From contig JAQSCW010000018.1 in NCBI GenBank assembly GCA_029945625.1, forward strand, positions 62,001 through 126,000: 64,000 bases of DNA, given 5' to 3'. Shown in pieces: positions 1-64,000 of the stretch; positions within the stretch are counted from its first letter, which is position 1; each line of letters starts with the position of its first letter. Both the position numbers and the translations under genes were made by a program. This DNA is from a bacterium (GTDB taxonomy: Bacteria; Bacteroidota; Bacteroidia; B-17B0; Aurantibacillaceae). The notes below the pieces were generated by a model. It saw only the letters and a list, made by a program, of their open reading frames with translations. It was not told the origin of the DNA and did no database searches.

Positions 1-981
1 TTGCCCGAAGAAACGGTGATGATGAATCAGCTCACCGTGAATCTCCACTTACTCATGGTGTCGTTTTACCGACCTACTTCTTCACGTTATAAAATTCTTT
101 GCGAAGCAAAAGCGTTTCCAAGCGATCAATATGCGTTGCAATCCCAAGTCAAATTTCACGGCTATGAGCCAAAGGACGCCCTCATTGAAGTGGGGCCGAG
201 GGAAGGGGAATACCATATCCGGCAAGAAGATGTTCTTGCGGCGATTGAAAAACATAAAGATTCACTGTGCCTGATTATGATTGGTGGTGTGAATTATTTT
301 ACGGGCCAGGTGTTTGACATGAAAACCATTACCGAAGCAGGACACAAGGCGGGGGCTTTGGTAGGATTCGATTTGGCGCATGCTGCCGGCAACATCAAAC
401 TTGAATTACACGTGTGGAATGTCGATTTTGCCGCCTGGTGCAGTTATAAATACCTGAACAGCGGCCCTGGAAGCGTAGCAGGTGCCTTTGTGCATCAACA
501 ACACCTATTAAACACCCAATTACCACTATTTGCCGGCTGGTGGGGACATGATAAAAAGACACGATTTCTGATGGACAGCACATTTGTTCCGATGCAAACC
601 GCCGAACGCTGGCAAATGAGTAATGCCCCGGTGTTAAGCATGGCTGCGTGCCGAGCAAGTCTTGATATATTTGAAGAAGTGGGGATGGACGCACTCATCG
701 CAAAAAGCAAATTACTCACATCTTACCTTGAATTTGTAGTTGGCGAAATAAATAACGAAAAAAACAATTGTCTCCAAATTATTACTCCAAAAGAGAACCG
801 TGGTTGCCAGATATCTATTGTGGCGCATGGTTACGGCAAAGCTCTGTATAACAAATTAATTGAAAACGGCGTAGTTCCCGATTGGAGAGAGCCCAATGTG
901 ATACGCTGTGCAACCGTACCGCTGTATAATTCGTTTGAAGACATTTATTTGTTTGGCCAAATCCTGACTAGCCTTCTTTGA
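1..981 (+). CDS. kynU: Kynureninase, 5'-truncated by the window edge
   Basis: PLP enzyme that cleaves kynurenine or 3-hydroxykynurenine to (3-hydroxy)anthranilate and alanine, in the cytosol; a step of tryptophan breakdown and de novo NAD synthesis. The visible 326 residues contain the PLP-fold motifs of the family: DLAHAAGN near residues 124-131 and the Schiff-base lysine in CSYKYLNSGPG (Lys150 of this fragment). The family is about 420 residues long, so roughly the first 100 are missing; the TTG at position 1 is not a real start, because coding continues to the window edge. The C-terminus looks complete. It converges on the DUF3108 gene. The partner enzyme, 3-hydroxyanthranilate dioxygenase, is far away at 59848-60369. 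Identification is firm. Confidence 0.95.
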   Translation: MPEETVMMNQLTVNLHLLMVSFYRPTSSRYKILCEAKAFPSDQYALQSQVKFHGYEPKDALIEVGPREGEYHIRQEDVLAAIEKHKDSLCLIMIGGVNYFTGQVFDMKTITEAGHKAGALVGFDLAHAAGNIKLELHVWNVDFAAWCSYKYLNSGPGSVAGAFVHQQHLLNTQLPLFAGWWGHDKKTRFLMDSTFVPMQTAERWQMSNAPVLSMAACRASLDIFEEVGMDALIAKSKLLTSYLEFVVGEINNEKNNCLQIITPKENRGCQISIVAHGYGKALYNKLIENGVVPDWREPNVIRCATVPLYNSFEDIYLFGQILTSLL

Positions 982-1022
982 AGGAAGCGACTAAATCATC
1001 CTGATCTTTGCTTTCAGATGGA

Positions 1023-1868
1023 TCAGTTTACTTTGGAAGTTGCATTCGCTAAATTGTGCGTATCGGTGATGTCCATTTTAATACTCCCCACCAAAACATT
1101 GGCTTGAGCGCGCATAGGAATGTGGTTTTGGTCATCACTAATCCAAACAGTAAGGTCTTCCTCTTCCTTAAACACTCTTCCTTTTTGCACGATGGGATTA
1201 AATTTTAAACAGCGAAACTTACCCAGGTCTGTTTCAATAATTTCCTTACCCACATACCGGATCTTCAAATTCCACACCTCTTTATCGACAAAGCATGGCA
1301 TTGAAATAATTTCCCCTACTTTAGCAGTACTAAACTTTAGATTTCTTCCTGCATAAAAAGCGCTCACCATATCCTGCACGCCGCTGGGCACATCGTATTT
1401 TTGATTATTGCCAATATCCACCTTTTTAGTATAGTGATTAAAAACATAATCTTGTTTGAATTTGTAACCGCCTTCATCTACTCTTCTTACAAATAACCAG
1501 GGTAGAAGCGCGTCTTTATCTAAATAAGTTTCATAACGGTCGCGGACTTTAAAAAACCAATCAGTTGTTCCTGTCGAATAGCCCGATCCCACAATATGAT
1601 AAACGTTTCTACCATTTACATGAATGAGATCGGGTTTCACTTCCAGCACTGCCATTCCGGCATTTAACAAGCCATAGTGCAAGCGGTACGTTAAAACCTC
1701 TCCTTCTTTAAACGCTGTATTGGCTTGAATAGGTAGTTTGTCTCCTATTTCAAATGCACTACTCGTTTCTAATTTCTGCCTTGAGGAATCCATGGTGCTC
1801 ATGGATAACAATACAAACACAGCTGCAAAAGCCAATAGCTGATAGGTAAAATGCCTTGCTCTTCTCAT
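1023..1868 (-). CDS. DUF3108 domain-containing exported protein
   Basis: A 281-residue protein with a positively charged N-terminus (MRRARH) followed by one hydrophobic stretch, so it is exported or anchored by its N-terminus. The body matches the DUF3108 family as I know it: a GEVLTY-type opening strand, a GLLNAG segment, a WFFKVRD region and a late DLTVWISDD strand, all predicted beta structure. The function of the family is not established; members occur widely in Gram-negative bacteria. The frame extends upstream to a TTG at 1895, but the ATG at 1868 places the basic residues directly before the hydrophobic segment and is preferred. It lies 45 bases downstream of the acyltransferase gene on the same strand, so they may be co-transcribed. 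Confidence 0.8.
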   Translation of the reverse strand: MRRARHFTYQLLAFAAVFVLLSMSTMDSSRQKLETSSAFEIGDKLPIQANTAFKEGEVLTYRLHYGLLNAGMAVLEVKPDLIHVNGRNVYHIVGSGYSTGTTDWFFKVRDRYETYLDKDALLPWLFVRRVDEGGYKFKQDYVFNHYTKKVDIGNNQKYDVPSGVQDMVSAFYAGRNLKFSTAKVGEIISMPCFVDKEVWNLKIRYVGKEIIETDLGKFRCLKFNPIVQKGRVFKEEEDLTVWISDDQNHIPMRAQANVLVGSIKMDITDTHNLANATSKVN

Positions 1869-1913
1869 ACCTGTTATACCCAATTTACGTGCCAAGGTTA
1901 GCGCTTGGAAGCA

Positions 1914-3230
1914 CTATAATTTGTTAATTAACGCCAACAACATATTTCTTTGTGAGGAAAGTTGCGCTACCAATACCTTGTTATTTTGGATCACGAACAT
2001 ACCCCTTGTTTTCTTAAAGAAAGGCACATAATAAAGGCTGAACCAAGCACTGAGTCCAAATGCAAACAACGAAAGAAAAGTAAGGAGCCCCGACGCAAAG
2101 ACAACATTGAGCGTGATGAAGCAGAGGACATAATAAATCAGGAATACAATCATGGCGATGCCTATGTAGAAGGAAGAGAAAAACTCGATGTTCTTAACGA
2201 TTTTCTTGGTAATATAATTTGTAAGAAGGAAGGGAAGATAGTTTCCAATCATCGCCAAAGCCCAAATTGGTGCTCCGGCAAGGAGGGCGAAACAGCGACT
2301 AACCAGATGGATTGGGTTTGACTGAGCGTTTTGGCTGGGATCAAACAACCAATCGCGCAGGTTGTGGGCACGCAACGCATCAAAATAGGCTTTCGCCTGT
2401 GTTTTAAATTCGCCGAGAACTTCTCGGTTCTGAAGGGAAGCCGCGTTGACCTTTTCGGTGAGCTGCTGTAACACCCTAAAATCATGTTCCAAATTAGTGG
2501 GATTGAGCTGTTGCTTAAGCAATTCTGCCCTTTTGCACAGCGTTTCCACTTGAAGCACCGCTTCGTCATCATCCGGGTTCTGGATGTGGGTAACGAGGGC
2601 TTTCATTCTTGGCTCTAACACATCCATAAAAGCCCTGTTTGCACGGGCGGGGTTGTTTCGGTAGGCTTCAATGAACTCTCTTACGCGGATAGGTTCTCCA
2701 ATGTTATAGAAGGCGTTGCTTCTGAGTTTTGATGGGTTGCTGTAATTTACACCTATGGGAACCACCACCAGGTGCTCATTATTTATAGCCTCAAAAGCCC
2801 CAAAAACCATCCTGGCCACGCCTTTTTTGAGTGGACGTAGTCTTCTCTCTTGAATACACAATCCTTCGGCAAATACTATTATTTTGGAGTTTTTAGAAAG
2901 CAGATAGTTTACCCGGCGATACGCGTCTTCATTTTTCTTCAAACCTTCTTTTCCTCCGTCCTGGATACGGAAAATGGGTACAATGCCGATGGATTCGAGC
3001 AAAGAGGTAATTAGTCCGGGTTTAAAAACATCTCCCCGGGCCATAAACTTCAATTTCATGGGATGCGTTAAGGAAGTGATCAGGATGGGATCGGTAAATG
3101 CATTGGGGTGATTCATGGCAATAATAACTGGTCCTTTTACCTTAATATTCTCCAAGTGATTCGCTTGAAGTCGTTTATAGAAGACGGGTATAAAAAATGA
3201 AATCCAATATCTTAAAATGTGCCAGACCAT
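1914..3230 (-). CDS. PlsC-type acyltransferase with C-terminal membrane domain
   Basis: Probable 1-acyl-glycerol-3-phosphate acyltransferase-like enzyme at the inner membrane. The N-terminal third holds the acyltransferase signature NHPNAFTD (His41, Asp47) and the substrate-binding block FAEG (Glu122-Gly123). The spacing is H-x5-D rather than the classic H-x4-D; I recall this form from Bacteroidota relatives. A helical central part (residues about 200-300) and roughly four membrane segments (about 305-410) follow, which simple PlsC proteins of about 240 residues lack, so it may not be the housekeeping PlsC. The frame runs up to a TTG at 3272, but the ATG at 3230 (MVWHILRYW) begins at a typical N-terminal amphipathic segment and is chosen. 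It is divergent from gyrB. Confidence 0.8.
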   Translation of the reverse strand: MVWHILRYWISFFIPVFYKRLQANHLENIKVKGPVIIAMNHPNAFTDPILITSLTHPMKLKFMARGDVFKPGLITSLLESIGIVPIFRIQDGGKEGLKKNEDAYRRVNYLLSKNSKIIVFAEGLCIQERRLRPLKKGVARMVFGAFEAINNEHLVVVPIGVNYSNPSKLRSNAFYNIGEPIRVREFIEAYRNNPARANRAFMDVLEPRMKALVTHIQNPDDDEAVLQVETLCKRAELLKQQLNPTNLEHDFRVLQQLTEKVNAASLQNREVLGEFKTQAKAYFDALRAHNLRDWLFDPSQNAQSNPIHLVSRCFALLAGAPIWALAMIGNYLPFLLTNYITKKIVKNIEFFSSFYIGIAMIVFLIYYVLCFITLNVVFASGLLTFLSLFAFGLSAWFSLYYVPFFKKTRGMFVIQNNKVLVAQLSSQRNMLLALINKL

Positions 3231-3279
3231 AAGAAAGTTTGCGACAAAAATAGCTTTATTTTTTACAATCAACTTTTAA

Positions 3280-5328
<2,049 letters not shown>

Positions 5329-5804
5329 CAGGGATGAGATCCGAGGCAACGACTCTGCTGCAGTATTTTAGTTGCCTTTCGGAAGAAAAAAAGAGCGGCC
5401 TCTCAGCTGAGGAGTGTTTTCGTGACTATTTTCCGGTTGATTATTTCGGAGGTGAAGAGTTGCGGCACACAGGGATGCGTTGTGCGCCAATCCTCCTACC
5501 CGAAAGACGATCATTCCGAGCTCAAATTGCCATTAGCATTCATCACTATTGCATAGCAGAAAAATTTTATAGCAAAATACCACATGGGATTGCATCAGGA
5601 TAATAAATTGGAAATTTGCTTTAAAAACGGAACGTAAAAACGTTGTAAAAGACAACCTGTTAGGAGCAATTTCAACTAACGGTGCAATTGCCGCTAACAG
5701 TTCATCAGTGCCGTGGGGAGAAAGTGTCGAAAAGGGCTTGGATGAGAATGAAGAGGGCAAAGAGTGTGCTTAAAGCATAAATCTTTTAGCAATAGTTACT
5801 TTCC
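5329..5804. other. Gene-poor stretch between gyrB and a glycosyltransferase
   Basis: This 476-base stretch holds only the doubtful 89-codon frame at 5334-5603 and an unconvincing minus-strand frame at 5533-5760. I see no tRNA, intrinsic terminator for gyrB, or recognisable remnant of a known gene or mobile element. It could be the remains of a decayed gene. Confidence 0.4.
5334..5603 (+). CDS. Possible small protein of 89 residues, unrecognised
   Basis: An open frame of 89 codons starts with ATG five bases after the gyrB stop. The first half is rather acidic and protein-like (EEKKSGLSAEECFRDYF), the second half less so. I recognise no domain. There is no signal peptide or membrane segment. 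Its position behind gyrB would allow translational coupling, but this stretch also reads as degraded non-coding DNA. It is reported only as a possibility; a set of homologues showing third-base conservation would be needed to accept it. Confidence 0.2.
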   Translation: MRSEATTLLQYFSCLSEEKKSGLSAEECFRDYFPVDYFGGEELRHTGMRCAPILLPERRSFRAQIAISIHHYCIAEKFYSKIPHGIASG

Positions 5805-6803
5805 GTGAACATTTCTGTGTATTCAAAAAGAACCATATTTATTTCCCCCCTCGATTGGGGCATGGGACATGCTACTCGCATCGTACCTCTAATAAAAAAA
5901 TTGCAACAGGAAAACGAAATTATTCTGGGGATAAGCCCCTCACATGAATTTTTTTTTGAAGCGATTTTCCCTCACTTAAAAAAGATTGAGCTGCCATCCT
6001 ATCAAATTTCCTACTCCCGATTTTTACCCGTTTGGCTTAAACTTATTCTTCAGGCACCGCGCATTTTTTCGGTGATACGAAAAGAAAACGCACTTCTTAA
6101 AAAGATCATCTCTACGCATTCGGTAAATTTGGTCATAAGCGACAACCGTTATGGTTTGTACAATAATAAGGTCGAAAGTATTTTTATTACTCACCAGTTA
6201 ATTATTTTGAGTCCTGTTTTTTCATCTTGGGCAAATTGGATGAATATTAAACTTTTGCGGCGGTTTCAGGAAGTATGGGTGCCTGACTACGAACCTAGGA
6301 GTGAGCGCTTATCCGGCAATTTGAGTGAGAACAAAAAGGTGCCTATTCCCGTTCGTTTTATTGGCCCTCAAAGCAGGTTTGTGAGTGGGGAAGTTATGAG
6401 AAGTAAGTCGATTGATCTGTTAATTTTATTATCCGGAATCGAACCGCAACGAAGTTTACTGGAAAATATGTTATTGGAAAAATTCAAGGAAAGTAAACTA
6501 AATATTGTTTTAGTGAGAGGAAAGGAGAAAGTCGCCGCGACTCATAAAAACATCCGAATTATTGATTTTGCCGACACGAATTTACTCGGAGATCTGATAG
6601 TCAATGCGCGAACCGTTATATGTAGAAGTGGCTATAGTACACTGATGGACCTGCATATATTGGGATTCAGAAATCTCATTCTTGTTCCCACTCCGGGGCA
6701 AACTGAACAAGAGTACCTCGCAAGGTATTGGCAACAGAACTATAAGGCCAAAGTAATCCATCAACGTGATTTAACAGCTGCCGACCTTCAACTTGGTGGG
6801 TAA
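5805..6803 (+). CDS. MurG/GT28-like predicted glycosyltransferase
   Basis: Cytosolic GT-B fold glycosyltransferase of the broad family that includes MurG and COG1819. The N-terminal domain begins with ISPLDWGMGHATR, the glycine-rich loop that in MurG-like enzymes contacts the lipid acceptor side, and carries SDNRYGLY near residues 110-118. The C-terminal nucleotide-sugar domain shows CRSGYSTLMDL and the loop VPTPGQTEQEYLA, like the UDP-sugar site of GT28 enzymes. The start is a GTG; no better ATG exists upstream. Acceptor and sugar are unknown. The protein ends abruptly after the last conserved block, and another frame stays open for about 15 codons beyond, so a short C-terminal truncation or frameshift is possible. 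It stands alone between gene-poor spacers. Confidence 0.75.
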   Translation: MNISVYSKRTIFISPLDWGMGHATRIVPLIKKLQQENEIILGISPSHEFFFEAIFPHLKKIELPSYQISYSRFLPVWLKLILQAPRIFSVIRKENALLKKIISTHSVNLVISDNRYGLYNNKVESIFITHQLIILSPVFSSWANWMNIKLLRRFQEVWVPDYEPRSERLSGNLSENKKVPIPVRFIGPQSRFVSGEVMRSKSIDLLILLSGIEPQRSLLENMLLEKFKESKLNIVLVRGKEKVAATHKNIRIIDFADTNLLGDLIVNARTVICRSGYSTLMDLHILGFRNLILVPTPGQTEQEYLARYWQQNYKAKVIHQRDLTAADLQLGG

Positions 6804-7196
6804 ATGGCAATTACTAGTTGAATTTAATAAATAGAAACTCGTAAGGATCGAGATGATTGAAATGAGGATTCCCCAAAAATCGGATTGGTATAAACACGGT
6901 GCAAATGAGGAGAGAGATGTGAAAATTATACTGAATAAAAGGGGTGTGATACTAACCGGCAGGGTGTGAAATTTGCGCCAGTTTGGTGACCAAATCACTT
7001 GAGCGTGAAATTCTCGCAACCGATAAAATCCCACAGCACGTTGCAATTATTCCACTTATGAGGAAAAAGTAGGCCACTTATAAAAAAATGAGGTAAAATG
7101 GCTTTGGGCCGCTCGAATTTTAGTGTTAAAACCAAAGATTTTAAATAACTTTAGATAATTATAAGTATTTTTATCGAATTAAATTAATTAAGAACA
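6804..7196. other. Intergenic region upstream of a T9SS protein gene
   Basis: This 393-base spacer has no convincing gene; the minus-strand frame at 6771-7046 has no recognisable features and overlaps the glycosyltransferase. The octamer CCACTTAT occurs twice between about 7050 and 7085. A TAACTTTA box at 7146-7153 lies 43 bases before the next start and may be part of its promoter. The last 60 bases are strongly AT-rich. Confidence 0.35.
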
Positions 7197-9386
7197 ATGA
7201 AAAGACAATTACTTTCAATTATTGCGGCTTTAACAGTAGGTACTGCTATGGCCCAAGTGCCTAGTACGAGTTGGGCCACAAATCAGAACGCTGTGTTTGC
7301 GGCTTCAAGTTCTGTAGCAACGAACCCAGGTGTGAAATTTATGGATGCTGTTGACGCAAACGTAGTGTGGGTTATTGGCACAGATTGGGGTGCCCCAAGC
7401 CGGAATTATAACTGGTATTCACGTACGATTAATGGCGGGACTAGTTTTGCCGGAGGAAATGTATTTAGCGATACCAATACTTATAACATTGCCAATATGG
7501 AAGGCATTGATGCCAATACTGCTTGGGTGTGTTCCTACATGAAGGCGACTTCAAATCAAGGGGCCATTCACAGAACAACTAATGGTGGAGCTTCTTGGAA
7601 CAACATGACCGCTACCGGTATGTATACCAGCACCACTGCGTTTGCTAACTGGGTTACTTTTCTTACACCTTCAGTAGGAATCGCGAATGGCGATCCGGTT
7701 AACGGAGAATATGAACTTTGGAGAACTACAGATGGCGGTTTGTCATGGGCGCAAGTTCCAGGTACAAATATTCCTAATCCAAATTCGGGAGAATTTGCCA
7801 TTGTGAATTTATATGCTAAAGTGGGAACTTCTAATGTGTGGTTTGGAACCAACGGCAACAGAATGTTCCGTACCACCGACGCCGGTGTTACCTGGAGTGT
7901 TTCAACAGTAGGAATTCCAAGTAATACCATTACCGAGATTGCTTTTTCAAGTCCTTTAAACGGTGTGTGTTATACTGGAAACGGTACTGCTTTAGAATTA
8001 TGGAATTCAAGTAACGGAGGAGCAACATGGACTCAGATTACACCTTTGCCTGCGAATCTTGGATTGTGGGATGTTACAGGAATCCCGGGAACAGGTAACC
8101 TTGCCTCCTACGGAGCGGGTACCGGAAATACTATTATTTCTTATTCCAGCGATAATGGATTAACTTGGACAGATTGGGGAAGCACTGGTATACCTTATAT
8201 TACCGGAGATTTTGTGAATGGGTCGACAGCGTGGGCCGGTTCATTGAGCTTTAGCACCTTTACCAATATTTGGAAATACACCGGAGCTACCATTACAGGA
8301 ACTGTAGCACCTACCGCTGCGTTCTCGTTACCTGCGAATTTGTGTTTAACCGGACCTACTGCAACAGTTGTGCCAGCGAATACCTCAACAGGAAGTCCTG
8401 TGCCAACTTATAGCTGGTCTTCTACTCCTGCCGGAGCGGTCTTTTCAAATCCTACAGCAGCTACACCTACAATAACTTTCTCTTCAGGAAACACCTATAC
8501 AATTACTCTTGTTGCTACAAATGCAGGTGGTTCAAACTCCTCTTCGCAAGTGATCACCGTAGCAGCTTGTGTGGCTCCAATTGCCACCTTTACATTGCCA
8601 GCCAGCGGATGTGCTAACTACTCATTCACAGCAGTTAACACAAGTACAGGTGCTCCAACTCCTGCATACTTCTGGTCAGTAGCTCCTGCTACCGGTGTAA
8701 CAGTTTCCCCATCCTCTATTGCAACAAGTCCTGTTATTAAGGTAACAAGTGTTGGCGTCTATACCATAACCTTGGTAGCCTCTAACGCCTCAGGAACTGC
8801 AGCAGCAACTCAAACTATTAATGTTGCGCCTTGTCCTCCTACTGCTACTTTCAGCATTCCGGCAAACATTCGTTTTTGCGATGTTAAGACCTTCTCTACC
8901 ACAAATAGTACCAGCAATCCTGCGGGCATGAGCGGAAGCATTACTTACACCTGGAGTGTGACGCCAAACACCGGCGTGTCTGTTTTCCCTAATTATTTCC
9001 AACAAAATTTGTCGGTAACAATTTCAAACAGCACCATTCCGCAGTACACTGTTACTTTGAGAGCGAAAAATGCCTCAGGTACTTCTACTGTTGCTCAAAC
9101 CATTAGTGTGAACGACTGCAATGATGTTGGTGTAAATGAACTAAGTCTTAATAACCTTCTTGGTGTGTATCCAAACCCGGTAAAAGATCAATTGAACCTT
9201 AGTTTGCCAAATACCGGACAGGAGTATGGCATTAAGATTACCAATGTTTTAGGTTCAGTGATTTATCAGGAAGCAAGTAGTAAAGAAAACATAACGATTA
9301 GTATTGGAAACAATCCAAGAGGTATTTACTTCTTAACGGTTGAGTCGAAGACTGAAAAAGTGACAAGAAAAATTGTACTCGAATAG
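7197..9386 (+). CDS. Secreted T9SS protein with Asp-box propeller and PKD-like repeats
   Basis: Extracellular protein of 729 residues. A signal peptide (MKRQLLSIIAALTVGTAMAQ) is followed by a beta-propeller region (about 20-370) with repeated Asp-box motifs of the form S/T-x-D/N-x-G-x-T/S-W: TTNGGASW, TTDGGLSW, TTDAGVTW, SSNGGATW and SSDNGLTW. Such propellers occur in sialidases and Ycf48-like proteins, but no sialidase catalytic residues are evident. Three PKD/Ig-like repeats follow (about 375-650), each opening with ATF/AAFSLPA and closing with a cysteine. The C-terminal 75 residues are a T9SS type A sorting domain (GVYPNPVKD ... GIYFLTV ... KIVLE). Likely a cell-surface adhesin or stress-debris protein; the ligand is unknown. 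A strong terminator follows. Confidence 0.85.
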   Translation: MKRQLLSIIAALTVGTAMAQVPSTSWATNQNAVFAASSSVATNPGVKFMDAVDANVVWVIGTDWGAPSRNYNWYSRTINGGTSFAGGNVFSDTNTYNIANMEGIDANTAWVCSYMKATSNQGAIHRTTNGGASWNNMTATGMYTSTTAFANWVTFLTPSVGIANGDPVNGEYELWRTTDGGLSWAQVPGTNIPNPNSGEFAIVNLYAKVGTSNVWFGTNGNRMFRTTDAGVTWSVSTVGIPSNTITEIAFSSPLNGVCYTGNGTALELWNSSNGGATWTQITPLPANLGLWDVTGIPGTGNLASYGAGTGNTIISYSSDNGLTWTDWGSTGIPYITGDFVNGSTAWAGSLSFSTFTNIWKYTGATITGTVAPTAAFSLPANLCLTGPTATVVPANTSTGSPVPTYSWSSTPAGAVFSNPTAATPTITFSSGNTYTITLVATNAGGSNSSSQVITVAACVAPIATFTLPASGCANYSFTAVNTSTGAPTPAYFWSVAPATGVTVSPSSIATSPVIKVTSVGVYTITLVASNASGTAAATQTINVAPCPPTATFSIPANIRFCDVKTFSTTNSTSNPAGMSGSITYTWSVTPNTGVSVFPNYFQQNLSVTISNSTIPQYTVTLRAKNASGTSTVAQTISVNDCNDVGVNELSLNNLLGVYPNPVKDQLNLSLPNTGQEYGIKITNVLGSVIYQEASSKENITISIGNNPRGIYFLTVESKTEKVTRKIVLE

Positions 9387-9406
9387 TAAATAACGTTTAT
9401 TAAAGA

Positions 9407-9434
9407 GCCGCTCCAGCAATGGAGCGGCTTTTTT
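9407..9434 (+). terminator. Intrinsic terminator after the propeller protein gene
   Basis: Perfect 9-bp stem GCCGCTCCA / TGGAGCGGC with a GCAA tetraloop, followed by six T residues. It separates the T9SS gene from fmt, whose start lies 13 bases beyond, so fmt must have its own promoter inside or before this region or depend on read-through. Confidence 0.9.
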
Positions 9435-9446
9435 GTTCAATCAGGT

Positions 9447-10403
9447 ATGCGAATCATTTTTATGGGAACCCCCGAGTTCGCTGTTGCCAGTCTCGATGTG
9501 TTGGTAAAACAGGGATGCGAGGTGGTGGCAGTTATTACAGCCCCCGATAAACCGGCGGGCAGGGGACAACTCCTTCGGGAGTCTGCCGTAAAAAAATATG
9601 CGCTGGATAACCATCTCAAGATCTTGCAGCCTGTTAATTTAAAGGACGAGCTGTTTGTATCGGAGTTAAGGTCGCTGGGAGCTCATTTGCAGATCGTAGT
9701 TGCCTTTAGAATGCTTCCTGCCATTATATGGGAGATGCCACTACTGGGCACCTACAATCTTCACGCATCGCACTTACCCAAATACAGAGGGGCAGCTCCC
9801 ATAAACTGGGCGATTATTAGGGGCGAAAGCAGGACAGGAGTAACCAGTTTTAAGCTCGAACACGAGATCGACACCGGAAGTATTTTGTTTCAAAACGCAG
9901 TGGAAATTGATGACACTATTACCGCAGGAGAATTGCACGACACACTGATGATGCGGGGCGCGGACCTCATATTAAAGACAGTTCTTGCTCTTCAAGCATA
10001 TTTTGAATCGGGAAAACCTTTGATGTTTATGCCCCAAAATGATTCAGAAGCAACGCATGCCCCGAAACTTAACCGCGAGACCTGCAGAATTAACTGGGCG
10101 TTACCGGGCAAAGAGATCCATAACCTCATCAGGGGTTTAAGTCCGCACCCTTGCGCATTCACGGTAGTGACCAGAGCGGGTCGGAATCCACTGGTACTAA
10201 AGGTATACCGGGCTTCATTTCAGAGAGCGGAGCATCATCTTACTAACGGTTCTCTTATTACCGACAGCACAAAACACTTGAGGGTATGCTGTCCCGGAGG
10301 ATTTATTCAAATAGATGAAATGCAGTTGGAGGGAAAAAAACGCATGAAGACAGATGAATTCTTAAAAGGATTCAAGGTCGATTCTCAGACTTTGCTGAGT
10401 TGA
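9447..10403 (+). CDS. fmt: Methionyl-tRNA formyltransferase
   Basis: Formylates Met-tRNAi with 10-formyl-tetrahydrofolate to make the initiator tRNA for translation. The 318-residue length is typical. Visible landmarks are the N-terminal GTPEFA strand, PDKPAGRGQ with the tRNA-contacting loop, the catalytic block NLHASHLPKYRGAAPINWA (Asn104, His106), and EHEIDTGSI carrying the catalytic aspartate; a smaller C-terminal OB-like domain (after about 205) binds tRNA. The usual partner def (peptide deformylase) is not adjacent. The ATG start sits just after the upstream terminator. Identification is firm. Confidence 0.96.
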   Translation: MRIIFMGTPEFAVASLDVLVKQGCEVVAVITAPDKPAGRGQLLRESAVKKYALDNHLKILQPVNLKDELFVSELRSLGAHLQIVVAFRMLPAIIWEMPLLGTYNLHASHLPKYRGAAPINWAIIRGESRTGVTSFKLEHEIDTGSILFQNAVEIDDTITAGELHDTLMMRGADLILKTVLALQAYFESGKPLMFMPQNDSEATHAPKLNRETCRINWALPGKEIHNLIRGLSPHPCAFTVVTRAGRNPLVLKVYRASFQRAEHHLTNGSLITDSTKHLRVCCPGGFIQIDEMQLEGKKRMKTDEFLKGFKVDSQTLLS

Positions 10404-10505
10404 GAAAGTCCCAGTGTATATATGATGCCGCGCTGGTGTAACGCTCAAGCCCTACTATTAAGCTATTTCGCGACATCAAGCCTCCCAAACCCTTATTATT
10501 AGACT

Positions 10506-10572
10506 GTTTCAGCCAATACTTATCAACAAAACGCCTATTTATCAACAAAAAAAGCATAATTATTGCTGAAAC
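10506..10572. repeat. Inverted repeat enclosing two identical 12-mers upstream of HU
   Basis: Arms GTTTCAGCCAATA (10506-10518) and TATTGCTGAAAC (10561-10572) are complementary apart from one bulged C. Between them the 12-mer TTATCAACAAAA occurs twice (10520-10531 and 10539-10550), centre to centre 19 bases. The core TTATCAACA differs by one base from the DnaA box consensus TTATCCACA. The element ends three bases before the -33 box of the HU promoter, which suggests a regulatory role there. Confidence 0.7.
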
Positions 10573-10574
10573 AC

Positions 10575-10605
10575 TTGACAAATGCGGTTTTAGCTAGTAT
10601 GTTTG
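10575..10605 (+). promoter_or_regulatory. Bacteroidota-type promoter for HU
   Basis: TTG at 10575-10577, a 20-base spacer, and TATGTTTG at 10598-10605, a full match to the Bacteroidota -7 consensus TAnnTTTG with a near-ideal spacing to the -33 TTG. Transcription would start a few bases further on and leave a leader of about 35 bases before the HU start. This is the clearest promoter in the window. Confidence 0.7.
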
Positions 10606-10647
10606 TGTCATAATTTATTAATTGTTTAACCCTTAACACAAAAAAAA

Positions 10648-10929
10648 ATGAACAAAGCAGAATTAATTGATGCTATTGCATCGAGTTCAAAATTAACAAA
10701 AGCTGACGCTGGTCGCGCTTTAGATTCAACAATCGACGCGATCCACAAAGCCTTGAAAAAAGGAGACCGTATTGGTTTAGTAGGTTTCGGTTCTTTCTCA
10801 GTAGCTAAGCGTGCTGCCCGCACAGGTCGCAATCCGCAAACAGGAAAAGAAATTAAAATTGCTGCTAAAAAAGTAGTAAAATTTAAAGCTGGATCTGATT
10901 TAGCAGGAACAGTTAACAAATCTAAGTAA
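10648..10929 (+). CDS. hup: HU family DNA-binding protein
   Basis: Nucleoid-associated dimeric protein that bends DNA. At 93 residues it has the normal length: N-terminal helical half ([14 protein letters not shown] ... [12 protein letters not shown]), the beta arm starting at [15 protein letters not shown] and the DNA-clamping stretch [16 protein letters not shown] with the conserved proline near residue 70, then a C-terminal helix. It is monocistronic, with its own promoter and terminator. Codon use is more regular (AAA, GGT, GTA rich) than in its neighbours, as expected for an abundant protein. Identification is certain; which HU paralogue this is cannot be told. Confidence 0.96.
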
Positions 10930-10950
10930 GCATTTGCTGAAATTAGGAAA

Positions 10951-10978
10951 GGCTGCCATAATTGGCGGCCTTTTTTTT
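10951..10978 (+). terminator. Intrinsic terminator after HU
   Basis: Stem GGCTGCCA / TGGCGGCC (8 pairs including one G-T) with a TAAT loop, followed directly by eight T residues. Confidence 0.85.
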
Positions 10979-11168
10979 GTACCTAGATTCGGGGATTGTG
11001 AATTTGCGCTTCCAATTAGTGGGGTATTTTGCGTACCTGTATTAGCAAACATACTTTTTTAGGGAAATTCTTGAAAGAGGACAACAAAAACATAAATATT
11101 TTTGTTAAAAAGGAAATAAATTGAGCGATGGTTTAACATTATAACTATCTTAGCCTTCTAGACTAAAA

Positions 11169-11198
11169 ATCACAAGATTAACAAATCACAAGATTAAC
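11169..11198 (+). repeat. Tandem 14-mer in the leader of a T9SS protein gene
   Basis: ATCACAAGATTAAC is repeated at 11169-11182 and 11185-11198 with period 16, ending 17 bases before the start codon at 11216. It may be a recent slippage duplication or a binding site in the leader. A TATTTTTG box (11097-11104) further upstream fits the -7 consensus, but no well-spaced -33 box was found. Confidence 0.6.
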
Positions 11199-11215
11199 TT
11201 AAACCAAATAACAAC

Positions 11216-13420
11216 ATGAAAAAACGATTACTAATTGGAACGGCACTGTTAGCAGCAGTCAGTGTATTTCCGCAAAATGCCAGAATTAATGTGAAACCTA
11301 GTGGGAAGGCTGATTATTCACTGGTGAAAGCTAATTTATACAGTATTGGAGTAAATGAGCCTACCGCGGCGTCTCCTCTTTTTGGATCAGGACAAAGCGG
11401 TTCAACCAATCAAGGAAAGCCTGCTTCTCCTTCTATAAGCTGGTCTTTATTGTGTGGATCGATGAACACTTACGGTATGCTTGTAAGTTCTTCACGCCCT
11501 TTGCAATATAACCCTGCTTTAAATACCGTTTCGTTTATTCACCGAAAAAGCACAAGTTATCAGCCTATTCCTGCTCTTCCTTCAACGGCAGAATCGGGAG
11601 TTATTGTTGCCGAAATTAGCTCAAACTGGGGAACCAGTTGGGACAGTACCTGCATTTGGTCAAATGCTACCAACTGGGGTCGTTATCCGGAAGGGGCGAT
11701 CTACAATCCAACCGGAAATACAAGTATTAGCAACGCTTATGTTGTTGGTAGCGGTCCTGTAGTTTCAGGAAGCAATTTTGTTGGAAACTGGTACGCAAGT
11801 AAGAAATTAGGAACTTATGACAAAACAGCTAGTTCTGCAACAGGTGCACAACAATTCTTGTCATTTACCCTGGGAACTTATCCTCCAAATCAAAATCCAC
11901 ATGGATGGATGCGCAATGGATTTAGCTCCACCGATGATGGAATTGTAAGAACTGTTGGTGTAGTTGCTGATGACCTTGCCGGTTTAGCTACCACCAGAGG
12001 TTTTGCAGTTGCAACAGGTACATTTAATGGAACCGCTTTCGACTGGAGAATTGATACCCTTATTCCTCCGGTAATGCTTAAGCCGGACGGTAGTAAATAT
12101 TTGTCTCCTGACCCGCAAATGGCATGGAATCAAGCAGGAACTGTTGGTTACGTTGTAGGAACAGGAGTTAGAACGGGTGCTATTCGTTCAAACAGAAGTT
12201 CACAACCAATCATTTATAAAATGGACAGAAGCACTAACCCTGCTGCCACTTGGACATTACTAACAAATCAAATTGACTTTAATGCGCCTACAGCTACCAT
12301 TGTACCTTATTATTGTGCCGGACAGCCGGTGACTCAACCGGTAGTTAATGGTGATACCATTGGACTTCCTTTCACAACAGAACTTGACATTGCGGTGGAC
12401 AAAGATAATAAGCTGCACGTTGGAGCAGTATTTATGTCAGGAGCAACCGATCACCCTGATTCATTGAACTATTATTCACAATACGTGACTTCTATCAATC
12501 CAAGCGAACAATACAAGTGGCCGCACGTAAGAAACGGTCATCCGTATATCTGGGATATTATTGGAGACGGAACAGCTGCATGGAAAGTGGTAAGAGTTGA
12601 CTCAATTTCTTCAGAAGGTCCTGATGCAGGTTCAGGTCGTCCTGGTTATACTGAGAATCCTTGGGATCCTACCGGAACAAATAGTGCAAAAATTAACATG
12701 GATGCCCGTTTGCAATTAGGCCGCACTCCTGATGGCAAATATATTACTTTCTCATGGGTTGAATCGGATAGCAGTTATACTTTTAATGCATTTAAGTGGA
12801 ACAATTTGCCCGATATCAAAACCCGCGTAATGGCGATTAATTCCGGTACTTCTACTTATGTGATGGATGTGTCTTCATTTTCAACTCCAACTTTGCAAGT
12901 TAGTCCTAAACAAAACTTAACAACCGGAGATAATAACGTAATGACCCGTGCTACACTTCACTACATGTCGCCCATCACAAGTGCCGCAACTGTGTATACA
13001 AGTACCACTGCTTTTTACACGGTAGAAATTAATACGCCACTTACGGTTACAAATAGCAATCCCTACTCGCAGTTAACCAACAATGCTACTTGGTATGGCG
13101 CTACTAAAATTGCGTATAAATTCAAGCAAGCTTCTACTGTTGGCATAAGCAAAAACTCTGCAGATGCATTTGAAGGCAGTTATATTTATCCGAACCCGGC
13201 TCAAAGCAGTGCAGTTTTAGCTTTAGATCTTACATCTAGTTCAGCAGTTGATGTAACAGTGTTCAATACTGTTGGTCAAGCTGTGAAATCAATCAGAACA
13301 CAAGGTCAGGTTGGCGAAAATCACATTAACATTGACTTGAGCGGCTTATCTACAGGAATTTATTTGGTTAACGTGAAGGCAGGAAATGCAAGCACCACCA
13401 AAAAATTAATTGTTGAATAA
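11216..13420 (+). CDS. T9SS-sorted secreted protein, tandem paralogue 1
   Basis: Extracellular protein of 734 residues with a signal peptide (MKKRLLIGTALLAAVSVFPQ) and a type A sorting domain at the C-terminus (YIYPNPAQSS ... GIYLVNVKAG ... KLIVE, about residues 660-734). The long middle part is closely related, over its whole length, to the product of the next gene (13634-15832); shared stretches include LLCGSMN.YGMLVS, GNWYASKKLGTYD and GTFNGTAFDW. It is rich in Asn, Ser, Thr and Trp, consistent with beta structure. I recognise no catalytic motif, and no function is assigned. Similar proteins often occur as families in Bacteroidota. A strong terminator ends the gene, so the two paralogues are separate transcription units. 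Confidence 0.85.
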   Translation: MKKRLLIGTALLAAVSVFPQNARINVKPSGKADYSLVKANLYSIGVNEPTAASPLFGSGQSGSTNQGKPASPSISWSLLCGSMNTYGMLVSSSRPLQYNPALNTVSFIHRKSTSYQPIPALPSTAESGVIVAEISSNWGTSWDSTCIWSNATNWGRYPEGAIYNPTGNTSISNAYVVGSGPVVSGSNFVGNWYASKKLGTYDKTASSATGAQQFLSFTLGTYPPNQNPHGWMRNGFSSTDDGIVRTVGVVADDLAGLATTRGFAVATGTFNGTAFDWRIDTLIPPVMLKPDGSKYLSPDPQMAWNQAGTVGYVVGTGVRTGAIRSNRSSQPIIYKMDRSTNPAATWTLLTNQIDFNAPTATIVPYYCAGQPVTQPVVNGDTIGLPFTTELDIAVDKDNKLHVGAVFMSGATDHPDSLNYYSQYVTSINPSEQYKWPHVRNGHPYIWDIIGDGTAAWKVVRVDSISSEGPDAGSGRPGYTENPWDPTGTNSAKINMDARLQLGRTPDGKYITFSWVESDSSYTFNAFKWNNLPDIKTRVMAINSGTSTYVMDVSSFSTPTLQVSPKQNLTTGDNNVMTRATLHYMSPITSAATVYTSTTAFYTVEINTPLTVTNSNPYSQLTNNATWYGATKIAYKFKQASTVGISKNSADAFEGSYIYPNPAQSSAVLALDLTSSSAVDVTVFNTVGQAVKSIRTQGQVGENHINIDLSGLSTGIYLVNVKAGNASTTKKLIVE

Positions 13421-13444
13421 ATAATCCCTACCTTTTTGTTAGAG

Positions 13445-13477
13445 GAGGCTGTCTTTTGAGACAGCCTCTTTTTTTTT
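13445..13477 (+). terminator. Intrinsic terminator between the tandem paralogues
   Basis: Perfect 10-bp stem GAGGCTGTCT / AGACAGCCTC with a TTTG loop and nine T residues. Confidence 0.92.
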
Positions 13478-13604
13478 GCGGGAATTCACCTTTTTCCGCG
13501 ATCCCTTTGCTCAGATTCTTTTGCGTTTGAGCAGCAAAGGCTGCCAGTTGTAAAGGGAAAGTCGCCTGCCGTATAAGATAAGGCATGACGGCGTGCATAT
13601 AGTT

Positions 13605-13612
13605 TAACTTTA
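13605..13612 (+). promoter_or_regulatory. Candidate -7 box TAACTTTA
   Basis: TAACTTTA lies 21 bases before the ATG at 13634. The same octamer sits at a similar distance before nadE and mreB. It differs from the TAnnTTTG consensus in the last base; no clear -33 element is visible. Confidence 0.4.
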
Positions 13613-13633
13613 TATTAAACTAAATCCAATAGC

Positions 13634-15832
13634 ATGAAAAAACTACTACTCATGGGATTCGCGCTGTTCTTGGCAATATGCGCTTTTCCGCAGCAGCAAA
13701 AGGTTCGTTCAAACACTGAGCAACTACTTGATATGAAAAAACTCAAAGCACAGCAATTTCGCATAGGAGCCAACGAAACCGTTCCTGCTTCAAACATTGC
13801 AGGCTCAGGACAGTTCTTTTTTCCAACTGCCCTAAAACCCGCATCCACTTCTACCATCAATTGGCAATTACTTTGTGGCTCTATGAATGTTTATGGTATG
13901 CTGGTGTCAAACAGCCGCCCCCTGCAATACAATCCCACATTGAATGCACTTACATTTATTCATAGAAAAAGTGCAAGCTATCAGCCCTTACCTTCAGTGC
14001 CCTTTACGGCTGAATCGGGGGTAATTGTGGCCGAGGTGAGCACCAATTGGGGAAATAGCTGGGATAGCACCGCATTGTGGTCAAACGCCTCCCAATGGGG
14101 AAGATATCCGCAGGGGGCCATTTACAATCCTTTGGGAAATACAAGCATGAGTGCTGCTTATGTTGTTGGAAGTGGTCCCACTGTTTCAGGAAACTCGTTT
14201 ACCGGCAATTGGTACGCCAGCAAGAAATTAGGCACCTACGATAATACTGCGAGCAATGCTGCCGGAGCACAGCAATTCTTATCATTTACTTTGTCCACGT
14301 ATCCCCCCAATCAGGCACAGCATGGCTGGTCGAGAACAGGTTTTAGTTCAACCAACGATGGCATGGTGCGGTCTTTAGCTATTATTGAAGACGATTTGCA
14401 GGCGCTTTCAACTGTTCGCGGATTTGCAGTAGTGACCGGAACATTCAATGGCACTGCCTTTGACTGGTCGGTTGATTCGTTGATTCCCAATTGCATTCCT
14501 GATGGAGGCGGACAAAAACATTTGAATCCCGATCCGCAAATGGCCTGGAATGAAGCGGGCACCGTTGGATATATTGTTGGTATTGGTGCTCTGAGCTCTT
14601 CCTCTTTGTGTAATAAAGGGTATCAGCCTATAGTTTACAAATTAGATAAAACAACAAATCCTGCCGCAACATGGATGCTGATGAAAGGTATTGATTTTAA
14701 TTCGCCTTGTTTAAAGCCACTTACTTACCATTGCGCACAGCATCCGGTAACACAACCTGCTGTTAATGGAGACACCATTGGCATTCCATTTGTAAATGAT
14801 TACGACATTGCTGTTGATGCAAATAATAACTTACATATTGGTATGACCTTTATGTCGACCGCAACCGATAATTCTGATTCTCTAAATTTTATTTCTCAAT
14901 TTACAACTTCAATCAATCCCACCGAATTGTATAAGTGGGCACATGTTGCCGGTAATCACCCCTACCTATATGATTTTGTTGGAAATGGCAGTGACCCCTG
15001 GGTGGCCTATCTTATTGATTCTATTTCCTCAGAAGGACCCGGCATCACACCCGGTTCACCGGGATTTAATGAAAATCCCTGGGACAATACGGGCGATGGG
15101 GGAATAAAAGTAAGCATGGATTCACGGATTCAACTTGGCAGAACCCCGGATGGTAAATTTATCACCTATTGCTGGGCCGAATCGGATAGCAGCTATACAT
15201 TTAATGCGTTTAAATGGAATAATTTGCCCGACCTATACACGCGCTTGATGGCCATTGGTTCCAGTGCAGGAACAGCCAGTATAAATGCGAATTCGAAAAT
15301 TGCCATAAGTCAGAATAGTAATGACGTAAGAACACGTGCCACCTTGCATTTTATGTCGCCAATTACCGGATCAGCTACCATTGTAACTGCTACCATTTCT
15401 CCCGCCCTCAGCAAAACGGTAAACATAAACACGCCTTTTACAGTAACTAACAGTAATCCATATTCCCAACTTACCAATAATTCTACCTGGTATGGACGCG
15501 CCACTCTCAGCTACTTTTTTAGTACTAATAAACAGATGAAACCATGTGACATTACAGGTATACATGAGATCAGTGGAATTATTACAGAAGCTTCCATCTT
15601 TCCAAATCCGACAAAAAACAGCGCAACACTTACCCTCACGCTTCGAGAAAATTCTCCACTCTCAATTACCTTTTTAAATGCTCTGGGCCAAACCCTTAAA
15701 GTTGTTGAAGCGATGGGAAATAATGGCGAAAATAAAATCACTTTAAATGTGAATGAACTCAGTGCCGGAATTTATTTTGTAAACATAAAAGCCACTAATT
15801 CATCCGGAACCCGAAAGATGATCATTGAGTAA
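13634..15832 (+). CDS. T9SS-sorted secreted protein, tandem paralogue 2
   Basis: A 732-residue secreted protein with signal peptide (MKKLLLMGFALFLAICAFPQ), a long beta-rich body and a type A sorting domain (SIFPNPTKNS ... GIYFVNIKAT ... KMIIE). By eye well over half of the aligned positions match the preceding paralogue, including conserved stretches such as PDPQMAWN.AGTVGY, VNGDTIG and LGRTPDGK; divergence is concentrated in the first 60 residues and before the sorting domain. Codon use differs slightly (more C-ending codons). No enzyme motif was found. The pair most likely arose by tandem duplication followed by separate promoters and terminators. Ligand or function unknown. Confidence 0.85.
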   Translation: MKKLLLMGFALFLAICAFPQQQKVRSNTEQLLDMKKLKAQQFRIGANETVPASNIAGSGQFFFPTALKPASTSTINWQLLCGSMNVYGMLVSNSRPLQYNPTLNALTFIHRKSASYQPLPSVPFTAESGVIVAEVSTNWGNSWDSTALWSNASQWGRYPQGAIYNPLGNTSMSAAYVVGSGPTVSGNSFTGNWYASKKLGTYDNTASNAAGAQQFLSFTLSTYPPNQAQHGWSRTGFSSTNDGMVRSLAIIEDDLQALSTVRGFAVVTGTFNGTAFDWSVDSLIPNCIPDGGGQKHLNPDPQMAWNEAGTVGYIVGIGALSSSSLCNKGYQPIVYKLDKTTNPAATWMLMKGIDFNSPCLKPLTYHCAQHPVTQPAVNGDTIGIPFVNDYDIAVDANNNLHIGMTFMSTATDNSDSLNFISQFTTSINPTELYKWAHVAGNHPYLYDFVGNGSDPWVAYLIDSISSEGPGITPGSPGFNENPWDNTGDGGIKVSMDSRIQLGRTPDGKFITYCWAESDSSYTFNAFKWNNLPDLYTRLMAIGSSAGTASINANSKIAISQNSNDVRTRATLHFMSPITGSATIVTATISPALSKTVNINTPFTVTNSNPYSQLTNNSTWYGRATLSYFFSTNKQMKPCDITGIHEISGIITEASIFPNPTKNSATLTLTLRENSPLSITFLNALGQTLKVVEAMGNNGENKITLNVNELSAGIYFVNIKATNSSGTRKMIIE

Positions 15833-15846
15833 AGTACCCTGTTAAC

Positions 15847-15879
15847 AAAAAAAGCCGTCCCAAGAGGGCGGCTTTTTTT
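15847..15879. terminator. Bidirectional intrinsic terminator
   Basis: Seven-pair stem GCCGTCC / GGGCGGC (one T-G pair) with loop CAAGA, flanked by A7 on the left and T7 on the right. It can stop transcription of both converging genes, the T9SS paralogue on the plus strand and the aminotransferase on the minus strand. Confidence 0.85.
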
Positions 15880-15891
15880 AGTTCAAAAAAA

Positions 15892-17148
15892 CTATGATAG
15901 TTTTTTGAGAGCCTCTCTTAAATTGTGAACGATATGCTGCACATCATCCGGTTTGCACGTGCCCACCGAAAGGCGGTACCAGCTTGACGATTCGGCGGCG
16001 CCAAACGCATAAAATGGAACAATGGCCAGTTTGGCTTCGTCCAACAAATATTTGGTCACCTCCTTCGTGCTTTCAAGAATTTTTCCTTCTGCTGTTTTTT
16101 TCCCTTGCAAAGCAAACTGCACTGTTAAATAAATTGCAGCCTGCGGACTCACAGCATCTACCATAAAACCTTCTTTTTTAAGTTGGAGGAATCCCTTGTA
16201 GAAACCGAGCAAACGCAGATGGAGTTTTTCCTTTTGTTTTACTAGAAAAGCATCGTACAAATCCAATTGCGATAGATAGTTAGCGGTGGCCAATTGCTCG
16301 GCTTTAGGTGCCCAGGCTCCCACATGAGTGAGGATGGCTTTCATCTTATCGATGATGAATTTTGGGCCCATGCTCCAGCCAACACGAACGCCGGTGGCGG
16401 ACAATGATTTGGAGATGCCATCCACAAAAATTGTAAAAGCGCGCATTTCGGGGCGTAAAGATACAGGGTCATAGTGAACAATTTCCCCATAGGTTAGTGC
16501 CCAGTAGATCTGGTCATACATGAGGTAAACAGGTTTTACTCCGGCGGGTCTTTTTTTATTTTCTTCAAGAATAAGATCACAAATATCTTCCAGTCCTTTT
16601 TTTGTAAATACGGTGCCGGTTGGGTTTTGGGGAGAACAAAGGGTGATCAGTGAAAGTTTGGAAATATGCGGCTTGAGGTCTTCGGCGCTTGGCATAAAAT
16701 TCTGAGACGAGGTTGTTTCCACCACCACTGCCTTTGCATTGTTCAAATAGGTATAGTGATTGTTGTTCCAGGAGGGCGTGGCAAAGAAAACAAAATCACC
16801 TTCATCCACAAGGGCTCTAAAAATGCTATATATAATTGGCCTTGCTCCACCGGCAATAAGAATTTCCTCGGGCTTGTAATCGAGGCCGGCTCTTTGTTTC
16901 AAAAGGTTGCTCACCGCCTGGCGTAATTCAGGCATCCCGTCAGCGGCCGGATAATTGGTTTGATTATTGGTGTATTCGTTGATGATATAACTTTTCAATT
17001 CGTCGGGAATTGGAAATTCCTTCGGGTCAAAATCGCCGATGGTGAGGTTAAATATTTTTTCACCCTGCTTTATTTTTTCGTTCACTTCGGCAGCGAGTTT
17101 AATGATCTCGGAGCCAATTATGTGTTCTGCTAACTTGGATACCTGCAT
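15892..17148 (-). CDS. PLP-dependent aminotransferase, class I/II
   Basis: Fold-type I aminotransferase of the aspartate aminotransferase superfamily, cytosolic, 418 residues. Seen: the N-terminal LTIGDFDPKEFPIP, the PLP phosphate-binding region GGARPIIYS, the SPQNPTG motif, a YDQIYW segment in which the conserved aspartate holds the pyridine nitrogen, and the Schiff-base lysine in DGISKSLSATGVRVGW. The substrate cannot be read from the sequence. The open frame extends 12 codons further upstream, but the ATG at 17148 (MQVSKLAEHI) matches the family N-terminus and is preferred. It is transcribed away from the LacI-type regulator, which may or may not control it. Confidence 0.88.
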   Translation of the reverse strand: MQVSKLAEHIIGSEIIKLAAEVNEKIKQGEKIFNLTIGDFDPKEFPIPDELKSYIINEYTNNQTNYPAADGMPELRQAVSNLLKQRAGLDYKPEEILIAGGARPIIYSIFRALVDEGDFVFFATPSWNNNHYTYLNNAKAVVVETTSSQNFMPSAEDLKPHISKLSLITLCSPQNPTGTVFTKKGLEDICDLILEENKKRPAGVKPVYLMYDQIYWALTYGEIVHYDPVSLRPEMRAFTIFVDGISKSLSATGVRVGWSMGPKFIIDKMKAILTHVGAWAPKAEQLATANYLSQLDLYDAFLVKQKEKLHLRLLGFYKGFLQLKKEGFMVDAVSPQAAIYLTVQFALQGKKTAEGKILESTKEVTKYLLDEAKLAIVPFYAFGAAESSSWYRLSVGTCKPDDVQHIVHNLREALKKLS

Positions 17149-17379
17149 TTGTTTATTTTTTTGCAAGATAAAGTTTATTGCCAAAATGCGACATGACTTA
17201 TGAAAGTTTGTTCATTTATAGTTCAAAATGGTTGGCCCTTCGCATTCTTAAATTTCATCACAATCCGCTGAAGTGCCATCTAAATCCTTTTAAATGGACG
17301 AAATTAATAATATATTTAATCGTTGGTTCTAACTCTAAACGTGCAAATAGAGCTAATTACATAAATAACCCGGGAGTTT

Positions 17380-18387
17380 ATGAAGAAACTGCAGCTAGCG
17401 GATTTATCGAAAAAATTAGGGTTTTCAAAAACACTTATCTCGATGGTATTGAACGGGAAGGGAAATCACTATGGGATTAGTAAAAAGAGTCAGGCTAAGG
17501 TAAGGGATGCCATTGCTGAACTGAATTACTCACCCAATAAATTCGCAAAGTCGCTACGCACCGGTAAAAGTTTTTTTATAGGATTAATTGTAACCGATAT
17601 TGCGAATCCTTTTTATTCTACAATTGCAAAAAGTATTGAGAATGTGCTGTTTGACAATGACTATAATCTTATGGTGTGCAGCACAGAAGAAAGTGAAGCA
17701 AGAGAGAAATTACTGGTTGAAATGATGGTGAATCAACAGGGCGTTGATGGACTGATCATTGCAAGTACCTTCAAGGATGCCTCTTTTTATGGTCAGGCCA
17801 TTTTCACTAAAGTGCCAATGGTGTTTATTGACCGCGTTGTTCCACAGTTAAACGCCAACTATGTAATGGTCGATAATTACGGGGCTTCTTATGAAGTTGT
17901 AAGCCACCTTATTTCTCAAGGTTGTAAATCAATAGCCTGCTTCGCCATTACACCACTCTATTTGAGCACCATAAATGACCGGATAGAGGGATACCGCAAA
18001 GCGCTTGCAAAAAAGGGAATAAAGAATAATGCCGGACTGATAAAGGCCATTGGGTTTGAAAGCATAAAGGATGATGTGGAGAGGTGTTTAAAGGAACTCA
18101 TAACGTGTGAAATGCCGGTAGATGGTATATTTGCCCTAAATAATCACATTGCCGTGGCCATCCTTTCAGCGCTCAGGAAGAGAGCATTTGGGAAGTTGGC
18201 ACACATTAAGATTGCCTGTTTTGATGATGTGGATACGTTTGATATTGTAGATAAAAAGATCATTTCGGTGCGGCAACCCATAGAGGAAATCGGACAGAAT
18301 TCATCTACCTTACTTTTAGATGTTATTTTGGGAAAACAAAAGGAAAAATCAAAACGTGTGCTTGACACTAAACTGGTCGTTCGTTAG
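17380..18387 (+). CDS. LacI/GalR-family transcriptional regulator
   Basis: One-component repressor of 335 residues. The N-terminal helix-turn-helix (LADLSKKLGFSKTLISMVLNG, residues 5-25) and hinge helix (YSPNKFAKSLRTGKS) are followed by a periplasmic-binding-protein-like effector domain (IGLIVTDIANPFYSTIAKSIE, GLIIAS, MVDNYGA, DGIFALNN, IACFDD). In most LacI proteins the recognition helix context is VSxxLN; here it is ISMVLNG, still typical. No sugar-use genes are next to it, so its regulon is not evident. The start codon ATG follows a 195-base spacer. Its last 20 bases overlap the convergent SprT-like gene. Confidence 0.9.
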   Translation: MKKLQLADLSKKLGFSKTLISMVLNGKGNHYGISKKSQAKVRDAIAELNYSPNKFAKSLRTGKSFFIGLIVTDIANPFYSTIAKSIENVLFDNDYNLMVCSTEESEAREKLLVEMMVNQQGVDGLIIASTFKDASFYGQAIFTKVPMVFIDRVVPQLNANYVMVDNYGASYEVVSHLISQGCKSIACFAITPLYLSTINDRIEGYRKALAKKGIKNNAGLIKAIGFESIKDDVERCLKELITCEMPVDGIFALNNHIAVAILSALRKRAFGKLAHIKIACFDDVDTFDIVDKKIISVRQPIEEIGQNSSTLLLDVILGKQKEKSKRVLDTKLVVR

Positions 18388-19018
18388 CGGGTTCAAAGAC
18401 CTCCACTTCCACCAGTGGATTAAAGAGATACACGGCGCCACTGCTTATTTCGCGACACTTAAATCTTTTTCTAATCAATTCACCTTTTTGAAAAATCCGC
18501 GATCCATTATACAAGAACAGGGTATTGAGTGGGAGATATTCCAGAAAAACGGTATCGGTTCGTTCGTCGTGAAGCTTCAACGTTCGGAGCAGGTGAACGT
18601 CCGAACAACTTGAGGCGGCGGGATTATGAATATAGCGGCGTAGCGCCGAAAACACTTCCACCGGAAAAATATCTGTACTTAGAAAAGGTTGCATCAATTG
18701 TTGAAAATTCTTTTTCCATTCGATGCCGTGCGGATTTACTTTGTTTTTGTATTCAATATAAGTGACCAGATGAGCAACTTCGTGCACCAACGTGATTAAA
18801 AAAGCAAATTTATTTAAATTGTGATTTACTGTGATGAGGTGATTTGATCCGTTGCGGGGTGAGGTATAATCGCCTAATCGGGTGCTTCTCTCTTTCTTTA
18901 TTTTGAGCTTAAAATCATATGTAACGATCCACTCGGCAATTAGAGCCACACTTTGTCCAGGGAGATATTTTTTTAAAATCTCGGAGTTCTTTTGGTATTG
19001 AATAGCCCTTAAATTCAC
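18368..19018 (-). CDS. SprT-like zinc metalloprotein
   Basis: A 216-residue protein with the zincin motif HEVAH (His79, Glu80, His83) and a downstream NPHGIEW (His97), the pattern of the SprT/Spartan domain, in which the third zinc ligand lies in an HG.EW-type motif. The C-terminal part (after about 130) would be the beta/zinc-ribbon-like region; the four-cysteine ribbon of E. coli SprT is not clear here. Probable metal-dependent protease or DNA-protein-crosslink processing protein; the activity is inferred from the fold only. The start is GTG because the frame has no usable ATG. It overlaps the LacI-type gene tail-to-tail by 20 bases. Confidence 0.8.
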   Translation of the reverse strand: MNLRAIQYQKNSEILKKYLPGQSVALIAEWIVTYDFKLKIKKERSTRLGDYTSPRNGSNHLITVNHNLNKFAFLITLVHEVAHLVTYIEYKNKVNPHGIEWKKNFQQLMQPFLSTDIFPVEVFSALRRYIHNPAASSCSDVHLLRTLKLHDERTDTVFLEYLPLNTLFLYNGSRIFQKGELIRKRFKCREISSGAVYLFNPLVEVEVFEPANERPV

Positions 19019-19064
19019 TTTTTAAATTTAATTATCTTTGGTAAAAAATACCTGTTCAAAAGAC

Positions 19065-19072
19065 TAACTTTA
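19065..19072 (+). promoter_or_regulatory. Candidate -7 box TAACTTTA before nadE
   Basis: TAACTTTA, followed by C, ends 17 bases before the ATG of nadE. A TTTG at 19037-19040 is upstream but the 24-base spacing is longer than the usual 19-21. Confidence 0.4.
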
Positions 19073-19089
19073 CAAACAAATCTTAGTTA

Positions 19090-19869
19090 ATGTCTCAACA
19101 AAAAATAATTGATCATATTGTTAATTGGCTGAAGAATTATTCTGCAATTTCCGGCACCGGGGGTTTTGTGGTTGGGATTTCGGGAGGCATAGATAGCGCA
19201 GTAACCTCTACGTTATGTGCTATGACCGGCAAGAGGGTAATCGCGCTGAATTTACCCATACGTCAATTTAAAACAGAATTCGATCGCAGTACTGAGCACA
19301 TTACTTGGCTTTGCAAGAAGTTCAGCAATGTGGAAACCCATACGGTGGATCTTGGTTTGGTTTTGAGTCAATTTGAAACAGTTCTCCCCAATGACCTGCA
19401 TGAGTTTATGGTGATGGCCAATACCCGTGCCCGTTTAAGAATGACAACTCTGTATGCCTTTGCCACGCGTTACGGCCTTTTGGTGGCCGGCACCGGAAAC
19501 AAAGTGGAAGATTTTGGGGTTGGGTTTTATACTAAATACGGCGATGGTGGGGTGGACATCAGTCCCATCGCTGACTTATATAAAACGGAGGTATACGGTT
19601 TGGGTGATGAGCTTGGAATTATACCAAGTATTCTGCAGGCACCACCTACCGACGGTTTGTTTGCCGACGGGAGAACAGATGAAGACCAAATAGGTGCTAC
19701 TTATCCTGAATTGGAGTGGGCAATGACATATCTGGAAAATGAAGATACGTATGCGCTTAGTACACGTCAAAAATTAGTGATGGAATTATATGAAAAAAGG
19801 AATACAGCTAACCGGCATAAAATGATCCCAATTCCTGTGTGCCACATCCCAAAATTAGTGAGATCATGA
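19090..19869 (+). CDS. nadE: Ammonia-dependent NAD+ synthetase
   Basis: Last step of NAD synthesis: amidates deamido-NAD using ATP and ammonia. The 259 residues consist of the synthetase domain only, without the glutaminase domain of the longer form, hence ammonia dependence. Seen: the ATP pyrophosphatase loop SGGIDS (Ser31-Ser36), the region GTGNKVEDFGVGFYTKYGDGGVD, which binds the deamido-NAD and ATP at the dimer interface, and SPIADLYKTEVYGLG. The stop overlaps the start of the next gene (ATGA), so the lipoprotein, YbaB and carbonic anhydrase genes probably share its transcript. It complements the kynurenine-pathway genes at the window ends. Confidence 0.96.
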   Translation: MSQQKIIDHIVNWLKNYSAISGTGGFVVGISGGIDSAVTSTLCAMTGKRVIALNLPIRQFKTEFDRSTEHITWLCKKFSNVETHTVDLGLVLSQFETVLPNDLHEFMVMANTRARLRMTTLYAFATRYGLLVAGTGNKVEDFGVGFYTKYGDGGVDISPIADLYKTEVYGLGDELGIIPSILQAPPTDGLFADGRTDEDQIGATYPELEWAMTYLENEDTYALSTRQKLVMELYEKRNTANRHKMIPIPVCHIPKLVRS

Positions 19870-20345
19870 GGACCTTTTTTGTCATCTTATTACAGAGTGT
19901 GTTATTGTTTTCTTGTGCGAAAAAGAAGAGCAACGGCTCAGATCCTGCCGCTCAAATACCACAGCAAACAGCTCCCGAAATTTTTGTGAAAGTGGATGGG
20001 AATACCTTTAGCTGTAACATCTGCTCATCTACATACCTGAGTGGAGGATTGAGAGGTGTAACTTTCGCAACATCTTCCTCAAGCGATCAAATCCTGCTCC
20101 GCTTTTCAACCCTGCCAGTTACCGGAACTTATTCTCTGGTGAAACAAGGCAATCCGGCTGTCACGTATGTAAAAAATTTTACATATTACCATGCGGTAAT
20201 GGGAAGTCTCACTATCACAGCTATTGACACCTCTGCAAATGGTTCTATTAACCAACTAAGTGCCACATTCCAATGCAAAACGGATACGTCATTCATTCCT
20301 TCTTATGCACTCAGCGAAGGCAGCATTCATTTAAATTATAAGTAG
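19866..20345 (+). CDS. Small lipoprotein of unknown function
   Basis: A 159-residue protein with a lipoprotein signal (MRTFFVILLQSVLLFSC, modified Cys17) followed by KKK, a charged stretch, and a beta-rich domain containing the cysteine-rich motif SCNICSS. The frame is open upstream, but the ATG at 19866 overlaps the nadE stop as ATGA and starts exactly at the signal peptide, so it is chosen. Likely exported and lipid-anchored. I do not recognise the domain. It is followed after one base by the YbaB gene, probably in one operon. Confidence 0.75.
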   Translation: MRTFFVILLQSVLLFSCAKKKSNGSDPAAQIPQQTAPEIFVKVDGNTFSCNICSSTYLSGGLRGVTFATSSSSDQILLRFSTLPVTGTYSLVKQGNPAVTYVKNFTYYHAVMGSLTITAIDTSANGSINQLSATFQCKTDTSFIPSYALSEGSIHLNYK

Positions 20346-20346
20346 T

Positions 20347-20652
20347 ATGTTTGGAAAATTGGGCGATATGATGGGTAAGCTTCAAGAAATGAAGCAAAGA
20401 GCCGAAGAAACAAAAAAGAGACTTGCTGAGAAAGTAATTCTGATAAGTGGTGCCGGTGGTGATGTTCAGGTTGAAATAACAGGAGATCGGAAAGTTACGA
20501 AGCTTATCATCTCAGCTGCACTTCAGCATGGCGATACTAAAGAACTGGAGCTGAACTTACTTGTAACGTTAAACAAAGCCTTGACTGAAGTTGAAAAGAT
20601 CAACGAAGAAGAGCTAAAAAAGGCAGCAAGCGGCTTGTTGCCCGGTTTATAA
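20347..20652 (+). CDS. YbaB/EbfC family nucleoid-associated protein
   Basis: A 101-residue DNA-binding protein. The N-terminus is a charged helix (GKLGDMMGKLQEMKQRAEETKKRL) and the rest follows the family pattern with a short beta sheet (GDVQVEITGDRKVTKLIIS) and a C-terminal helix ending in GLLPGL, like the G(L/M)x-PGL ends of the family. It binds DNA as a dimer in studied homologues. In many bacteria the gene sits next to dnaX and recR; here instead it follows a lipoprotein gene by one base, likely in the nadE transcript. Confidence 0.9.
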   Translation: MFGKLGDMMGKLQEMKQRAEETKKRLAEKVILISGAGGDVQVEITGDRKVTKLIISAALQHGDTKELELNLLVTLNKALTEVEKINEEELKKAASGLLPGL

Positions 20653-20662
20653 AAACGAAATT

Positions 20663-21175
20663 ATGCCAGTAATTCTTCCCGTTAAAGGTGTTTCTCCTCA
20701 GCTTGGAAAAAATTGTTTTCTAGCTCCCAATGCTACCCTCATTGGTGATGTGATCATGGGTGATGATTGTAGTGTATGGTTTAATGCTGTGATTCGCGGC
20801 GACGTGAACAGCATTCGAATTGGTAACAAGGTAAATATTCAGGATGGGGCCGTGCTGCATTGTACGTATCAAAAAACCAAGGTGTACCTGGGAAATAATG
20901 TTTCTGTTGGTCACAATGCCATTGTACACGGATGTAAAGTGAATGACAACGTGTTAATTGGAATGGGTGCCATTGTGATGGATAATTGTGAAATAGGAAG
21001 CAATACCATTATTGCAGCAGGGGCTGTGGTTACTGAAGGCACCATTGTTCCATCGGGGTGCATCTTTGCGGGTGTTCCTGCGAAAAAAGTGAAAGATATT
21101 TCAGAAGAATTGATTCATGGTGAGATTGATCGCATCGCAACTAATTACCTAATGTACAGTGATTGGTTTAAATAG
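20663..21175 (+). CDS. Gamma-class carbonic anhydrase family protein
   Basis: A 170-residue left-handed beta-helix protein made of hexapeptide repeats (for example IGDVIMG, VWFNAVIRGD, IGMGAIVM). The zinc site of gamma carbonic anhydrases is present: LHCTY and GHNAIVHGC, with three histidines at the expected spacing. The RGD in the arginine position and the C-terminal helix also match. The family includes active carbonic anhydrases and inactive relatives such as PaaY-like proteins, and activity cannot be decided by eye. It starts 10 bases after the YbaB gene and probably ends the nadE operon. Confidence 0.88.
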   Translation: MPVILPVKGVSPQLGKNCFLAPNATLIGDVIMGDDCSVWFNAVIRGDVNSIRIGNKVNIQDGAVLHCTYQKTKVYLGNNVSVGHNAIVHGCKVNDNVLIGMGAIVMDNCEIGSNTIIAAGAVVTEGTIVPSGCIFAGVPAKKVKDISEELIHGEIDRIATNYLMYSDWFK

Positions 21176-21236
21176 AATCACCAGGTAAATCCCAATGGGC
21201 TTATGGGTACTTTGTTACGCTATGACGCGCTGGTAA

Positions 21237-22013
21237 TTATTCCCCTTTAAATTCAGGTTTTCTCTTTTCAAGAAAGGCCTTCACGCCCTCGTTATAATCA
21301 TGAGTGGAAGCAGCTTGAACCTGAATATCACGTTCCAGATCGAGCTGCTGGACAAGCGTGTTGTTATACGTTTGATTCAAAAGTCTTTTGGTTAATCCAA
21401 TCGCTTTTGTTGGCAGCGTGGCCACATGCGCCGCGTTCACAAGAGCTTGCTCAAGTAGTACCTCGTCGTTAAACACCTTGTATACCATGCCGTACTGCAT
21501 GGCTTCTTCGGCGGTGGCTTTATCGCCGGTGATCATAAGTGCACTGGCCATATTGAAACCAATGAGTCGAGGTAATGTAAAAGTTCCGCCGCTATCGGGT
21601 ATCAAGCCAATTTTACTAAAAGCCTGAATAAAACTGGCCGACCGCGCAGCAAATACGATGTCGCAAGCCAAAGCAATATTTGCCCCCGCGCCTGCGGCAA
21701 CACCATTTACTGCGGCAATGATTGGTTTTTCAATATTCCTAATCCGCAAAATAATGGGATTATAATGTTCATCCACAATTGTTTTTATACCCGGACCCGA
21801 GGAGTCTACCGCTTCAGATAGATCCTGGCCGGCACAAAAGGCCTTTCCTTCGCCGGTAATCACAATGGCTCTCACCTCTTTGTCTGCTGCCGCCTTGTCG
21901 AGCTCGGAAATGAGTAGCAGCGCCATTTCGCGGTTAAAGCTATTGAACTTGTCGGGCCGATTAAGTTTGAGAATCAGAACGTTTTTCTTTTTTTCGGAAA
22001 TGATTGATGCCAT
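21237..22013 (-). CDS. Enoyl-CoA hydratase/isomerase family protein
   Basis: Crotonase-fold enzyme, 258 residues. Seen: AGQDLSEAV, the first oxyanion-hole region, and GVAAGAGANIALACDI, the second, followed by LIPDSGGTFTLPRLIG and a GDKATAEEAMQYGMV stretch. This pattern resembles PaaG (2-(1,2-epoxy-1,2-dihydrophenyl)acetyl-CoA isomerase), but the rest of the phenylacetate operon is absent, so a general beta-oxidation role is also possible. The frame extends 11 codons upstream of the ATG at 22013; the shorter form fits the family. It faces the secreted serine hydrolase gene divergently. Confidence 0.88.
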   Translation of the reverse strand: MASIISEKKKNVLILKLNRPDKFNSFNREMALLLISELDKAAADKEVRAIVITGEGKAFCAGQDLSEAVDSSGPGIKTIVDEHYNPIILRIRNIEKPIIAAVNGVAAGAGANIALACDIVFAARSASFIQAFSKIGLIPDSGGTFTLPRLIGFNMASALMITGDKATAEEAMQYGMVYKVFNDEVLLEQALVNAAHVATLPTKAIGLTKRLLNQTYNNTLVQQLDLERDIQVQAASTHDYNEGVKAFLEKRKPEFKGE

Positions 22014-22216
22014 GGTGATGTGTTTAGCGGTGTTTACGATGTGCAATTACCTGAGGTTAAAAATGCAAAGAAAAATCAGAAAGCTAACTGTTTTTTTACA
22101 AGCTTATCTTTATTCTCATACAAGAAAGTAGAATTGCTGCTTTTCACTCCCTAGCAAACTGAAGGCTTTTGTAGGCGGTTGGATAAAATTTTGTAATAGT
22201 TCCTGTTAAAAAAGAA

Positions 22217-23539
22217 ATGGTAAATTTGAAAAACACCCTGCCGATGTATAAATGGTATTTTTCCTGTTTTCTGATGTTGGTTGGTGCCACAAAAGCACAG
22301 ACTACCTATTTCCCGCCTCTTACCGGCAGCAATTGGGACACACTTTCGCCTAGTAGCCTTTTTTGGTGTAATTCGCGAATTGACTCATTGTATTTCTATT
22401 TGGAGGCGAAGAACACGAAGTCGTTTATTATTTTAAAAAACGGTAAAATAGTTCTTGAAAAATATTTTGGTAGTTATACAAAGGATTCGGTTTTTTATTG
22501 GGCCTCTGCCAGTAAGAGTCTGGCTTCATTCATCACCGGAATAGCGCAGCAGAAGGGACTAATCACCATCAACTCCAAGGTATCGCAGTATTTAGGAACC
22601 GGTTGGACAAGTGAAAATTTGGCCAAGGAGAATTTGATAAACGTAAAACATCTTTTGCAAATGACCTCAGGAATGGAAGACGCCCCGCCCTTACCTTGCG
22701 ACAATGAAGATACCGCCCGGTCGTGTCTTACTTATAAAGTGGATGCGGGAAGCAGATGGGCTTATCATACCGGAGCATACCGAAAGGTGCAGGATGTGGT
22801 AAGCGCGGCGGCAGGTCAAAACTATAACCTGGTCACCACCAATTGGGTGAAAACTAAGACAGGTATGGGAGGGATTTGGCTTGATCAGGTATATTACAGC
22901 AAAGCCCGCGATATGGCTCGTTTCGGATTATTGGCACAAAACAAGGGAATCTGGAATACGGATACGCTGATGAAGGATTCAATTTATTTTAAACAAATGA
23001 TTTCCCCTTCGCAAACCATAAACCCTGCATACGGCCTGCTCTGGTGGCTCAACGGAAAATCCACTTATATGGTTCCGGGCGCTCAATTGGTGTTTAATGG
23101 TGCCATCATTCCTAGTGCGCCCGGCGATATGTTTGCTGCGTTGGGGAAGAATGATCAAAAGATCTATGTGGTGCCCAGTCAGAAATTGGTTGTAATCCGA
23201 CAGGGCAATTCGGCAGAAGGAATGAGTTTTGCTTTGTCGAACTTTGACACTAGGTTATGGGAGTATATCACTAAGCTCAACTGTTTGTCGGTTTCCATGT
23301 CAAAAGAGGCGATGGAAGAGGGAGTCTTACTTTATCCGAATCCCGCAACTGATGTGCTTTGCCTAAAAACATCCTATACCATTCAATCAGTAAATATCAC
23401 TGATTGTTTGGGACAAAAAGTACAAGCAGAAATCAAGAATGGAAAAATTGATGTTTCTACCTTAACACAGGGAGTTTACTTTTTGAAAATTACCATCGAA
23501 GGAAAGGGAGAATACAGCAGAAAATTTATGATACACTAA
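22217..23539 (+). CDS. Secreted beta-lactamase-like serine hydrolase with T9SS sorting domain
   Basis: A 440-residue protein with signal peptide ending near ATKAQ (residue 28), a class C beta-lactamase/DD-peptidase-type domain and a T9SS type A sorting domain (LLYPNPATDV ... GVYFLKI ... KFMIH). Catalytic motifs seen: SASK (Ser97, Lys100) and a Y-H-T triad element (Tyr183) in place of the usual YxN. The late motif WWLNGK is compatible with the family. It is probably an esterase, peptidase or D-alanyl hydrolase secreted to the surface; a true beta-lactamase is less likely. An alternative start at 22244 (MYKWYF) would shorten the signal peptide. It overlaps the convergent arginase-family gene by four bases. 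Confidence 0.85.
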   Translation: MVNLKNTLPMYKWYFSCFLMLVGATKAQTTYFPPLTGSNWDTLSPSSLFWCNSRIDSLYFYLEAKNTKSFIILKNGKIVLEKYFGSYTKDSVFYWASASKSLASFITGIAQQKGLITINSKVSQYLGTGWTSENLAKENLINVKHLLQMTSGMEDAPPLPCDNEDTARSCLTYKVDAGSRWAYHTGAYRKVQDVVSAAAGQNYNLVTTNWVKTKTGMGGIWLDQVYYSKARDMARFGLLAQNKGIWNTDTLMKDSIYFKQMISPSQTINPAYGLLWWLNGKSTYMVPGAQLVFNGAIIPSAPGDMFAALGKNDQKIYVVPSQKLVVIRQGNSAEGMSFALSNFDTRLWEYITKLNCLSVSMSKEAMEEGVLLYPNPATDVLCLKTSYTIQSVNITDCLGQKVQAEIKNGKIDVSTLTQGVYFLKITIEGKGEYSRKFMIH

Positions 23540-24507
23540 AAATCATTGCTTAGTTGGTTGGTTGCTTTTTGAAGAATTTCGAAGGCATTTTCCGCCATCA
23601 GATTTTCGCGGTCGAGAGTGGGGTTGATCTCTACCATTTCAAAACAGACGATTTTTTTACTCCGCATGATGTAATAGATGAGATTACCCGCTTCTTTTTC
23701 AGTGATCCCATTGGGAACCGGGGTTCCTGTTCCACTTGAAATACGAGAATCCATACTGTCCACATCAAAACTTACATAGATAATATCACACTGATCAAGG
23801 TAGTTAAGGGAGTCGATGGCCACGCGCTCGACCGCCTTTTTTCGGATTTCCTGAAGGTTAAAGACCCGAACTTTATTCTTCTTAATAAGATGATCTTCGG
23901 GGGCCTCAAGATCGCGCAATGCAATGAAAACCAGATCAGAATAGGTTATTTTTGGACAGACACCACCCAGATTCTTTAACTTCTCCCAATATTCAATCGT
24001 TTCATCGTCGGGTTTATTTTGTTGTCTTTCCTTATTATCTTCTCCCAACACGCAGCATAACGGCATGCCATGCATGTTTCCGCTGGGTGTAGTATATGGA
24101 CTATGAAGATCAGCGTGGGCATCGATCCAAATTACTCCGAGCCTAAGTTCGGGGTAGGCCATTTTGATACCGCTTATGGTTCCAAGGGCCGAACTATGGT
24201 CGCCGGCGAGCACAATTGGGATCTCGTCGGCATGCAGCGTTTTCTTGATTTCTTTGCTAATTCTCTCATTCAAATTGAAGATTCCCTTGATCCGCTTGGC
24301 ATAATCATGCACAACGGGCTCAAGCAGTAAATTATTTTCGTTTTGAATTTCGACGGATTTATAGCGTTTAAAAAAGGGGCTCCCAAAGTCGAGTGCGGCG
24401 ATCTTAATGGCGTCAACCCCCATACTTGAACCCCTGGTTCCTGCGCCAATCTCACTCTTAACTTCAATAATTTTAATAGGTTTTATCATAGATTTTACCA
24501 TAGACAT
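23536..24507 (-). CDS. Arginase/agmatinase family ureohydrolase
   Basis: Binuclear-manganese ureohydrolase, about 323 residues. Metal-binding motifs in order: GDHSSALG (His104 when counted from the ATG at 24507), DAHADLHSP (Asp129, His131, Asp133) and SFDVDSMD (Asp248, Asp250), followed by the E-x-NP motif near the end. The family splits arginine, agmatine or formimidoylglutamate; the motifs do not decide. The gene stands divergent to arginine decarboxylase, 97 bases away, so agmatine to putrescine plus urea is an attractive role, but arginase is equally possible. The ATG is uncertain: codons at 24507, 24501 and 24489 all fit. Confidence 0.85.
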   Translation of the reverse strand: MSMVKSMIKPIKIIEVKSEIGAGTRGSSMGVDAIKIAALDFGSPFFKRYKSVEIQNENNLLLEPVVHDYAKRIKGIFNLNERISKEIKKTLHADEIPIVLAGDHSSALGTISGIKMAYPELRLGVIWIDAHADLHSPYTTPSGNMHGMPLCCVLGEDNKERQQNKPDDETIEYWEKLKNLGGVCPKITYSDLVFIALRDLEAPEDHLIKKNKVRVFNLQEIRKKAVERVAIDSLNYLDQCDIIYVSFDVDSMDSRISSGTGTPVPNGITEKEAGNLIYYIMRSKKIVCFEMVEINPTLDRENLMAENAFEILQKATNQLSNDF

Positions 24508-24604
24508 ACACAAATACTTATAATTTAGTCTTATTTTTGCTTAAGTAAATCACTTACTTTATAAAAATAAGTTCAAACTAACTAACTTAGATCTCCAAAA
24601 AAAA

Positions 24605-26002
24605 ATGGATAATTTGTATTCGACTTTAATCAATCAAACCTTCAATTTCCCGCAAGAGGGGTTTGAAGTGAAGGACGATGAGTTGTATTTTAACGACATT
24701 CCTTTGATGGACATCATCAAACAATACGGCACACCATTGAGAATCAGTTATTTACCAAAAATTGGATCTCAAATTCACAAGGCGAAGCGTTTATTTAACG
24801 TGGCCATGGCCAAAGTAGATTATAAAGGAAAGTATGTATATTGCTACTGTACCAAAAGTTCCCATTTTAGTTTTGTGCTGGATGAGGTACTGAAGAACGA
24901 TGTTCATATTGAAACTTCATCAGCATTCGATCTACAAATTATCAAAGAACAATTTCAAAAAAAAGCACTTGACAAAGATACATATATTATTTGTAACGGG
25001 TATAAGCGTCAGGTATATAAACAGTACATCTGCGAACTGATCAACGAGGGGTTTAACGTAATTCCCGTACTTGATCATTTGGAGGAAGTGGATTATTATA
25101 AAAAGCACACCAAGACAGATACAGTGAATTTGGGTATTCGTATCAGCACAGAAGAAGAGCCTTCATTCACGTTTTACACGTCACGTTTGGGGATTCGGAG
25201 CAGTGAGATTATGCAACTTTATACCGAAAAGATCAAACCGGTGTCCAAGTTCAAGTTAAAACTACTTCACTTCTTTATTAATACCGGCATTAAAGACACG
25301 ATTTATTATTGGACAGAACTAAATAAGTGTTTGCATATTTACAAGGACCTCCGGGAGATTTGTCCCGAGCTTGATTCGCTCAACATTGGAGGTGGAATGC
25401 CAATACGAAACTCTCTTGGCTTTGAGTATGAATATGAATACATTATTGAAGAAATTGTAGCACAAATAAAGAGTTTTTGCGATCAGCATGATATTCCTGA
25501 ACCAAATATTTTCACCGAGTTTGGATCATTTACTGTGGGGGAAAGCGGGGCTACACTTTATTCCATCATTGATCAGAAACAACAAAACGACCGGGAGACG
25601 TGGTACATGATAGACAGTTCCTTTATCACCACCTTGCCTGATACTTGGGGAATCAACCAGCGTTTTATTTTACTCGCCATTAATAACTGGGATAAGCCCT
25701 ACCTGCGCGTGAACCTGGGCGGTCTCACCTGTGACAGTATGGATTACTATAATACCGAAGCCCATACCAATCAGGTATTTTTGCCAAGGGTTGATAAAAA
25801 TCAAAAACAACCGCAATACATTGGGTTCTTTCATACCGGAGCGTATCAGGAAGCATTGAGTGGGTATGGGGGGACGCAGCATTGTTTGATTCCTGCACCA
25901 AAACACGTGCTCATTGATCGCAATGAAGACGGTGAAATTAGCACCCGCTTGTTTGCCAAGGAGCAAAGTTACAAAAGCATGCTGAAGATATTGGGATACT
26001 AA
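24605..26002 (+). CDS. speA: Arginine decarboxylase, fold-type III
   Basis: PLP enzyme that converts arginine to agmatine, first step of polyamine synthesis. At 465 residues it is the compact alanine-racemase-fold form found in Bacteroidota, not the 630-residue E. coli SpeA. Seen: the Schiff-base lysine in CYCTKSSHFSF (Lys84), a glycine-rich phosphate loop in SLNIGGGMP and, late in the protein, GGLTCDSMDYY with the catalytic cysteine-aspartate pair. Substrate choice rests on resemblance to annotated Bacteroidota enzymes; diaminopimelate or ornithine decarboxylase are less likely. A divergent ureohydrolase gene gives the next step. Confidence 0.88.
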   Translation: MDNLYSTLINQTFNFPQEGFEVKDDELYFNDIPLMDIIKQYGTPLRISYLPKIGSQIHKAKRLFNVAMAKVDYKGKYVYCYCTKSSHFSFVLDEVLKNDVHIETSSAFDLQIIKEQFQKKALDKDTYIICNGYKRQVYKQYICELINEGFNVIPVLDHLEEVDYYKKHTKTDTVNLGIRISTEEEPSFTFYTSRLGIRSSEIMQLYTEKIKPVSKFKLKLLHFFINTGIKDTIYYWTELNKCLHIYKDLREICPELDSLNIGGGMPIRNSLGFEYEYEYIIEEIVAQIKSFCDQHDIPEPNIFTEFGSFTVGESGATLYSIIDQKQQNDRETWYMIDSSFITTLPDTWGINQRFILLAINNWDKPYLRVNLGGLTCDSMDYYNTEAHTNQVFLPRVDKNQKQPQYIGFFHTGAYQEALSGYGGTQHCLIPAPKHVLIDRNEDGEISTRLFAKEQSYKSMLKILGY

Positions 26003-26124
26003 GTAAGTAAAAAAGAAATTGGTGGTTTACAAACTCGGGCGGAGTGAGAAAATAGGTGTTAACTACTTCTTAAAATCTTTCACTGAATAGGCTGTCGAAC
26101 CCTTACAAATGGGCAGCATTTTTT

Positions 26125-26132
26125 TAACTTTA
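26125..26132 (+). promoter_or_regulatory. Candidate -7 box TAACTTTA before mreB
   Basis: TAACTTTA, followed by C, ends 19 bases before the mreB start, matching in sequence and position the boxes before nadE and the second T9SS paralogue. No clear -33 element. Confidence 0.4.
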
Positions 26133-26151
26133 CACTTTTACACACTGATTT

Positions 26152-27174
26152 ATGGCGTTATTCGATTTTTTAACACAAGATATTGCAATTGACCTTGGTA
26201 CTGCCAACACTATAATTATCAGCAATGATAAAGTGGTTGTGGATGAACCAAGTATAGTGGCGATGGATAGGACCACGGGAAGAATTATAGCGGTGGGGCG
26301 CTCTGCGCAAATGATGCATGGCAAAACGCATGAAAACATAAAAACCATCAGGCCCTTAAAAGACGGAGTGATTGCTGATTTTCAAGCTGCGGAGGAGATG
26401 ATCAAGGGAATGATAAAAATGATCAATCAAGGCAATCGGTTTTTTAAACCATCTTTACGAATGGTGATCTGTATTCCGAGTGGCATTACTGAAGTTGAGA
26501 AGCGTGCTGTGCGCGACAGTGCTGAGCATGCCGGGGCAAAAGAGGTATATATGATTCATGAACCAATGGCTGCGGCCATAGGGATGGGAATTGACGTAGA
26601 AGAGCCCATGGGAAACATGATTATTGATATTGGTGGTGGCACATCAGAAATCGCGGTTATTGCCTTGGGTGGAATTGTATGTGATAAATCCACCCGTATT
26701 GCAGGTGATGATTTTAATGCCAACATCGAAGAGTACATGCGTCGTCAGCATAATATATTAATTGGTGAGCGCAGTGCTGAGCGGGTAAAAATAGAAGTAG
26801 GAGCTGCCATGACGGAGATCGAAAATCCACCACAAGATTATGCCGTACAGGGACGTGACCTCATGAGTGGGATTCCGAAAGAAGTCTACATTAGTTACGT
26901 AGAGATAGCACATTGTCTTGATAAATCCATTTCGAAGATCGAAGAGGCGATATTAAATGCCCTGGAGATGACCCCTCCCGAACTTGCTGCAGATATTTAT
27001 AGGAAAGGCATTTATATGGCCGGCGGTGGTTCGTTACTGAGGGGTCTTGACAAACGAATTTCTTTGAAAACAAAATTGCCGGTTCATGTGTGTGAAGACC
27101 CATTACGCGCTGTGGCGCGCGGAACAGGTATAGCACTAAAAAATGTGAACAAGTTCCCGTTCCTGATCAAATAA
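26152..27174 (+). CDS. mreB: Rod shape-determining protein MreB
   Basis: Actin-like filament protein under the inner membrane that directs lateral wall synthesis. The 340-residue length and the motifs match: phosphate 1 loop DLGTANTII near residue 15, GVIADFQAAEEMIKGM, the nucleotide loop DIGGGTSEIAVIALGG and the adenosine loop AGGGSLLRGLDKRI near the end, with ERSAERVKIEVG between. It heads the cell-elongation gene cluster. A 95-base spacer with an RNA hairpin separates it from mreC, in contrast to the tight spacing of the other genes, and could set MreB output above the rest. Confidence 0.97.
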   Translation: MALFDFLTQDIAIDLGTANTIIISNDKVVVDEPSIVAMDRTTGRIIAVGRSAQMMHGKTHENIKTIRPLKDGVIADFQAAEEMIKGMIKMINQGNRFFKPSLRMVICIPSGITEVEKRAVRDSAEHAGAKEVYMIHEPMAAAIGMGIDVEEPMGNMIIDIGGGTSEIAVIALGGIVCDKSTRIAGDDFNANIEEYMRRQHNILIGERSAERVKIEVGAAMTEIENPPQDYAVQGRDLMSGIPKEVYISYVEIAHCLDKSISKIEEAILNALEMTPPELAADIYRKGIYMAGGGSLLRGLDKRISLKTKLPVHVCEDPLRAVARGTGIALKNVNKFPFLIK

Positions 27175-27211
27175 GAGCAGAGCATCCTAAATTAATTTTT
27201 AATGGTTTTGG

Positions 27212-27251
27212 TTTTGCTTTCGTTTTTAAGGTTAGCAAACGAAAAGCAAAA
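27212..27251 (+). promoter_or_regulatory. AT-rich hairpin between mreB and mreC
   Basis: TTTTGCTTTCGTTT (27212-27225) pairs with AAACGAAAAGCAAAA (27237-27251), giving a 14-bp stem with one bulged A and an 11-base loop. There is no T-run after it on the plus strand, so it is not a standard intrinsic terminator; transcript processing or stability control of the mreB message is more likely. It ends 18 bases before the mreC start. Confidence 0.55.
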
Positions 27252-27269
27252 TAAAATGTAAAAAAGCGC

Positions 27270-28109
27270 GTGAAAAATTTATTTGCTTTTGTTTTAAAGC
27301 ACAATTTTATTTTTGTGTTTTTGTTTTTGCAGGTTATTTGTGCGTGGCTAATGGTGCATAATAATGGATTTCAAGGTTCCCATGTGTTAAATTCCTCAAA
27401 TCGGGTAGTTTCAAATGTGTATGAAACGGCAGCAAATACGCGCGAATACTTTTCGTTGAAACAAGAGAATAGCCGATTGGCCACTGAGAATACTGTGCTA
27501 AGAAATTTTCTCAGGTCGAATTATGTTAGTGTGCCTGTTACGGAATTTAGGCGCAGCGATACGGTTTACAAACAACAGTACACCTACATTAGTGCCAAAG
27601 TGGTGAATTCGTCGGTGAACAAGCGCCGCAATTTTCTTACCATCAACGCGGGTTCAACTGAAGGAATAACCAGGGATATGGCGGTAATGACCAGTGAAGG
27701 TGTGGTAGGAATTGTGACCAACGTAAGTTCCAACTTTTGCAGCGCCATGAGTTTACTTCATAAAGATGTGCGGGTGAATTGTCAATTAAAAAAAGATGGC
27801 AGCTATGGCCCACTTATATGGAACGGAGAAGATTATCGCTATTGTCAGCTTACCGATATTCCCACGCATTCAAAGATAACGAAAGGCGATACTGTTATCA
27901 CAAGCGAACTTTCAGGCATTTTCCCTGAGGGCATCATGGTTGGTACCATAGAAAGCTACGAACGCAAACGTAATGAATCGTTTTACACTGCCACCGTAAA
28001 GCTCAGTGCAGATCTGAAGAAAGTAAATTACGTTTACATTATCAAGAACAAATTTAAAGGTGAGCGTGACTCGCTTGAACAATCAACACAGAAACAAATT
28101 GACGACTGA
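27270..28109 (+). CDS. mreC: Rod shape-determining protein MreC
   Basis: Inner-membrane protein with a large periplasmic domain, part of the elongation complex with MreB, MreD, PBP2 and RodA. The 279 residues comprise one N-terminal membrane segment (about 10-28), a short coiled coil (FSLKQENSRLATENTVLRNF) and the two beta-barrel MreC core (NAGSTEGITRDMAVMTSEGVVGIV ... GDTVITSELSGIFPEGIMVGTI). The start is GTG; no upstream ATG exists after the intergenic hairpin. The 3' end overlaps mreD. Confidence 0.94.
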   Translation: MKNLFAFVLKHNFIFVFLFLQVICAWLMVHNNGFQGSHVLNSSNRVVSNVYETAANTREYFSLKQENSRLATENTVLRNFLRSNYVSVPVTEFRRSDTVYKQQYTYISAKVVNSSVNKRRNFLTINAGSTEGITRDMAVMTSEGVVGIVTNVSSNFCSAMSLLHKDVRVNCQLKKDGSYGPLIWNGEDYRYCQLTDIPTHSKITKGDTVITSELSGIFPEGIMVGTIESYERKRNESFYTATVKLSADLKKVNYVYIIKNKFKGERDSLEQSTQKQIDD

Positions 28110-28617
28110 GATCTTAAAAAATACGATACGTTTCATTTTGCTGATCATGCTTCAGGTGCTGATCATTCAGAATATCAATCTGACCAGTTATATCATTTTA
28201 CTTCCCTATATCATGGTTATCATCATGATGCCTTTTGAAGCCGACAAACTTCTGGTTTTATTTTCGGCATTTTTGCTTGGTGTATGTATTGATTTTTTTT
28301 ACGACTCCTCAGGATTACACGCGGCGGCTTGCACGTTAATGGGATTTTCGAGGCACTATGTATTGAAATATATTTCTCCACGAGATGGATACGATATTGG
28401 CGTTGAGCCTACAGTAAGTGATATGGGACTGGCTTGGTTCCTAAGGTATGCAGGCACCTTGGTGTTGGTGCATCATTTCTCACTTTTTTATCTTGAGATC
28501 TTTCGTTTTTCGGAGTTTTTTCATACCCTGTTACGAGTGTTGTTAAGCAGCATTGGCACATTTGGCCTTATTTATCTCATTCAATTCCTTTTTTATTCGA
28601 AAGCGAGACGCGCATGA
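28099..28617 (+). CDS. mreD: Rod shape-determining protein MreD
   Basis: Small polytopic inner-membrane protein of the elongation complex, about 172 residues with five or six hydrophobic segments (NTIRFILLIMLQVLIIQ is the first; the last is GTFGLIYLIQFLFY). The frame is open from a GTG at 28060, but the N-terminus of the family begins shortly before the first membrane segment, so the TTG at 28099 (TTEILKNTIRF) is preferred, giving an 11-base overlap with mreC; this choice is uncertain. The stop overlaps the PBP2 start as ATGA. Assignment rests on hydrophobic pattern and gene order. Confidence 0.88.
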   Translation: MTTEILKNTIRFILLIMLQVLIIQNINLTSYIILLPYIMVIIMMPFEADKLLVLFSAFLLGVCIDFFYDSSGLHAAACTLMGFSRHYVLKYISPRDGYDIGVEPTVSDMGLAWFLRYAGTLVLVHHFSLFYLEIFRFSEFFHTLLRVLLSSIGTFGLIYLIQFLFYSKARRA

Positions 28618-30470
28618 GCAGCAATGCACAACTGAGTAACAGAAAATTGATCATAGGCGGATTCTTTTGTCTGATTGTTCTCATTTATGTTGTTCGTTTA
28701 TTTTATATTCAAATTATAGATGAACAATATAAACTGGATGCGCAAAACAATGCACTAAGAAGAAATACGGAGTATCCGGTGAGAGGTTATATCTTTGATC
28801 GAAACGGAAAATTGCTCGTGTATAACGACCCTTCGTATGATCTGATGATCATTCCACGTGAAACGAAGGGCTGTGACACGGCTTCACTCTGTGAGGTGTT
28901 ACAAATTGATAAAAAGGAATACCTACGACGGTTGAAAAAGGCGTGTCAGGCGCCTAATTCACCCCGCAAAGAAAGTATTTTTGAAAAACAGATGTCGGCA
29001 AAAACTTACGCCGCTCTCCAAGAAAAGCTGTACCGTTTCAAAGGGTTTTTTGTGCAAAAACGTACCGTTCGAAAATACCCGAGGCCTATTGCTGCCCATT
29101 TGTTAGGGTACGTAGGGGAGGTGAGCAAAGAGAAAGCAGAGAAAGATCCTTATTACAAAGAGGGTGATTATATTGGAATTACGGGCATAGAAAAGAGTTA
29201 TGAAGCGGAATTGCGGGGACGAAAAGGAATTCAACTGGCAGTTACTAACGTTCATAATAAAATTATTGGCCGATACATGGATGGGAAATACGACACCGCT
29301 GCTATTTCGGGGAAGCCGCTTTATTCTACTATTGATATGGATCTTCAGGAATATGGTGAACTTCTGATGAAAGGAAAGAGGGGAGCAATTGTGGCAATAG
29401 AACCCTCAACAGGAGAGATCTTGTGTCTGATCTCTAGTCCCGGTTACGATCCTAATTTATTAGTGGGAGGGAAGGAACGCTCAAAGAATTTTACAAAGTT
29501 GTATTACGACAGCATTAATATGCCTTTATTTAACCGCGCCTTGTCAGCGATGTATCCTCCCGGTTCCATTTTTAAATTGATCGATTGTTTGATTGCGCAG
29601 GACGACGGCCTCATCAATCGCTCCACCAGCTACCCTTGCCAAAGGGGATACCCGCCAATGGGCGGAAAACCAAAATGTCATCCACATGGCGCTGTGGATT
29701 TGGTGGGATCGGTAGCGCAATCGTGCAATTCTTACTACAGCTATGTATTTAGAGCCATTGTTGATCAAAGGAACTACCCGCGCTTTGTAGATGGATTTAT
29801 TCACTGGCGACAAAAGGTAATGACCTTTGGGCCCGGCACACGGTTGGGTACCGATTTGCCTTTTGATAAGCCGGGTAACGTGCCTTCACCCGAATATTAC
29901 GATAAGATATTTGGGAAAAATTCGTGGCGAAGCAATACCATTTTATCCCTCGGAATTGGTCAGGCCGAATTGACGCTGGTACCTCTTCAAATGGCAAACG
30001 TAGTAGCAGCCATTGCAAACCGCGGGTATTATATTACACCACACTGTATCAAGGGCATTGGGATTCAAAAACAGATCAACAGCAGATTTAAACTGAAACA
30101 TTATGTGGGCGTGCAAAATCCCGATTATTACAAGAATGTGATCGATGGGATGCAAATGTGTCTCGATGGCGGCACAGGGTATCATTCGCGGGTAAAGGAT
30201 CTGGTGATTTGCGGAAAAACCGGAACTGCTCAAAATCCACATGGCAAAGATCACTCCGTGTTTTTGGCCTTCTCACCGCGTGAAGAACCCAAAATTGCAA
30301 TTGCCTGCATCGTTGAAAATGCCGGATTTGGAGGAACCTGGAGTGCGCCAATTGTGACACTGATGATTGAAAAGTATCTGAAAGGAAAAACCGACAGACC
30401 GGAAATAGAAAAGAGAATGCTCGAAACGAATCTTCTGGATTCAGATAAAATTCTGGCCGAAAAACAATAG
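28614..30470 (+). CDS. mrdA: Penicillin-binding protein 2, elongation transpeptidase
   Basis: Class B penicillin-binding protein anchored by one N-terminal membrane segment (about 13-32); cross-links peptidoglycan for lateral growth together with RodA. After the membrane anchor comes the dimerisation/pedestal domain starting with RGYIFDRNGK, then the transpeptidase domain with active-site motifs S318-I-F-K321, S370-C-N372 and K535-T-G537. The 618-residue length is usual. It starts within the mreD stop codon and is followed after seven bases by rodA, so expression is coupled. Identification is firm from motifs and gene order. Confidence 0.96.
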   Translation: MSSNAQLSNRKLIIGGFFCLIVLIYVVRLFYIQIIDEQYKLDAQNNALRRNTEYPVRGYIFDRNGKLLVYNDPSYDLMIIPRETKGCDTASLCEVLQIDKKEYLRRLKKACQAPNSPRKESIFEKQMSAKTYAALQEKLYRFKGFFVQKRTVRKYPRPIAAHLLGYVGEVSKEKAEKDPYYKEGDYIGITGIEKSYEAELRGRKGIQLAVTNVHNKIIGRYMDGKYDTAAISGKPLYSTIDMDLQEYGELLMKGKRGAIVAIEPSTGEILCLISSPGYDPNLLVGGKERSKNFTKLYYDSINMPLFNRALSAMYPPGSIFKLIDCLIAQDDGLINRSTSYPCQRGYPPMGGKPKCHPHGAVDLVGSVAQSCNSYYSYVFRAIVDQRNYPRFVDGFIHWRQKVMTFGPGTRLGTDLPFDKPGNVPSPEYYDKIFGKNSWRSNTILSLGIGQAELTLVPLQMANVVAAIANRGYYITPHCIKGIGIQKQINSRFKLKHYVGVQNPDYYKNVIDGMQMCLDGGTGYHSRVKDLVICGKTGTAQNPHGKDHSVFLAFSPREEPKIAIACIVENAGFGGTWSAPIVTLMIEKYLKGKTDRPEIEKRMLETNLLDSDKILAEKQ

Positions 30471-30477
30471 AACTTAA

Positions 30478-31782
30478 ATGGCACGTAACACAAAAAATAT
30501 ATTTTTTGGAGTTGACCGTATCACCGTTATTACCTATGTGGTATTGGTGATTATAGGTTGGCTGAATATTTACGCGGCAGTGTTTAATGAAGACCACCAG
30601 AATATTTTTGATACCACACAGAAATACGGAAAACAACTCATTTGGATTGCCGGTGCTGCCATCATCGCGTTTAGCATACTTTTGATCGACGCGAATTTTT
30701 ATACTGCTTTTGCTTATTTCTTTTATGGTTTTTTCATTATTGCCAATATTTTAGTAGTTTATTTGGGAAGGGAAGTAAAGGGAAGTCGTTCCTGGTTCCG
30801 CTTTGGCGATTTTGGCATTCAGCCTGCAGAGTTTATGAAGTTTGCCACTAATCTCGCCCTCGCCAAATTTTTGAGTAATCAAAATATTGTGGTAAATCAA
30901 TTGTATCGCTTGCGCTTAAAAGACCTTGTGAAGAATTACAAAAACACGTTTATTGCGTTACTAATTATTATTGCGCCTCTCATCATCATAAAAATTATGC
31001 AGGACGAGACCGGTTTAGCTATTGTATTTGTTGCGTTCATTATTGTTTTATACCGAGAAGGGCTCAGTGTGAATTTTCTGATTTTTGGAATTCTTGCTGC
31101 CATTTTATTTGTACTGGCCCTAATTACGCCACTTCCCAGTTTGCTGATTACCCTGTTAATCATCACTTCCAGTGCTTTCTTGTTTTTGAAACGAAACAAA
31201 CAAAATATCATTTTTGCCATTTTTGTTTTTCTCACTGCGGCAGCTGTAGTGTTGGGTACGAACTACGTGTACAATCACCTCGAACCGCACCAAAAAGTAA
31301 GAATTGACGTGTTGTTGGGAAGAGGAAATGTGGATTTGAAAAAGGAGGGGTATAATGTGAATCAGGCGAAGATTGCGATTGGGAGCGGTGGTTTTGTGGG
31401 AAAAGGGTATTTGCAGGGAACCCAAACAAAATATGACTTTGTTCCGGAGCAGGATACCGATTTTATTTTTTGCACTGTGGGCGAAGAATGGGGGTTTGTA
31501 GGCAGCACAACGGTACTTTTTCTCGAACTCTTCCTTATCTTAAGAGTAATGATTTTGGCTGAACGCCAGCGATCGGATTATAGCCGAATATACGGTTACG
31601 GTGTGGCCGCAGTCTTGTTTTTTCACCTGGCTGTAAATATTGGTATGACTATTGGTTTAATGCCGGTAATTGGAATCCCCTTGCCTTTTTTCAGTTATGG
31701 AGGCTCATCACTATGGTCATTTACAATTCTACTATTTATCTTTATTAAACTCGACGCGAACCGTCTCCTCATTCTCAGGTAG
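30478..31782 (+). CDS. rodA: Rod shape-determining protein RodA (SEDS glycosyltransferase)
   Basis: Polytopic SEDS-family peptidoglycan polymerase that works with PBP2 using lipid II. About ten membrane segments are visible. Conserved stretches are GSRSWFRFGDFGIQPAEFMKF, the middle QDETGLAIVFV with the aspartate that is essential in RodA homologues, and the C-terminal PVIGIPLPFFSYGGSS. The 434-residue length is slightly above E. coli RodA because of an enlarged segment after residue 190. It is the last gene of the mreB operon. The convergent alpha/beta hydrolase gene follows after 44 bases. Confidence 0.95.
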   Translation: MARNTKNIFFGVDRITVITYVVLVIIGWLNIYAAVFNEDHQNIFDTTQKYGKQLIWIAGAAIIAFSILLIDANFYTAFAYFFYGFFIIANILVVYLGREVKGSRSWFRFGDFGIQPAEFMKFATNLALAKFLSNQNIVVNQLYRLRLKDLVKNYKNTFIALLIIIAPLIIIKIMQDETGLAIVFVAFIIVLYREGLSVNFLIFGILAAILFVLALITPLPSLLITLLIITSSAFLFLKRNKQNIIFAIFVFLTAAAVVLGTNYVYNHLEPHQKVRIDVLLGRGNVDLKKEGYNVNQAKIAIGSGGFVGKGYLQGTQTKYDFVPEQDTDFIFCTVGEEWGFVGSTTVLFLELFLILRVMILAERQRSDYSRIYGYGVAAVLFFHLAVNIGMTIGLMPVIGIPLPFFSYGGSSLWSFTILLFIFIKLDANRLLILR

Positions 31783-31826
31783 AAGAACTTTTTTTCTTTT
31801 TCTTGATTTGAAAATTGCCGAATGAC

Positions 31827-32513
31827 TCAGGTTGAAAAAACAAAATTTTGAATCGCCGAACCCAATACCTGCATGTTGGTGGTTTGGAGCTGATGTTTGG
31901 CTTCCGGAATCAAGAGATAATCTGAATTTGGGAGTTTTTGCCAAACCGCCTCCGTTTCCTCTCGCGTCACCATCTTATCATTTTCGCCTAAACACAACAA
32001 TACCGGGATGGAAATTTGTTCCAATGCCTGTGGATTCAAAAAATTTTCTCGGAGAAAGCAGCCGATCATATCGGAGGTTTTCTCCACAAGTTGCTCCCAG
32101 TCTCCATGGGCAAGTCGCAAAGATTCGGCAAAGGCCGGTTGTTTCAAAAGTAATGTCGGTGAATGGCAGGCACTTTTTTCCCGTTCAATGTTGTCGGCGG
32201 TCCAATTAAATTTAGTCCCCAAGGTGATAATCTTACCCAATAGCCCCCGATTTTTAGCGGCGAGAACCAAGGCCACATATCCTCCCATGCTGTAGCCAAA
32301 AGCGCTGCAATTCCTTAACTTGTGAGAAAGAACATAGTCTTCAAGTTCATTAACAAACTGATTAATGCCGAACTCTTTTTGAAATGGCACTGAACCATGA
32401 CCCGAAAAAGTGAGCTGGTGCACTTCAAAATTCAAGCCGTTTAGCACCAATTCAAGGTTTTCGAGGTCAGATGCTGAACCCAAAGCTCCGTGAAGCAGTA
32501 TGATGTTGCGCAT
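31827..32513 (-). CDS. Alpha/beta hydrolase
   Basis: Cytosolic hydrolase of 228 residues, substrate unknown. Motifs: LHGALGSASD (oxyanion loop) near the start, the nucleophile elbow GYSMGGY near residue 94, a late aspartate in CLGENDKMV, and the catalytic histidine in PEAKHQLQTT. Similar short hydrolases of the MenH/BioH type exist, but the context gives no hint: it stands alone on the minus strand between rodA and a class A penicillin-binding protein. The ATG at 32513 is preferred to TTG codons two positions upstream. Confidence 0.85.
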   Translation of the reverse strand: MRNIILLHGALGSASDLENLELVLNGLNFEVHQLTFSGHGSVPFQKEFGINQFVNELEDYVLSHKLRNCSAFGYSMGGYVALVLAAKNRGLLGKIITLGTKFNWTADNIEREKSACHSPTLLLKQPAFAESLRLAHGDWEQLVEKTSDMIGCFLRENFLNPQALEQISIPVLLCLGENDKMVTREETEAVWQKLPNSDYLLIPEAKHQLQTTNMQVLGSAIQNFVFST

Positions 32514-32616
32514 CAACAAGGATACTCATTTTTTTAACGCGTTCAGGCTGTAAATTCTAACTATTTCCCTTCTCCACTAAAGCCTTTTTGCTATTTTTAC
32601 CGATAGTTAAATTCGC

Positions 32617-34866
32617 ATGGAAAAAGTACAGAAATATAGTATGTGGCTCTGGATCCTATTAATGGGGCCGGTTTTACTTTTTTTTCTGCTGCTGACTCTG
32701 GTGAACATTGGCGCATTTGGTGATTTGCCGAAAGTGGATGAACTCCTAAATCCAAAAAATAATCTTGCCACCATTGTGTACAGTGGTGATATGAAGATCA
32801 TAGGAAAATATTACAGTGAGAACCGAGTAAATGTAAATTTCAGGGATGTTGATCCCGATGTGATTCACGCGTTGATTGCTACAGAAGATGCGCGATTTTA
32901 CGAGCACAGTGGAGTTGACGCGAAGGCCATTCTTCGTTCAGCTTCGGGTATTTTTACGGGTGGAAGTAAGGGTGGAGGAAGTACCATTAGCCAACAACTG
33001 GCCAAGATGATGTTTCCGCGTGAGAATCTGAGCAAGATCGAATTGGTGGTAAGAAAAGTGAAAGAGTGGATCATTGCCGCTAAGTTGGAAAAGCTTTATA
33101 CCAAGGAAGAAATACTCTCTCTTTATCTTAACAAATTTGACTTCTTAAATCTCGCGGTGGGAATAAAGTCAGCAGCGCAAATTTATTTTAACCGTTCGCA
33201 GGATAGTTTGAAGATCGAACAAGCCGCTATGCTGGTGGGAATGGCCAAGAATCCGGCTTATTTTAATCCTTTACGTCACGCAGAGAGAACACAACAACGG
33301 CGAAATGTGGTATTGAATCAAATGGTGAAATATGGTTATTTGGCCGAAGAAAAATACGATAGTTTAAAAGTTCTTCCATTAGATCTCTCCTTTCATCCTG
33401 AGGACCATAATGAGGGCTTAGCCACCTACTTTCGTGAATACCTGCGTGATAATTTTTTGAATGCCTGGTGTAAAAAAAACATCAATCCCGAAACCGGAAA
33501 ACCTTATAATATTTATAAGGACGGTTTGAAAGTATTCACCACTATTGACTCCAGAATGCAACAATATGCGGAAGAAGCAGTTCATGAACACATGACCGAA
33601 TTACAAAAATTATTCAGCAAAGAATGTTTGAATAAACGAAATGCTCCCTTTGCCTGGAATGTGAATAAAAAGGAGATCGACGACATCATGATGGCATCCA
33701 TGAAACGCAGTGATCGTTACCGTGACTTAAAGGAAAGTGGTCTGTCGCAGGAAGAGATCTTAAAAACATTTTTTAAACCTTCGGCCATGCGTGTATACAG
33801 CATCCGCGGCGAGATTGATACGGTGCTCACGCCCTACGATAGTATCCGTTATTACAAATCTTTTCTTCAAACCGGTTTTATGGCCATGGAGCCTCAAACC
33901 GGATATGTGAAGGCCTGGGTAGGCGGTATCAATTACAAGCACTTCAAATACGATCATGTGAAGGTGAGCAAACGACAAGTGGGCTCCACCTTTAAACCAT
34001 TTGTATACGCCTTAGCCATTCAGGAGGGACTATCACCCTGCCATCAGGTGCCTAATGTGCGCACCTGCATTACAACAGAAACCGGTGAAGATTGGTGTCC
34101 CGATAATTCCGACGGTCCTGATGATAAGAATCTGGGTAAAATGATCACCCTAAAAAAGGCGCTGGCGTTATCGATTAATTATGTTACAGCCTGGGTAATG
34201 AAACAATATGGACCAAGAGCCGTTGTGAATCTTGTGCACCGTTTAGGAATCACTTCTGATATTCCGGAGGTGCCTTCCATTTGTTTAGGTACAGCCGACA
34301 TCAGCGTATACGAAATGGTGGGGGCAAACTCCACCTTTGTGAACAAGGGGACCTATATTCAACCAACTTTTATCACACGAATAGAAGATAAAAACGGCCG
34401 AGTACTTGAAGAATTTATTCCCAAGATAGATGAAGTTTTTAGTGAGGAAAAGGCCTATGTGATGATTCAGTTAATGCGTGGTGTAGTGGACGGCGGAACA
34501 GGAAGTCGCTTGCGTTTTCGGCACAAACTCATGAATCAAATCGCCGGAAAAACGGGAACCACCCAACAAAATGCCGACGGCTGGTTTATGGGTCTCACCC
34601 CCGAATTAGCAGCAGGCGTGTGGGTTGGCGGAGAGGACAGGAGCATCCATTTTAATTCCATGGCCGAGGGGCAGGGAGCATCGATGGCACTTCCAATTTG
34701 GGGTAAGTTCTTCACCAAGGTGTATGCCGACAAACATTTAAATGTTAGCAAGGCTGATTTTCCGCGACCCAAACATCTTGATCCAAATTTGGAAATAGAT
34801 TGCAGCAAATATGACAATGCTATTTCCGAAGACGCGGAGAAAGAAAATCAATTTGATAATTTGTAG
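32617..34866 (+). CDS. Class A penicillin-binding protein (PBP1A-like)
   Basis: Bifunctional peptidoglycan polymerase and cross-linker anchored in the inner membrane, 749 residues. An N-terminal membrane segment (about 9-32) is followed by the GT51 glycosyltransferase domain with catalytic ATEDARFYEHSG (Glu90) and GGSTISQQLAK, then the transpeptidase domain with S457-T-F-K460, a SIN motif in LALSINYV and K645-T-G-T. Upstream, TATTTTTA (32592-32599) is a candidate -7 box 17 bases before the ATG. The next gene, a GT-C-like membrane protein, starts 16 bases after the stop, so the glycan genes may be read from the same promoter. Confidence 0.95.
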   Translation: MEKVQKYSMWLWILLMGPVLLFFLLLTLVNIGAFGDLPKVDELLNPKNNLATIVYSGDMKIIGKYYSENRVNVNFRDVDPDVIHALIATEDARFYEHSGVDAKAILRSASGIFTGGSKGGGSTISQQLAKMMFPRENLSKIELVVRKVKEWIIAAKLEKLYTKEEILSLYLNKFDFLNLAVGIKSAAQIYFNRSQDSLKIEQAAMLVGMAKNPAYFNPLRHAERTQQRRNVVLNQMVKYGYLAEEKYDSLKVLPLDLSFHPEDHNEGLATYFREYLRDNFLNAWCKKNINPETGKPYNIYKDGLKVFTTIDSRMQQYAEEAVHEHMTELQKLFSKECLNKRNAPFAWNVNKKEIDDIMMASMKRSDRYRDLKESGLSQEEILKTFFKPSAMRVYSIRGEIDTVLTPYDSIRYYKSFLQTGFMAMEPQTGYVKAWVGGINYKHFKYDHVKVSKRQVGSTFKPFVYALAIQEGLSPCHQVPNVRTCITTETGEDWCPDNSDGPDDKNLGKMITLKKALALSINYVTAWVMKQYGPRAVVNLVHRLGITSDIPEVPSICLGTADISVYEMVGANSTFVNKGTYIQPTFITRIEDKNGRVLEEFIPKIDEVFSEEKAYVMIQLMRGVVDGGTGSRLRFRHKLMNQIAGKTGTTQQNADGWFMGLTPELAAGVWVGGEDRSIHFNSMAEGQGASMALPIWGKFFTKVYADKHLNVSKADFPRPKHLDPNLEIDCSKYDNAISEDAEKENQFDNL

Positions 34867-34882
34867 TAGACCATTAAAAGAA

Positions 34883-36529
34883 ATGAGGTCGTTATTGATC
34901 AAATACAACTATCTCCTCTTCTTAGTCATTCTGTTTTTTATCGCCGAACTTCTTGTCAGACCTTTCGGCAATTTCCCCCTCAACGATGATTGGTCGTATG
35001 CCAAATCAGTTTTAATACTGGTGAATGATGCACGACTCGATATTGGTTATTGGCCTGCCATGACTCTGGCGACTCACATTGTATGGGGAGCTCTGTTTGT
35101 AAAAGTATTTGGGTTCTCTTTTTTGGTTTTACGGATTTCTACTCTGGTATCTGCGATTATATGTTTATTTGCACTCTACAGTCTTATTCTGAAAATAAGT
35201 AGGGATAAGATCATCGCTTTTATTTCCAGTCTTACCTTACTTTTTAATCCTATTTTTTTCAACATGAGCAATACATTCATGACCGATGTGAATTTTCTCA
35301 CGTTGTTTTTGCTTTGCGCATATCTTGCGTATGATTTTTTTGTTGAGGATAAACTGTCCTCCTTTTTTCTTGTTTTTGTTCTATCGACTCTGCTTGTCCT
35401 GCTGCGACAATACGGCATCGTGGTACCCGCTGCAATGGTCATCAGTTGTTTATTTCTGAAGAAGAAAAAGCTGTTTTATTTTGGTGTGGCGCTTGTTTTT
35501 ACACTCCTTATTTTCGCGATTTTTATGTGGTATGAGCGTTATCTTAGAACTATTCTTCCTGTGGGATCCTCCTATAAATTCTCGGGTAATTTTAATCCCG
35601 GTACCCGAGTTTTTTGGGATAGCCTTTATTATGGAATAACTACCCGTTATAAGATTGTGGGAATTCACGCTTTATTTTACACATTCCCGCTCGTTGCAGT
35701 TTGGTTAATGGATAGTGTACGAACACAAGCGAAAATGGCTGTTATTTTTATTTCAGTTCCCGTGTTTTGCCTCGTTTACTATTTATTCAAAGATTACCCG
35801 CTTCAGGTTGGTAATGTGTTTGAAGACGCAGGAGTGGGAGCCGACACCTTTTACGAAACTCAAAAGGGTACTTTTATCGAACATAAGCACAATTATTCTG
35901 CTTCCTTTTTTTCTATTGTTACGCCATTAAAGTATGTTTTGATTTCGCTTTCACTTATCTTAATTATATTTTTCCTAAAAAAAATTAGGAACATCAAACG
36001 GGGACCTGTCACTAAACACCCGGAAATTATTTTTCTCACCACACTTTTTATAGCTTATCTTGTAATGATCCTGATCACCGAAAGTTTTTTCGATCGGTAT
36101 CAATTGCCGGTGATAGCGCTATCCCTTATCCTATTTGCATACTTTCAAAAGGTGTTTAAACCTGCTTATTGGCTTTCTTTAGTCCCTTTGCTCGGTTTAT
36201 TTTATATTTCAGTTTTCGGTACCCGCGATTATTTTACGGTGAATAACAAGAAGTGGGAGGCCTACCATTACTTATGTGAGGAGAAGAAAGTGGATGGAGG
36301 TAAAATAAATGGTGGGTTTGAGATTATTTGGTGGGATGATGGAAAAGATAGCCGTTGGCATAATTCGGTAGAATTGCGAGGATATGAGTATCTGATTCAG
36401 TTTAAATCGGAGGATGATTTTGAATTATTTAAAGAATATCCATTTCAAAAGTATTTTCCCTTCAAAAAAGATACTTTGAGGATCTTCAAACGAAAACCAC
36501 ACCCTACCGAAATTCACCATGCGTATTGA
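34883..36529 (+). CDS. GT-C/ArnT-like polytopic glycosyltransferase, copy A
   Basis: Integral membrane protein of 548 residues with about a dozen hydrophobic segments. After the first membrane segment comes FPLNDDWSYAKS with two adjacent acidic residues (Asp35, Asp36), the position of the catalytic aspartates in GT39/ArnT-like GT-C enzymes that use polyprenyl-phosphate sugars. A second landmark is the MSNTFMTDVNF loop. The C-terminal about 90 residues form a soluble domain (KINGGFEIIWWDDGK ... FQKYFPFKKDTLRIFKR) shared with the paralogue at 40424-42079. Acceptor and sugar unknown. Although the frame extends upstream into the PBP gene, the ATG at 34883 is the natural start. Overlaps the next gene by 11 bases. 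Confidence 0.8.
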   Translation: MRSLLIKYNYLLFLVILFFIAELLVRPFGNFPLNDDWSYAKSVLILVNDARLDIGYWPAMTLATHIVWGALFVKVFGFSFLVLRISTLVSAIICLFALYSLILKISRDKIIAFISSLTLLFNPIFFNMSNTFMTDVNFLTLFLLCAYLAYDFFVEDKLSSFFLVFVLSTLLVLLRQYGIVVPAAMVISCLFLKKKKLFYFGVALVFTLLIFAIFMWYERYLRTILPVGSSYKFSGNFNPGTRVFWDSLYYGITTRYKIVGIHALFYTFPLVAVWLMDSVRTQAKMAVIFISVPVFCLVYYLFKDYPLQVGNVFEDAGVGADTFYETQKGTFIEHKHNYSASFFSIVTPLKYVLISLSLILIIFFLKKIRNIKRGPVTKHPEIIFLTTLFIAYLVMILITESFFDRYQLPVIALSLILFAYFQKVFKPAYWLSLVPLLGLFYISVFGTRDYFTVNNKKWEAYHYLCEEKKVDGGKINGGFEIIWWDDGKDSRWHNSVELRGYEYLIQFKSEDDFELFKEYPFQKYFPFKKDTLRIFKRKPHPTEIHHAY

Positions 36530-38105
36530 AAAATTGCTTGTAAAGGATTGGGTGCGAACGCCAATAAATGTGCTGAGTATTGTTTTGCTCGTAGTGGCAG
36601 TATTCTCTCATTTATGGCCAAAGGAAGCCTACCTCACTATGTTCTTTTCTTCCGACGCTCTTTATTTACCATCCTTGTACAAAGATCTGATAAGTGATGG
36701 AAGCAGCATCAAGACATGGCATCTGAACCCATCCCCGAATTTCTTTCCTGATATGATATTCTACTTTTTGTTGATGGCGCTAACCAATAGTTTTATTTGG
36801 GCCACTTTTATTTTTGCATTAGTGCAATATTTGGCCATGGCTCTGCTGATCTCATGGATCTTTCGAATCATTTTTCCGGGACGTTCGGCTTCTTATCAAA
36901 CTTTCATATTTGTTTTCATGTCGATGGTTGCCCTGGAGTTTTTATACCGCAGTCATGATTTGGGATATACTTTTTTGGTTCTTATTAATTCGTATCACAA
37001 TGGCGCGTTCGTTTCGGCACTATTTTGTTTTGCGCTAACACTTAAATACCTAACAAAACAAAAGAACATAATTCTGGTGTACCTGTTTGTTATTGTTTTT
37101 TTGAGCGTGTTTTCCGATCGACTATTTGTAGTCTTATTTCCAATTCCCCTCGTGCTCAGTTTGATGCTTATTTTGCGAAGAAAGACGGTTAAGCCGGTAG
37201 GCCTCCTAATTACCGTTGTAGTGAGTGCCGTGTTTTTTGGGCTTTTTTACTTTAACAAAATTGATAATAATACCTATGTGGTATTTAAGCCGAATAAATT
37301 TTTAGACGCAGCGTCAATCACTGAGTCCTACCATGTTTTTATGAAACAAATGGGATTAACACTAAGTTCGTTGGGATTTAAAGCCCTCATGTTCTATTTG
37401 TTTTTTATTTCCCTTCCTTTTACTTGTTATATAGTTTATCGTTCTTATCGCAAGGAACAGCAAATGATCTTTTTTTCTAGCGGATTTAGTTTGATTTTTA
37501 GCTTTTGTGTGATCTTTTCACCCATCATAAATGGTAAGTATTCCGATTATTCCTGCCTGCGCTATAGTATTTTTCCGGTTTTCTTGGCGGGCCTCAATAT
37601 TTCAATGTTTGTTGCCTTCACCCCAGAAAACAGAAAGTTTAAGTTTGCCGGAAAGGTGTTTGTAAATCTATTGGTTCTGCTGGTAGTAGCTGCCGCTACT
37701 GTTAAAATAGACATGAGGGGTTTGCAGGGCTATTTTTCGTACTATCCCAACCTCGTACGACAAATAGATAATTTGGCGGAAAAGGAAAACCTTCAGTATG
37801 GTGCGGGAAATTATTGGGTGGCTAAATACGTGACGCTATTTTCGAGAAAGGGGGTCAAAATCCGTTCGGTGTTTGATGATATTTCTATTTATGATCATGT
37901 TTCAAATGATGCATGGTTTTTTAATAATATTTTTACTTTTGTAGTACTTAATAGATTTAACGATACCACTTTATACCGGCAAAAGTTGAAGGGAATTAAG
38001 ATAGTGAATTACGACAAAAGTTTAAAACTTGTACGAGTGAGCCCGTTTACTTACAGGAGGGAAACGGGCTACCGGGCACAAAATATTGGATTTATAGAAG
38101 AGTAA
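36519..38105 (+). CDS. Polytopic membrane protein, GT-C-like
   Basis: A 528-residue protein with at least ten hydrophobic segments. After the first membrane segment there is MFFSSDALYLPSLYKDL with an aspartate (Asp46) in the place of the GT-C catalytic residue, and the following loop WHLNPSPNFFPDM. The last about 130 residues are less hydrophobic and probably extracytoplasmic. I do not recognise the family with confidence; membership in the GT-C superfamily is inferred from topology and the loop aspartate. It overlaps the upstream GT-C gene by 11 bases and precedes scoA by three bases, so translation of all three is probably coupled. Confidence 0.65.
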   Translation: MRIEKLLVKDWVRTPINVLSIVLLVVAVFSHLWPKEAYLTMFFSSDALYLPSLYKDLISDGSSIKTWHLNPSPNFFPDMIFYFLLMALTNSFIWATFIFALVQYLAMALLISWIFRIIFPGRSASYQTFIFVFMSMVALEFLYRSHDLGYTFLVLINSYHNGAFVSALFCFALTLKYLTKQKNIILVYLFVIVFLSVFSDRLFVVLFPIPLVLSLMLILRRKTVKPVGLLITVVVSAVFFGLFYFNKIDNNTYVVFKPNKFLDAASITESYHVFMKQMGLTLSSLGFKALMFYLFFISLPFTCYIVYRSYRKEQQMIFFSSGFSLIFSFCVIFSPIINGKYSDYSCLRYSIFPVFLAGLNISMFVAFTPENRKFKFAGKVFVNLLVLLVVAAATVKIDMRGLQGYFSYYPNLVRQIDNLAEKENLQYGAGNYWVAKYVTLFSRKGVKIRSVFDDISIYDHVSNDAWFFNNIFTFVVLNRFNDTTLYRQKLKGIKIVNYDKSLKLVRVSPFTYRRETGYRAQNIGFIEE

Positions 38106-38108
38106 ATT

Positions 38109-38822
38109 ATGATAAACAGAGTAGTAAAAAATGTGACAGATGCGCTGAAAGATGTGCAAGACGGAATGACCATTATGGTGGGCGGCTTTGGCTTATGCGG
38201 CATCCCCGAAAATTGCATTGCTGAATTAGTGCGAAAGGGAACCAAGAATCTCACGTGCATCAGTAATAATGCCGGAGTGGATAATTTTGGTTTGGGTTTG
38301 TTATTACAAACAAGACAGGTTAAGAAAATGATCAGCAGCTATGTGGGCGAAAACGAAGAGTTTGAACGTCAGATGTTAAGCGGTGAATTAGAAGTGGAAT
38401 TAGTGCCTCAGGGAACGCTGGCCACGCGCTGCATGGCTGCCGGATATGGGATGCCGGTAATTTATACGCCTGCCGGAGTGGGAACTGAAGTGGCTATTGG
38501 CAAAGAAGTGCGACGCTTCACGTTCAATGGAGAGGAAAAAGATTATTTAATGGAGAAAGCGTTTGAAGCTGATTTCGCGCTGGTAAAAGCATGGAAGGGG
38601 GATGTTGCGGGAAATCTTATTTTTAGGAGTACTGCACGCAATTTCAACCCCCTTATGGCGATGGCCGGAAAAATAACCGTGGCAGAAGTAGAGGAATTGG
38701 TTCCTGCAGGAGAATTGGATCCAAATTTTGTACATGTTCCGGGAATCTATGTTCACCGAATATTTCAAGGTGAGAAATACGAGAAGCGGATCGAACAAAG
38801 AACCGTAAGAAAAAAAGCGTAG
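38109..38822 (+). CDS. scoA: 3-oxoacid CoA-transferase subunit A
   Basis: Alpha subunit of succinyl-CoA:3-ketoacid (or acetoacetyl) CoA-transferase, which activates acetoacetate with CoA from succinyl-CoA for ketone-body and butyrate-type catabolism. The 237 residues match the family: [15 protein letters not shown] near residue 20, [39 protein letters not shown], and YTPAGVGT. The gene is tightly spaced after a membrane protein gene (three bases). Its partner subunit, normally the very next gene, lies 9 kb downstream at 47806, with six glycan genes between. Identification is firm; the location is unusual. Confidence 0.95.
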
Positions 38823-38861
38823 GACGGTATTCACCCTGGGCATTATGACTGTAAATTGTAA

Positions 38862-40340
38862 ATGAAGAGCCTAAATGTTTTCAATGGTAGATCTTTGGTT
38901 CCGGCAATTTTTCTTCTGCTGGCTTTGTTGCATCTGGGAATTGTAATCCTTAATCACTATTACTTTCGCACCTTCGCCTACTATTACGGCGTTTATAATT
39001 TTGCATTTTTTGATTTTGCTCATTTTCGCATCAGTCCCATTCCCATCCTTTTTGATGGGAGCAATTCCACTTTTTTACAAGATCATTTTTCTCTTTTACT
39101 TCCTGTAATTTCACCTTTCTATTGGTTGCTCCACGCCATCACGGGTACATACACCTTATTAATCGTGCAGTGGTTGGCTATTGTTTATGGCGGCTGGGCT
39201 ACTTATAAACTCATTGCATACAAAAGTCACAATCCAAAAATGGCGGCACTGGCCATGGTGACTTATTTTTTGATGTATTGTAGGTTTTCGTCTTATCAGG
39301 CCGACTGTAATCTGGCCATCATTGGTTCAGCGCTCATTCCGGGATTCTTATATTATTTTGAAAAAAAAAATCTACTTCCCCTCATTATCGTTTTTGTGAT
39401 CCTGTTAATTACCCGAGAGGATTTTTCGTTATGGCTCAGCTTTATTTGTTTGTCGTTGGTAATCGTGAAGCGTGGAAGCAAGAAATCTAGAAACCTGGCG
39501 GCACTGTTTCTCGTTATTTCAGTTCTGTTCTTTATTCTTATTTTTAAATGGATCATCCCTTCGCTTGAGTCGGAAACGGTAAAATTCGCTTTGTTCAATT
39601 ACGCAGCTTTGGGTACGACTCCTTTTGAGTCGTTGCAAACCCTGCTTCATCATCCCTTTGATTCTATTAGGATTCTATTTGTGAACCATCTTGGCGATCC
39701 TCAACACGATTGGATAAAGATTAAATTCTATCTTGTTTTTGCCTGCTCCGGAGGAATCTTACTTCTCCTTCGTCCTGCGTATATTATTTGTCTGATTCCG
39801 TTGATCGCCAAAAAAATGTTTAACGATGACCCCATCAGGTGGAGCTACGAAACATATTACGGAATTGAAGTGGCGTCTATTCTTCCTGCATTGGTATTTT
39901 TGACCATTTCAGATTTGAAAGCCGAAAAAATCAGAATCAAGCTTTCTATTTTGGCGCTCGTTATCACGGTTTCAACTTCTGTGTATTGTTTTTGGACTGT
40001 CAATTACCCGATGCTCTATACAAAGTTTGAGTTTTACCGGCCCTGGTTCTTTGAACGTAATTATGCGTTGGCCGATCTGCATCACGCACTTAACAAGGTC
40101 CCTGAAAATGCTGTGGTGAGCGCATCTGGAAGGATTCTACCACATCTGGCCTTTCGCCAAAAAATATACTATTTTCCGAAGGTGGATGACGCTGATTACA
40201 TTTGTTTGACGATTTACGGCGATTCATGGCCCCTTTCTAATGAAGACTATGATGCGGAAGTTAAAAAGCTCAAAGAAAATAGGCTCTGGAAAATTGAATA
40301 TGAAGGGGAAAATGCGATCATCTTCAAGAAAACAAAATAG
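38862..40340 (+). CDS. DUF2079-family membrane protein, copy B (altered motif)
   Basis: A 492-residue polytopic protein of the DUF2079 family, which I know as GT-C-like predicted membrane proteins without proven function. Seen: the first loop NHYYFRTFAYYYGVYNFAFFDFAHF, then FLQDHFSLLLP, CRFSSYQADCNLAIIGSALIPGF, a RED motif and LIAKKMFNDDP. Compared with its paralogue at 42181-43677 the D-x-G of the first loop reads Y-Y-G: Tyr41 replaces the aspartate of copy B' (TAT against GAT). If that aspartate is catalytic, this copy has lost it. The C-terminal about 90 residues form a soluble domain shared by both copies. Confidence 0.75.
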   Translation: MKSLNVFNGRSLVPAIFLLLALLHLGIVILNHYYFRTFAYYYGVYNFAFFDFAHFRISPIPILFDGSNSTFLQDHFSLLLPVISPFYWLLHAITGTYTLLIVQWLAIVYGGWATYKLIAYKSHNPKMAALAMVTYFLMYCRFSSYQADCNLAIIGSALIPGFLYYFEKKNLLPLIIVFVILLITREDFSLWLSFICLSLVIVKRGSKKSRNLAALFLVISVLFFILIFKWIIPSLESETVKFALFNYAALGTTPFESLQTLLHHPFDSIRILFVNHLGDPQHDWIKIKFYLVFACSGGILLLLRPAYIICLIPLIAKKMFNDDPIRWSYETYYGIEVASILPALVFLTISDLKAEKIRIKLSILALVITVSTSVYCFWTVNYPMLYTKFEFYRPWFFERNYALADLHHALNKVPENAVVSASGRILPHLAFRQKIYYFPKVDDADYICLTIYGDSWPLSNEDYDAEVKKLKENRLWKIEYEGENAIIFKKTK

Positions 40341-40423
40341 ACGTATTGCGTCGTTCATTTATCAAAACAGATAAAATTAATTTATAAAACTAACCATTCG
40401 TTATTTCAATAGAACCAATACGT

Positions 40424-42079
40424 GTGAAAGGTAGTAGAGTAGAAAAAATAAAAAAGCACTTTGAAAAGAAAACTGCAATGTTTTTGCTCTTCTTTATTTT
40501 TCTGATCTGCGAGTGGATGGTAAATCCTCTTGGCGAATTTCCACTTAACGATGACTGGTCCTATTCCAAGTCAATTTTGAACTGGATGAAAGACGGGGTG
40601 TTTAGTATCGGCGATTGGCCGGCCATGACCTTGTATACTCATTTGCTGTGGGGAATGTTATTTACAAAAGTTGCCGGTTTTTCCTTTTTCGTGTTGCGTT
40701 TTTCAACAATCATTATGTCGATGATTGGAATATGGGTTCTTTTTCACCTGGTGCATGGTATTACAAAGGAGGTTGGCATTTCTTTTTTAGCGGCTTTGGT
40801 GATGATGGTCAACCCCATTTATTTTAACCTGAGCAACACCTACATGACGGATATTACGTTCAATACGCTCTTGTTAGTTTGCTGCTATTTTGCGCATTCC
40901 TTTTTTAGGAAGAACAATGTGGTTTCTTTTAGTTTGGTATTTGTATTCTCAATTTTGCTGGTCCTTACACGGCAACTCGGCGTAATTTTACCTATTTCCT
41001 TCCTCTTTGCCTGTCTGGGACTTAGAAAAGGAAGAACGTTTTATTTGGTGCTTGGCATTTTATTCACCGCCCTCAATTTTTTGGTTCTTCGCACTTATGA
41101 AAATTACCTTCATCATTTATTGCCTGTATCGTCGGCGTATAAATTTTCGGGGGAAATAAATCCCTTTGATCGCGGATTTTGGGATACTCTGTTAGTAAAC
41201 CTCAGATGGAGGCATTCCACCATTTTGCTTCATTTTCTTGCCTTTACGCTGCCTTTTTCAGTTGTTTATTTATTTTCCGTGGGTAGGGGGGCTTCGTTAA
41301 ACGTGAAGCTCTTGGTGACGGCCTTGGTGCTGGGGTTTACATTGCTGGTGTTTTATAAGGAGCCCTTTCCTCAGGGAAATGTGTTTGTGAATATTGGAGT
41401 AGGTACCCGTACTTTTTACGAGTATTTGTGTTCCACCACTTCCAATGTAATTGAACATGCTTCATCACAAGTGTTTGAAGACCGTATGCATTGGGTGAAG
41501 CTAGCTCTCGTCTTCATTAATTCATTTATCATCGTGTTGGGAATTATCAAGTGGCGGCAACTTAAGTTGCGACTGTTTGAAGGAGATCCTTCAAAGTTGT
41601 TTTTTTTACTCTTTATGATGAGTTATTCTGTTATGATACTCATTCCGGGCAGTTATTTCGACCGTTATCATCTACCCCTCATAACGGTGGGCATTATTTT
41701 GTTAAGTTACCTGAGTAAAATTACTTCCTTCAAGTTGAGAGCAACACTTCCTCTTGTGTTAATCATGATGTACGTTTCGGTGGCCGGTACCAAAGATTAC
41801 TTCACAATCAACAAGATCCGGTGGCAAGCGTATTATTATTTAAAAAATGACCGAAAGATCGATCCCGAGAAAATAAACGGAGGCTTCGAAGTGAACTGCT
41901 GGAATGAAGGGAAGTATGCTTTTTGGTATCTTTTCCTGGAGTTGGACCGCTACGACTACCTCATTCAATTTTCACCGGAACCCAAATTTAAACCTCTGAA
42001 GGAATATGAGTTTCAAAGGTATTTTCCCTACAAAAAGGATAAAATTTTTATATTTGCTCGTAGGCCTGATCCCTCGTAA
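40424..42079 (+). CDS. GT-C/ArnT-like polytopic glycosyltransferase, copy A'
   Basis: A 551-residue polytopic protein, clear paralogue of the one at 34883-36529. It shares the loop FPLNDDWSYSKS (Asp43, Asp44), the loop LSNTYMTDITF, the segment PVSSAYKFSGEINP and the C-terminal soluble domain (KINGGFEVNCWNEGK ... FQRYFPYKKDKIFIF). Predicted to transfer a sugar from a polyprenyl-phosphate donor on the outer face of the inner membrane; this follows from GT-C family knowledge. The start is GTG. With the DUF2079 genes on both sides it forms the alternating pattern B-A'-B'. Confidence 0.8.
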   Translation: MKGSRVEKIKKHFEKKTAMFLLFFIFLICEWMVNPLGEFPLNDDWSYSKSILNWMKDGVFSIGDWPAMTLYTHLLWGMLFTKVAGFSFFVLRFSTIIMSMIGIWVLFHLVHGITKEVGISFLAALVMMVNPIYFNLSNTYMTDITFNTLLLVCCYFAHSFFRKNNVVSFSLVFVFSILLVLTRQLGVILPISFLFACLGLRKGRTFYLVLGILFTALNFLVLRTYENYLHHLLPVSSAYKFSGEINPFDRGFWDTLLVNLRWRHSTILLHFLAFTLPFSVVYLFSVGRGASLNVKLLVTALVLGFTLLVFYKEPFPQGNVFVNIGVGTRTFYEYLCSTTSNVIEHASSQVFEDRMHWVKLALVFINSFIIVLGIIKWRQLKLRLFEGDPSKLFFLLFMMSYSVMILIPGSYFDRYHLPLITVGIILLSYLSKITSFKLRATLPLVLIMMYVSVAGTKDYFTINKIRWQAYYYLKNDRKIDPEKINGGFEVNCWNEGKYAFWYLFLELDRYDYLIQFSPEPKFKPLKEYEFQRYFPYKKDKIFIFARRPDPS

Positions 42080-42180
42080 CTAGGAAGAAGAAGGAGGAAA
42101 GATCCTGTAGCAACTATGAAACATTCAATCAACAAAGTTTTTTCAACTAATAGTCATTCGGGGAGGAATGTCGTTCCTAA

Positions 42181-43677
42181 TTGAATCAAGGTTTTTTAAA
42201 ATACACACAAAGTTCCGGGCCCATTATTTGGCTTTGTTTTGTTTTTTTTGCGGCACTGAATTTGATGATTGTCATCTTAAATCACTATTTTTTTAGAACG
42301 TATACCTGGGATTATGGTGCTTATAATTTTGCTTTTTACGATTTTGCTCATTTGAGGCTCAGTCCGAATCTCATCTCAAGAGTCATTGTGCCTTGGGATG
42401 TTCATTTTCTACAGGATCACATTTCGTTTACTCTCCCGCTATTGTCACCTTTGTTTTGGGTAATGAATGGGATGACGCATTCCTATTCTCTGCTTATTAT
42501 TCAGTGGGGGTTTATCGTTTTCGGGGCTTGGGCAACATTTAAATTAGTTGAGCTGAAGTCAAACAGCCAATACCTTGCTTTGCTATCTGTTGTTTATTAT
42601 TATGTGCTTTATGGCAGGTATTCTTCTTATCAAGGAGATTGCAATTTGGCAATCCTTGGGGCAAGTGTTCTTCCGGGATTTTTTTATTTTTTTGAGGCGG
42701 GAAAATTGAAGGCCAGTATGCTGTGTTTTGCTTTCTTGTGCCTCAACCGCGAAGACATGCCTCTTTGCCTGATTTTTATAAGTTTGTTTCTGATGATCGT
42801 TTACCGAAAAGATAGAGAAAGATTTAGATGGGCTGGTATTTTTGCCCTGTTGTCTATTCTCTATTTTGTGGTTGTGTTTACCGTTCTGATTCCATTTTTT
42901 GAAGATCAGAATAAAAAATTTAACCTCTTTGATTATGGCATTCTTGGAGAAAATCCGCTTAAGGCACTTACCTTTGTGCTCACACATCCTCTCAAGGCCA
43001 CGCAATACCTGTTCGTGAATCACCTTAATGATGCTGCTTTTGATTGGGTGAAAACGTCTTTTTATGTTTTGTACGGGGTTTGTGGTGGTTTTCTCCTGTT
43101 TAAACGTCCACTCTATTTTTTGTGTTTAATTCCATTCGTGGCTAAAAAGATGTTTAATGATAGTCCCCAGCGATGGGGCTACGAAAACTATTATAGCATT
43201 GAATTTGTGTGTTTGTTGCCGCTATTTATTTTTTCAATTCTTGCCGAGTTTAAGAACGAACGGCTGCGGTATGGTACTGCTATAACGATTTGTGTAATTT
43301 CTCTTTTACTTACGGCGGTTTGCCTGAAGGAGTCCCTAAATGGCGGCTTGGGAAACCGTAAGATAAATTTCTTTTCTTCAAATTTCTATAAGTCGGAGCA
43401 AAATGTTTCCTCTATCCATAAACTTTTGAAACTTATTCCGGCACAAACCCCCTTGTGTGCCAGCAGCGACCTAATTCCCCACCTGTCGGAAAGAAAAAAG
43501 ATATTTTATTATCCATACACAAAGGAATGTGAGTATGTGTGTGTGAATAAAATGGCGCATACATATCCCGCCACGCAACAACAATTTAACAGCGAGTTCA
43601 ACAACCTATTAAAGAGCAAGTCATGGCGGTTGCTGGCTGTAACCGGCGATGTTTATTTATTTAGAAGAGCAAATTAA
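42181..43677 (+). CDS. DUF2079-family membrane protein, copy B'
   Basis: A 498-residue polytopic protein related along its length to the one at 38862-40340. It retains the first-loop motif YTWDYGAYNFAFYDFAH with Asp44, consistent with the D-x-G loops of DUF2079 proteins. Other shared stretches are FLQDHISFTLPLLSP, GRYSSYQGDCNLAILGASVLPGF, NREDMP and VAKKMFNDSP. The C-terminal soluble part (about 400-498) contains cysteines that copy B lacks. The start is TTG; no ATG or GTG lies nearby upstream. Presumed membrane glycosyltransferase or related glycan enzyme; not proven for any member I know. Confidence 0.75.
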   Translation: MNQGFLKYTQSSGPIIWLCFVFFAALNLMIVILNHYFFRTYTWDYGAYNFAFYDFAHLRLSPNLISRVIVPWDVHFLQDHISFTLPLLSPLFWVMNGMTHSYSLLIIQWGFIVFGAWATFKLVELKSNSQYLALLSVVYYYVLYGRYSSYQGDCNLAILGASVLPGFFYFFEAGKLKASMLCFAFLCLNREDMPLCLIFISLFLMIVYRKDRERFRWAGIFALLSILYFVVVFTVLIPFFEDQNKKFNLFDYGILGENPLKALTFVLTHPLKATQYLFVNHLNDAAFDWVKTSFYVLYGVCGGFLLFKRPLYFLCLIPFVAKKMFNDSPQRWGYENYYSIEFVCLLPLFIFSILAEFKNERLRYGTAITICVISLLLTAVCLKESLNGGLGNRKINFFSSNFYKSEQNVSSIHKLLKLIPAQTPLCASSDLIPHLSERKKIFYYPYTKECEYVCVNKMAHTYPATQQQFNSEFNNLLKSKSWRLLAVTGDVYLFRRAN

Positions 43678-43731
43678 TTTGAAGGTTTAGGTCTCGAAAA
43701 TGAGAATAATTAGGTAAGTTTAGGATAAATT

Positions 43732-45354
43732 ATGCAACCCGGATTTAATATACTCACAGTTTTCAGAAATGCCCGCTTTTACTTGTTCCTGTATGTGATC
43801 GCATTATTTTTACTGAATTATTACAGTAAAACACTTTTTTACCGCCCTAGCAGTATGCACCAATGGCGGCAAACGGATTGCCTTTCGATCACTAAAAATT
43901 ACTACGAAGAAGGAATGCACTTTTTTCAACCTAAAATCCACTACCAGGGACCCGTTGATGGTAAAGCTGTAAGTGAATTTCCCATTTTAAATTATACCGT
44001 TGCGGCATTGTGGAAGGTGTTTGGTGAACATGAATTCATTTACCGCTTGCTTGAGTATCTGATCTATCTCACCGCTATTTTCATTTTATTTGGCACGATG
44101 TTGAGATTCTACAAGTCGAGATTCATAGCTTTTTTTACGGTGAGTATCTTACTCACCTCACCGCTTCTTACTTTTTACAGCTTTAATTTTATTGCAGATG
44201 TTCCCGCCTTGTCGTTTGGGATTATGAGTTTTTGTTTTTTTCTCACCTTTTATTTTAATAAAAAGATCTCATTTTTTTACTGGGCTATTTTTTGCGGCAC
44301 GCTCGCAGTGCTCATGAAAGCCAGTGCTTTAATGGGGCTTTCGCTGTTATTCTTTTTTAGCGTCATCGACCTGCTAAATTTGAACCGGATCTTTAAAACA
44401 GAGCGTTTATTTACTAAAAAGATGTGGCCTGCTTTTACAATTGTTCTTTCGGTAACAGTCATTGTGTCTTGGTACCGCTTCGCATTGGCATATAATCTTA
44501 ACAATTCCAATAATATTTTCCTTCTTACGGTGTTGCCAATTTGGGAAATGGATGAGGCACAGATTATTTATAATCTCAAAAACCTGTTCAATAATCTCTT
44601 TCCGGTCTTTCTGAATAAACCTATGTTGTTTTTGTTTTTGTGTGTTGTGATGTACGTCGCCGGTCGGTTTAGGCAACTGAATGTGTTTTATAGATACGCA
44701 TTTGTATTTACAGCTATCTATTTTGTTTTTTATATTTTGTTCTTTTTTCAGGTTTTTGGGGTTCACGACTATTACCTGAATAACCTCATGATTTTTCCGG
44801 TAATCACTTTTATGTCATTTGCCTCTATTATTACCAAAACCAATTTCCTGATTTCTCATCGTTCTTTTGTGTGGCTTTTTTTGATATCGCTTATATTGTT
44901 TAATTCTTTTCATGCCGCTGCCATGTATCGTTTGCGAATGATTAAAGATGATAAAATGGTGTATTGGTTTCCTTTCAATACGGAGGAGGAACGTAATCTC
45001 TCTCAGTATTTATTTTGGGATTATGGAAATGCAATCAAAAAGGTAGAGGGTCTTACGCCCGCACTGAGAGAACATGGTATTCAGCGCGAAGATTTTGTAC
45101 TGAGTGTTCCCGATCAAAGTTTCGATATTTCATTGTACTTTATGGATCAAAAGGGGCGAACCATTCCACGCGATTATTTTTCAATGGATACAACAATTAT
45201 TTTTAGTTATAGACATAAAAAAATAAAGTACTTTGTGTTAAGCGATACTACTTTAAAGGCACAGATTTCCTTCAAAAAATTCTCTCCCTATCTCGAAACA
45301 TTTTTTACCAGTAATGGAGTGGAAGTGTTTAAAGTCAAACCGAGTTTTTATTAA
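43732..45354 (+). CDS. GT39/ArnT-like membrane glycosyltransferase
   Basis: A 540-residue polytopic protein of the dolichyl/polyprenyl-phosphate sugar transferase type. The first extracytoplasmic loop has YRPSSMHQWRQTDCLSIT, with Asp49 in the place of the catalytic acidic residue, and goes on to the FPILNYTVAALWKVFGEHEFIYRL segment common in such proteins. About eleven hydrophobic segments are seen, and a short soluble tail (after about 420) with a QSFDISLYFMD motif. It is not close in sequence to the A/A' pair. The stop codon is directly followed by the MBOAT start, so these two and the SGNH gene are surely co-translated. Confidence 0.8.
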   Translation: MQPGFNILTVFRNARFYLFLYVIALFLLNYYSKTLFYRPSSMHQWRQTDCLSITKNYYEEGMHFFQPKIHYQGPVDGKAVSEFPILNYTVAALWKVFGEHEFIYRLLEYLIYLTAIFILFGTMLRFYKSRFIAFFTVSILLTSPLLTFYSFNFIADVPALSFGIMSFCFFLTFYFNKKISFFYWAIFCGTLAVLMKASALMGLSLLFFFSVIDLLNLNRIFKTERLFTKKMWPAFTIVLSVTVIVSWYRFALAYNLNNSNNIFLLTVLPIWEMDEAQIIYNLKNLFNNLFPVFLNKPMLFLFLCVVMYVAGRFRQLNVFYRYAFVFTAIYFVFYILFFFQVFGVHDYYLNNLMIFPVITFMSFASIITKTNFLISHRSFVWLFLISLILFNSFHAAAMYRLRMIKDDKMVYWFPFNTEEERNLSQYLFWDYGNAIKKVEGLTPALREHGIQREDFVLSVPDQSFDISLYFMDQKGRTIPRDYFSMDTTIIFSYRHKKIKYFVLSDTTLKAQISFKKFSPYLETFFTSNGVEVFKVKPSFY

Positions 45355-46761
45355 ATGCTGTTTAATTCACTCCATTTCCTTATTTTTTTGCCACTCGTGA
45401 TTGGGCTCTATTACCTCTTGCCACAGAGGTTCCGATGGATTTTTATTTTTTTGGCGAGTTGTTATTTTTATATGGCCTTTGTGCCTAAGTACATCCTTAT
45501 ATTATTTCTTATCATTGCCATCGATTATGTGTCGGGCTTGGCCATTGAAAAGGCAAGTGGTACAAGGCGAAAACTATTTCTTTGGCTAAGTTTGTCTTCA
45601 AACATCTTATTGCTTGCTTTCTTTAAATATTTTAATTTTTTGAACGTAAATGTAGCCGACTTGCTTTCTCTTTTTGGGACTGAGTTTCACCCGGTGAATT
45701 TGAGCATTATTTTGCCCATCGGACTATCCTTTCACACCTTCCAGTCGATGAGTTATACGATTGAGGTGTACCGGGGGAAACAACAGGCAGAGAAACATTT
45801 GGGATATTTTGCCAACTATGTGCTGTTCTTTCCTCAAATGGTAGCAGGCCCTATTGAACGTTATGAGAATTTGGGTACTGAATTGAAGGTGGAACATCAT
45901 CCGGTGTACAAAAACTTTTCCGACGGTTTTCGTTTAGTTTTATTTGGTTTATTTGTAAAGATGACCATTGCTGATAACATTGCACCTTATGTGAATGAGG
46001 TGTATAAACAGCCTTGGACATATAGTGCTTTGGAGGTATGGGTGGCGGTATTTTTGTTTTCATTTCAGATCTACGCCGATTTTTATGGTTATTCTACTAT
46101 TGCATTGGGCTGTGCGCGTCTCCTTGGCATAAAGATTATGGACAACTTTAAAACACCTTATTTGTCCAGAAGCATTTCCGAATTTTGGTCGCGCTGGCAC
46201 ATCTCACTTAGCACCTGGTTCAGAGATTATTTATACATTACCCTTGGGGGAAACAGAGTAAAACTTCCGAGATGGAGTCTTAATATTATGATTGTGTTTA
46301 TGGTAAGCGGCTTATGGCATGGGGCCAATTGGACCTTTGTAGTGTGGGGCGCTTTGCACGGATTGGTTTCGTTGGCTGAGCGTTATTTCAATATGATAGT
46401 TAAAATTGAAAAAACGGAATCGTTGAGCTTTTGGAATGTTTTGCTTACGGTAAAAACGTTTGTGATCACCTCGCTGATTTGGATCTTTTTCAGGGCCGAA
46501 AATTTTGCCAACGCCAAGGATATGATTAAGGCTCTACTCTTCAACTATCATTTGGCTGGTAAGGGCGTGAATTATATACCGGCGCTGGTGTTTTCTTTAG
46601 CGTTGATCGTCACCGACGTGTACGTTTACAATTCGCGCATCGACGTGCGTCTCGGTTTTCTTAAAACACCCTACAGATGGGCCGTGTATGCCGTTCTGAT
46701 CTTTGGTTTATTTGTTCTTTCGGGCACTCAAAAATTCGCTTTTATTTATTTTCAGTTCTAA
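45355..46761 (+). CDS. MBOAT family O-acyltransferase (AlgI/DltB-like)
   Basis: Polytopic inner-membrane acyltransferase of 468 residues that moves an acyl group across the membrane toward an extracytoplasmic glycan. Conserved MBOAT features: FPQMVAGPIERY near residue 160, FWSRWHISLSTWFRDYLYI near 280, and GLWHGANWTFVVWGALHG with the catalytic histidine pair near 322-335. AlgI (alginate acetylation) and DltB (teichoic acid D-alanylation) are the studied relatives; alginate genes are absent. It shares one base with the following SGNH-like gene, the typical MBOAT-SGNH pairing, and sits between the scoA and scoB genes. Confidence 0.93.
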   Translation: MLFNSLHFLIFLPLVIGLYYLLPQRFRWIFIFLASCYFYMAFVPKYILILFLIIAIDYVSGLAIEKASGTRRKLFLWLSLSSNILLLAFFKYFNFLNVNVADLLSLFGTEFHPVNLSIILPIGLSFHTFQSMSYTIEVYRGKQQAEKHLGYFANYVLFFPQMVAGPIERYENLGTELKVEHHPVYKNFSDGFRLVLFGLFVKMTIADNIAPYVNEVYKQPWTYSALEVWVAVFLFSFQIYADFYGYSTIALGCARLLGIKIMDNFKTPYLSRSISEFWSRWHISLSTWFRDYLYITLGGNRVKLPRWSLNIMIVFMVSGLWHGANWTFVVWGALHGLVSLAERYFNMIVKIEKTESLSFWNVLLTVKTFVITSLIWIFFRAENFANAKDMIKALLFNYHLAGKGVNYIPALVFSLALIVTDVYVYNSRIDVRLGFLKTPYRWAVYAVLIFGLFVLSGTQKFAFIYFQF

Positions 46762-47804
46762 TGTTAAAAAAGGTATTGATACGATTTTTGTGGGTGGGCT
46801 TAATCATCTTGAGCCTCGATGTTGTGTATACGCATACGTTGTACCCTAAAGATCTTGAAGAAAAGAGCAAGGAGGTGGTTGAGATCTGGAATTCTCAGGA
46901 CAGTGCCGATATTTATTATTTTGGCGAATCTTCAAACACCACTTATCGCGAGACGGATTCTCTTAAGAACCGGATCTCAGAATTCACCAATTGGTTTTAC
47001 CCTTCTTTAAGGATCACTAACATTAATAAATTCGCTACGCATGGTGGAGTTTACCGCCAATGGTTAAAAGTTATTGATACAAAAAAGAAATTGCCGCATG
47101 CTATTATTATTACTCTGAATTTACGTTCATTTAATGCCGGATGGATCCATTCCAATCTTGAAACACAATTACAAGAAGCCATGGTGTTTACGCAACCTTT
47201 TCCAAATATTGTGAACCGTTTCTTTTTATCACTGCAGGCCTTTGATAATAAAACTGATAAACAACGTGAAGAAGATATGCTCCGCGATTATCGCACGGTT
47301 CCTCTGGTATTTCCTTATCCTTTTCCCTTTAAAACGGTGTCGGAGTGGGATAGCCATATGGCAGCAGGGGGCTACCTTAAACCCGATGGTTCGTGGGATA
47401 TGGATAAGATCGTATTAGCTTGCCATTTCATTAAGGGGTATGGGTTTAACATTCGCCAAAATAACCCCAGAATAGCCGATTTTGATGCAATTTATGATTG
47501 GTGTTCCAAATTTCAAGTGAATTTATACTTAAATTTATTGGCTGAAAACGTACAGTATGCTGATAGCCTTGTAGGCAAGGATTTAGTATTTTTAATGAAA
47601 CAAAACAGAGATTTTTTGGTGAAAAGATACCAAAAGGGAAATTGCAAAGTGATCGATAACCTGGAGGTGGTGCCCGGACGAGAATTTATAGATCTGGAGT
47701 GGACCACAGAACATTACGCCTGCAAAGGCAGAATGACAATAGCAAAAAATATTTCAGACACGCTAAAAAAACAATTTAATAACAAATACAAGAAGGCCTA
47801 TTAA
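46761..47804 (+). CDS. SGNH/DltD-like partner of the MBOAT acyltransferase
   Basis: A 347-residue protein with an N-terminal membrane anchor (about 7-27) and an extracytoplasmic domain. IYYFGESSNTTYR (Gly55-Asn59) resembles the catalytic serine block of SGNH/DltD-type hydrolases, LNLRSFNAGW could be the Asn block, and LEWTTEHYACKGR near the C-terminus supplies the late acidic residue-histidine pair. The family is inferred, since similarity is weak outside these blocks. The frame is open upstream into the MBOAT gene, but the ATG at 46761 overlaps its stop and begins at the membrane anchor. Its role would be acyl transfer from MBOAT to a surface glycan. It ends one base before scoB. Confidence 0.65.
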   Translation: MLKKVLIRFLWVGLIILSLDVVYTHTLYPKDLEEKSKEVVEIWNSQDSADIYYFGESSNTTYRETDSLKNRISEFTNWFYPSLRITNINKFATHGGVYRQWLKVIDTKKKLPHAIIITLNLRSFNAGWIHSNLETQLQEAMVFTQPFPNIVNRFFLSLQAFDNKTDKQREEDMLRDYRTVPLVFPYPFPFKTVSEWDSHMAAGGYLKPDGSWDMDKIVLACHFIKGYGFNIRQNNPRIADFDAIYDWCSKFQVNLYLNLLAENVQYADSLVGKDLVFLMKQNRDFLVKRYQKGNCKVIDNLEVVPGREFIDLEWTTEHYACKGRMTIAKNISDTLKKQFNNKYKKAY

Positions 47805-47805
47805 C

Positions 47806-48462
47806 ATGTTAGATAAAAATGGAATTGCAAAACGCATTGCACGCGAAGTAAGAGACGGAATGTTTGTGAACCTGGGCATTGGAATCCCAACATTGGTTGC
47901 TAATTTTATTCCTGATGGATATAATGTGGAACTTCAGTCAGAAAATGGCATCCTTGGCATGGGTCCATTTCCTCTCGAAGGCGAGGAAGATCCGGATCTT
48001 ATTAATGCGGGGAAACAGACAGTTACTTTGTTAAAGGGATCAAGCATCTTCGACAGCGCCATGAGTTTTGGTATGATTCGTTCACAAAAGGTAGATCTCA
48101 CTATTTTAGGGGCGATGGAAGTGAGCGAGAACGGTGACATAGCCAATTGGAAAATTCCGGGCAAGATGGTGAAAGGGATGGGTGGCGCTATGGACCTGGT
48201 GGCCAGTGCAAAAAACATCATTGTGGCCATGCAACAAGTGAATAAAGCAGGCCAGTCGAAATTATTAGCTAAGTGCGAATTACCGCTTACGGGAGTAGGC
48301 TGCGTAAAAAAAGTGGTTACTGAATTAGGGGTGTACGATATTATTCCCGGTGGGGGATTCAAATTGCTAGAGCGTGCTCCGGGCGTCAGCGTGGAGCAAA
48401 TAAAAAATGCTACGGTCGGCAAACTCATTATTGAGAGCGAGATCCCTGAGATGATTATTTGA
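47806..48462 (+). CDS. scoB: 3-oxoacid CoA-transferase subunit B
   Basis: Beta subunit of the succinyl-CoA:3-ketoacid CoA-transferase. The 218 residues include NLGIGIPTLVANFIP, the catalytic glutamate in SENGILGMGP (Glu46), GSSIFDSAMSFGMIR, and GAMEVSENGDIANWKIPGK, all typical of the family. It starts one base after the SGNH-like gene, so it is translated from the glycan transcript and not with scoA. With scoA it should form a functional A2B2-type enzyme, unless one of the two is now unused. A GT2 gene follows 46 bases later. Confidence 0.95.
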   Translation: MLDKNGIAKRIAREVRDGMFVNLGIGIPTLVANFIPDGYNVELQSENGILGMGPFPLEGEEDPDLINAGKQTVTLLKGSSIFDSAMSFGMIRSQKVDLTILGAMEVSENGDIANWKIPGKMVKGMGGAMDLVASAKNIIVAMQQVNKAGQSKLLAKCELPLTGVGCVKKVVTELGVYDIIPGGGFKLLERAPGVSVEQIKNATVGKLIIESEIPEMII

Positions 48463-48508
48463 TATAGTTCGTTCTGAAAACAAACCTGAGGAATATCTTT
48501 AAATAGGC

Positions 48509-49216
48509 GTGCCGGTTTCTGTCGACATAGTCTTACCATGCTATAATCCTAATGAGCGCTGGCACCTTGAGCTCATGAAGTTTCATGCGGTTGCAAAGGC
48601 AAACTATCAAATTAACTATATTATTGTAAATGATGGCACGGCGATAGAGCGAATTTCACCTCAGGTAGATGTTCTGAAGAGAGAAAATATTCCCCATCAG
48701 CTTGTTTCTTATGAAGAAAACAGAGGCAAAGGTTTTGCTCTTCGACGTGGTGTGGCCGAATCCAGAAGTGACTACGCAATTTATACCGATATCGATTTTC
48801 CGTTTACCGATGAGAGCAGCCTCGCACTAATACATAAACTTGTGCACGAGCACTCCGATGTGGTTGCCGGATTTCGTGAACAGGAATATTATGACAATAA
48901 AATGTCGGGGTTCAGAAAACTGCTTTCAAAGGCTTTTCGATTTTTTATTAAGTCTGTTCTCAAAATGCCGATCACTGATACGCAATGCGGATTAAAAGGG
49001 TTTAACGAAAAGGGAAAGGCACACTTTCTGGCCACAAAAACTGATCGCTATCTGTTTGATTTCGAATTTATTTATTCGGTTTGTAGAAATAAAACCTTAA
49101 AAATTCAAGCCATCCCGGTTCAGCTGAAAGACAATGTGGTATTCAGCAAAATGAAGCTAAAGATTCTCATTCAGGAAACCATGAACCTTTTGTCTATACT
49201 CTTGCTTAAAAAATAG
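48509..49216 (+). CDS. GT2 glycosyltransferase, DPM1-like
   Basis: A 235-residue GT-A fold enzyme. Motifs: VDIVLPCYNPNER, DDG-like IVNDGTAIE, ENRGKGFALRRGV, the metal-binding YTDIDFPF, and DTQCGLKGFNEKG. These are hallmarks of dolichyl/polyprenyl-phosphate mannose or glucose synthases; this enzyme would charge a lipid phosphate with a sugar from a nucleotide donor, the substrate that GT-C enzymes use. It lacks the membrane tail of some relatives, as DPM1 does. The start is GTG, as the frame opens right there. It is the last plus-strand gene of this run and converges on the D/D' genes. The functional link to the GT-C genes is inference from families. Confidence 0.88.
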   Translation: MPVSVDIVLPCYNPNERWHLELMKFHAVAKANYQINYIIVNDGTAIERISPQVDVLKRENIPHQLVSYEENRGKGFALRRGVAESRSDYAIYTDIDFPFTDESSLALIHKLVHEHSDVVAGFREQEYYDNKMSGFRKLLSKAFRFFIKSVLKMPITDTQCGLKGFNEKGKAHFLATKTDRYLFDFEFIYSVCRNKTLKIQAIPVQLKDNVVFSKMKLKILIQETMNLLSILLLKK

Positions 49217-49273
49217 GCCCGAAATAGAACAAGAAATGCATGCAAAAAAATCTACGAAAATTGTTTGTGTTTC

Positions 49274-51496
49274 CTACTTTGAAAAGTTGTTAATGATCGT
49301 ATCATTGCCGTTTACACCCATCACAGCAATGTCAGCGGGTCGAAGCATAAAATCAGAAATGTGATAGGGCATATCCGAATCTGCTTTTAAGACAAACTCA
49401 TAGCGACAATCGCCTTCAAGATCGATGGGGTACTCAAATACATCATAGTGAGAATAAAAACCACTTAACAATCGGGTCGACTGGTAGTATTGCCATTTAT
49501 AATCTTTGCCTTTCCCCCGGGTGATAATGAGCGTGGGAAATTCTTTTCTTCTTCCAAAATTTGCGTAATAATTATGAAAGCTTACAATGTAAGACCCCGA
49601 TCTAACTTTGTTGGAATCGAGTATATAAATGGTCTCGTAATCTCTTGAAATTGTATTTGTAAATGGTTTTTTGTTGTCTGTTGGGATAAAAATTACTCCA
49701 CTTGTGTCTAGTGAATGAATGAGTGCAGCGTTCAGAGTCAGGTCATATTTTCCCGATTTTCTCAACAATAGTTGGGCTTTAGAAATATAACCCATTTGCA
49801 GCGAATCATTTCGCCATAAATATTTAAATTTTGAAAGTAGACGATCTTCATCGGGAAGAAGTGCGTCCTCGGTTTTGATCACAAAAAAGGGAAGATCTTT
49901 TAGGAGGGCAGCGGCCGATTTTATGCGCTTATAGGAGTTCAGTAATTGAATTTCGTTTTCAGTTTCAGTAATGGAGGTGCGCGACATCGAAACGCCCATG
50001 ATGGGCACATTGGCATGATATGAATAGATCATGGCGGGAATCATGGAGTTGTCGCCACCAAGTCGGGCATATGTTTCACTGCCAATATGAAACAAGGGAA
50101 GGGGCAGTATCGCCTGAGGCACATCTGTTTTAAGTTGACGAATGATCTTCTTTTCTTCAGAATTAAGACAGGCTTCGTTAAACACATTTCTGAACTTCCA
50201 GAAGTTGTTTTGGTCCTTGGTGTAATAATAATTGGCTTCAACAAAATTTAGAAGAAAAAATAGTAGGGAAAGTAATTTGAAAGTTCGCAGAAGTGATCTG
50301 TTTTCAAAATACGGTTCTAACGAATGATAGATCACACTAAAAAGAAAAATAGGCAGAACATAGTAAAATGTCCAGGCAAAACGACATACAGCCCGAAATT
50401 GGTCAAGCGCTGAAATTTTCAGGTGCAGTACGTCAAATAAACGGTAATGTAACCCAAATGAAATGAAGAGTAATATCATTGAAGCGCTCAGCAAAGCAAG
50501 AAGTTCTTTTCGAAAAAAGTATTTTTTGAACAGAAAAGGCAGGGTGCCAAAGAAACCGAGAGCAAGAAAAATTACAAATACACCCAAGTACGAATGACCC
50601 TCCAGATGTTGGATCTTTTTTTGGAAGATCGTTTCTAAAAAATTCTGAAAAGGCCCAAAGTCAGGTGCCAGTATGCTGTCAATATTTTCAACCAGCACAT
50701 TCAATCCCTGGGGTTCCCCGGTTCGGTTTAGGTGTTGGTCGGTAACTACCATAAATAATTTAAACAGAATAATTGGTAGAACTCCGCTTATCAGAATGCT
50801 GCCACCATTCATTAGGATTTTTTCTCTCCTAAAATCAAATAGAAAAAAGAAAGAAAGCGATAGAAAAGTAAACACCGAACTACTAAAACCCAAATAGGGA
50901 TGAATAAAAAAAAGGAGAAAGTTATACAGGCAGATCTTAATAAGAATCGCAGGTTGTTTCTTTTGCTGGTATTCTAAAATGAAGAGAATGGAAAGTGGAA
51001 TAAAACAGCCATAAGCTAATCCGTGATGCCCCCCAAAGATCTTTCCGAATTGTGGCGAAAGCAGGGTGATACCAAGTGAAATGAAAAACGACGAGAGCTT
51101 ATCGATGTTTAACCTTTGAAAGATCCGGTAAAAGATAAGTGGTGTAACGATGAATGAGGCAAAAAGAAGCCAGTGCAAAATGCCGATGAGGTGCTGATGT
51201 GTAAACGGAAATAATCGGAGTAGGAATGTGAGCAAGGGCTGGCAGTCGGTGTATACCACATGCTCGCCATACGGAAAATTCATTCCCGAAAAGTGAAGAA
51301 GTTCTGAATCGTTGGTAATGTGAAAGGCATATGTATAATAATTCTTCAGCGCATCGCCCGTAATTCCCGATAAGACGCTATTGGCATTTAGAAGAACGGA
51401 GTGGTAATATCCAAAATAGATGGCTAAGCCGGAGAAAATTAGAAATAGGTAAACTTTCCAATCTTTGTCCGCAAATTTATCAAACCACCTCATCAT
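49274..51496 (-). CDS. Large polytopic membrane protein, tandem copy D'
   Basis: A 740-residue protein with about eleven hydrophobic segments in the first 450 residues, then a 290-residue soluble C-terminal part that is beta-rich. After the first membrane segment comes GITGDALKNYYTYAFHITND (Asp48) and HFSGMNFPYGEHVVYTDCQP, a pattern resembling the first loop of GT-C proteins, although I cannot name the family. The C-terminal region ends FMLRPADIAVM. It is closely related to the upstream gene, which ends three bases before its start, so the two form one operon. Start ATG. Sugar or function unknown. Confidence 0.7.
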   Translation of the reverse strand: MMRWFDKFADKDWKVYLFLIFSGLAIYFGYYHSVLLNANSVLSGITGDALKNYYTYAFHITNDSELLHFSGMNFPYGEHVVYTDCQPLLTFLLRLFPFTHQHLIGILHWLLFASFIVTPLIFYRIFQRLNIDKLSSFFISLGITLLSPQFGKIFGGHHGLAYGCFIPLSILFILEYQQKKQPAILIKICLYNFLLFFIHPYLGFSSSVFTFLSLSFFFLFDFRREKILMNGGSILISGVLPIILFKLFMVVTDQHLNRTGEPQGLNVLVENIDSILAPDFGPFQNFLETIFQKKIQHLEGHSYLGVFVIFLALGFFGTLPFLFKKYFFRKELLALLSASMILLFISFGLHYRLFDVLHLKISALDQFRAVCRFAWTFYYVLPIFLFSVIYHSLEPYFENRSLLRTFKLLSLLFFLLNFVEANYYYTKDQNNFWKFRNVFNEACLNSEEKKIIRQLKTDVPQAILPLPLFHIGSETYARLGGDNSMIPAMIYSYHANVPIMGVSMSRTSITETENEIQLLNSYKRIKSAAALLKDLPFFVIKTEDALLPDEDRLLSKFKYLWRNDSLQMGYISKAQLLLRKSGKYDLTLNAALIHSLDTSGVIFIPTDNKKPFTNTISRDYETIYILDSNKVRSGSYIVSFHNYYANFGRRKEFPTLIITRGKGKDYKWQYYQSTRLLSGFYSHYDVFEYPIDLEGDCRYEFVLKADSDMPYHISDFMLRPADIAVMGVNGNDTIINNFSK

Positions 51497-51499
51497 TAT

Positions 51500-53734
51500 T
51501 TAGGGTTGAAAATTATTAAGAGTTGTGTCATTTTTGGATGAGACGGCTAGTACCGTAAGATCTTTAGGCCGCAACATAAAATGTGAAATATGGTAGTCCG
51601 GTCCCTCGCTGCCATTTAACACAAATTCGTAGCGCTTGCCGGAGCCGATATAGACGGAATGTTCAAACATACCATAGCCTGCATAAAAACCGCTCAAATT
51701 GCGAACCGAAATTAGGTCACGCCATTTATACTCTAACTTGTCTCCTTCAGTCACGATTAATCCCGTGGAAAGTGACTGGTACTTTCGTTCGGAATAGTAG
51801 AAGCGAAAACTAAGAACGTAATTTCCAGGTGTAATCATATTGGAGTCCAGTACAAAGATCTTTTCAAAATCATGCACATTGGCCGATAGAAATGGTTTTC
51901 GGTTCTCGAACGGGAGATAGATGAGATTGAGCGAATCAGAAATTAATACACGTTCTTCCGCAATGCGACACATCTTATCGCCCAGCTTTTTCCTGAAAAG
52001 ATCTGCTCTGCTCAGATATCCCATGGCAAGTGTGTCGTTTTGTTTGAAGAATTTTACGTATGGAAGTAGTCGCTCTTCGTCGGGGAGTAGGGCATCTTTG
52101 GTTTTCAGGATCAAAAGGTCATTCTCTGTAAATTTTCCCTCCATAGGTTTATTTCGTTTATACGAATTCAGGATCTGGATGAGGTCTTCGGTTTCTGTCA
52201 TGGAAGTACGTGAAGACATCATGCTGAGAATAGGAAGGCCCGCATGATAAGAATACAGCATGGTGGGGATCATGGAATTGCTGGAACCATTACGCTCATA
52301 GAGTTCACTGCCTCCATGAAAAATTGGAAGTGGAATAATGGCCTGAGGTTTCTTCTGTTCAATGGATTGAAGTACCAGTTGTTCTTCCTCATTCAAATTC
52401 GTTTCATTAAAAAAATTTCTGAATTTCCAGTAAGCGCTTTCATTTAATTTAAACATAAAATGCGCCTCCAGCAACTGCGTTGAAAAAAACAACAGAGCAA
52501 TTGACGCGCTGATGATTCTAAAAGAAGAAGTGTTGAGAGATGTTTTGGCACTATGGTAAATGCTTACGATTACAAATAGAGGCAAACAGTAATAAAAGAT
52601 CCATGCAAACCGGCACACCGCTCTGAACTGATTTACGGTGGACAGTTGCACATGAAACGCATTCATTAGTTTGATGTGAATCCCAAATGAAATAAACAAA
52701 ATCACCAGTGATGAAAGAAAAACAGCAGTAATTTCTTTTTGAAAAGTTTTTCTTTTAACAAGGAGTGGCAACAGCAGAAGAAATGCGAGGCTTAACAAAA
52801 TGGTGAAAAACCCCAAATAAGTATGTCCTTCAAAATGTTGTGAAGGATGAGGAAATAAACCGCTCATGAAATTTTTAAACGGACCAAAAACGGGGGCCAG
52901 CACACTATCAAGGTTCTCAATCATTGCCTCCTTGCCATAAGGTTCTTGGGTGCGGTTGAGATGGTGATCTGTAACCGCCATAAATAGTTTAAATAAGACA
53001 ATAGGAAGTATGCCAATTGTAAGGGACTGCACATGACTCTTCACGCTCGAGCGTGACACCGGGCGAGAAAGATCGTAAAAGAAGAGGGCCAAAAATGTAA
53101 ACAAAGAGAGACTGAAACCCATATAGGGATGAATAAGAAAAACTAGGGTGTTGAATACAAAAACATGAAGCAACGATAACTTATCTCTTTTGTCGAGAAC
53201 TTTCAACAAAATGAGGATAGAGTATGGGATAAGGCAACCATATGCCAAAGCAAGATGTCCGGCATTTATTTTAAGGAACTGAGGTGAAAGCAAGGCAATT
53301 CCGAGTGAGAAAAAGAAAGCTGAAAACCGATCCACCTGAAGTTGGACCAAAATTTTATTGAGAATGAGTGGACTAATGATAAAAGACATGAAAATCAGGC
53401 CGTGGAGGATCCCGATAAGATAATTGTGCGCGAAGGGGATCAATTTGAGTACACAGGCAATCAGCGGTTGCGCATCGGTGTATACGATATGCTCACCTTC
53501 TGGGTAATTCATGCCCGAAAAATGGAACAGTTGCGGATCGTTTTTAATGTGATAGATAAAGGTGTAGTAGTTCTTAATGCTATCGAGAGTAATACTTGAA
53601 AGCAACAAATTTATATTCAAAAAAACAGAATGAAAATGCCAAAAGTAGATGGCAAAACTGCATAAAAACAATGTTACGTTAATTTTCCATTTCTTATTGA
53701 AGACCGTTCTCAGCACATCCATATTGTAATTCAT
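51500..53734 (-). CDS. Large polytopic membrane protein, tandem copy D
   Basis: A 744-residue paralogue of the next gene, with the same loop (SITLDSIKNYYTFIYHIKND, then HFSGMNYPEGEHIVYTDAQP), the same hydrophobic pattern and a matching soluble C-terminus (HFMLRPKDLTVL). The frame extends to a TTG at 53755, but the ATG at 53734 (MNYNMDVLR) or the one at 53722 (MDVLR) is more likely; both leave the first membrane segment intact. It is the first gene of a two-gene operon and probably uses a promoter in the spacer up to 53859, which also serves the divergent gene. Tandem duplication is evident from similarity and spacing. Confidence 0.7.
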   Translation of the reverse strand: MNYNMDVLRTVFNKKWKINVTLFLCSFAIYFWHFHSVFLNINLLLSSITLDSIKNYYTFIYHIKNDPQLFHFSGMNYPEGEHIVYTDAQPLIACVLKLIPFAHNYLIGILHGLIFMSFIISPLILNKILVQLQVDRFSAFFFSLGIALLSPQFLKINAGHLALAYGCLIPYSILILLKVLDKRDKLSLLHVFVFNTLVFLIHPYMGFSLSLFTFLALFFYDLSRPVSRSSVKSHVQSLTIGILPIVLFKLFMAVTDHHLNRTQEPYGKEAMIENLDSVLAPVFGPFKNFMSGLFPHPSQHFEGHTYLGFFTILLSLAFLLLLPLLVKRKTFQKEITAVFLSSLVILFISFGIHIKLMNAFHVQLSTVNQFRAVCRFAWIFYYCLPLFVIVSIYHSAKTSLNTSSFRIISASIALLFFSTQLLEAHFMFKLNESAYWKFRNFFNETNLNEEEQLVLQSIEQKKPQAIIPLPIFHGGSELYERNGSSNSMIPTMLYSYHAGLPILSMMSSRTSMTETEDLIQILNSYKRNKPMEGKFTENDLLILKTKDALLPDEERLLPYVKFFKQNDTLAMGYLSRADLFRKKLGDKMCRIAEERVLISDSLNLIYLPFENRKPFLSANVHDFEKIFVLDSNMITPGNYVLSFRFYYSERKYQSLSTGLIVTEGDKLEYKWRDLISVRNLSGFYAGYGMFEHSVYIGSGKRYEFVLNGSEGPDYHISHFMLRPKDLTVLAVSSKNDTTLNNFQP

Positions 53735-53859
53735 AAAAATAGGAATTAATAGCAAATGTTGTTAATAATTACCCTAAACTAAAGGGGTACTGAATTTCTT
53801 ATTTCGGGTGCATTAAGTAATTTTCTCTTTTTATACAGAGAGGTTAACCTGCAACGGAA

Positions 53860-55275
53860 ATGAAAGCCATGAATTACTTTATTAATGTTGATGTGTTAAA
53901 GAAGCCGAGTTTGTTTGTAATCTTGTTCGCTTTTCTCTTTGCATTTTGGTTTGCTGATTTTTGGAGACCATACAATGCAAAAAAGCAGGAATCTAATTTT
54001 GTGTGGGACATGTTTGGATATTACAGTTACCTGCCTGCCACCTTTTGTAATGAACGCTCATTTTTATGGAACGGAACCAGTGGGTATTTTCTGTCTAAAA
54101 GTCCAAAAGGTGAATTCTTTCCAAAGTACACCTACGGCTTGTCGATACTTCATGCTCCGTTTTTTGCCATCGGGTATAAGTTGGCTATTAATCAGAAGGA
54201 TGCCTTGGATGGTTTCTCAGAACCTTTTTCAACAGCAGTGAGATGGGGCACCATCTTTTATGTGATGCTTGGCCTATTATTTTTGAGAAAATTTCTACTT
54301 TTTTATTTCAGTGAGCGAGTTACGGCCTTTACGTTAACTTCAATTCTCTTCGGCACCATGCTTTTCATGTACACCTTTGTTCAGAGCGAAATGCCGCATG
54401 CCTATCTATTTACGTTATTTGCCATATTTCTCTATTACACTAAATTATGGCACGACGCGCAAAAATATAGATATACGCTGGTGATTGCTTTCACCGGGGC
54501 TCTCATTACTCTTATTCGGCCAACAGAACTATTTATTTTATTATTTTTCCTTTTCTGGGGTGTAAAAAATTGGTCTGATTTCAGTTCCAAAGCGGGGTTT
54601 TTGTTAAGTCACTATAAACATCTTTTGATGATGTTAAGTTTTGGTATTGCAATTTGGATTCCACAATTATTTTTCTGGAAAGCTTACACAGGTTCGTATT
54701 TTTATTTTTCTTATCAGGATGAAAAGTTCTTCTGGACCGATCCGCAGATCCTAAACATTTTGGTGAGCTACCGGAAAGGCTGGATCACCTATACTCCTTT
54801 AATAATACTGGCTTTTTTTGGTTTTTTCTTTGTAAAACGCGAGTTTCCAATTTCAAAATGGGTCATGTTTGGTATTACCTTTCTGATGGTGTATGTATAC
54901 AGCTGCTGGTGGGACTGGAATTATGGGGGGTGTTTCGGGGCGCGGGCATTCTGTCAGCACATCGCTTTTTTGAGTGTGCCAATTGCCTATTTTTTTGAGT
55001 TTGCTTTGTATTCCAAAATGAGGATGAGACTAAAAAATTTCGTGAGTGGAGTTACTCTGCTCTTTGTGTTTTCATGTATTTTTCTAAACATAGGGCAAAC
55101 CTACCAATATCAAGAGTTACGAAAGATTCATGGCTGGGCCATGACCAAACAGGCATATTGGGATGTGTTTAGAAAATACCAGTTTACGGTTGAAGAGGGG
55201 TATAAATTTTGGGCCGATCTCAAATTTCCCGAACATGATAATTGGAAAAAGGGACAAAACCGCGATGATAGGTAA
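53860..55275 (+). CDS. GT-C-like polytopic membrane protein E
   Basis: A 471-residue protein with about ten hydrophobic segments. The first loop reads SNFVWDMFGYYSYLPATF, with Asp50 in the GT39-like position, followed by FFPKYTYGLSILHAPFFAIGY. A conserved-looking motif SCWWDWNYGGCFGARAFCQH occurs near residue 350. I take it as a putative membrane glycosyltransferase, but the family is not certain. It begins the plus-strand transcription after the divergent spacer and is not followed by a gene on the same strand until 60484. There is no terminator in the 228-base region that follows. Confidence 0.7.
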   Translation: MKAMNYFINVDVLKKPSLFVILFAFLFAFWFADFWRPYNAKKQESNFVWDMFGYYSYLPATFCNERSFLWNGTSGYFLSKSPKGEFFPKYTYGLSILHAPFFAIGYKLAINQKDALDGFSEPFSTAVRWGTIFYVMLGLLFLRKFLLFYFSERVTAFTLTSILFGTMLFMYTFVQSEMPHAYLFTLFAIFLYYTKLWHDAQKYRYTLVIAFTGALITLIRPTELFILLFFLFWGVKNWSDFSSKAGFLLSHYKHLLMMLSFGIAIWIPQLFFWKAYTGSYFYFSYQDEKFFWTDPQILNILVSYRKGWITYTPLIILAFFGFFFVKREFPISKWVMFGITFLMVYVYSCWWDWNYGGCFGARAFCQHIAFLSVPIAYFFEFALYSKMRMRLKNFVSGVTLLFVFSCIFLNIGQTYQYQELRKIHGWAMTKQAYWDVFRKYQFTVEEGYKFWADLKFPEHDNWKKGQNRDDR

Positions 55276-55503
55276 TGTAAACAGGTGAACCCTTTTTTTA
55301 AATTCTTTTTCAGGTCAAAACGCGAAGGAATAAAACATATACTCGGTAATTAATCTGGTCAGCGTACTTCCCATTTTTTGCAAGGCATCAAAAGTTTTAT
55401 ATTTAATACATTAACCCGAAAAGATGTTATGAGACAGTGCCTGATTTGATGAATAGCGACCCAGCCATGTCGACAAAAGAAAATTGAGTGAAAAGAAATT
55501 TTC

Positions 55504-58500
55504 CTAGCGTACTAACGTAATGCTACCGGTTTTGTAATACACTCTGCTTTCCAGATCCCTGAAGCTTAGTTTGTACACATAACTTTCTTCTTTCAGGTCT
55601 GTATCGCCTTTGTTTTGATATGTGCCGTCCCATCCTTTGGTGCAATCCGTGCTTCCGTACACAATATGTCCCCAACGGTCATATATTTCCAATTGGTAAC
55701 TTTTTGGGTCGAGTCCAAAGGGTGAGAATACCGGTAAAAAAATATCATTTAAGCCGTCGTGATTGGGTGAAAAGGAATTAGGAATAAACACATTAAAATC
55801 GTTCTTCACTTCAAGATACTTACTGAGTTCATTTTTACAACCTTTGTAATTAGTGGCAGTAAGAGTTACTTTGTAAGTTCCAATTTGTGGAAAGCTAACT
55901 TTTGGATGTACTTCATACCTGGGCTTCATGCCGGTAATGGTCCATTGGTAGGTGTTATCACCTATTATTTTTGTGAGATTGGTGAGTGTTGCACTGGGGT
56001 CGGAGATAGTTATTTCCTCCGGGTCCACTACGAAATCAGCTTTGGGTGAAGGCCACACCTCAATAAGTTGTGGCAGCACCACCTGAGTGGAGCAACCATA
56101 GGCTTGGCCATCGGTGTAATTGTAGACTACTTGATAGGTGCCAGGCGTTGTGAAAACGTGACTAACATAAAACCCAGATTCAGGAGCAGAGCCATCGTCA
56201 ATATTCCAAGTGCCCACGCCGTTATCATAACTTGGGCTATTTAAAAGCACCATAAGTGGACTACAGCCGGAAGTCACATTACTACTGGCAGTAACTTTCG
56301 GAAAATCTTTTACACGAATTCGTACGGCGCTCGAATCAGGACAGAGCAAGGCCGTTGGGCTGGAATGAGTTTGGTACACAATTACATTATTATCTCCGAT
56401 ATTGGCTTTTGCCGGATTAAACATACTGCCAGTAACACCGGGGCCGCTCCAAAAGCCACCCGGATTTTTTACTAAACTGTTAAGGTCAAATGCTACATGG
56501 TTTTTGCAATAAGCAGGATCAACTTGTTTTTCGAAATCGGCTGAAACAAATTTTTCAATGGCGATCATTGATTGCGCGTAGGCGATACAGGGTCCTGATG
56601 AAATACTGTAACTCACCAAATTATTGCCAGTAATGCCCAACGCAGGTTGAAATAAACCCGAAGGACTCACCGCACCATTATTGGTTCCCCCAAAAAGACC
56701 GCCTACGGGACTCACTTGCAATTCAAAGGGAGCAGTAGTGTTACAGAATGGTCCCACCTGACTTATAATTGGAACTGCCAATGAAAACACTCTGATAGCT
56801 AATGTGTCCGCATCGGGACATAGCCCACTTGGAGAAGAAGCTGTTTTGTAAAACACATGAAACACACCGGCATTGGTAACTGCAGGATTAAAACTGCTGC
56901 CTGTAAGACCTGGCCCGCTCCACGTACCCATATTATTTGCCGTAAGCGGCCCAAGATTCACAGCGGGACTGTTATTACAAAGATCGCCCACCTGGCTAAC
57001 AATTGTTGCAGGCACAAAAGCCTCTACACTTACATAAATGGTTTGTTTAGCATTGCAAGTACTCGTACCTATGATGTACTGAATGACATTGTTTCCAATG
57101 GCGCTAAGTGATGGCGTAAAAATTCCGTTACTGTTAAGGTAAGGAGTGGGTACCCAGCTACCCGTAGATGGACTCACTGTCATTTGCACAGCAGGTTTGT
57201 TGCTGCAGTAGGGACCTGCAAGTGAAACACTGGCTGTAGGAGGGTTTAAAACGTATGCGCCCACCGTTCTTGTATCAGGGCAAAGTGTTGCTACGGGACT
57301 TGAAAGCGTATTGTAAGAAAGAACATACGTATTAGTGGGCAAACCACCCGGATTAAACACGTTTGTGCTATTTACTCCCAGTCCGCTCCATGAACCGTTG
57401 GTATTTTGAACAATGCTCATAAGGTTCACCGGGCTGCTGCTCACACACAAGTGGGGCACAGTGGCTGTTAAAGCGGCCGTGTTGAAACGAGAAACATGAA
57501 ATGTTTGTGAGGAAGATGCCACGCAGGTTCCTTGACCGGCAGTGTAGGTTAACGTGTTGGTGCCAATCAAATTGAGCGCGGGAGTCTGAATTCCTGAAGG
57601 AGAAATGCCCGCGTTGCCGATCCAAACACCTCCAATTGGGTTTGCAGTAAGGGCAACGGTTGCCGCATTGTTGCATACGGGAGCAATAGAAGTGATCAAC
57701 GGAATAGGAGGATTGAATACCGACACGGCAAGTATAGTAGAGGAAGGACAAGTATTAGGATTTGGCTGAGAAATAGTGCTGTACGAAAGATTAGACGAAA
57801 CGGTACTGTACGTAAGATTATAAATACCGGTGGCTAACCCTGCGGGTGTAAATAAATTAGCAGAAACATTGGGACCAAACCAAGAACCGGTCAGGGTATC
57901 CTGAGGCAAATTCATTAATCTGATAGGGGCATCCTGAACACAAATTTGACCAAGCACCGACCCAAGATTTGCACTGTGAAACTGCGAAACTAAAAGCGTG
58001 GCTGTATTATTTGCAATACATGTACCAATACTAACGGCATAACTCACCGTGTTGGTGCCAATGGCAGCCAGGTTTGGACTAAAAAACCCACTGGTTGTAA
58101 CGGCCGGATTAGCACTCCAGGTCCCTCCTCCCGGAACCGCGCTTAGTTGCAAACCGTTAGTGATATTACAAAGAGGCGACGGCATCATCAACTGTGGGGT
58201 GACAGGGTTGTTGATCGTTACTGTAATAAAGGTGCTGCTTGGACAGGAATGGACAGTGGGGGTAACAACGACACTGTAGTTGACGGCACCAAATTGCACG
58301 TTGGCAGCTTGCAATGGCGGTTGAATAAGTGTGGATTGAGCTCCCGGGTTCCAAATAGTTCCGGGCCCAGTCCATAAATAGGAATATTGTGTGGGATTCG
58401 TTATCATACTCGCAATAGCTGTAAGACTACCACCCTGACAAATGGTATAGGATGCCGGAGTAATTGAGAACACAGGATAAGACACCACCAATACGGAAAC

Positions 58501-59328
58501 GGTTCTAACAATGGGACAAATACTATTGGAGACAAGTACTGAATACGTACCGATGTTGGAAAGACTTGAAGTAATTATAGTGGGATTTTGTAAAGTACTG
58601 CTAAAACTACCGGGTCCGGTCCACGAATAACTTAAGGGGGTAGAATAGGTGGTTGCTAGTGAGAAGTTTAAAGCCTGACCAACGCATACGGGACTATTTA
58701 CAAGTGCCGTCCCGGTTGGCACGCCCGAACTAGGGGGTATTGGACCAACAAAAAGTGTATAGTCTTCTGTTTCACCGTATCCAAAAGTACCGCATGGGGT
58801 AATATTTGTGCCCGGTGTTGCAAAGGCACATCGCACTCTCATTCTGTATGTACCGGGAGCTTGAAGAGGAGGAATCACAAAAGTAAGTACAGTCCAGGTA
58901 GCCGCGCCTGGCACATTTGACGTTGCGGCAACCTGTTCGCCCGGCTGATTAAACGTATTGTCTTGATTCCAGTCCACAAAAATGGCAAAGCCCTGTGAAT
59001 AAATGATTCCGGATCGGATATTGCAGGTGATAGTTTGACCGGGACTTACGGCAAGGTAATGCTGACAATAATTGATGTAGTTATTTGGACCGGCATTACA
59101 TCCTGAGTTATTATTGGTAATATTTGTGTTTCCACCCGTTGTATTAAAAAAATCAATAAAATCATTTACACTATTTCCCGGGGTATTTGTGGGGCCACCC
59201 TGAAGACAATTTCCGCTGGTATAACCACCGTTACAATAAGGTGCGGGGCTACTGGATTGCCCAAATGAGGACCCGTATTGGAGAACCGTGAAACAAATGA
59301 GAAAACAAATATGTCCTATTTTATTCAA
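55504..59328 (-). CDS. Giant secreted repeat protein with CHU_C/type B T9SS C-terminus
   Basis: A 1274-residue extracellular protein. Signal peptide (cut near SSFGQS, residue 24), then a GEVED-type domain (about 90-195; FAIFVDWNQDNTF and GYGETEDYTLF), two Ig-like segments (about 205-375), four alternating pairs of about 80-residue cysteine-containing modules (about 376-1020), PKD-like domains (about 1030-1180) and the gliding-motility-associated CHU_C C-terminal domain (VFIPNSFSPNHDGLNDIF ... YDRWGHIVY ... GWDGTYQNKGD ... YKTGSITLVR), which routes cargo through the T9SS as a type B signal. Only a TTG start is available, and it precedes a proper signal peptide. Probable surface adhesin. It follows a small secreted protein gene by seven bases. 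Confidence 0.88.
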   Translation of the reverse strand: MNKIGHICFLICFTVLQYGSSFGQSSSPAPYCNGGYTSGNCLQGGPTNTPGNSVNDFIDFFNTTGGNTNITNNNSGCNAGPNNYINYCQHYLAVSPGQTITCNIRSGIIYSQGFAIFVDWNQDNTFNQPGEQVAATSNVPGAATWTVLTFVIPPLQAPGTYRMRVRCAFATPGTNITPCGTFGYGETEDYTLFVGPIPPSSGVPTGTALVNSPVCVGQALNFSLATTYSTPLSYSWTGPGSFSSTLQNPTIITSSLSNIGTYSVLVSNSICPIVRTVSVLVVSYPVFSITPASYTICQGGSLTAIASMITNPTQYSYLWTGPGTIWNPGAQSTLIQPPLQAANVQFGAVNYSVVVTPTVHSCPSSTFITVTINNPVTPQLMMPSPLCNITNGLQLSAVPGGGTWSANPAVTTSGFFSPNLAAIGTNTVSYAVSIGTCIANNTATLLVSQFHSANLGSVLGQICVQDAPIRLMNLPQDTLTGSWFGPNVSANLFTPAGLATGIYNLTYSTVSSNLSYSTISQPNPNTCPSSTILAVSVFNPPIPLITSIAPVCNNAATVALTANPIGGVWIGNAGISPSGIQTPALNLIGTNTLTYTAGQGTCVASSSQTFHVSRFNTAALTATVPHLCVSSSPVNLMSIVQNTNGSWSGLGVNSTNVFNPGGLPTNTYVLSYNTLSSPVATLCPDTRTVGAYVLNPPTASVSLAGPYCSNKPAVQMTVSPSTGSWVPTPYLNSNGIFTPSLSAIGNNVIQYIIGTSTCNAKQTIYVSVEAFVPATIVSQVGDLCNNSPAVNLGPLTANNMGTWSGPGLTGSSFNPAVTNAGVFHVFYKTASSPSGLCPDADTLAIRVFSLAVPIISQVGPFCNTTAPFELQVSPVGGLFGGTNNGAVSPSGLFQPALGITGNNLVSYSISSGPCIAYAQSMIAIEKFVSADFEKQVDPAYCKNHVAFDLNSLVKNPGGFWSGPGVTGSMFNPAKANIGDNNVIVYQTHSSPTALLCPDSSAVRIRVKDFPKVTASSNVTSGCSPLMVLLNSPSYDNGVGTWNIDDGSAPESGFYVSHVFTTPGTYQVVYNYTDGQAYGCSTQVVLPQLIEVWPSPKADFVVDPEEITISDPSATLTNLTKIIGDNTYQWTITGMKPRYEVHPKVSFPQIGTYKVTLTATNYKGCKNELSKYLEVKNDFNVFIPNSFSPNHDGLNDIFLPVFSPFGLDPKSYQLEIYDRWGHIVYGSTDCTKGWDGTYQNKGDTDLKEESYVYKLSFRDLESRVYYKTGSITLVR

Positions 59329-59335
59329 AACAAAC

Positions 59336-59725
59336 TTAAGGCTTATAAATCAATTTATTTAAAGGCAAAAGCACCAGTGCATCTCTAAACCCGGGTAATA
59401 TTACCAGCGCTTCTTCGCTCTCCTTTCGCGACGATTCAAAACGGGATATGTCTATAATGGATTCATCGAGCACAACTCCTTCAAGTAGATAGTTGCGCTT
59501 CACGTAAAAAGACTTGGAATAATACCAAAGTTCCTTCAGGTACTGATGTGAATTGTTTTTCTTAAAATCAGCAAGACCTTCCGCTCCCCCATGCCTTGCC
59601 CACATGTAGGGCGTGTATAATTTTTCATTTTCCTTATTGAGTTCCAATGAATTCACCTGCGAAAAACCGCAGAATGAGAATATTAAAAAAATAATTGCAG
59701 CGAATATATGGTGCTTTTTCTTCAT
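59336..59725 (-). CDS. Small secreted protein upstream of the giant CHU_C protein
   Basis: A 129-residue protein with a signal peptide (MKKKHHIFAAIIFLIFSFCGFSQ) and no recognised domain. The mature part is polar, with YMWARHGGAEGLADFKKNN and a final hydrophobic stretch ALVILPGFRDALVLLPLNKL. It is the first gene of a two-gene unit; the giant protein gene starts seven bases after its stop, so a chaperone or partner role for that protein is possible, but this is speculation from position only. A TATCTTTG box lies 24 bases upstream of the start. Confidence 0.65.
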   Translation of the reverse strand: MKKKHHIFAAIIFLIFSFCGFSQVNSLELNKENEKLYTPYMWARHGGAEGLADFKKNNSHQYLKELWYYSKSFYVKRNYLLEGVVLDESIIDISRFESSRKESEEALVILPGFRDALVLLPLNKLIYKP

Positions 59726-59748
59726 TTTTACCTTACCGGGTATCTTAA

Positions 59749-59756
59749 CAAAGATA
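59749..59756 (-). promoter_or_regulatory. Candidate -7 box TATCTTTG for the CHU_C operon
   Basis: On the minus strand TATCTTTG is a full TAnnTTTG match, 23 bases before the ATG at 59725. No -33 TTG at the usual spacing. Confidence 0.45.
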
Positions 59757-59847
59757 ACTTAAAATGAGCAGTTCGGGAACTATTTGAATCAGTCAGAAGG
59801 GTAGTTCACTCAAAGGGGGGCCCTCAAACGCAAAAAAAACAAAAAAA

Positions 59848-60369
59848 TCAGGCAATAGTTGGGGGTGGTTCCATCACCGAACCACATTTCTCGCAGGTCC
59901 TTAGATCCTTGCTCTCGTAAAAACGTTTGAATTCTCCCTGAAACTGAGTGGTAATGTCCGTTAAACCAAAATACACCTCATGTAATTTATGATTGCATGT
60001 TTCACAAAACCATAGCAATCCGTCCTTTTCATTGTTCTTTTTTGTGTGTTCTACTACCAAGCCAATGGTATTCGGGCCGCGTTTCGGATTATGCGGTACT
60101 TTGGCAGGTAACAAAAAAATATCACCCTCTTTGATGGGCACCGTCACTGCTCTTCCGTCTTCCTGAATTTGCACCTCAATATCGCCTTCCAATTGATAAA
60201 AGAACTCTTCCCCTTCATTGTAATGGTAGTCTTTTCGGGAGTTTGGTCCGCCCACAACCATTACTATAAAATCGGTGTCTTTGTAAACTACCTTGTTGTT
60301 TACCGGCGGCTTAAGCAAATGTCGATTTTCATCGATCCATTTTTTGAAATTAAAGGGACGTGTTACCAT
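59848..60369 (-). CDS. nbaC: 3-Hydroxyanthranilate 3,4-dioxygenase
   Basis: Cupin iron enzyme that opens 3-hydroxyanthranilate to the precursor of quinolinate, in the cytosol, for NAD synthesis. The 173 residues match the bacterial form: iron ligands His49, Glu55 and His93 at the spacing of characterised enzymes (6 and 38 residues), and a C-terminal rubredoxin-like site with Cys122, Cys125, Cys159 and Cys162, found in bacterial but not mammalian enzymes. The gene is not clustered with the kynureninase gene, which lies at the other end of the window; the ring-hydroxylating monooxygenase and quinolinate phosphoribosyltransferase are outside. Divergent from the next gene. Identification is firm. 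Confidence 0.95.
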   Translation of the reverse strand: MVTRPFNFKKWIDENRHLLKPPVNNKVVYKDTDFIVMVVGGPNSRKDYHYNEGEEFFYQLEGDIEVQIQEDGRAVTVPIKEGDIFLLPAKVPHNPKRGPNTIGLVVEHTKKNNEKDGLLWFCETCNHKLHEVYFGLTDITTQFQGEFKRFYESKDLRTCEKCGSVMEPPPTIA

Positions 60370-60459
60370 AGAATCAAATTTAGAACTAAAAATTTAGAAT
60401 TGAAAATTTAAACTTTACCGGGTAACATGGTCGGAGTAGATGTTTTTAAATTATAGGTT

Positions 60460-60467
60460 TATATTTG
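60460..60467 (+). promoter_or_regulatory. Candidate -7 box TATATTTG
   Basis: Full TAnnTTTG match, 16 bases before the ATG at 60484. The -33 region (TTTTT near 60442) is poor. Confidence 0.45.
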
Positions 60468-60483
60468 ATCAAAATATTAAGCC

Positions 60484-61089
60484 ATGAAAAAGACGAAAAC
60501 AGTGTTGGTGCTGGCCATAATCCTCATTGCAAGCCTGTGCTTTGGTCAAAAATGGACAACAGGAAAAGACCTTTCATACCTGAGGGGACAAAGAACCCTT
60601 CTTGTAAAATTTACATACGATGACATGAAAGCCGGGCCGAAGGAAGAATGGGAATATGTGAAAGAAAAAAAGGAAGAATATAACCAAAAAGAACCCGGAA
60701 AGGGCGATGAATGGGCAAAGATCTGGGAGGAAAACAAAGTGCGAGTTTACGAGCCCAAGTTTGAAGAATTATTTAAGCAGTTTTGCGGAGAACATCTTGC
60801 TGCCAATAGGCAGAAAATTGAGAGCAAATACACGCTAATAGTGCACGCGGTGCGCATGGAGCCGGGCTGGAATGTTGGCTTTTCAAAAAGAGCGGCTTCT
60901 TGTGATTTTGAAATCAAAATTGTGAAAACGGAAGACCCTTCAGAGGTTAAGTCAGCATGCATGATGTACAATGTGCCGGGTGCTCTGGGGGGCGGAAATG
61001 ACTATGATACAGCGTATCACATAAAAGAATGTTTTGCCGAAAGCGGTAAGATCCTGGGAAAGAAATTAGGAAAAGCCTGCAGTCGATAG
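60484..61089 (+). CDS. Secreted protein of unknown function
   Basis: A 201-residue protein with a signal peptide (MKKTKTVLVLAIILIASLCFGQ), so exported to periplasm or outside; no sorting domain is visible. The mature part is charged with many Glu, Lys and Trp residues (EEWEYVKEKKEEYNQ) and has several cysteines (FKQFCGEH, AASCDF, KSACMM, KECFAES, KACSR), possibly forming disulphides. The region YTLIVHAVRMEPGWNVG suggests a beta sheet. I do not recognise a named family. It is monocistronic and convergent to asd. Confidence 0.6.
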   Translation: MKKTKTVLVLAIILIASLCFGQKWTTGKDLSYLRGQRTLLVKFTYDDMKAGPKEEWEYVKEKKEEYNQKEPGKGDEWAKIWEENKVRVYEPKFEELFKQFCGEHLAANRQKIESKYTLIVHAVRMEPGWNVGFSKRAASCDFEIKIVKTEDPSEVKSACMMYNVPGALGGGNDYDTAYHIKECFAESGKILGKKLGKACSR

Positions 61090-61140
61090 GTTGGTATCGT
61101 GACCGGTTGCACTCTCTAAAGCATACTCCCCTCTTCTAAT

Positions 61141-62136
61141 TCAATTTATCAAATCATTCTTTACCAGATATTCCGCAATCTGCACGGCATTTGTAGCAGC
61201 GCCTTTTCGCAGATTATCCGAAACAATCCACATATTAAGTGTTCTGGTCTGTGTTTCGTCTCTTCTTATTCTCCCTACAAACACATCGTCTTTGTTATGC
61301 GCTGTCATTGGCATGGGATAGATCTGATTTTTGATATCGTCCTGGACGGTGATACCCGGTGAATTTTTGAGCAGTTCAAAAACATCTTTGAGCTCATACT
61401 CATTTTCAAATTCAATGTTTACACTTTCGCTGTGCCCGCCCATTACCGGGATACGCACCGTGGTTGCCGTAACTTTGATGGAATCGTCGCCCATAATTTT
61501 TTTGGTTTCGTTTACCATTTTCATTTCTTCTTTGGTATAGCCGTTATCCAAAAAAACATCAATTTGGGGGATGGCATTCATGTCGATCTTATATGCATAG
61601 GCCATTTCCTCGCTGCTTCCATTTTGTCGTTCGTTCATGAGTTGATTCACCGCCTTTACACCGGTGCCTGTAACGCTTTGGTACGTAGAAACCACCACAC
61701 GTTTAATTTTATATTTTTGATGCAGTGGCATCAAGGCCACCACCATTTGAATGGTTGAACAATTTGGATTGGCGATAATTTTATCGCTGCTTTTAAGCAC
61801 ATCCGCATTCACCTCCGGAACCACTAATTTCTTGGTAGGATCCATTCTCCAAGCAGATGAATTATCAATTACCGTAATACCGGCTTGTGCAAATTTTGGA
61901 GCCCATTCGGTGGAGGTGCTGCCACCCGCCGAAAATAATGCTATATCGGGTCTGGCAGCAATGGCTTGTTCCATGGAAGCCACTACATAGATCTTCCCTT
62001 TAAATTCTATTTTTTTACCTACCGATTTCTCTGAGGCCACGGGTATCAATTCGGTAACAGGGAAATTCCTTTCCGCCAAAATTTCCAACATTTTTGTGCC
62101 CACCAATCCCGTGGCGCCAACTACTGCAATTTTCAT
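61141..62136 (-). CDS. asd: Aspartate-semialdehyde dehydrogenase
   Basis: Reduces aspartyl phosphate to aspartate semialdehyde with NADPH, on the path to lysine, threonine, methionine and diaminopimelate. The 331 residues are typical: the N-terminal nucleotide loop GATGLVGTKM, the FSAGGSTS strand, the catalytic cysteine in NPNCSTIQ (Cys126), and the late GGHSESVNIEF with the conserved histidine. The C-terminal VGRIRRDETQTRTLNMWIVSDNLRKGAATNAVQIAE stretch is also typical. A TAATTTTG box lies upstream. It stands alone here, not in a lysine operon. Confidence 0.97.
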   Translation of the reverse strand: MKIAVVGATGLVGTKMLEILAERNFPVTELIPVASEKSVGKKIEFKGKIYVVASMEQAIAARPDIALFSAGGSTSTEWAPKFAQAGITVIDNSSAWRMDPTKKLVVPEVNADVLKSSDKIIANPNCSTIQMVVALMPLHQKYKIKRVVVSTYQSVTGTGVKAVNQLMNERQNGSSEEMAYAYKIDMNAIPQIDVFLDNGYTKEEMKMVNETKKIMGDDSIKVTATTVRIPVMGGHSESVNIEFENEYELKDVFELLKNSPGITVQDDIKNQIYPMPMTAHNKDDVFVGRIRRDETQTRTLNMWIVSDNLRKGAATNAVQIAEYLVKNDLIN

Positions 62137-62154
62137 GTGTAATTAATAAGGAGA

Positions 62155-62162
62155 CAAAATTA
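62155..62162 (-). promoter_or_regulatory. Candidate -7 box TAATTTTG for asd
   Basis: Minus-strand TAATTTTG matches TAnnTTTG and ends 18 bases before the asd start codon. No -33 TTG at the usual spacing. Confidence 0.45.
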
Positions 62163-62185
62163 GGGAAAAATTTGAGGTTTTTAAG

Positions 62186-62349
62186 ACACAGATTTCACAG
62201 ATTGCGCAGAGATAGGATGAGATGCAAAAAAATCACGGGCTACATAAGCAAACGAGTAGACTGTAAAAATGGAAAGTCAAATCAGCGCCTTTCCTAAATT
62301 CCAGCATCATCATCCTACCGCCATCTGTGTAATCAGCGTAATCTGCGTC
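62186..62349. repeat. Long imperfect palindrome built of ACAGATT/GCAGATT units
   Basis: The left arm (about 62186-62224) reads ACACAGATTTCACAGATTG and goes on to GCGCAGA and GGATGAGATG; the reverse complement of the right arm (about 62305-62349) reads ACGCAGATTACGCTGATTA, then CACAGAT and GGATGATGATG. Both arms consist of near-repeats of about nine bases (C-A/G-CAGATT with one variable base) and end in a shared GGATGA block; the loop is about 80 bases. Further units (AATCAGCGTTCTCAGCG) follow near 62380. It fills the space between asd and the CvfB-like gene and carries no gene. Confidence 0.6.
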
Positions 62350-62402
62350 TCCTTCTGTTGCATAGCGCCCCTGAATCCTAATCAGCGTTCTCAGCGTTCT
62401 AT

Positions 62403-63281
62403 TTACTCCGGATCTTTGGGAGCTTCTTCCGCGGCCTCCGGTTCCACTTTCGGTGCTGCATACACGCCATCAGGTTTAATGATCACCCTGCGCTGACGGT
62501 ACAAAATCCCAATCGATTTCTTAAACGTGGCTTTACTCATACTGAAAATTTCTGCTATTTCTTCGGGCGAACTTTTATCATGCAAATTCAAATAACCGTT
62601 ATGGGTTTCAATATATTCCATTACGGTTTCAGTTGCCGATAAAACGTTTTTAAATCCGCTTTTTTGCAGACTTATGTCCACCAATTTATCTTCACGAATC
62701 GTTTTTACATAGGCGATTAATTCGTCGCCAATAAATACGTCTTGATAAATATCGTTGTGATAAATGAGCCCTTTGTATTGGCCATTGATGATGCAGCTGT
62801 AACCCAGAGGAGACTCTTCATAAAGCATCACCTCTACTTCTTGGCCTCCCTCAAGTTTGAGGTCATCGTTTGGAATGAACTGGTCAATTCTTCCCGATCC
62901 CACAATTCGTTTGGAAACTTCGTCGAGGTGAACATGCACAACGTAGTATTTATCGGGTTCCATTTTGTATTTCTGCTCCGCAAAAGGAACAAAAAGATCT
63001 TTCTCCAAGCCCCAATCCATAAAGGCGCCAAATTCGGTTACCGCACTTACGCGCAGACAAGCAAAACCATTTAATTGCACAGCAGGCTTTCGTGTGGTGG
63101 CAATCAATCGGTTCTCAGAATCGTTGTAGATAAAGACCTCTAGTTTTTCATTTACCTTAATTTCGCCTTTTATGTACGAGGCAGGTAACAGCACTTCGTT
63201 ATTGTCACTATCTCCCAAATGTAAACCAACAGCGGTTTCCCGCAAGACCTTCAATTTATTTATTTTTCCAATTTCAATCAT
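62403..63281 (-). CDS. CvfB-like S1 RNA-binding protein
   Basis: A 292-residue protein with tandem S1/OB-fold domains and a C-terminal winged helix, the plan of the CvfB family. Seen: the opening strand LKVLRETAVGLHLGD, a central S1 domain starting ASGFACLRVS-like LNGFACLRVSAVTEFGAFMDWGLEKDLFVPFAEQ, a third OB region (YKGLIYHNDIYQDVFIGDELIAYV), then the helix-turn-helix-like SPEEIAEIFSMSKATFKKSIGILYRQRRV. Role: likely RNA binding and post-transcriptional control, as for S. aureus CvfB. The frame extends 30 codons further upstream, but the ATG at 63281 (MIEIGKINKL) is the family start. A short acidic Ala-Glu-Pro tail is present. Confidence 0.85.
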   Translation of the reverse strand: MIEIGKINKLKVLRETAVGLHLGDSDNNEVLLPASYIKGEIKVNEKLEVFIYNDSENRLIATTRKPAVQLNGFACLRVSAVTEFGAFMDWGLEKDLFVPFAEQKYKMEPDKYYVVHVHLDEVSKRIVGSGRIDQFIPNDDLKLEGGQEVEVMLYEESPLGYSCIINGQYKGLIYHNDIYQDVFIGDELIAYVKTIREDKLVDISLQKSGFKNVLSATETVMEYIETHNGYLNLHDKSSPEEIAEIFSMSKATFKKSIGILYRQRRVIIKPDGVYAAPKVEPEAAEEAPKDPE

Positions 63282-63333
63282 GTGGCAGCAAAGGTAAGGG
63301 TAATAATCAGGAGAATCGGATTCCTTAATGAAT

Positions 63334-63367
63334 TTTGGGAAGCATTTAAATTTTACGAGTACATTTG
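63334..63367 (+). promoter_or_regulatory. Candidate promoter for the EamA transporter
   Basis: TTTG at 63334-63337 and TACATTTG at 63360-63367 with a 22-base spacer, slightly longer than the ideal 19-21; the -7 box ends 10 bases before the ATG, so the leader would be very short. A minus-strand TACCTTTG box (63289-63296) lies seven bases from the CvfB-like start and could serve that gene the same way. Confidence 0.4.
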
Positions 63368-63377
63368 CCACCCTCTT

Positions 63378-64000
63378 ATGACGTCAAAAATGCTATCCTG
63401 GATCATTCTCATTGTGCTGTCACTTGTATGGGGAAGCTCGTTCATACTCATGAAACGTGGCCTCGACGCTTATAGCAGCGATGAGGTGGCCGCCCTCCGA
63501 ATTTCCATTGCATTCTTGTTCCTGAGCCCGCTCTACCTCCGTCATTACAAGATAGATCTGAAAAAATACTTCAAAGGATTGTTTTTGATGGGTGTCTTCG
63601 GGAACCTCATTCCGGCTTTTTTATTCACCAGAGCCGAAACTGAGATTAGTAGCAGTTTAGCGGGCATGTTAAACGCTTTGACTCCTATTTTTGCGGTATT
63701 GGTGGCACTGGTATGGTTAAAGATCAAACCATCAGGGACAAAAATAAGCGGGGTAATTGTGGGCTTTTTGGCGGCGGTGAGTTTGATGCTGTTCGACAGA
63801 AGCACCAATACTTTTCAGAATTTTAAATACGGGAATCTCATCCTGATCGCCACTATTTGTTATGCAATAAGCATGAATAGTATCAAGAAGTACCTCGGGG
63901 GACTCAATTCGGTAGCAGCCACCCTTTGGGCCTTTACCATTACGGGTCCTATGGCAATCATTTATCTGCTTGGGGCCACCGATTTTGTGCAACATTTTCA
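63378..64000 (+). CDS. EamA/DMT-family transporter, 3'-truncated by the window edge
   Basis: The first 207 residues of a polytopic inner-membrane exporter of the drug/metabolite transporter superfamily. The frame starts at the ATG at 63378 and stays open to the window end. Seen: first membrane segment ILIVLSLVWGSSFILMKRGLD, with the WGSSF motif of EamA proteins, then VAALRISIAFLFLSPLYL, a third to fourth segment with FTRAETEISSSLAGMLNALTPIFAVLVALV, the conserved motif between helices 3 and 4 of the first EamA repeat, and the start of the second repeat (YGNLILIATICYAISMNSIKKYL). The full family length is about 300 residues, so about 90 are missing. Substrate unknown. Confidence 0.9.
   Translation, partial: MTSKMLSWIILIVLSLVWGSSFILMKRGLDAYSSDEVAALRISIAFLFLSPLYLRHYKIDLKKYFKGLFLMGVFGNLIPAFLFTRAETEISSSLAGMLNALTPIFAVLVALVWLKIKPSGTKISGVIVGFLAAVSLMLFDRSTNTFQNFKYGNLILIATICYAISMNSIKKYLGGLNSVAATLWAFTITGPMAIIYLLGATDFVQHF

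Follow-up and report, generated by a model that had tools for sequence, protein, structure and literature searches.

A probable reused insertion hotspot between the CoA-transferase genes scoA and scoB in Bacteroidia

One expects the genes for the two subunits of an enzyme to lie together, and the locus described here raises the question of why those of a 3-oxoacid CoA-transferase do not. In the window, the whole 64,000-nucleotide stretch of DNA that was analysed, scoA (38109..38822, + strand; TIGR02429, 253.9 bits against a cut-off of 128.5; 3rrl_A, E 5.3e-90) and scoB (47806..48462, + strand; TIGR02428, 307.7 bits against a cut-off of 243.55; 3cdk_B, E 1.1e-74) are separated by six co-directional envelope-glycan genes, at the positions given by the original prediction. 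Judged by their sequences, the two products are canonical 3-oxoacid CoA-transferase subunits that resemble the succinyl-CoA:3-oxoacid CoA-transferase ScoAB (3cdk, 3rrl), including the SENG stretch of ScoB, which aligns gap-free to 3cdk_B and whose Glu we take to be the catalytic residue. The pair would thereby be assigned to a class whose substrates are succinyl-CoA and acetoacetate. In contrast to the 3cdk and 3rrl enzymes, the genes in the window are neither adjacent nor fused but lie 9 kb apart. A search for an intact second scoAB pair found none: in the genome (4.12 Mb, 55 contigs, 100% complete), PF01144 matches scoA and scoB and no other gene.

The gap holds, all on the + strand, two DUF2079 membrane proteins, a (38862..40340; PF09852, E 1.8e-34) and b (42181..43677; PF09852, E 2.8e-32), which are 39% identical; two PMT_2-type GT-C glycosyltransferases, GT-C 2 (40424..42079; PF13231, E 9.1e-9) and GT-C 3 (43732..45354; PF13231, E 6.3e-8); an MBOAT O-acyltransferase (45355..46761; PF03062, E 5.1e-25); and its SGNH acyltransferase partner (46761..47804). 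This is the composition described originally, confirmed by Pfam and, for SGNH, by fold. By sequence, the SGNH protein had no match in Pfam or PDB; its predicted structure (mean pLDDT 93.6) has a DltD/PatB-like fold, with DltD (7dxm_B, E 5.1e-6) as the best Foldseek match and PatB (7tjb, E 0.012) lower. The SGNH ORF is also open from 46677, where its start had first been placed; we moved the start to 46761, which is more likely; it overlaps the MBOAT stop and gives 347 aa, also the ORF length in several relatives. One base separates the SGNH gene from scoB, and three bases separate scoA from the membrane-protein gene in front of it, as had been noted.

The latter gene (36519..38105, + strand) encodes a 528-aa protein that looks by eye like a multi-pass membrane protein; a Pfam scan gave no match, and relatives occupy the equivalent place in some genomes (cluster c13). 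Together with GT-C glycosyltransferase 1 (PMT_2; 34811..36529, + strand; PF13231, E 7.9e-8; 42% identical to GT-C 2), it is inserted in the spacer between scoA and the conserved left neighbour of scoA, an ORF (32617..34866, + strand) named penicillin-binding protein 1 (PBP1) by eye from its sequence. In 54 family loci, a PBP1 homologue is found upstream of scoA and on the same stretch. On the 3′ side of scoB, a GT2 glycosyltransferase gene (48509..49216, + strand; PF00535, E 1.4e-9) belongs to a variable stretch whose content differs among relatives. Scans of 34.5-49.5 kb for promoters (37 promoter-like sites against a shuffled mean of 39.2) and terminators (19 terminator-like sites against 14.4, sd 4.0, after shuffling) were uninformative on operon boundaries.

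The window's family was sampled with 71 genomes, 69 of which have at least two PF01144 matches (only one each in G033 and G054) and 60 of which carry scoA and scoB on one contig. Fifteen of these 60 gaps are shorter than 300 bp and 45 contain inserts of 12 kinds, the 9.0 kb of the window being the longest. An assembly error is an unlikely cause of the split, since 44 further family genomes are split at the identical junction. Within the window's genus, the glycan sets are graded, from MBOAT and SGNH, through the same pair with one GT-C, to sets with DUF2079 (or another membrane protein) and GT-C added, and the DUF2079-GTC-DUF2079-GTC-MBOAT-SGNH set of the window stands at the top of the series. 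A GT-C 3 homologue lies immediately 5′ of MBOAT in 14 of 29 MBOAT-holding gaps, the window's included (by gene order in relatives). The range of states suggests that the set grew stepwise.

Comparisons of close relatives show how exact the junction is. Genomes G031 and G003 are collinear, at 89.8%, until the last bases of scoA, where 3.2 kb encoding a membrane protein and a GT-C are present in G003 only, and collinearity resumes at the MBOAT start. G019 and G020 (about 72-76% DNA identity) differ by exactly MBOAT and SGNH, G009 and G014 by one GT-C gene, and G046 and G047 by a single lipoprotein gene. The breakpoint is therefore gene-exact, as the gene coordinates had indicated. A quick tree of 58 genomes, built from scoA+scoB+PBP1, requires 8 changes in the presence of MBOAT+SGNH (at least 7 of them forced by well-supported branches) and 13 in the empty-gap state, gains and losses not being distinguishable in either count.

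These data bear on the explanation that an intact pair was split in the lineage of the window by a single, recent arrival of the whole glycan cassette. The gene-exact junction and the common strand of the six genes fit such an event, which is nevertheless highly improbable: the MBOAT+SGNH split occurs across the genus, the bigger sets vary by one gene or a pair of genes, and it is refuted by relatives in which this junction carries only part of the set. Thus, the proposal that glycan genes were inserted between the subunits holds as far as insertion is concerned, but not as a single cassette event, the split occurring across the family and the class with changing content.

The claim that the two subunit genes are nearly always adjacent proved wrong in Bacteroidia. 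Among 98 same-contig pairs from outside the family, 58 were less than 300 bp apart and 40, from 20 families, were separated by 300 bp or more. A split in distant Bacteroidota, which the original prediction had named as a sign of an old arrangement rather than an insertion, was thus found in so far as these 20 families have a split junction, although their inserted genes differ. A PBP1 homologue stands immediately before scoA in 26 of these 40 split loci. Among the inserts, IVP genes occur in 12 genomes and GT-C-type proteins also in 12 or more. The latter include membrane proteins of the 600-aa type; five that were scanned (L172, L178, L180, L183 and the first member of the alignment) had no Pfam match and an 11-row profile had no PDB sequence match, while one modelled member has a GT-C fold and the profile matches the GT-C family of the window over 102 columns. 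Pfam revealed no integrase or transposase in the window's six genes or the scanned family representatives, nor among the families listed (25 of 28) for 43 of 46 inserts of other families.

As a control, gaps between the etfB and etfA genes were measured between domain matches and read by eye; this was the one two-gene enzyme pair used. Over the 69 genomes of the class the gap reached at most 662 bp, and over the 46 pairs of the family 608 bp. Inserts were absent between PBP2 and RodA (0/12) and between MBOAT and SGNH (0/34), and occurred in 9/16 RodA/PBP1, 25/54 PBP1/scoA and 45/60 scoA/scoB spacers. Since etfB/etfA gaps never exceed 0.7 kb and the PBP2/RodA and MBOAT/SGNH spacers are insert-free, the scoA/scoB split exceeds chance. 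Since RodA/PBP1 and PBP1/scoA also hold inserts, scoA/scoB is part of an open region and not a unique site.

The junction is gene-exact, its content varies in close relatives, and inserts of different kinds recur at this position across many families. Because the gap of relatives holds different genes or none, it looks like a docking place rather than a sign of partnership between the enzyme and sugars. We therefore consider it probable that scoA/scoB is an old, reused insertion hotspot between core genes, and that glycan acylation is independent of the CoA-transferase. The hotspot would adjoin the cell-wall genes PBP2-RodA-PBP1 in Bacteroidia, and its content would be swapped mainly through homologous recombination in the PBP1/scoA and scoB flanks, so that a dedicated integrase would not be needed. 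The split would be tolerated because the subunit genes remain on one strand of a tightly packed line and could still be co-transcribed.

Third-position identities of the flanks were compared across the junction. In G046/G047, scoA is 84% and scoB 68% identical (p 4e-5); in G031/G003, the values are 76 vs 67% (p 0.03); and in G036/G004, the sco block is closer (77-84%) than PBP1 (61%), with p 1e-5 for scoA. In G019/G020, whose cargo differs, the step is reversed, scoB being closer than scoA (p 0.048). No significant step was seen in G061/G064 and G010/G013, which share their cargo. In further pairs with different cargo, the raw values of scoA and scoB differed little or in the opposite direction, with 61 vs 58 (G009/G014), 72 vs 68 (G003/G014), 61 vs 66 (G057/G068), 48 vs 49 (G007/G030) and 48 vs 50 (G042/G043). 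In topology tests, run with no control region, each gene of the region rejected the trees of all others, and this universal rejection does not single out the flanks. Taken together, the data lend weak support to turnover of the gap content by homologous recombination, which is probably the route.

Expression could be the cause instead of recombination: if PBP1-scoA-scoB is a well-expressed line, selection would retain same-strand envelope inserts regardless of function, an idea that is compatible with a hotspot. Consistent with it, 100 of the 102 cargo genes in family gaps lie on the scoAB strand, many junctions are only a few bases wide, and the PBP1/scoA inserts (25/54) have 29 of 32 genes on the same strand. 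The antisense GT-C genes within the gaps of G057 and G058 and the gap IVP genes, which have no evident envelope role, speak against it, and we regard it as possible but rather unlikely.

The original prediction had also offered a functional reading, recruitment of the CoA-transferase to the glycan locus, for example as a source of acyl-CoA for the MBOAT. In a fuller form, the acyl-CoA used by the MBOAT would be produced or recycled by the CoA-transferase, and selection would hold the acylation genes in its operon. All 35 MBOAT members carry a C-terminal FXYXXF motif (FIYFQF in 34, FIYFRF in one), His322 is conserved in at least 97% of the 35-row alignment, and MBOAT and SGNH are separated by 3 bp or less in 34/34 cases. 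In these features, the pair resembles PatAB and DltBD as described in the parts of PMC12148441 available to us, namely in the conserved His, the C-terminal tyrosine and the adjacent SGNH/DltD-like partner; it differs from them in lying between scoA and scoB with GT-C and DUF2079 genes. According to the same parts, the FXYXXF tyrosine motif is a trait of acyl-CoA-using MBOATs, which favours recruitment, as do the presence of MBOAT+SGNH in 29 of 60 family gaps, the location of 30 of 33 close MBOAT orthologues at the sco locus, and the acyltransferase-3 and thiolase genes in the gaps of G153 and G101 of other families. On the other hand, the acetyl donor of PatA is acetyl-CoA (PMC12148441, same parts), 31 of 60 family gaps hold other genes or none, the 40 split loci elsewhere hold other genes, and three of the 33 orthologues are located elsewhere. 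Unrelated occupants include IVP, PIN, PDDEXK_3, ABC transporter, thiolase and lipoprotein genes. Supply of acetyl-CoA requires no dedicated CoA-transferase. As the gap takes unrelated genes or nothing and 3/33 orthologues lie elsewhere, recruitment of the enzyme to feed the MBOAT is not supported, and we judge it improbable. The clustering of MBOAT+SGNH gaps on the tree may reflect a positional benefit or plain inheritance. Under the hotspot reading, the six gap genes would probably act jointly in making and acylating a glycan of the cell surface. The C-terminal tyrosine of the MBOAT would accept an acyl group from acyl-CoA, and the SGNH protein would transfer this group to the glycan, with the CoA-transferase uninvolved.

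IVP ORFs (PF05635) are absent from the gap of the window and occur in 12 of 43 scanned inserts outside the family and in G043. A single group unites eighteen gap-borne IVPs, drawn from 10 or more families, and contains just 2 of the other 40 IVPs of the same genomes (3 label changes against 15.5 expected when shuffled; 0/500 as low); this IVP subfamily recurs at scoA/scoB. Inverted repeats flank 14 of the 18, with a predicted terminal stalk in 11. An ancient element of this kind, resembling an intervening sequence (IVS), might have opened the gap early in Bacteroidia and been replaced later by glycan genes. We consider this unlikely, given that the group support (89/84) is under the starred level of the program, that the IVPs of the window's family, three in number, form no group of their own, pointing to repeated entry or to poor resolution, that 9 of 10 IVP-holding families include other members with gaps below 300 bp, and that none of 60 family and 40 class gaps combines IVP with glycan genes. 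Flanking repeats, found in 26 of 40 other IVPs, are general to IVPs and not particular to this site. In the parts seen of PMC4990558, 23S rRNA IVSs carry an S23p/IVP ORF; the IVPs of relatives are like them in the ORF and in the mostly stalk-capable repeats, and differ in sitting in a protein-coding line between scoA and scoB instead of rRNA. RNase III excision is a trait of the 23S rRNA IVS, and the likeness concerns ORF and repeats only. It is doubtful, too, that the mRNA spacer between the two genes serves throughout the class as a docking site, entered first by an IVS-type selfish element, whose RNA stalk either keeps the ORF looped out of the scoA-scoB message or is excised from that message so that the split pair still works, and later by glycan genes. 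On this view, a metabolic enzyme with two obligate subunits would have come to frame recombination at a cell-surface locus that changes fast. None of the papers listed by searches on IVPs puts such a gene in the scoA/scoB gap.

The closest known kind to the probable hotspot, as far as the parts consulted of Oliveira et al. 2017 (PMC5635113) describe it, is the core-flanked transfer hotspot with no recognisable mobile element. Shared traits are core genes on both sides, high content turnover and no integrase or transposase among the inserts scanned. In contrast to those hotspots, as the same parts present them, the flanks here are two subunits of one heteromeric enzyme in a tightly packed same-strand line, and the site is reused over many families of the class and not within one species. 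Its location between subunit genes of a single enzyme is the unusual aspect; a search of titles and abstract beginnings on scoA/scoB in Bacteroidetes, on gene order of CoA-transferase and penicillin-binding protein, and on non-adjacent subunits did not retrieve the split. A gene pair expected to stay together has repeatedly framed the swapping of cell-surface genes, while the control pair etfBA is closed. If the hotspot reading is true, inferring function from a position inside an operon would mislead at scoA/scoB, and the close relatives would be natural experiments on the tolerance of operons to insertions and on the diversification of surface glycans in the absence of recognised mobile elements.

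As originally predicted, scoA (38109-38822) and scoB (47806-48462), which encode the subunits of 3-oxoacid CoA-transferase, are split by six glycan genes. Between them lie, on the same strand, genes for a DUF2079 protein, a GT-C glycosyltransferase, a second DUF2079 protein, a second GT-C, an MBOAT O-acyltransferase (45355-46761) and its SGNH partner, most likely starting at 46761. Both subunit genes are intact and canonical, and they are the sole PF01144 matches in the 4.12-Mb genome, so no second scoAB pair was found. The DUF2079 proteins share 39% identity; between the GT-C at 40424-42079 and the one upstream of scoA at 34811-36529, identity is 42%. Related genes thus lie on both sides of scoA. 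The MBOAT keeps His322 and ends in FIYFQF, an instance of the FXYXXF tyrosine motif that PMC12148441 describes in MBOATs with acyl-CoA as their acyl donor. The predicted structure of the SGNH partner has a DltD-like fold, its resemblance to PatB being less close. From these MBOAT and SGNH features, the six genes look like a set for surface-glycan synthesis and acylation. Downstream of the locus, at 49274-53755 on the minus strand, two tandem genes encode large proteins of 740 and 751 aa that share 48% identity.

Seventy-one genomes of the family were sampled: the full 40 retrieved for the window's genus, plus 31 of at least 90% completeness from nine other genera. Searching the order added no genome from any other family. 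The subunit genes share a contig in 60 genomes (including G016, whose scoB is truncated where its contig ends) and lie on separate contigs in nine, while two (G033, G054) yielded a single subunit. Fifteen of the 60 gaps are shorter than 300 bp and carry no gene; 45 are at least 300 bp and carry genes. The latter hold MBOAT-SGNH (14), GT-C-MBOAT-SGNH (8), a lipoprotein of ~180 aa (7), a PF05635 (23S-rRNA-IVP, hereafter IVP) gene (3), lipoprotein plus GT-C (3), DUF2079 plus GT-C plus MBOAT-SGNH (3, counted as two kinds), antisense GT-C plus lipoprotein (2), membrane protein plus GT-C plus MBOAT-SGNH (2), MBOAT-SGNH-lipoprotein (1), another membrane protein (1) and the window's six genes (1), the longest at 8,983 bp. 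The scoAB orientation is found in 100 of 102 cargo genes. The ~180-aa lipoprotein family (cluster c6; loci L121, L122, L134, L119 and others) lies within the gap or just after scoB, depending on the genome; a Pfam scan of a single member gave no hit. Two genomes are irregular at scoA: scoA of L097 (G024) contains an in-frame TGA, through error or decay, and G052 (7% contamination; L128 on G052:C18, L127 on G052:C45) carries, in addition to a second scoA, an enlarged copy in which a domain is partly repeated, next to IVP and scoB.

Across the class, 147 genomes were evenly drawn, 140 of them outside the family. Both genes were found in 115 of the 140; 21 had no match, four (G096, G170, G177, G188) were dropped for a single subunit or weak match, and a second, adjacent pair in G134 was also dropped. 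Gaps between domain matches were below 300 bp in 58 genomes and at least 300 bp in 40, with 17 pairs on different contigs, where separation and assembly break are indistinguishable. The 40 split loci come from 20 families and have gaps of up to 10.2 kb. Cargo, scanned for 43 of 46 inserts, includes IVP genes (12), GT-C-type proteins (at least 12 genomes), acyltransferase-3, thiolase, an ABC transporter, a PIN protein, a PDDEXK_3 protein and others; the G144 gap contains no ORF, and the G185 gap only a doubtful one of 78 aa. The thiolase (L189, G101) and acyltransferase-3 (L188, G153) sit between scoA and scoB in different families, and the former would fit ketone-body metabolism. One 600-aa type (11 proteins, 10 genomes, families f4, f5, f7 and f17) owes its GT-C assignment to the structure model of a single member (mean pLDDT 83.5); the top matches of that model are Emb arabinosyltransferases, ALG12 and STT3, and PglB ranks lower. 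Many other matches of the model, to viral capsid protein and lectin over ~150-180 columns, presumably reflect a C-terminal beta domain. PBP1, the penicillin-binding protein 1 gene (32617-34866, plus strand, in the window), is immediately upstream of scoA in 26 of the 40 split loci, which argues that the neighbourhood is old. The 80 named loci with the closest scoA include some from outside the family; in most of these the pair is adjacent, L086 (9.2 kb) being one of the exceptions. Gene order bears out insertion at the junction in relatives, but the split is widespread in the class: the window's, real and well-bounded, is the family's largest example of a widespread oddity.

Gene-exact differences at the junction were seen in four family genome pairs, both close (DNA identity ~85-90% for G031/G003, 89-95% for G046/G047) and more distant (72-76% for G019/G020, 78-86% for G009/G014). 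A quick tree was built from 58 genomes, leaving out G016 and G024, in which a subunit gene is cut or broken. On it, the empty gaps of 15 genomes require 13 changes versus 13.4 expected when shuffled and are therefore scattered; MBOAT-SGNH presence is clustered (8 versus 19.2). A search of 81 family genomes gave 33 close MBOAT orthologues, scoring 450 bits or more. Thirty are at the sco locus, counting G040 (beside scoA only) and G021 and G035 (each next to scoB where the contig ends); the other three (G027, G052, G065) are elsewhere. For the five sampled members of the genus whose gap is empty or differently filled (G008, G017, G020, G025, G030), the search listed only more distant paralogues. 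Since MBOAT-SGNH occupies the gap in 29 of 60 family genomes, the CoA-transferase might have been recruited to serve MBOAT acylation, as had been suggested, or the position might benefit expression; we regard both as minority readings. Recruitment fits poorly with a gap that also houses unrelated genes or none, with MBOAT orthologues away from the locus, and with PatA, whose acyl donor is acetyl-CoA according to a passage of PMC12148441.

We consider it likely that scoA|scoB is an insertion hotspot, an old, reused site between core genes. The gap lies between two conserved genes, beside other varying spacers, and incoming DNA with shared flanks could swap its content through ordinary homologous recombination, as PMC5635113 proposes for hotspots lacking mobile elements. 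The steps in divergence at the junction or block agree with recombination in G046/G047, G031/G003 and G036/G004; G061/G064 and G010/G013 do not match it, and the G019/G020 step runs in the reverse direction. In five more pairs whose cargo differs, the scoA-versus-scoB difference is small and of either sign. Topology tests rejected everything, the best mutual agreement being MBOAT with SGNH. Given these mixed results, our confidence in the hotspot goes no higher, and we put its recombination step at about even odds.

The 18 gap-borne IVP genes (15 from 16 scanned genomes, three from the named loci L027, L029 and L059; L118, L120, L128 and twelve of L192-L210 are among the gap loci) were set against 40 others (L212-L251), drawn from the 72 further IVPs of those 16 genomes; seven rows, missed by the subfamily profile, were chosen as longest ORF. 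All 18 form one group with two others (support 89/84, below the starred level), and gap/non-gap labels change three times versus 15.5 expected, with 0 of 500 shuffles as low. This subfamily either has been resident since early in the class or returns repeatedly. In the IVP tree, the window's family has three copies that do not cluster, a pattern pointing to some repeated entry or to poor resolution. A/T-rich degenerate inverted repeats flank 14 of 18 gap IVPs and 26 of 40 others, and a stalk is present in the predicted fold of 11 of the 18. An IVP gene with flanking inverted repeats recalls 23S rRNA intervening sequences, which, as stated in a passage of PMC4990558, are excised by RNase III; the gap copies, however, sit outside rRNA, in a line of protein-coding genes.

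As a control enzyme pair, etfB|etfA, a thin control in being the only one, was matched in 69 of 70 class genomes, all 69 on one contig (largest gap by eye 662 bp, G106), and in 47 of 48 family genomes, 46 on one contig (largest by eye 608 bp). The sole etfB/etfA spacer above 400 bp in the class sample also carries an IVP gene (G106:C7:33450-33764, L220). Inserts are absent from PBP2|RodA (0/12) and MBOAT|SGNH (0/34), and spacers of at least 300 bp bear them at RodA|PBP1 (9/16), PBP1|scoA (25/54) and scoA|scoB (45/60), so that openness is shared among the spacers near PBP1 and scoA. In the window (31783-38108) and in relatives, the whole surroundings of PBP1 are a plastic envelope-gene region. 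What is unexpected is that this openness extends to the junction between two subunit genes. Core-gene hotspots without mobile elements are a known kind, of which scoA|scoB would be a new variant.
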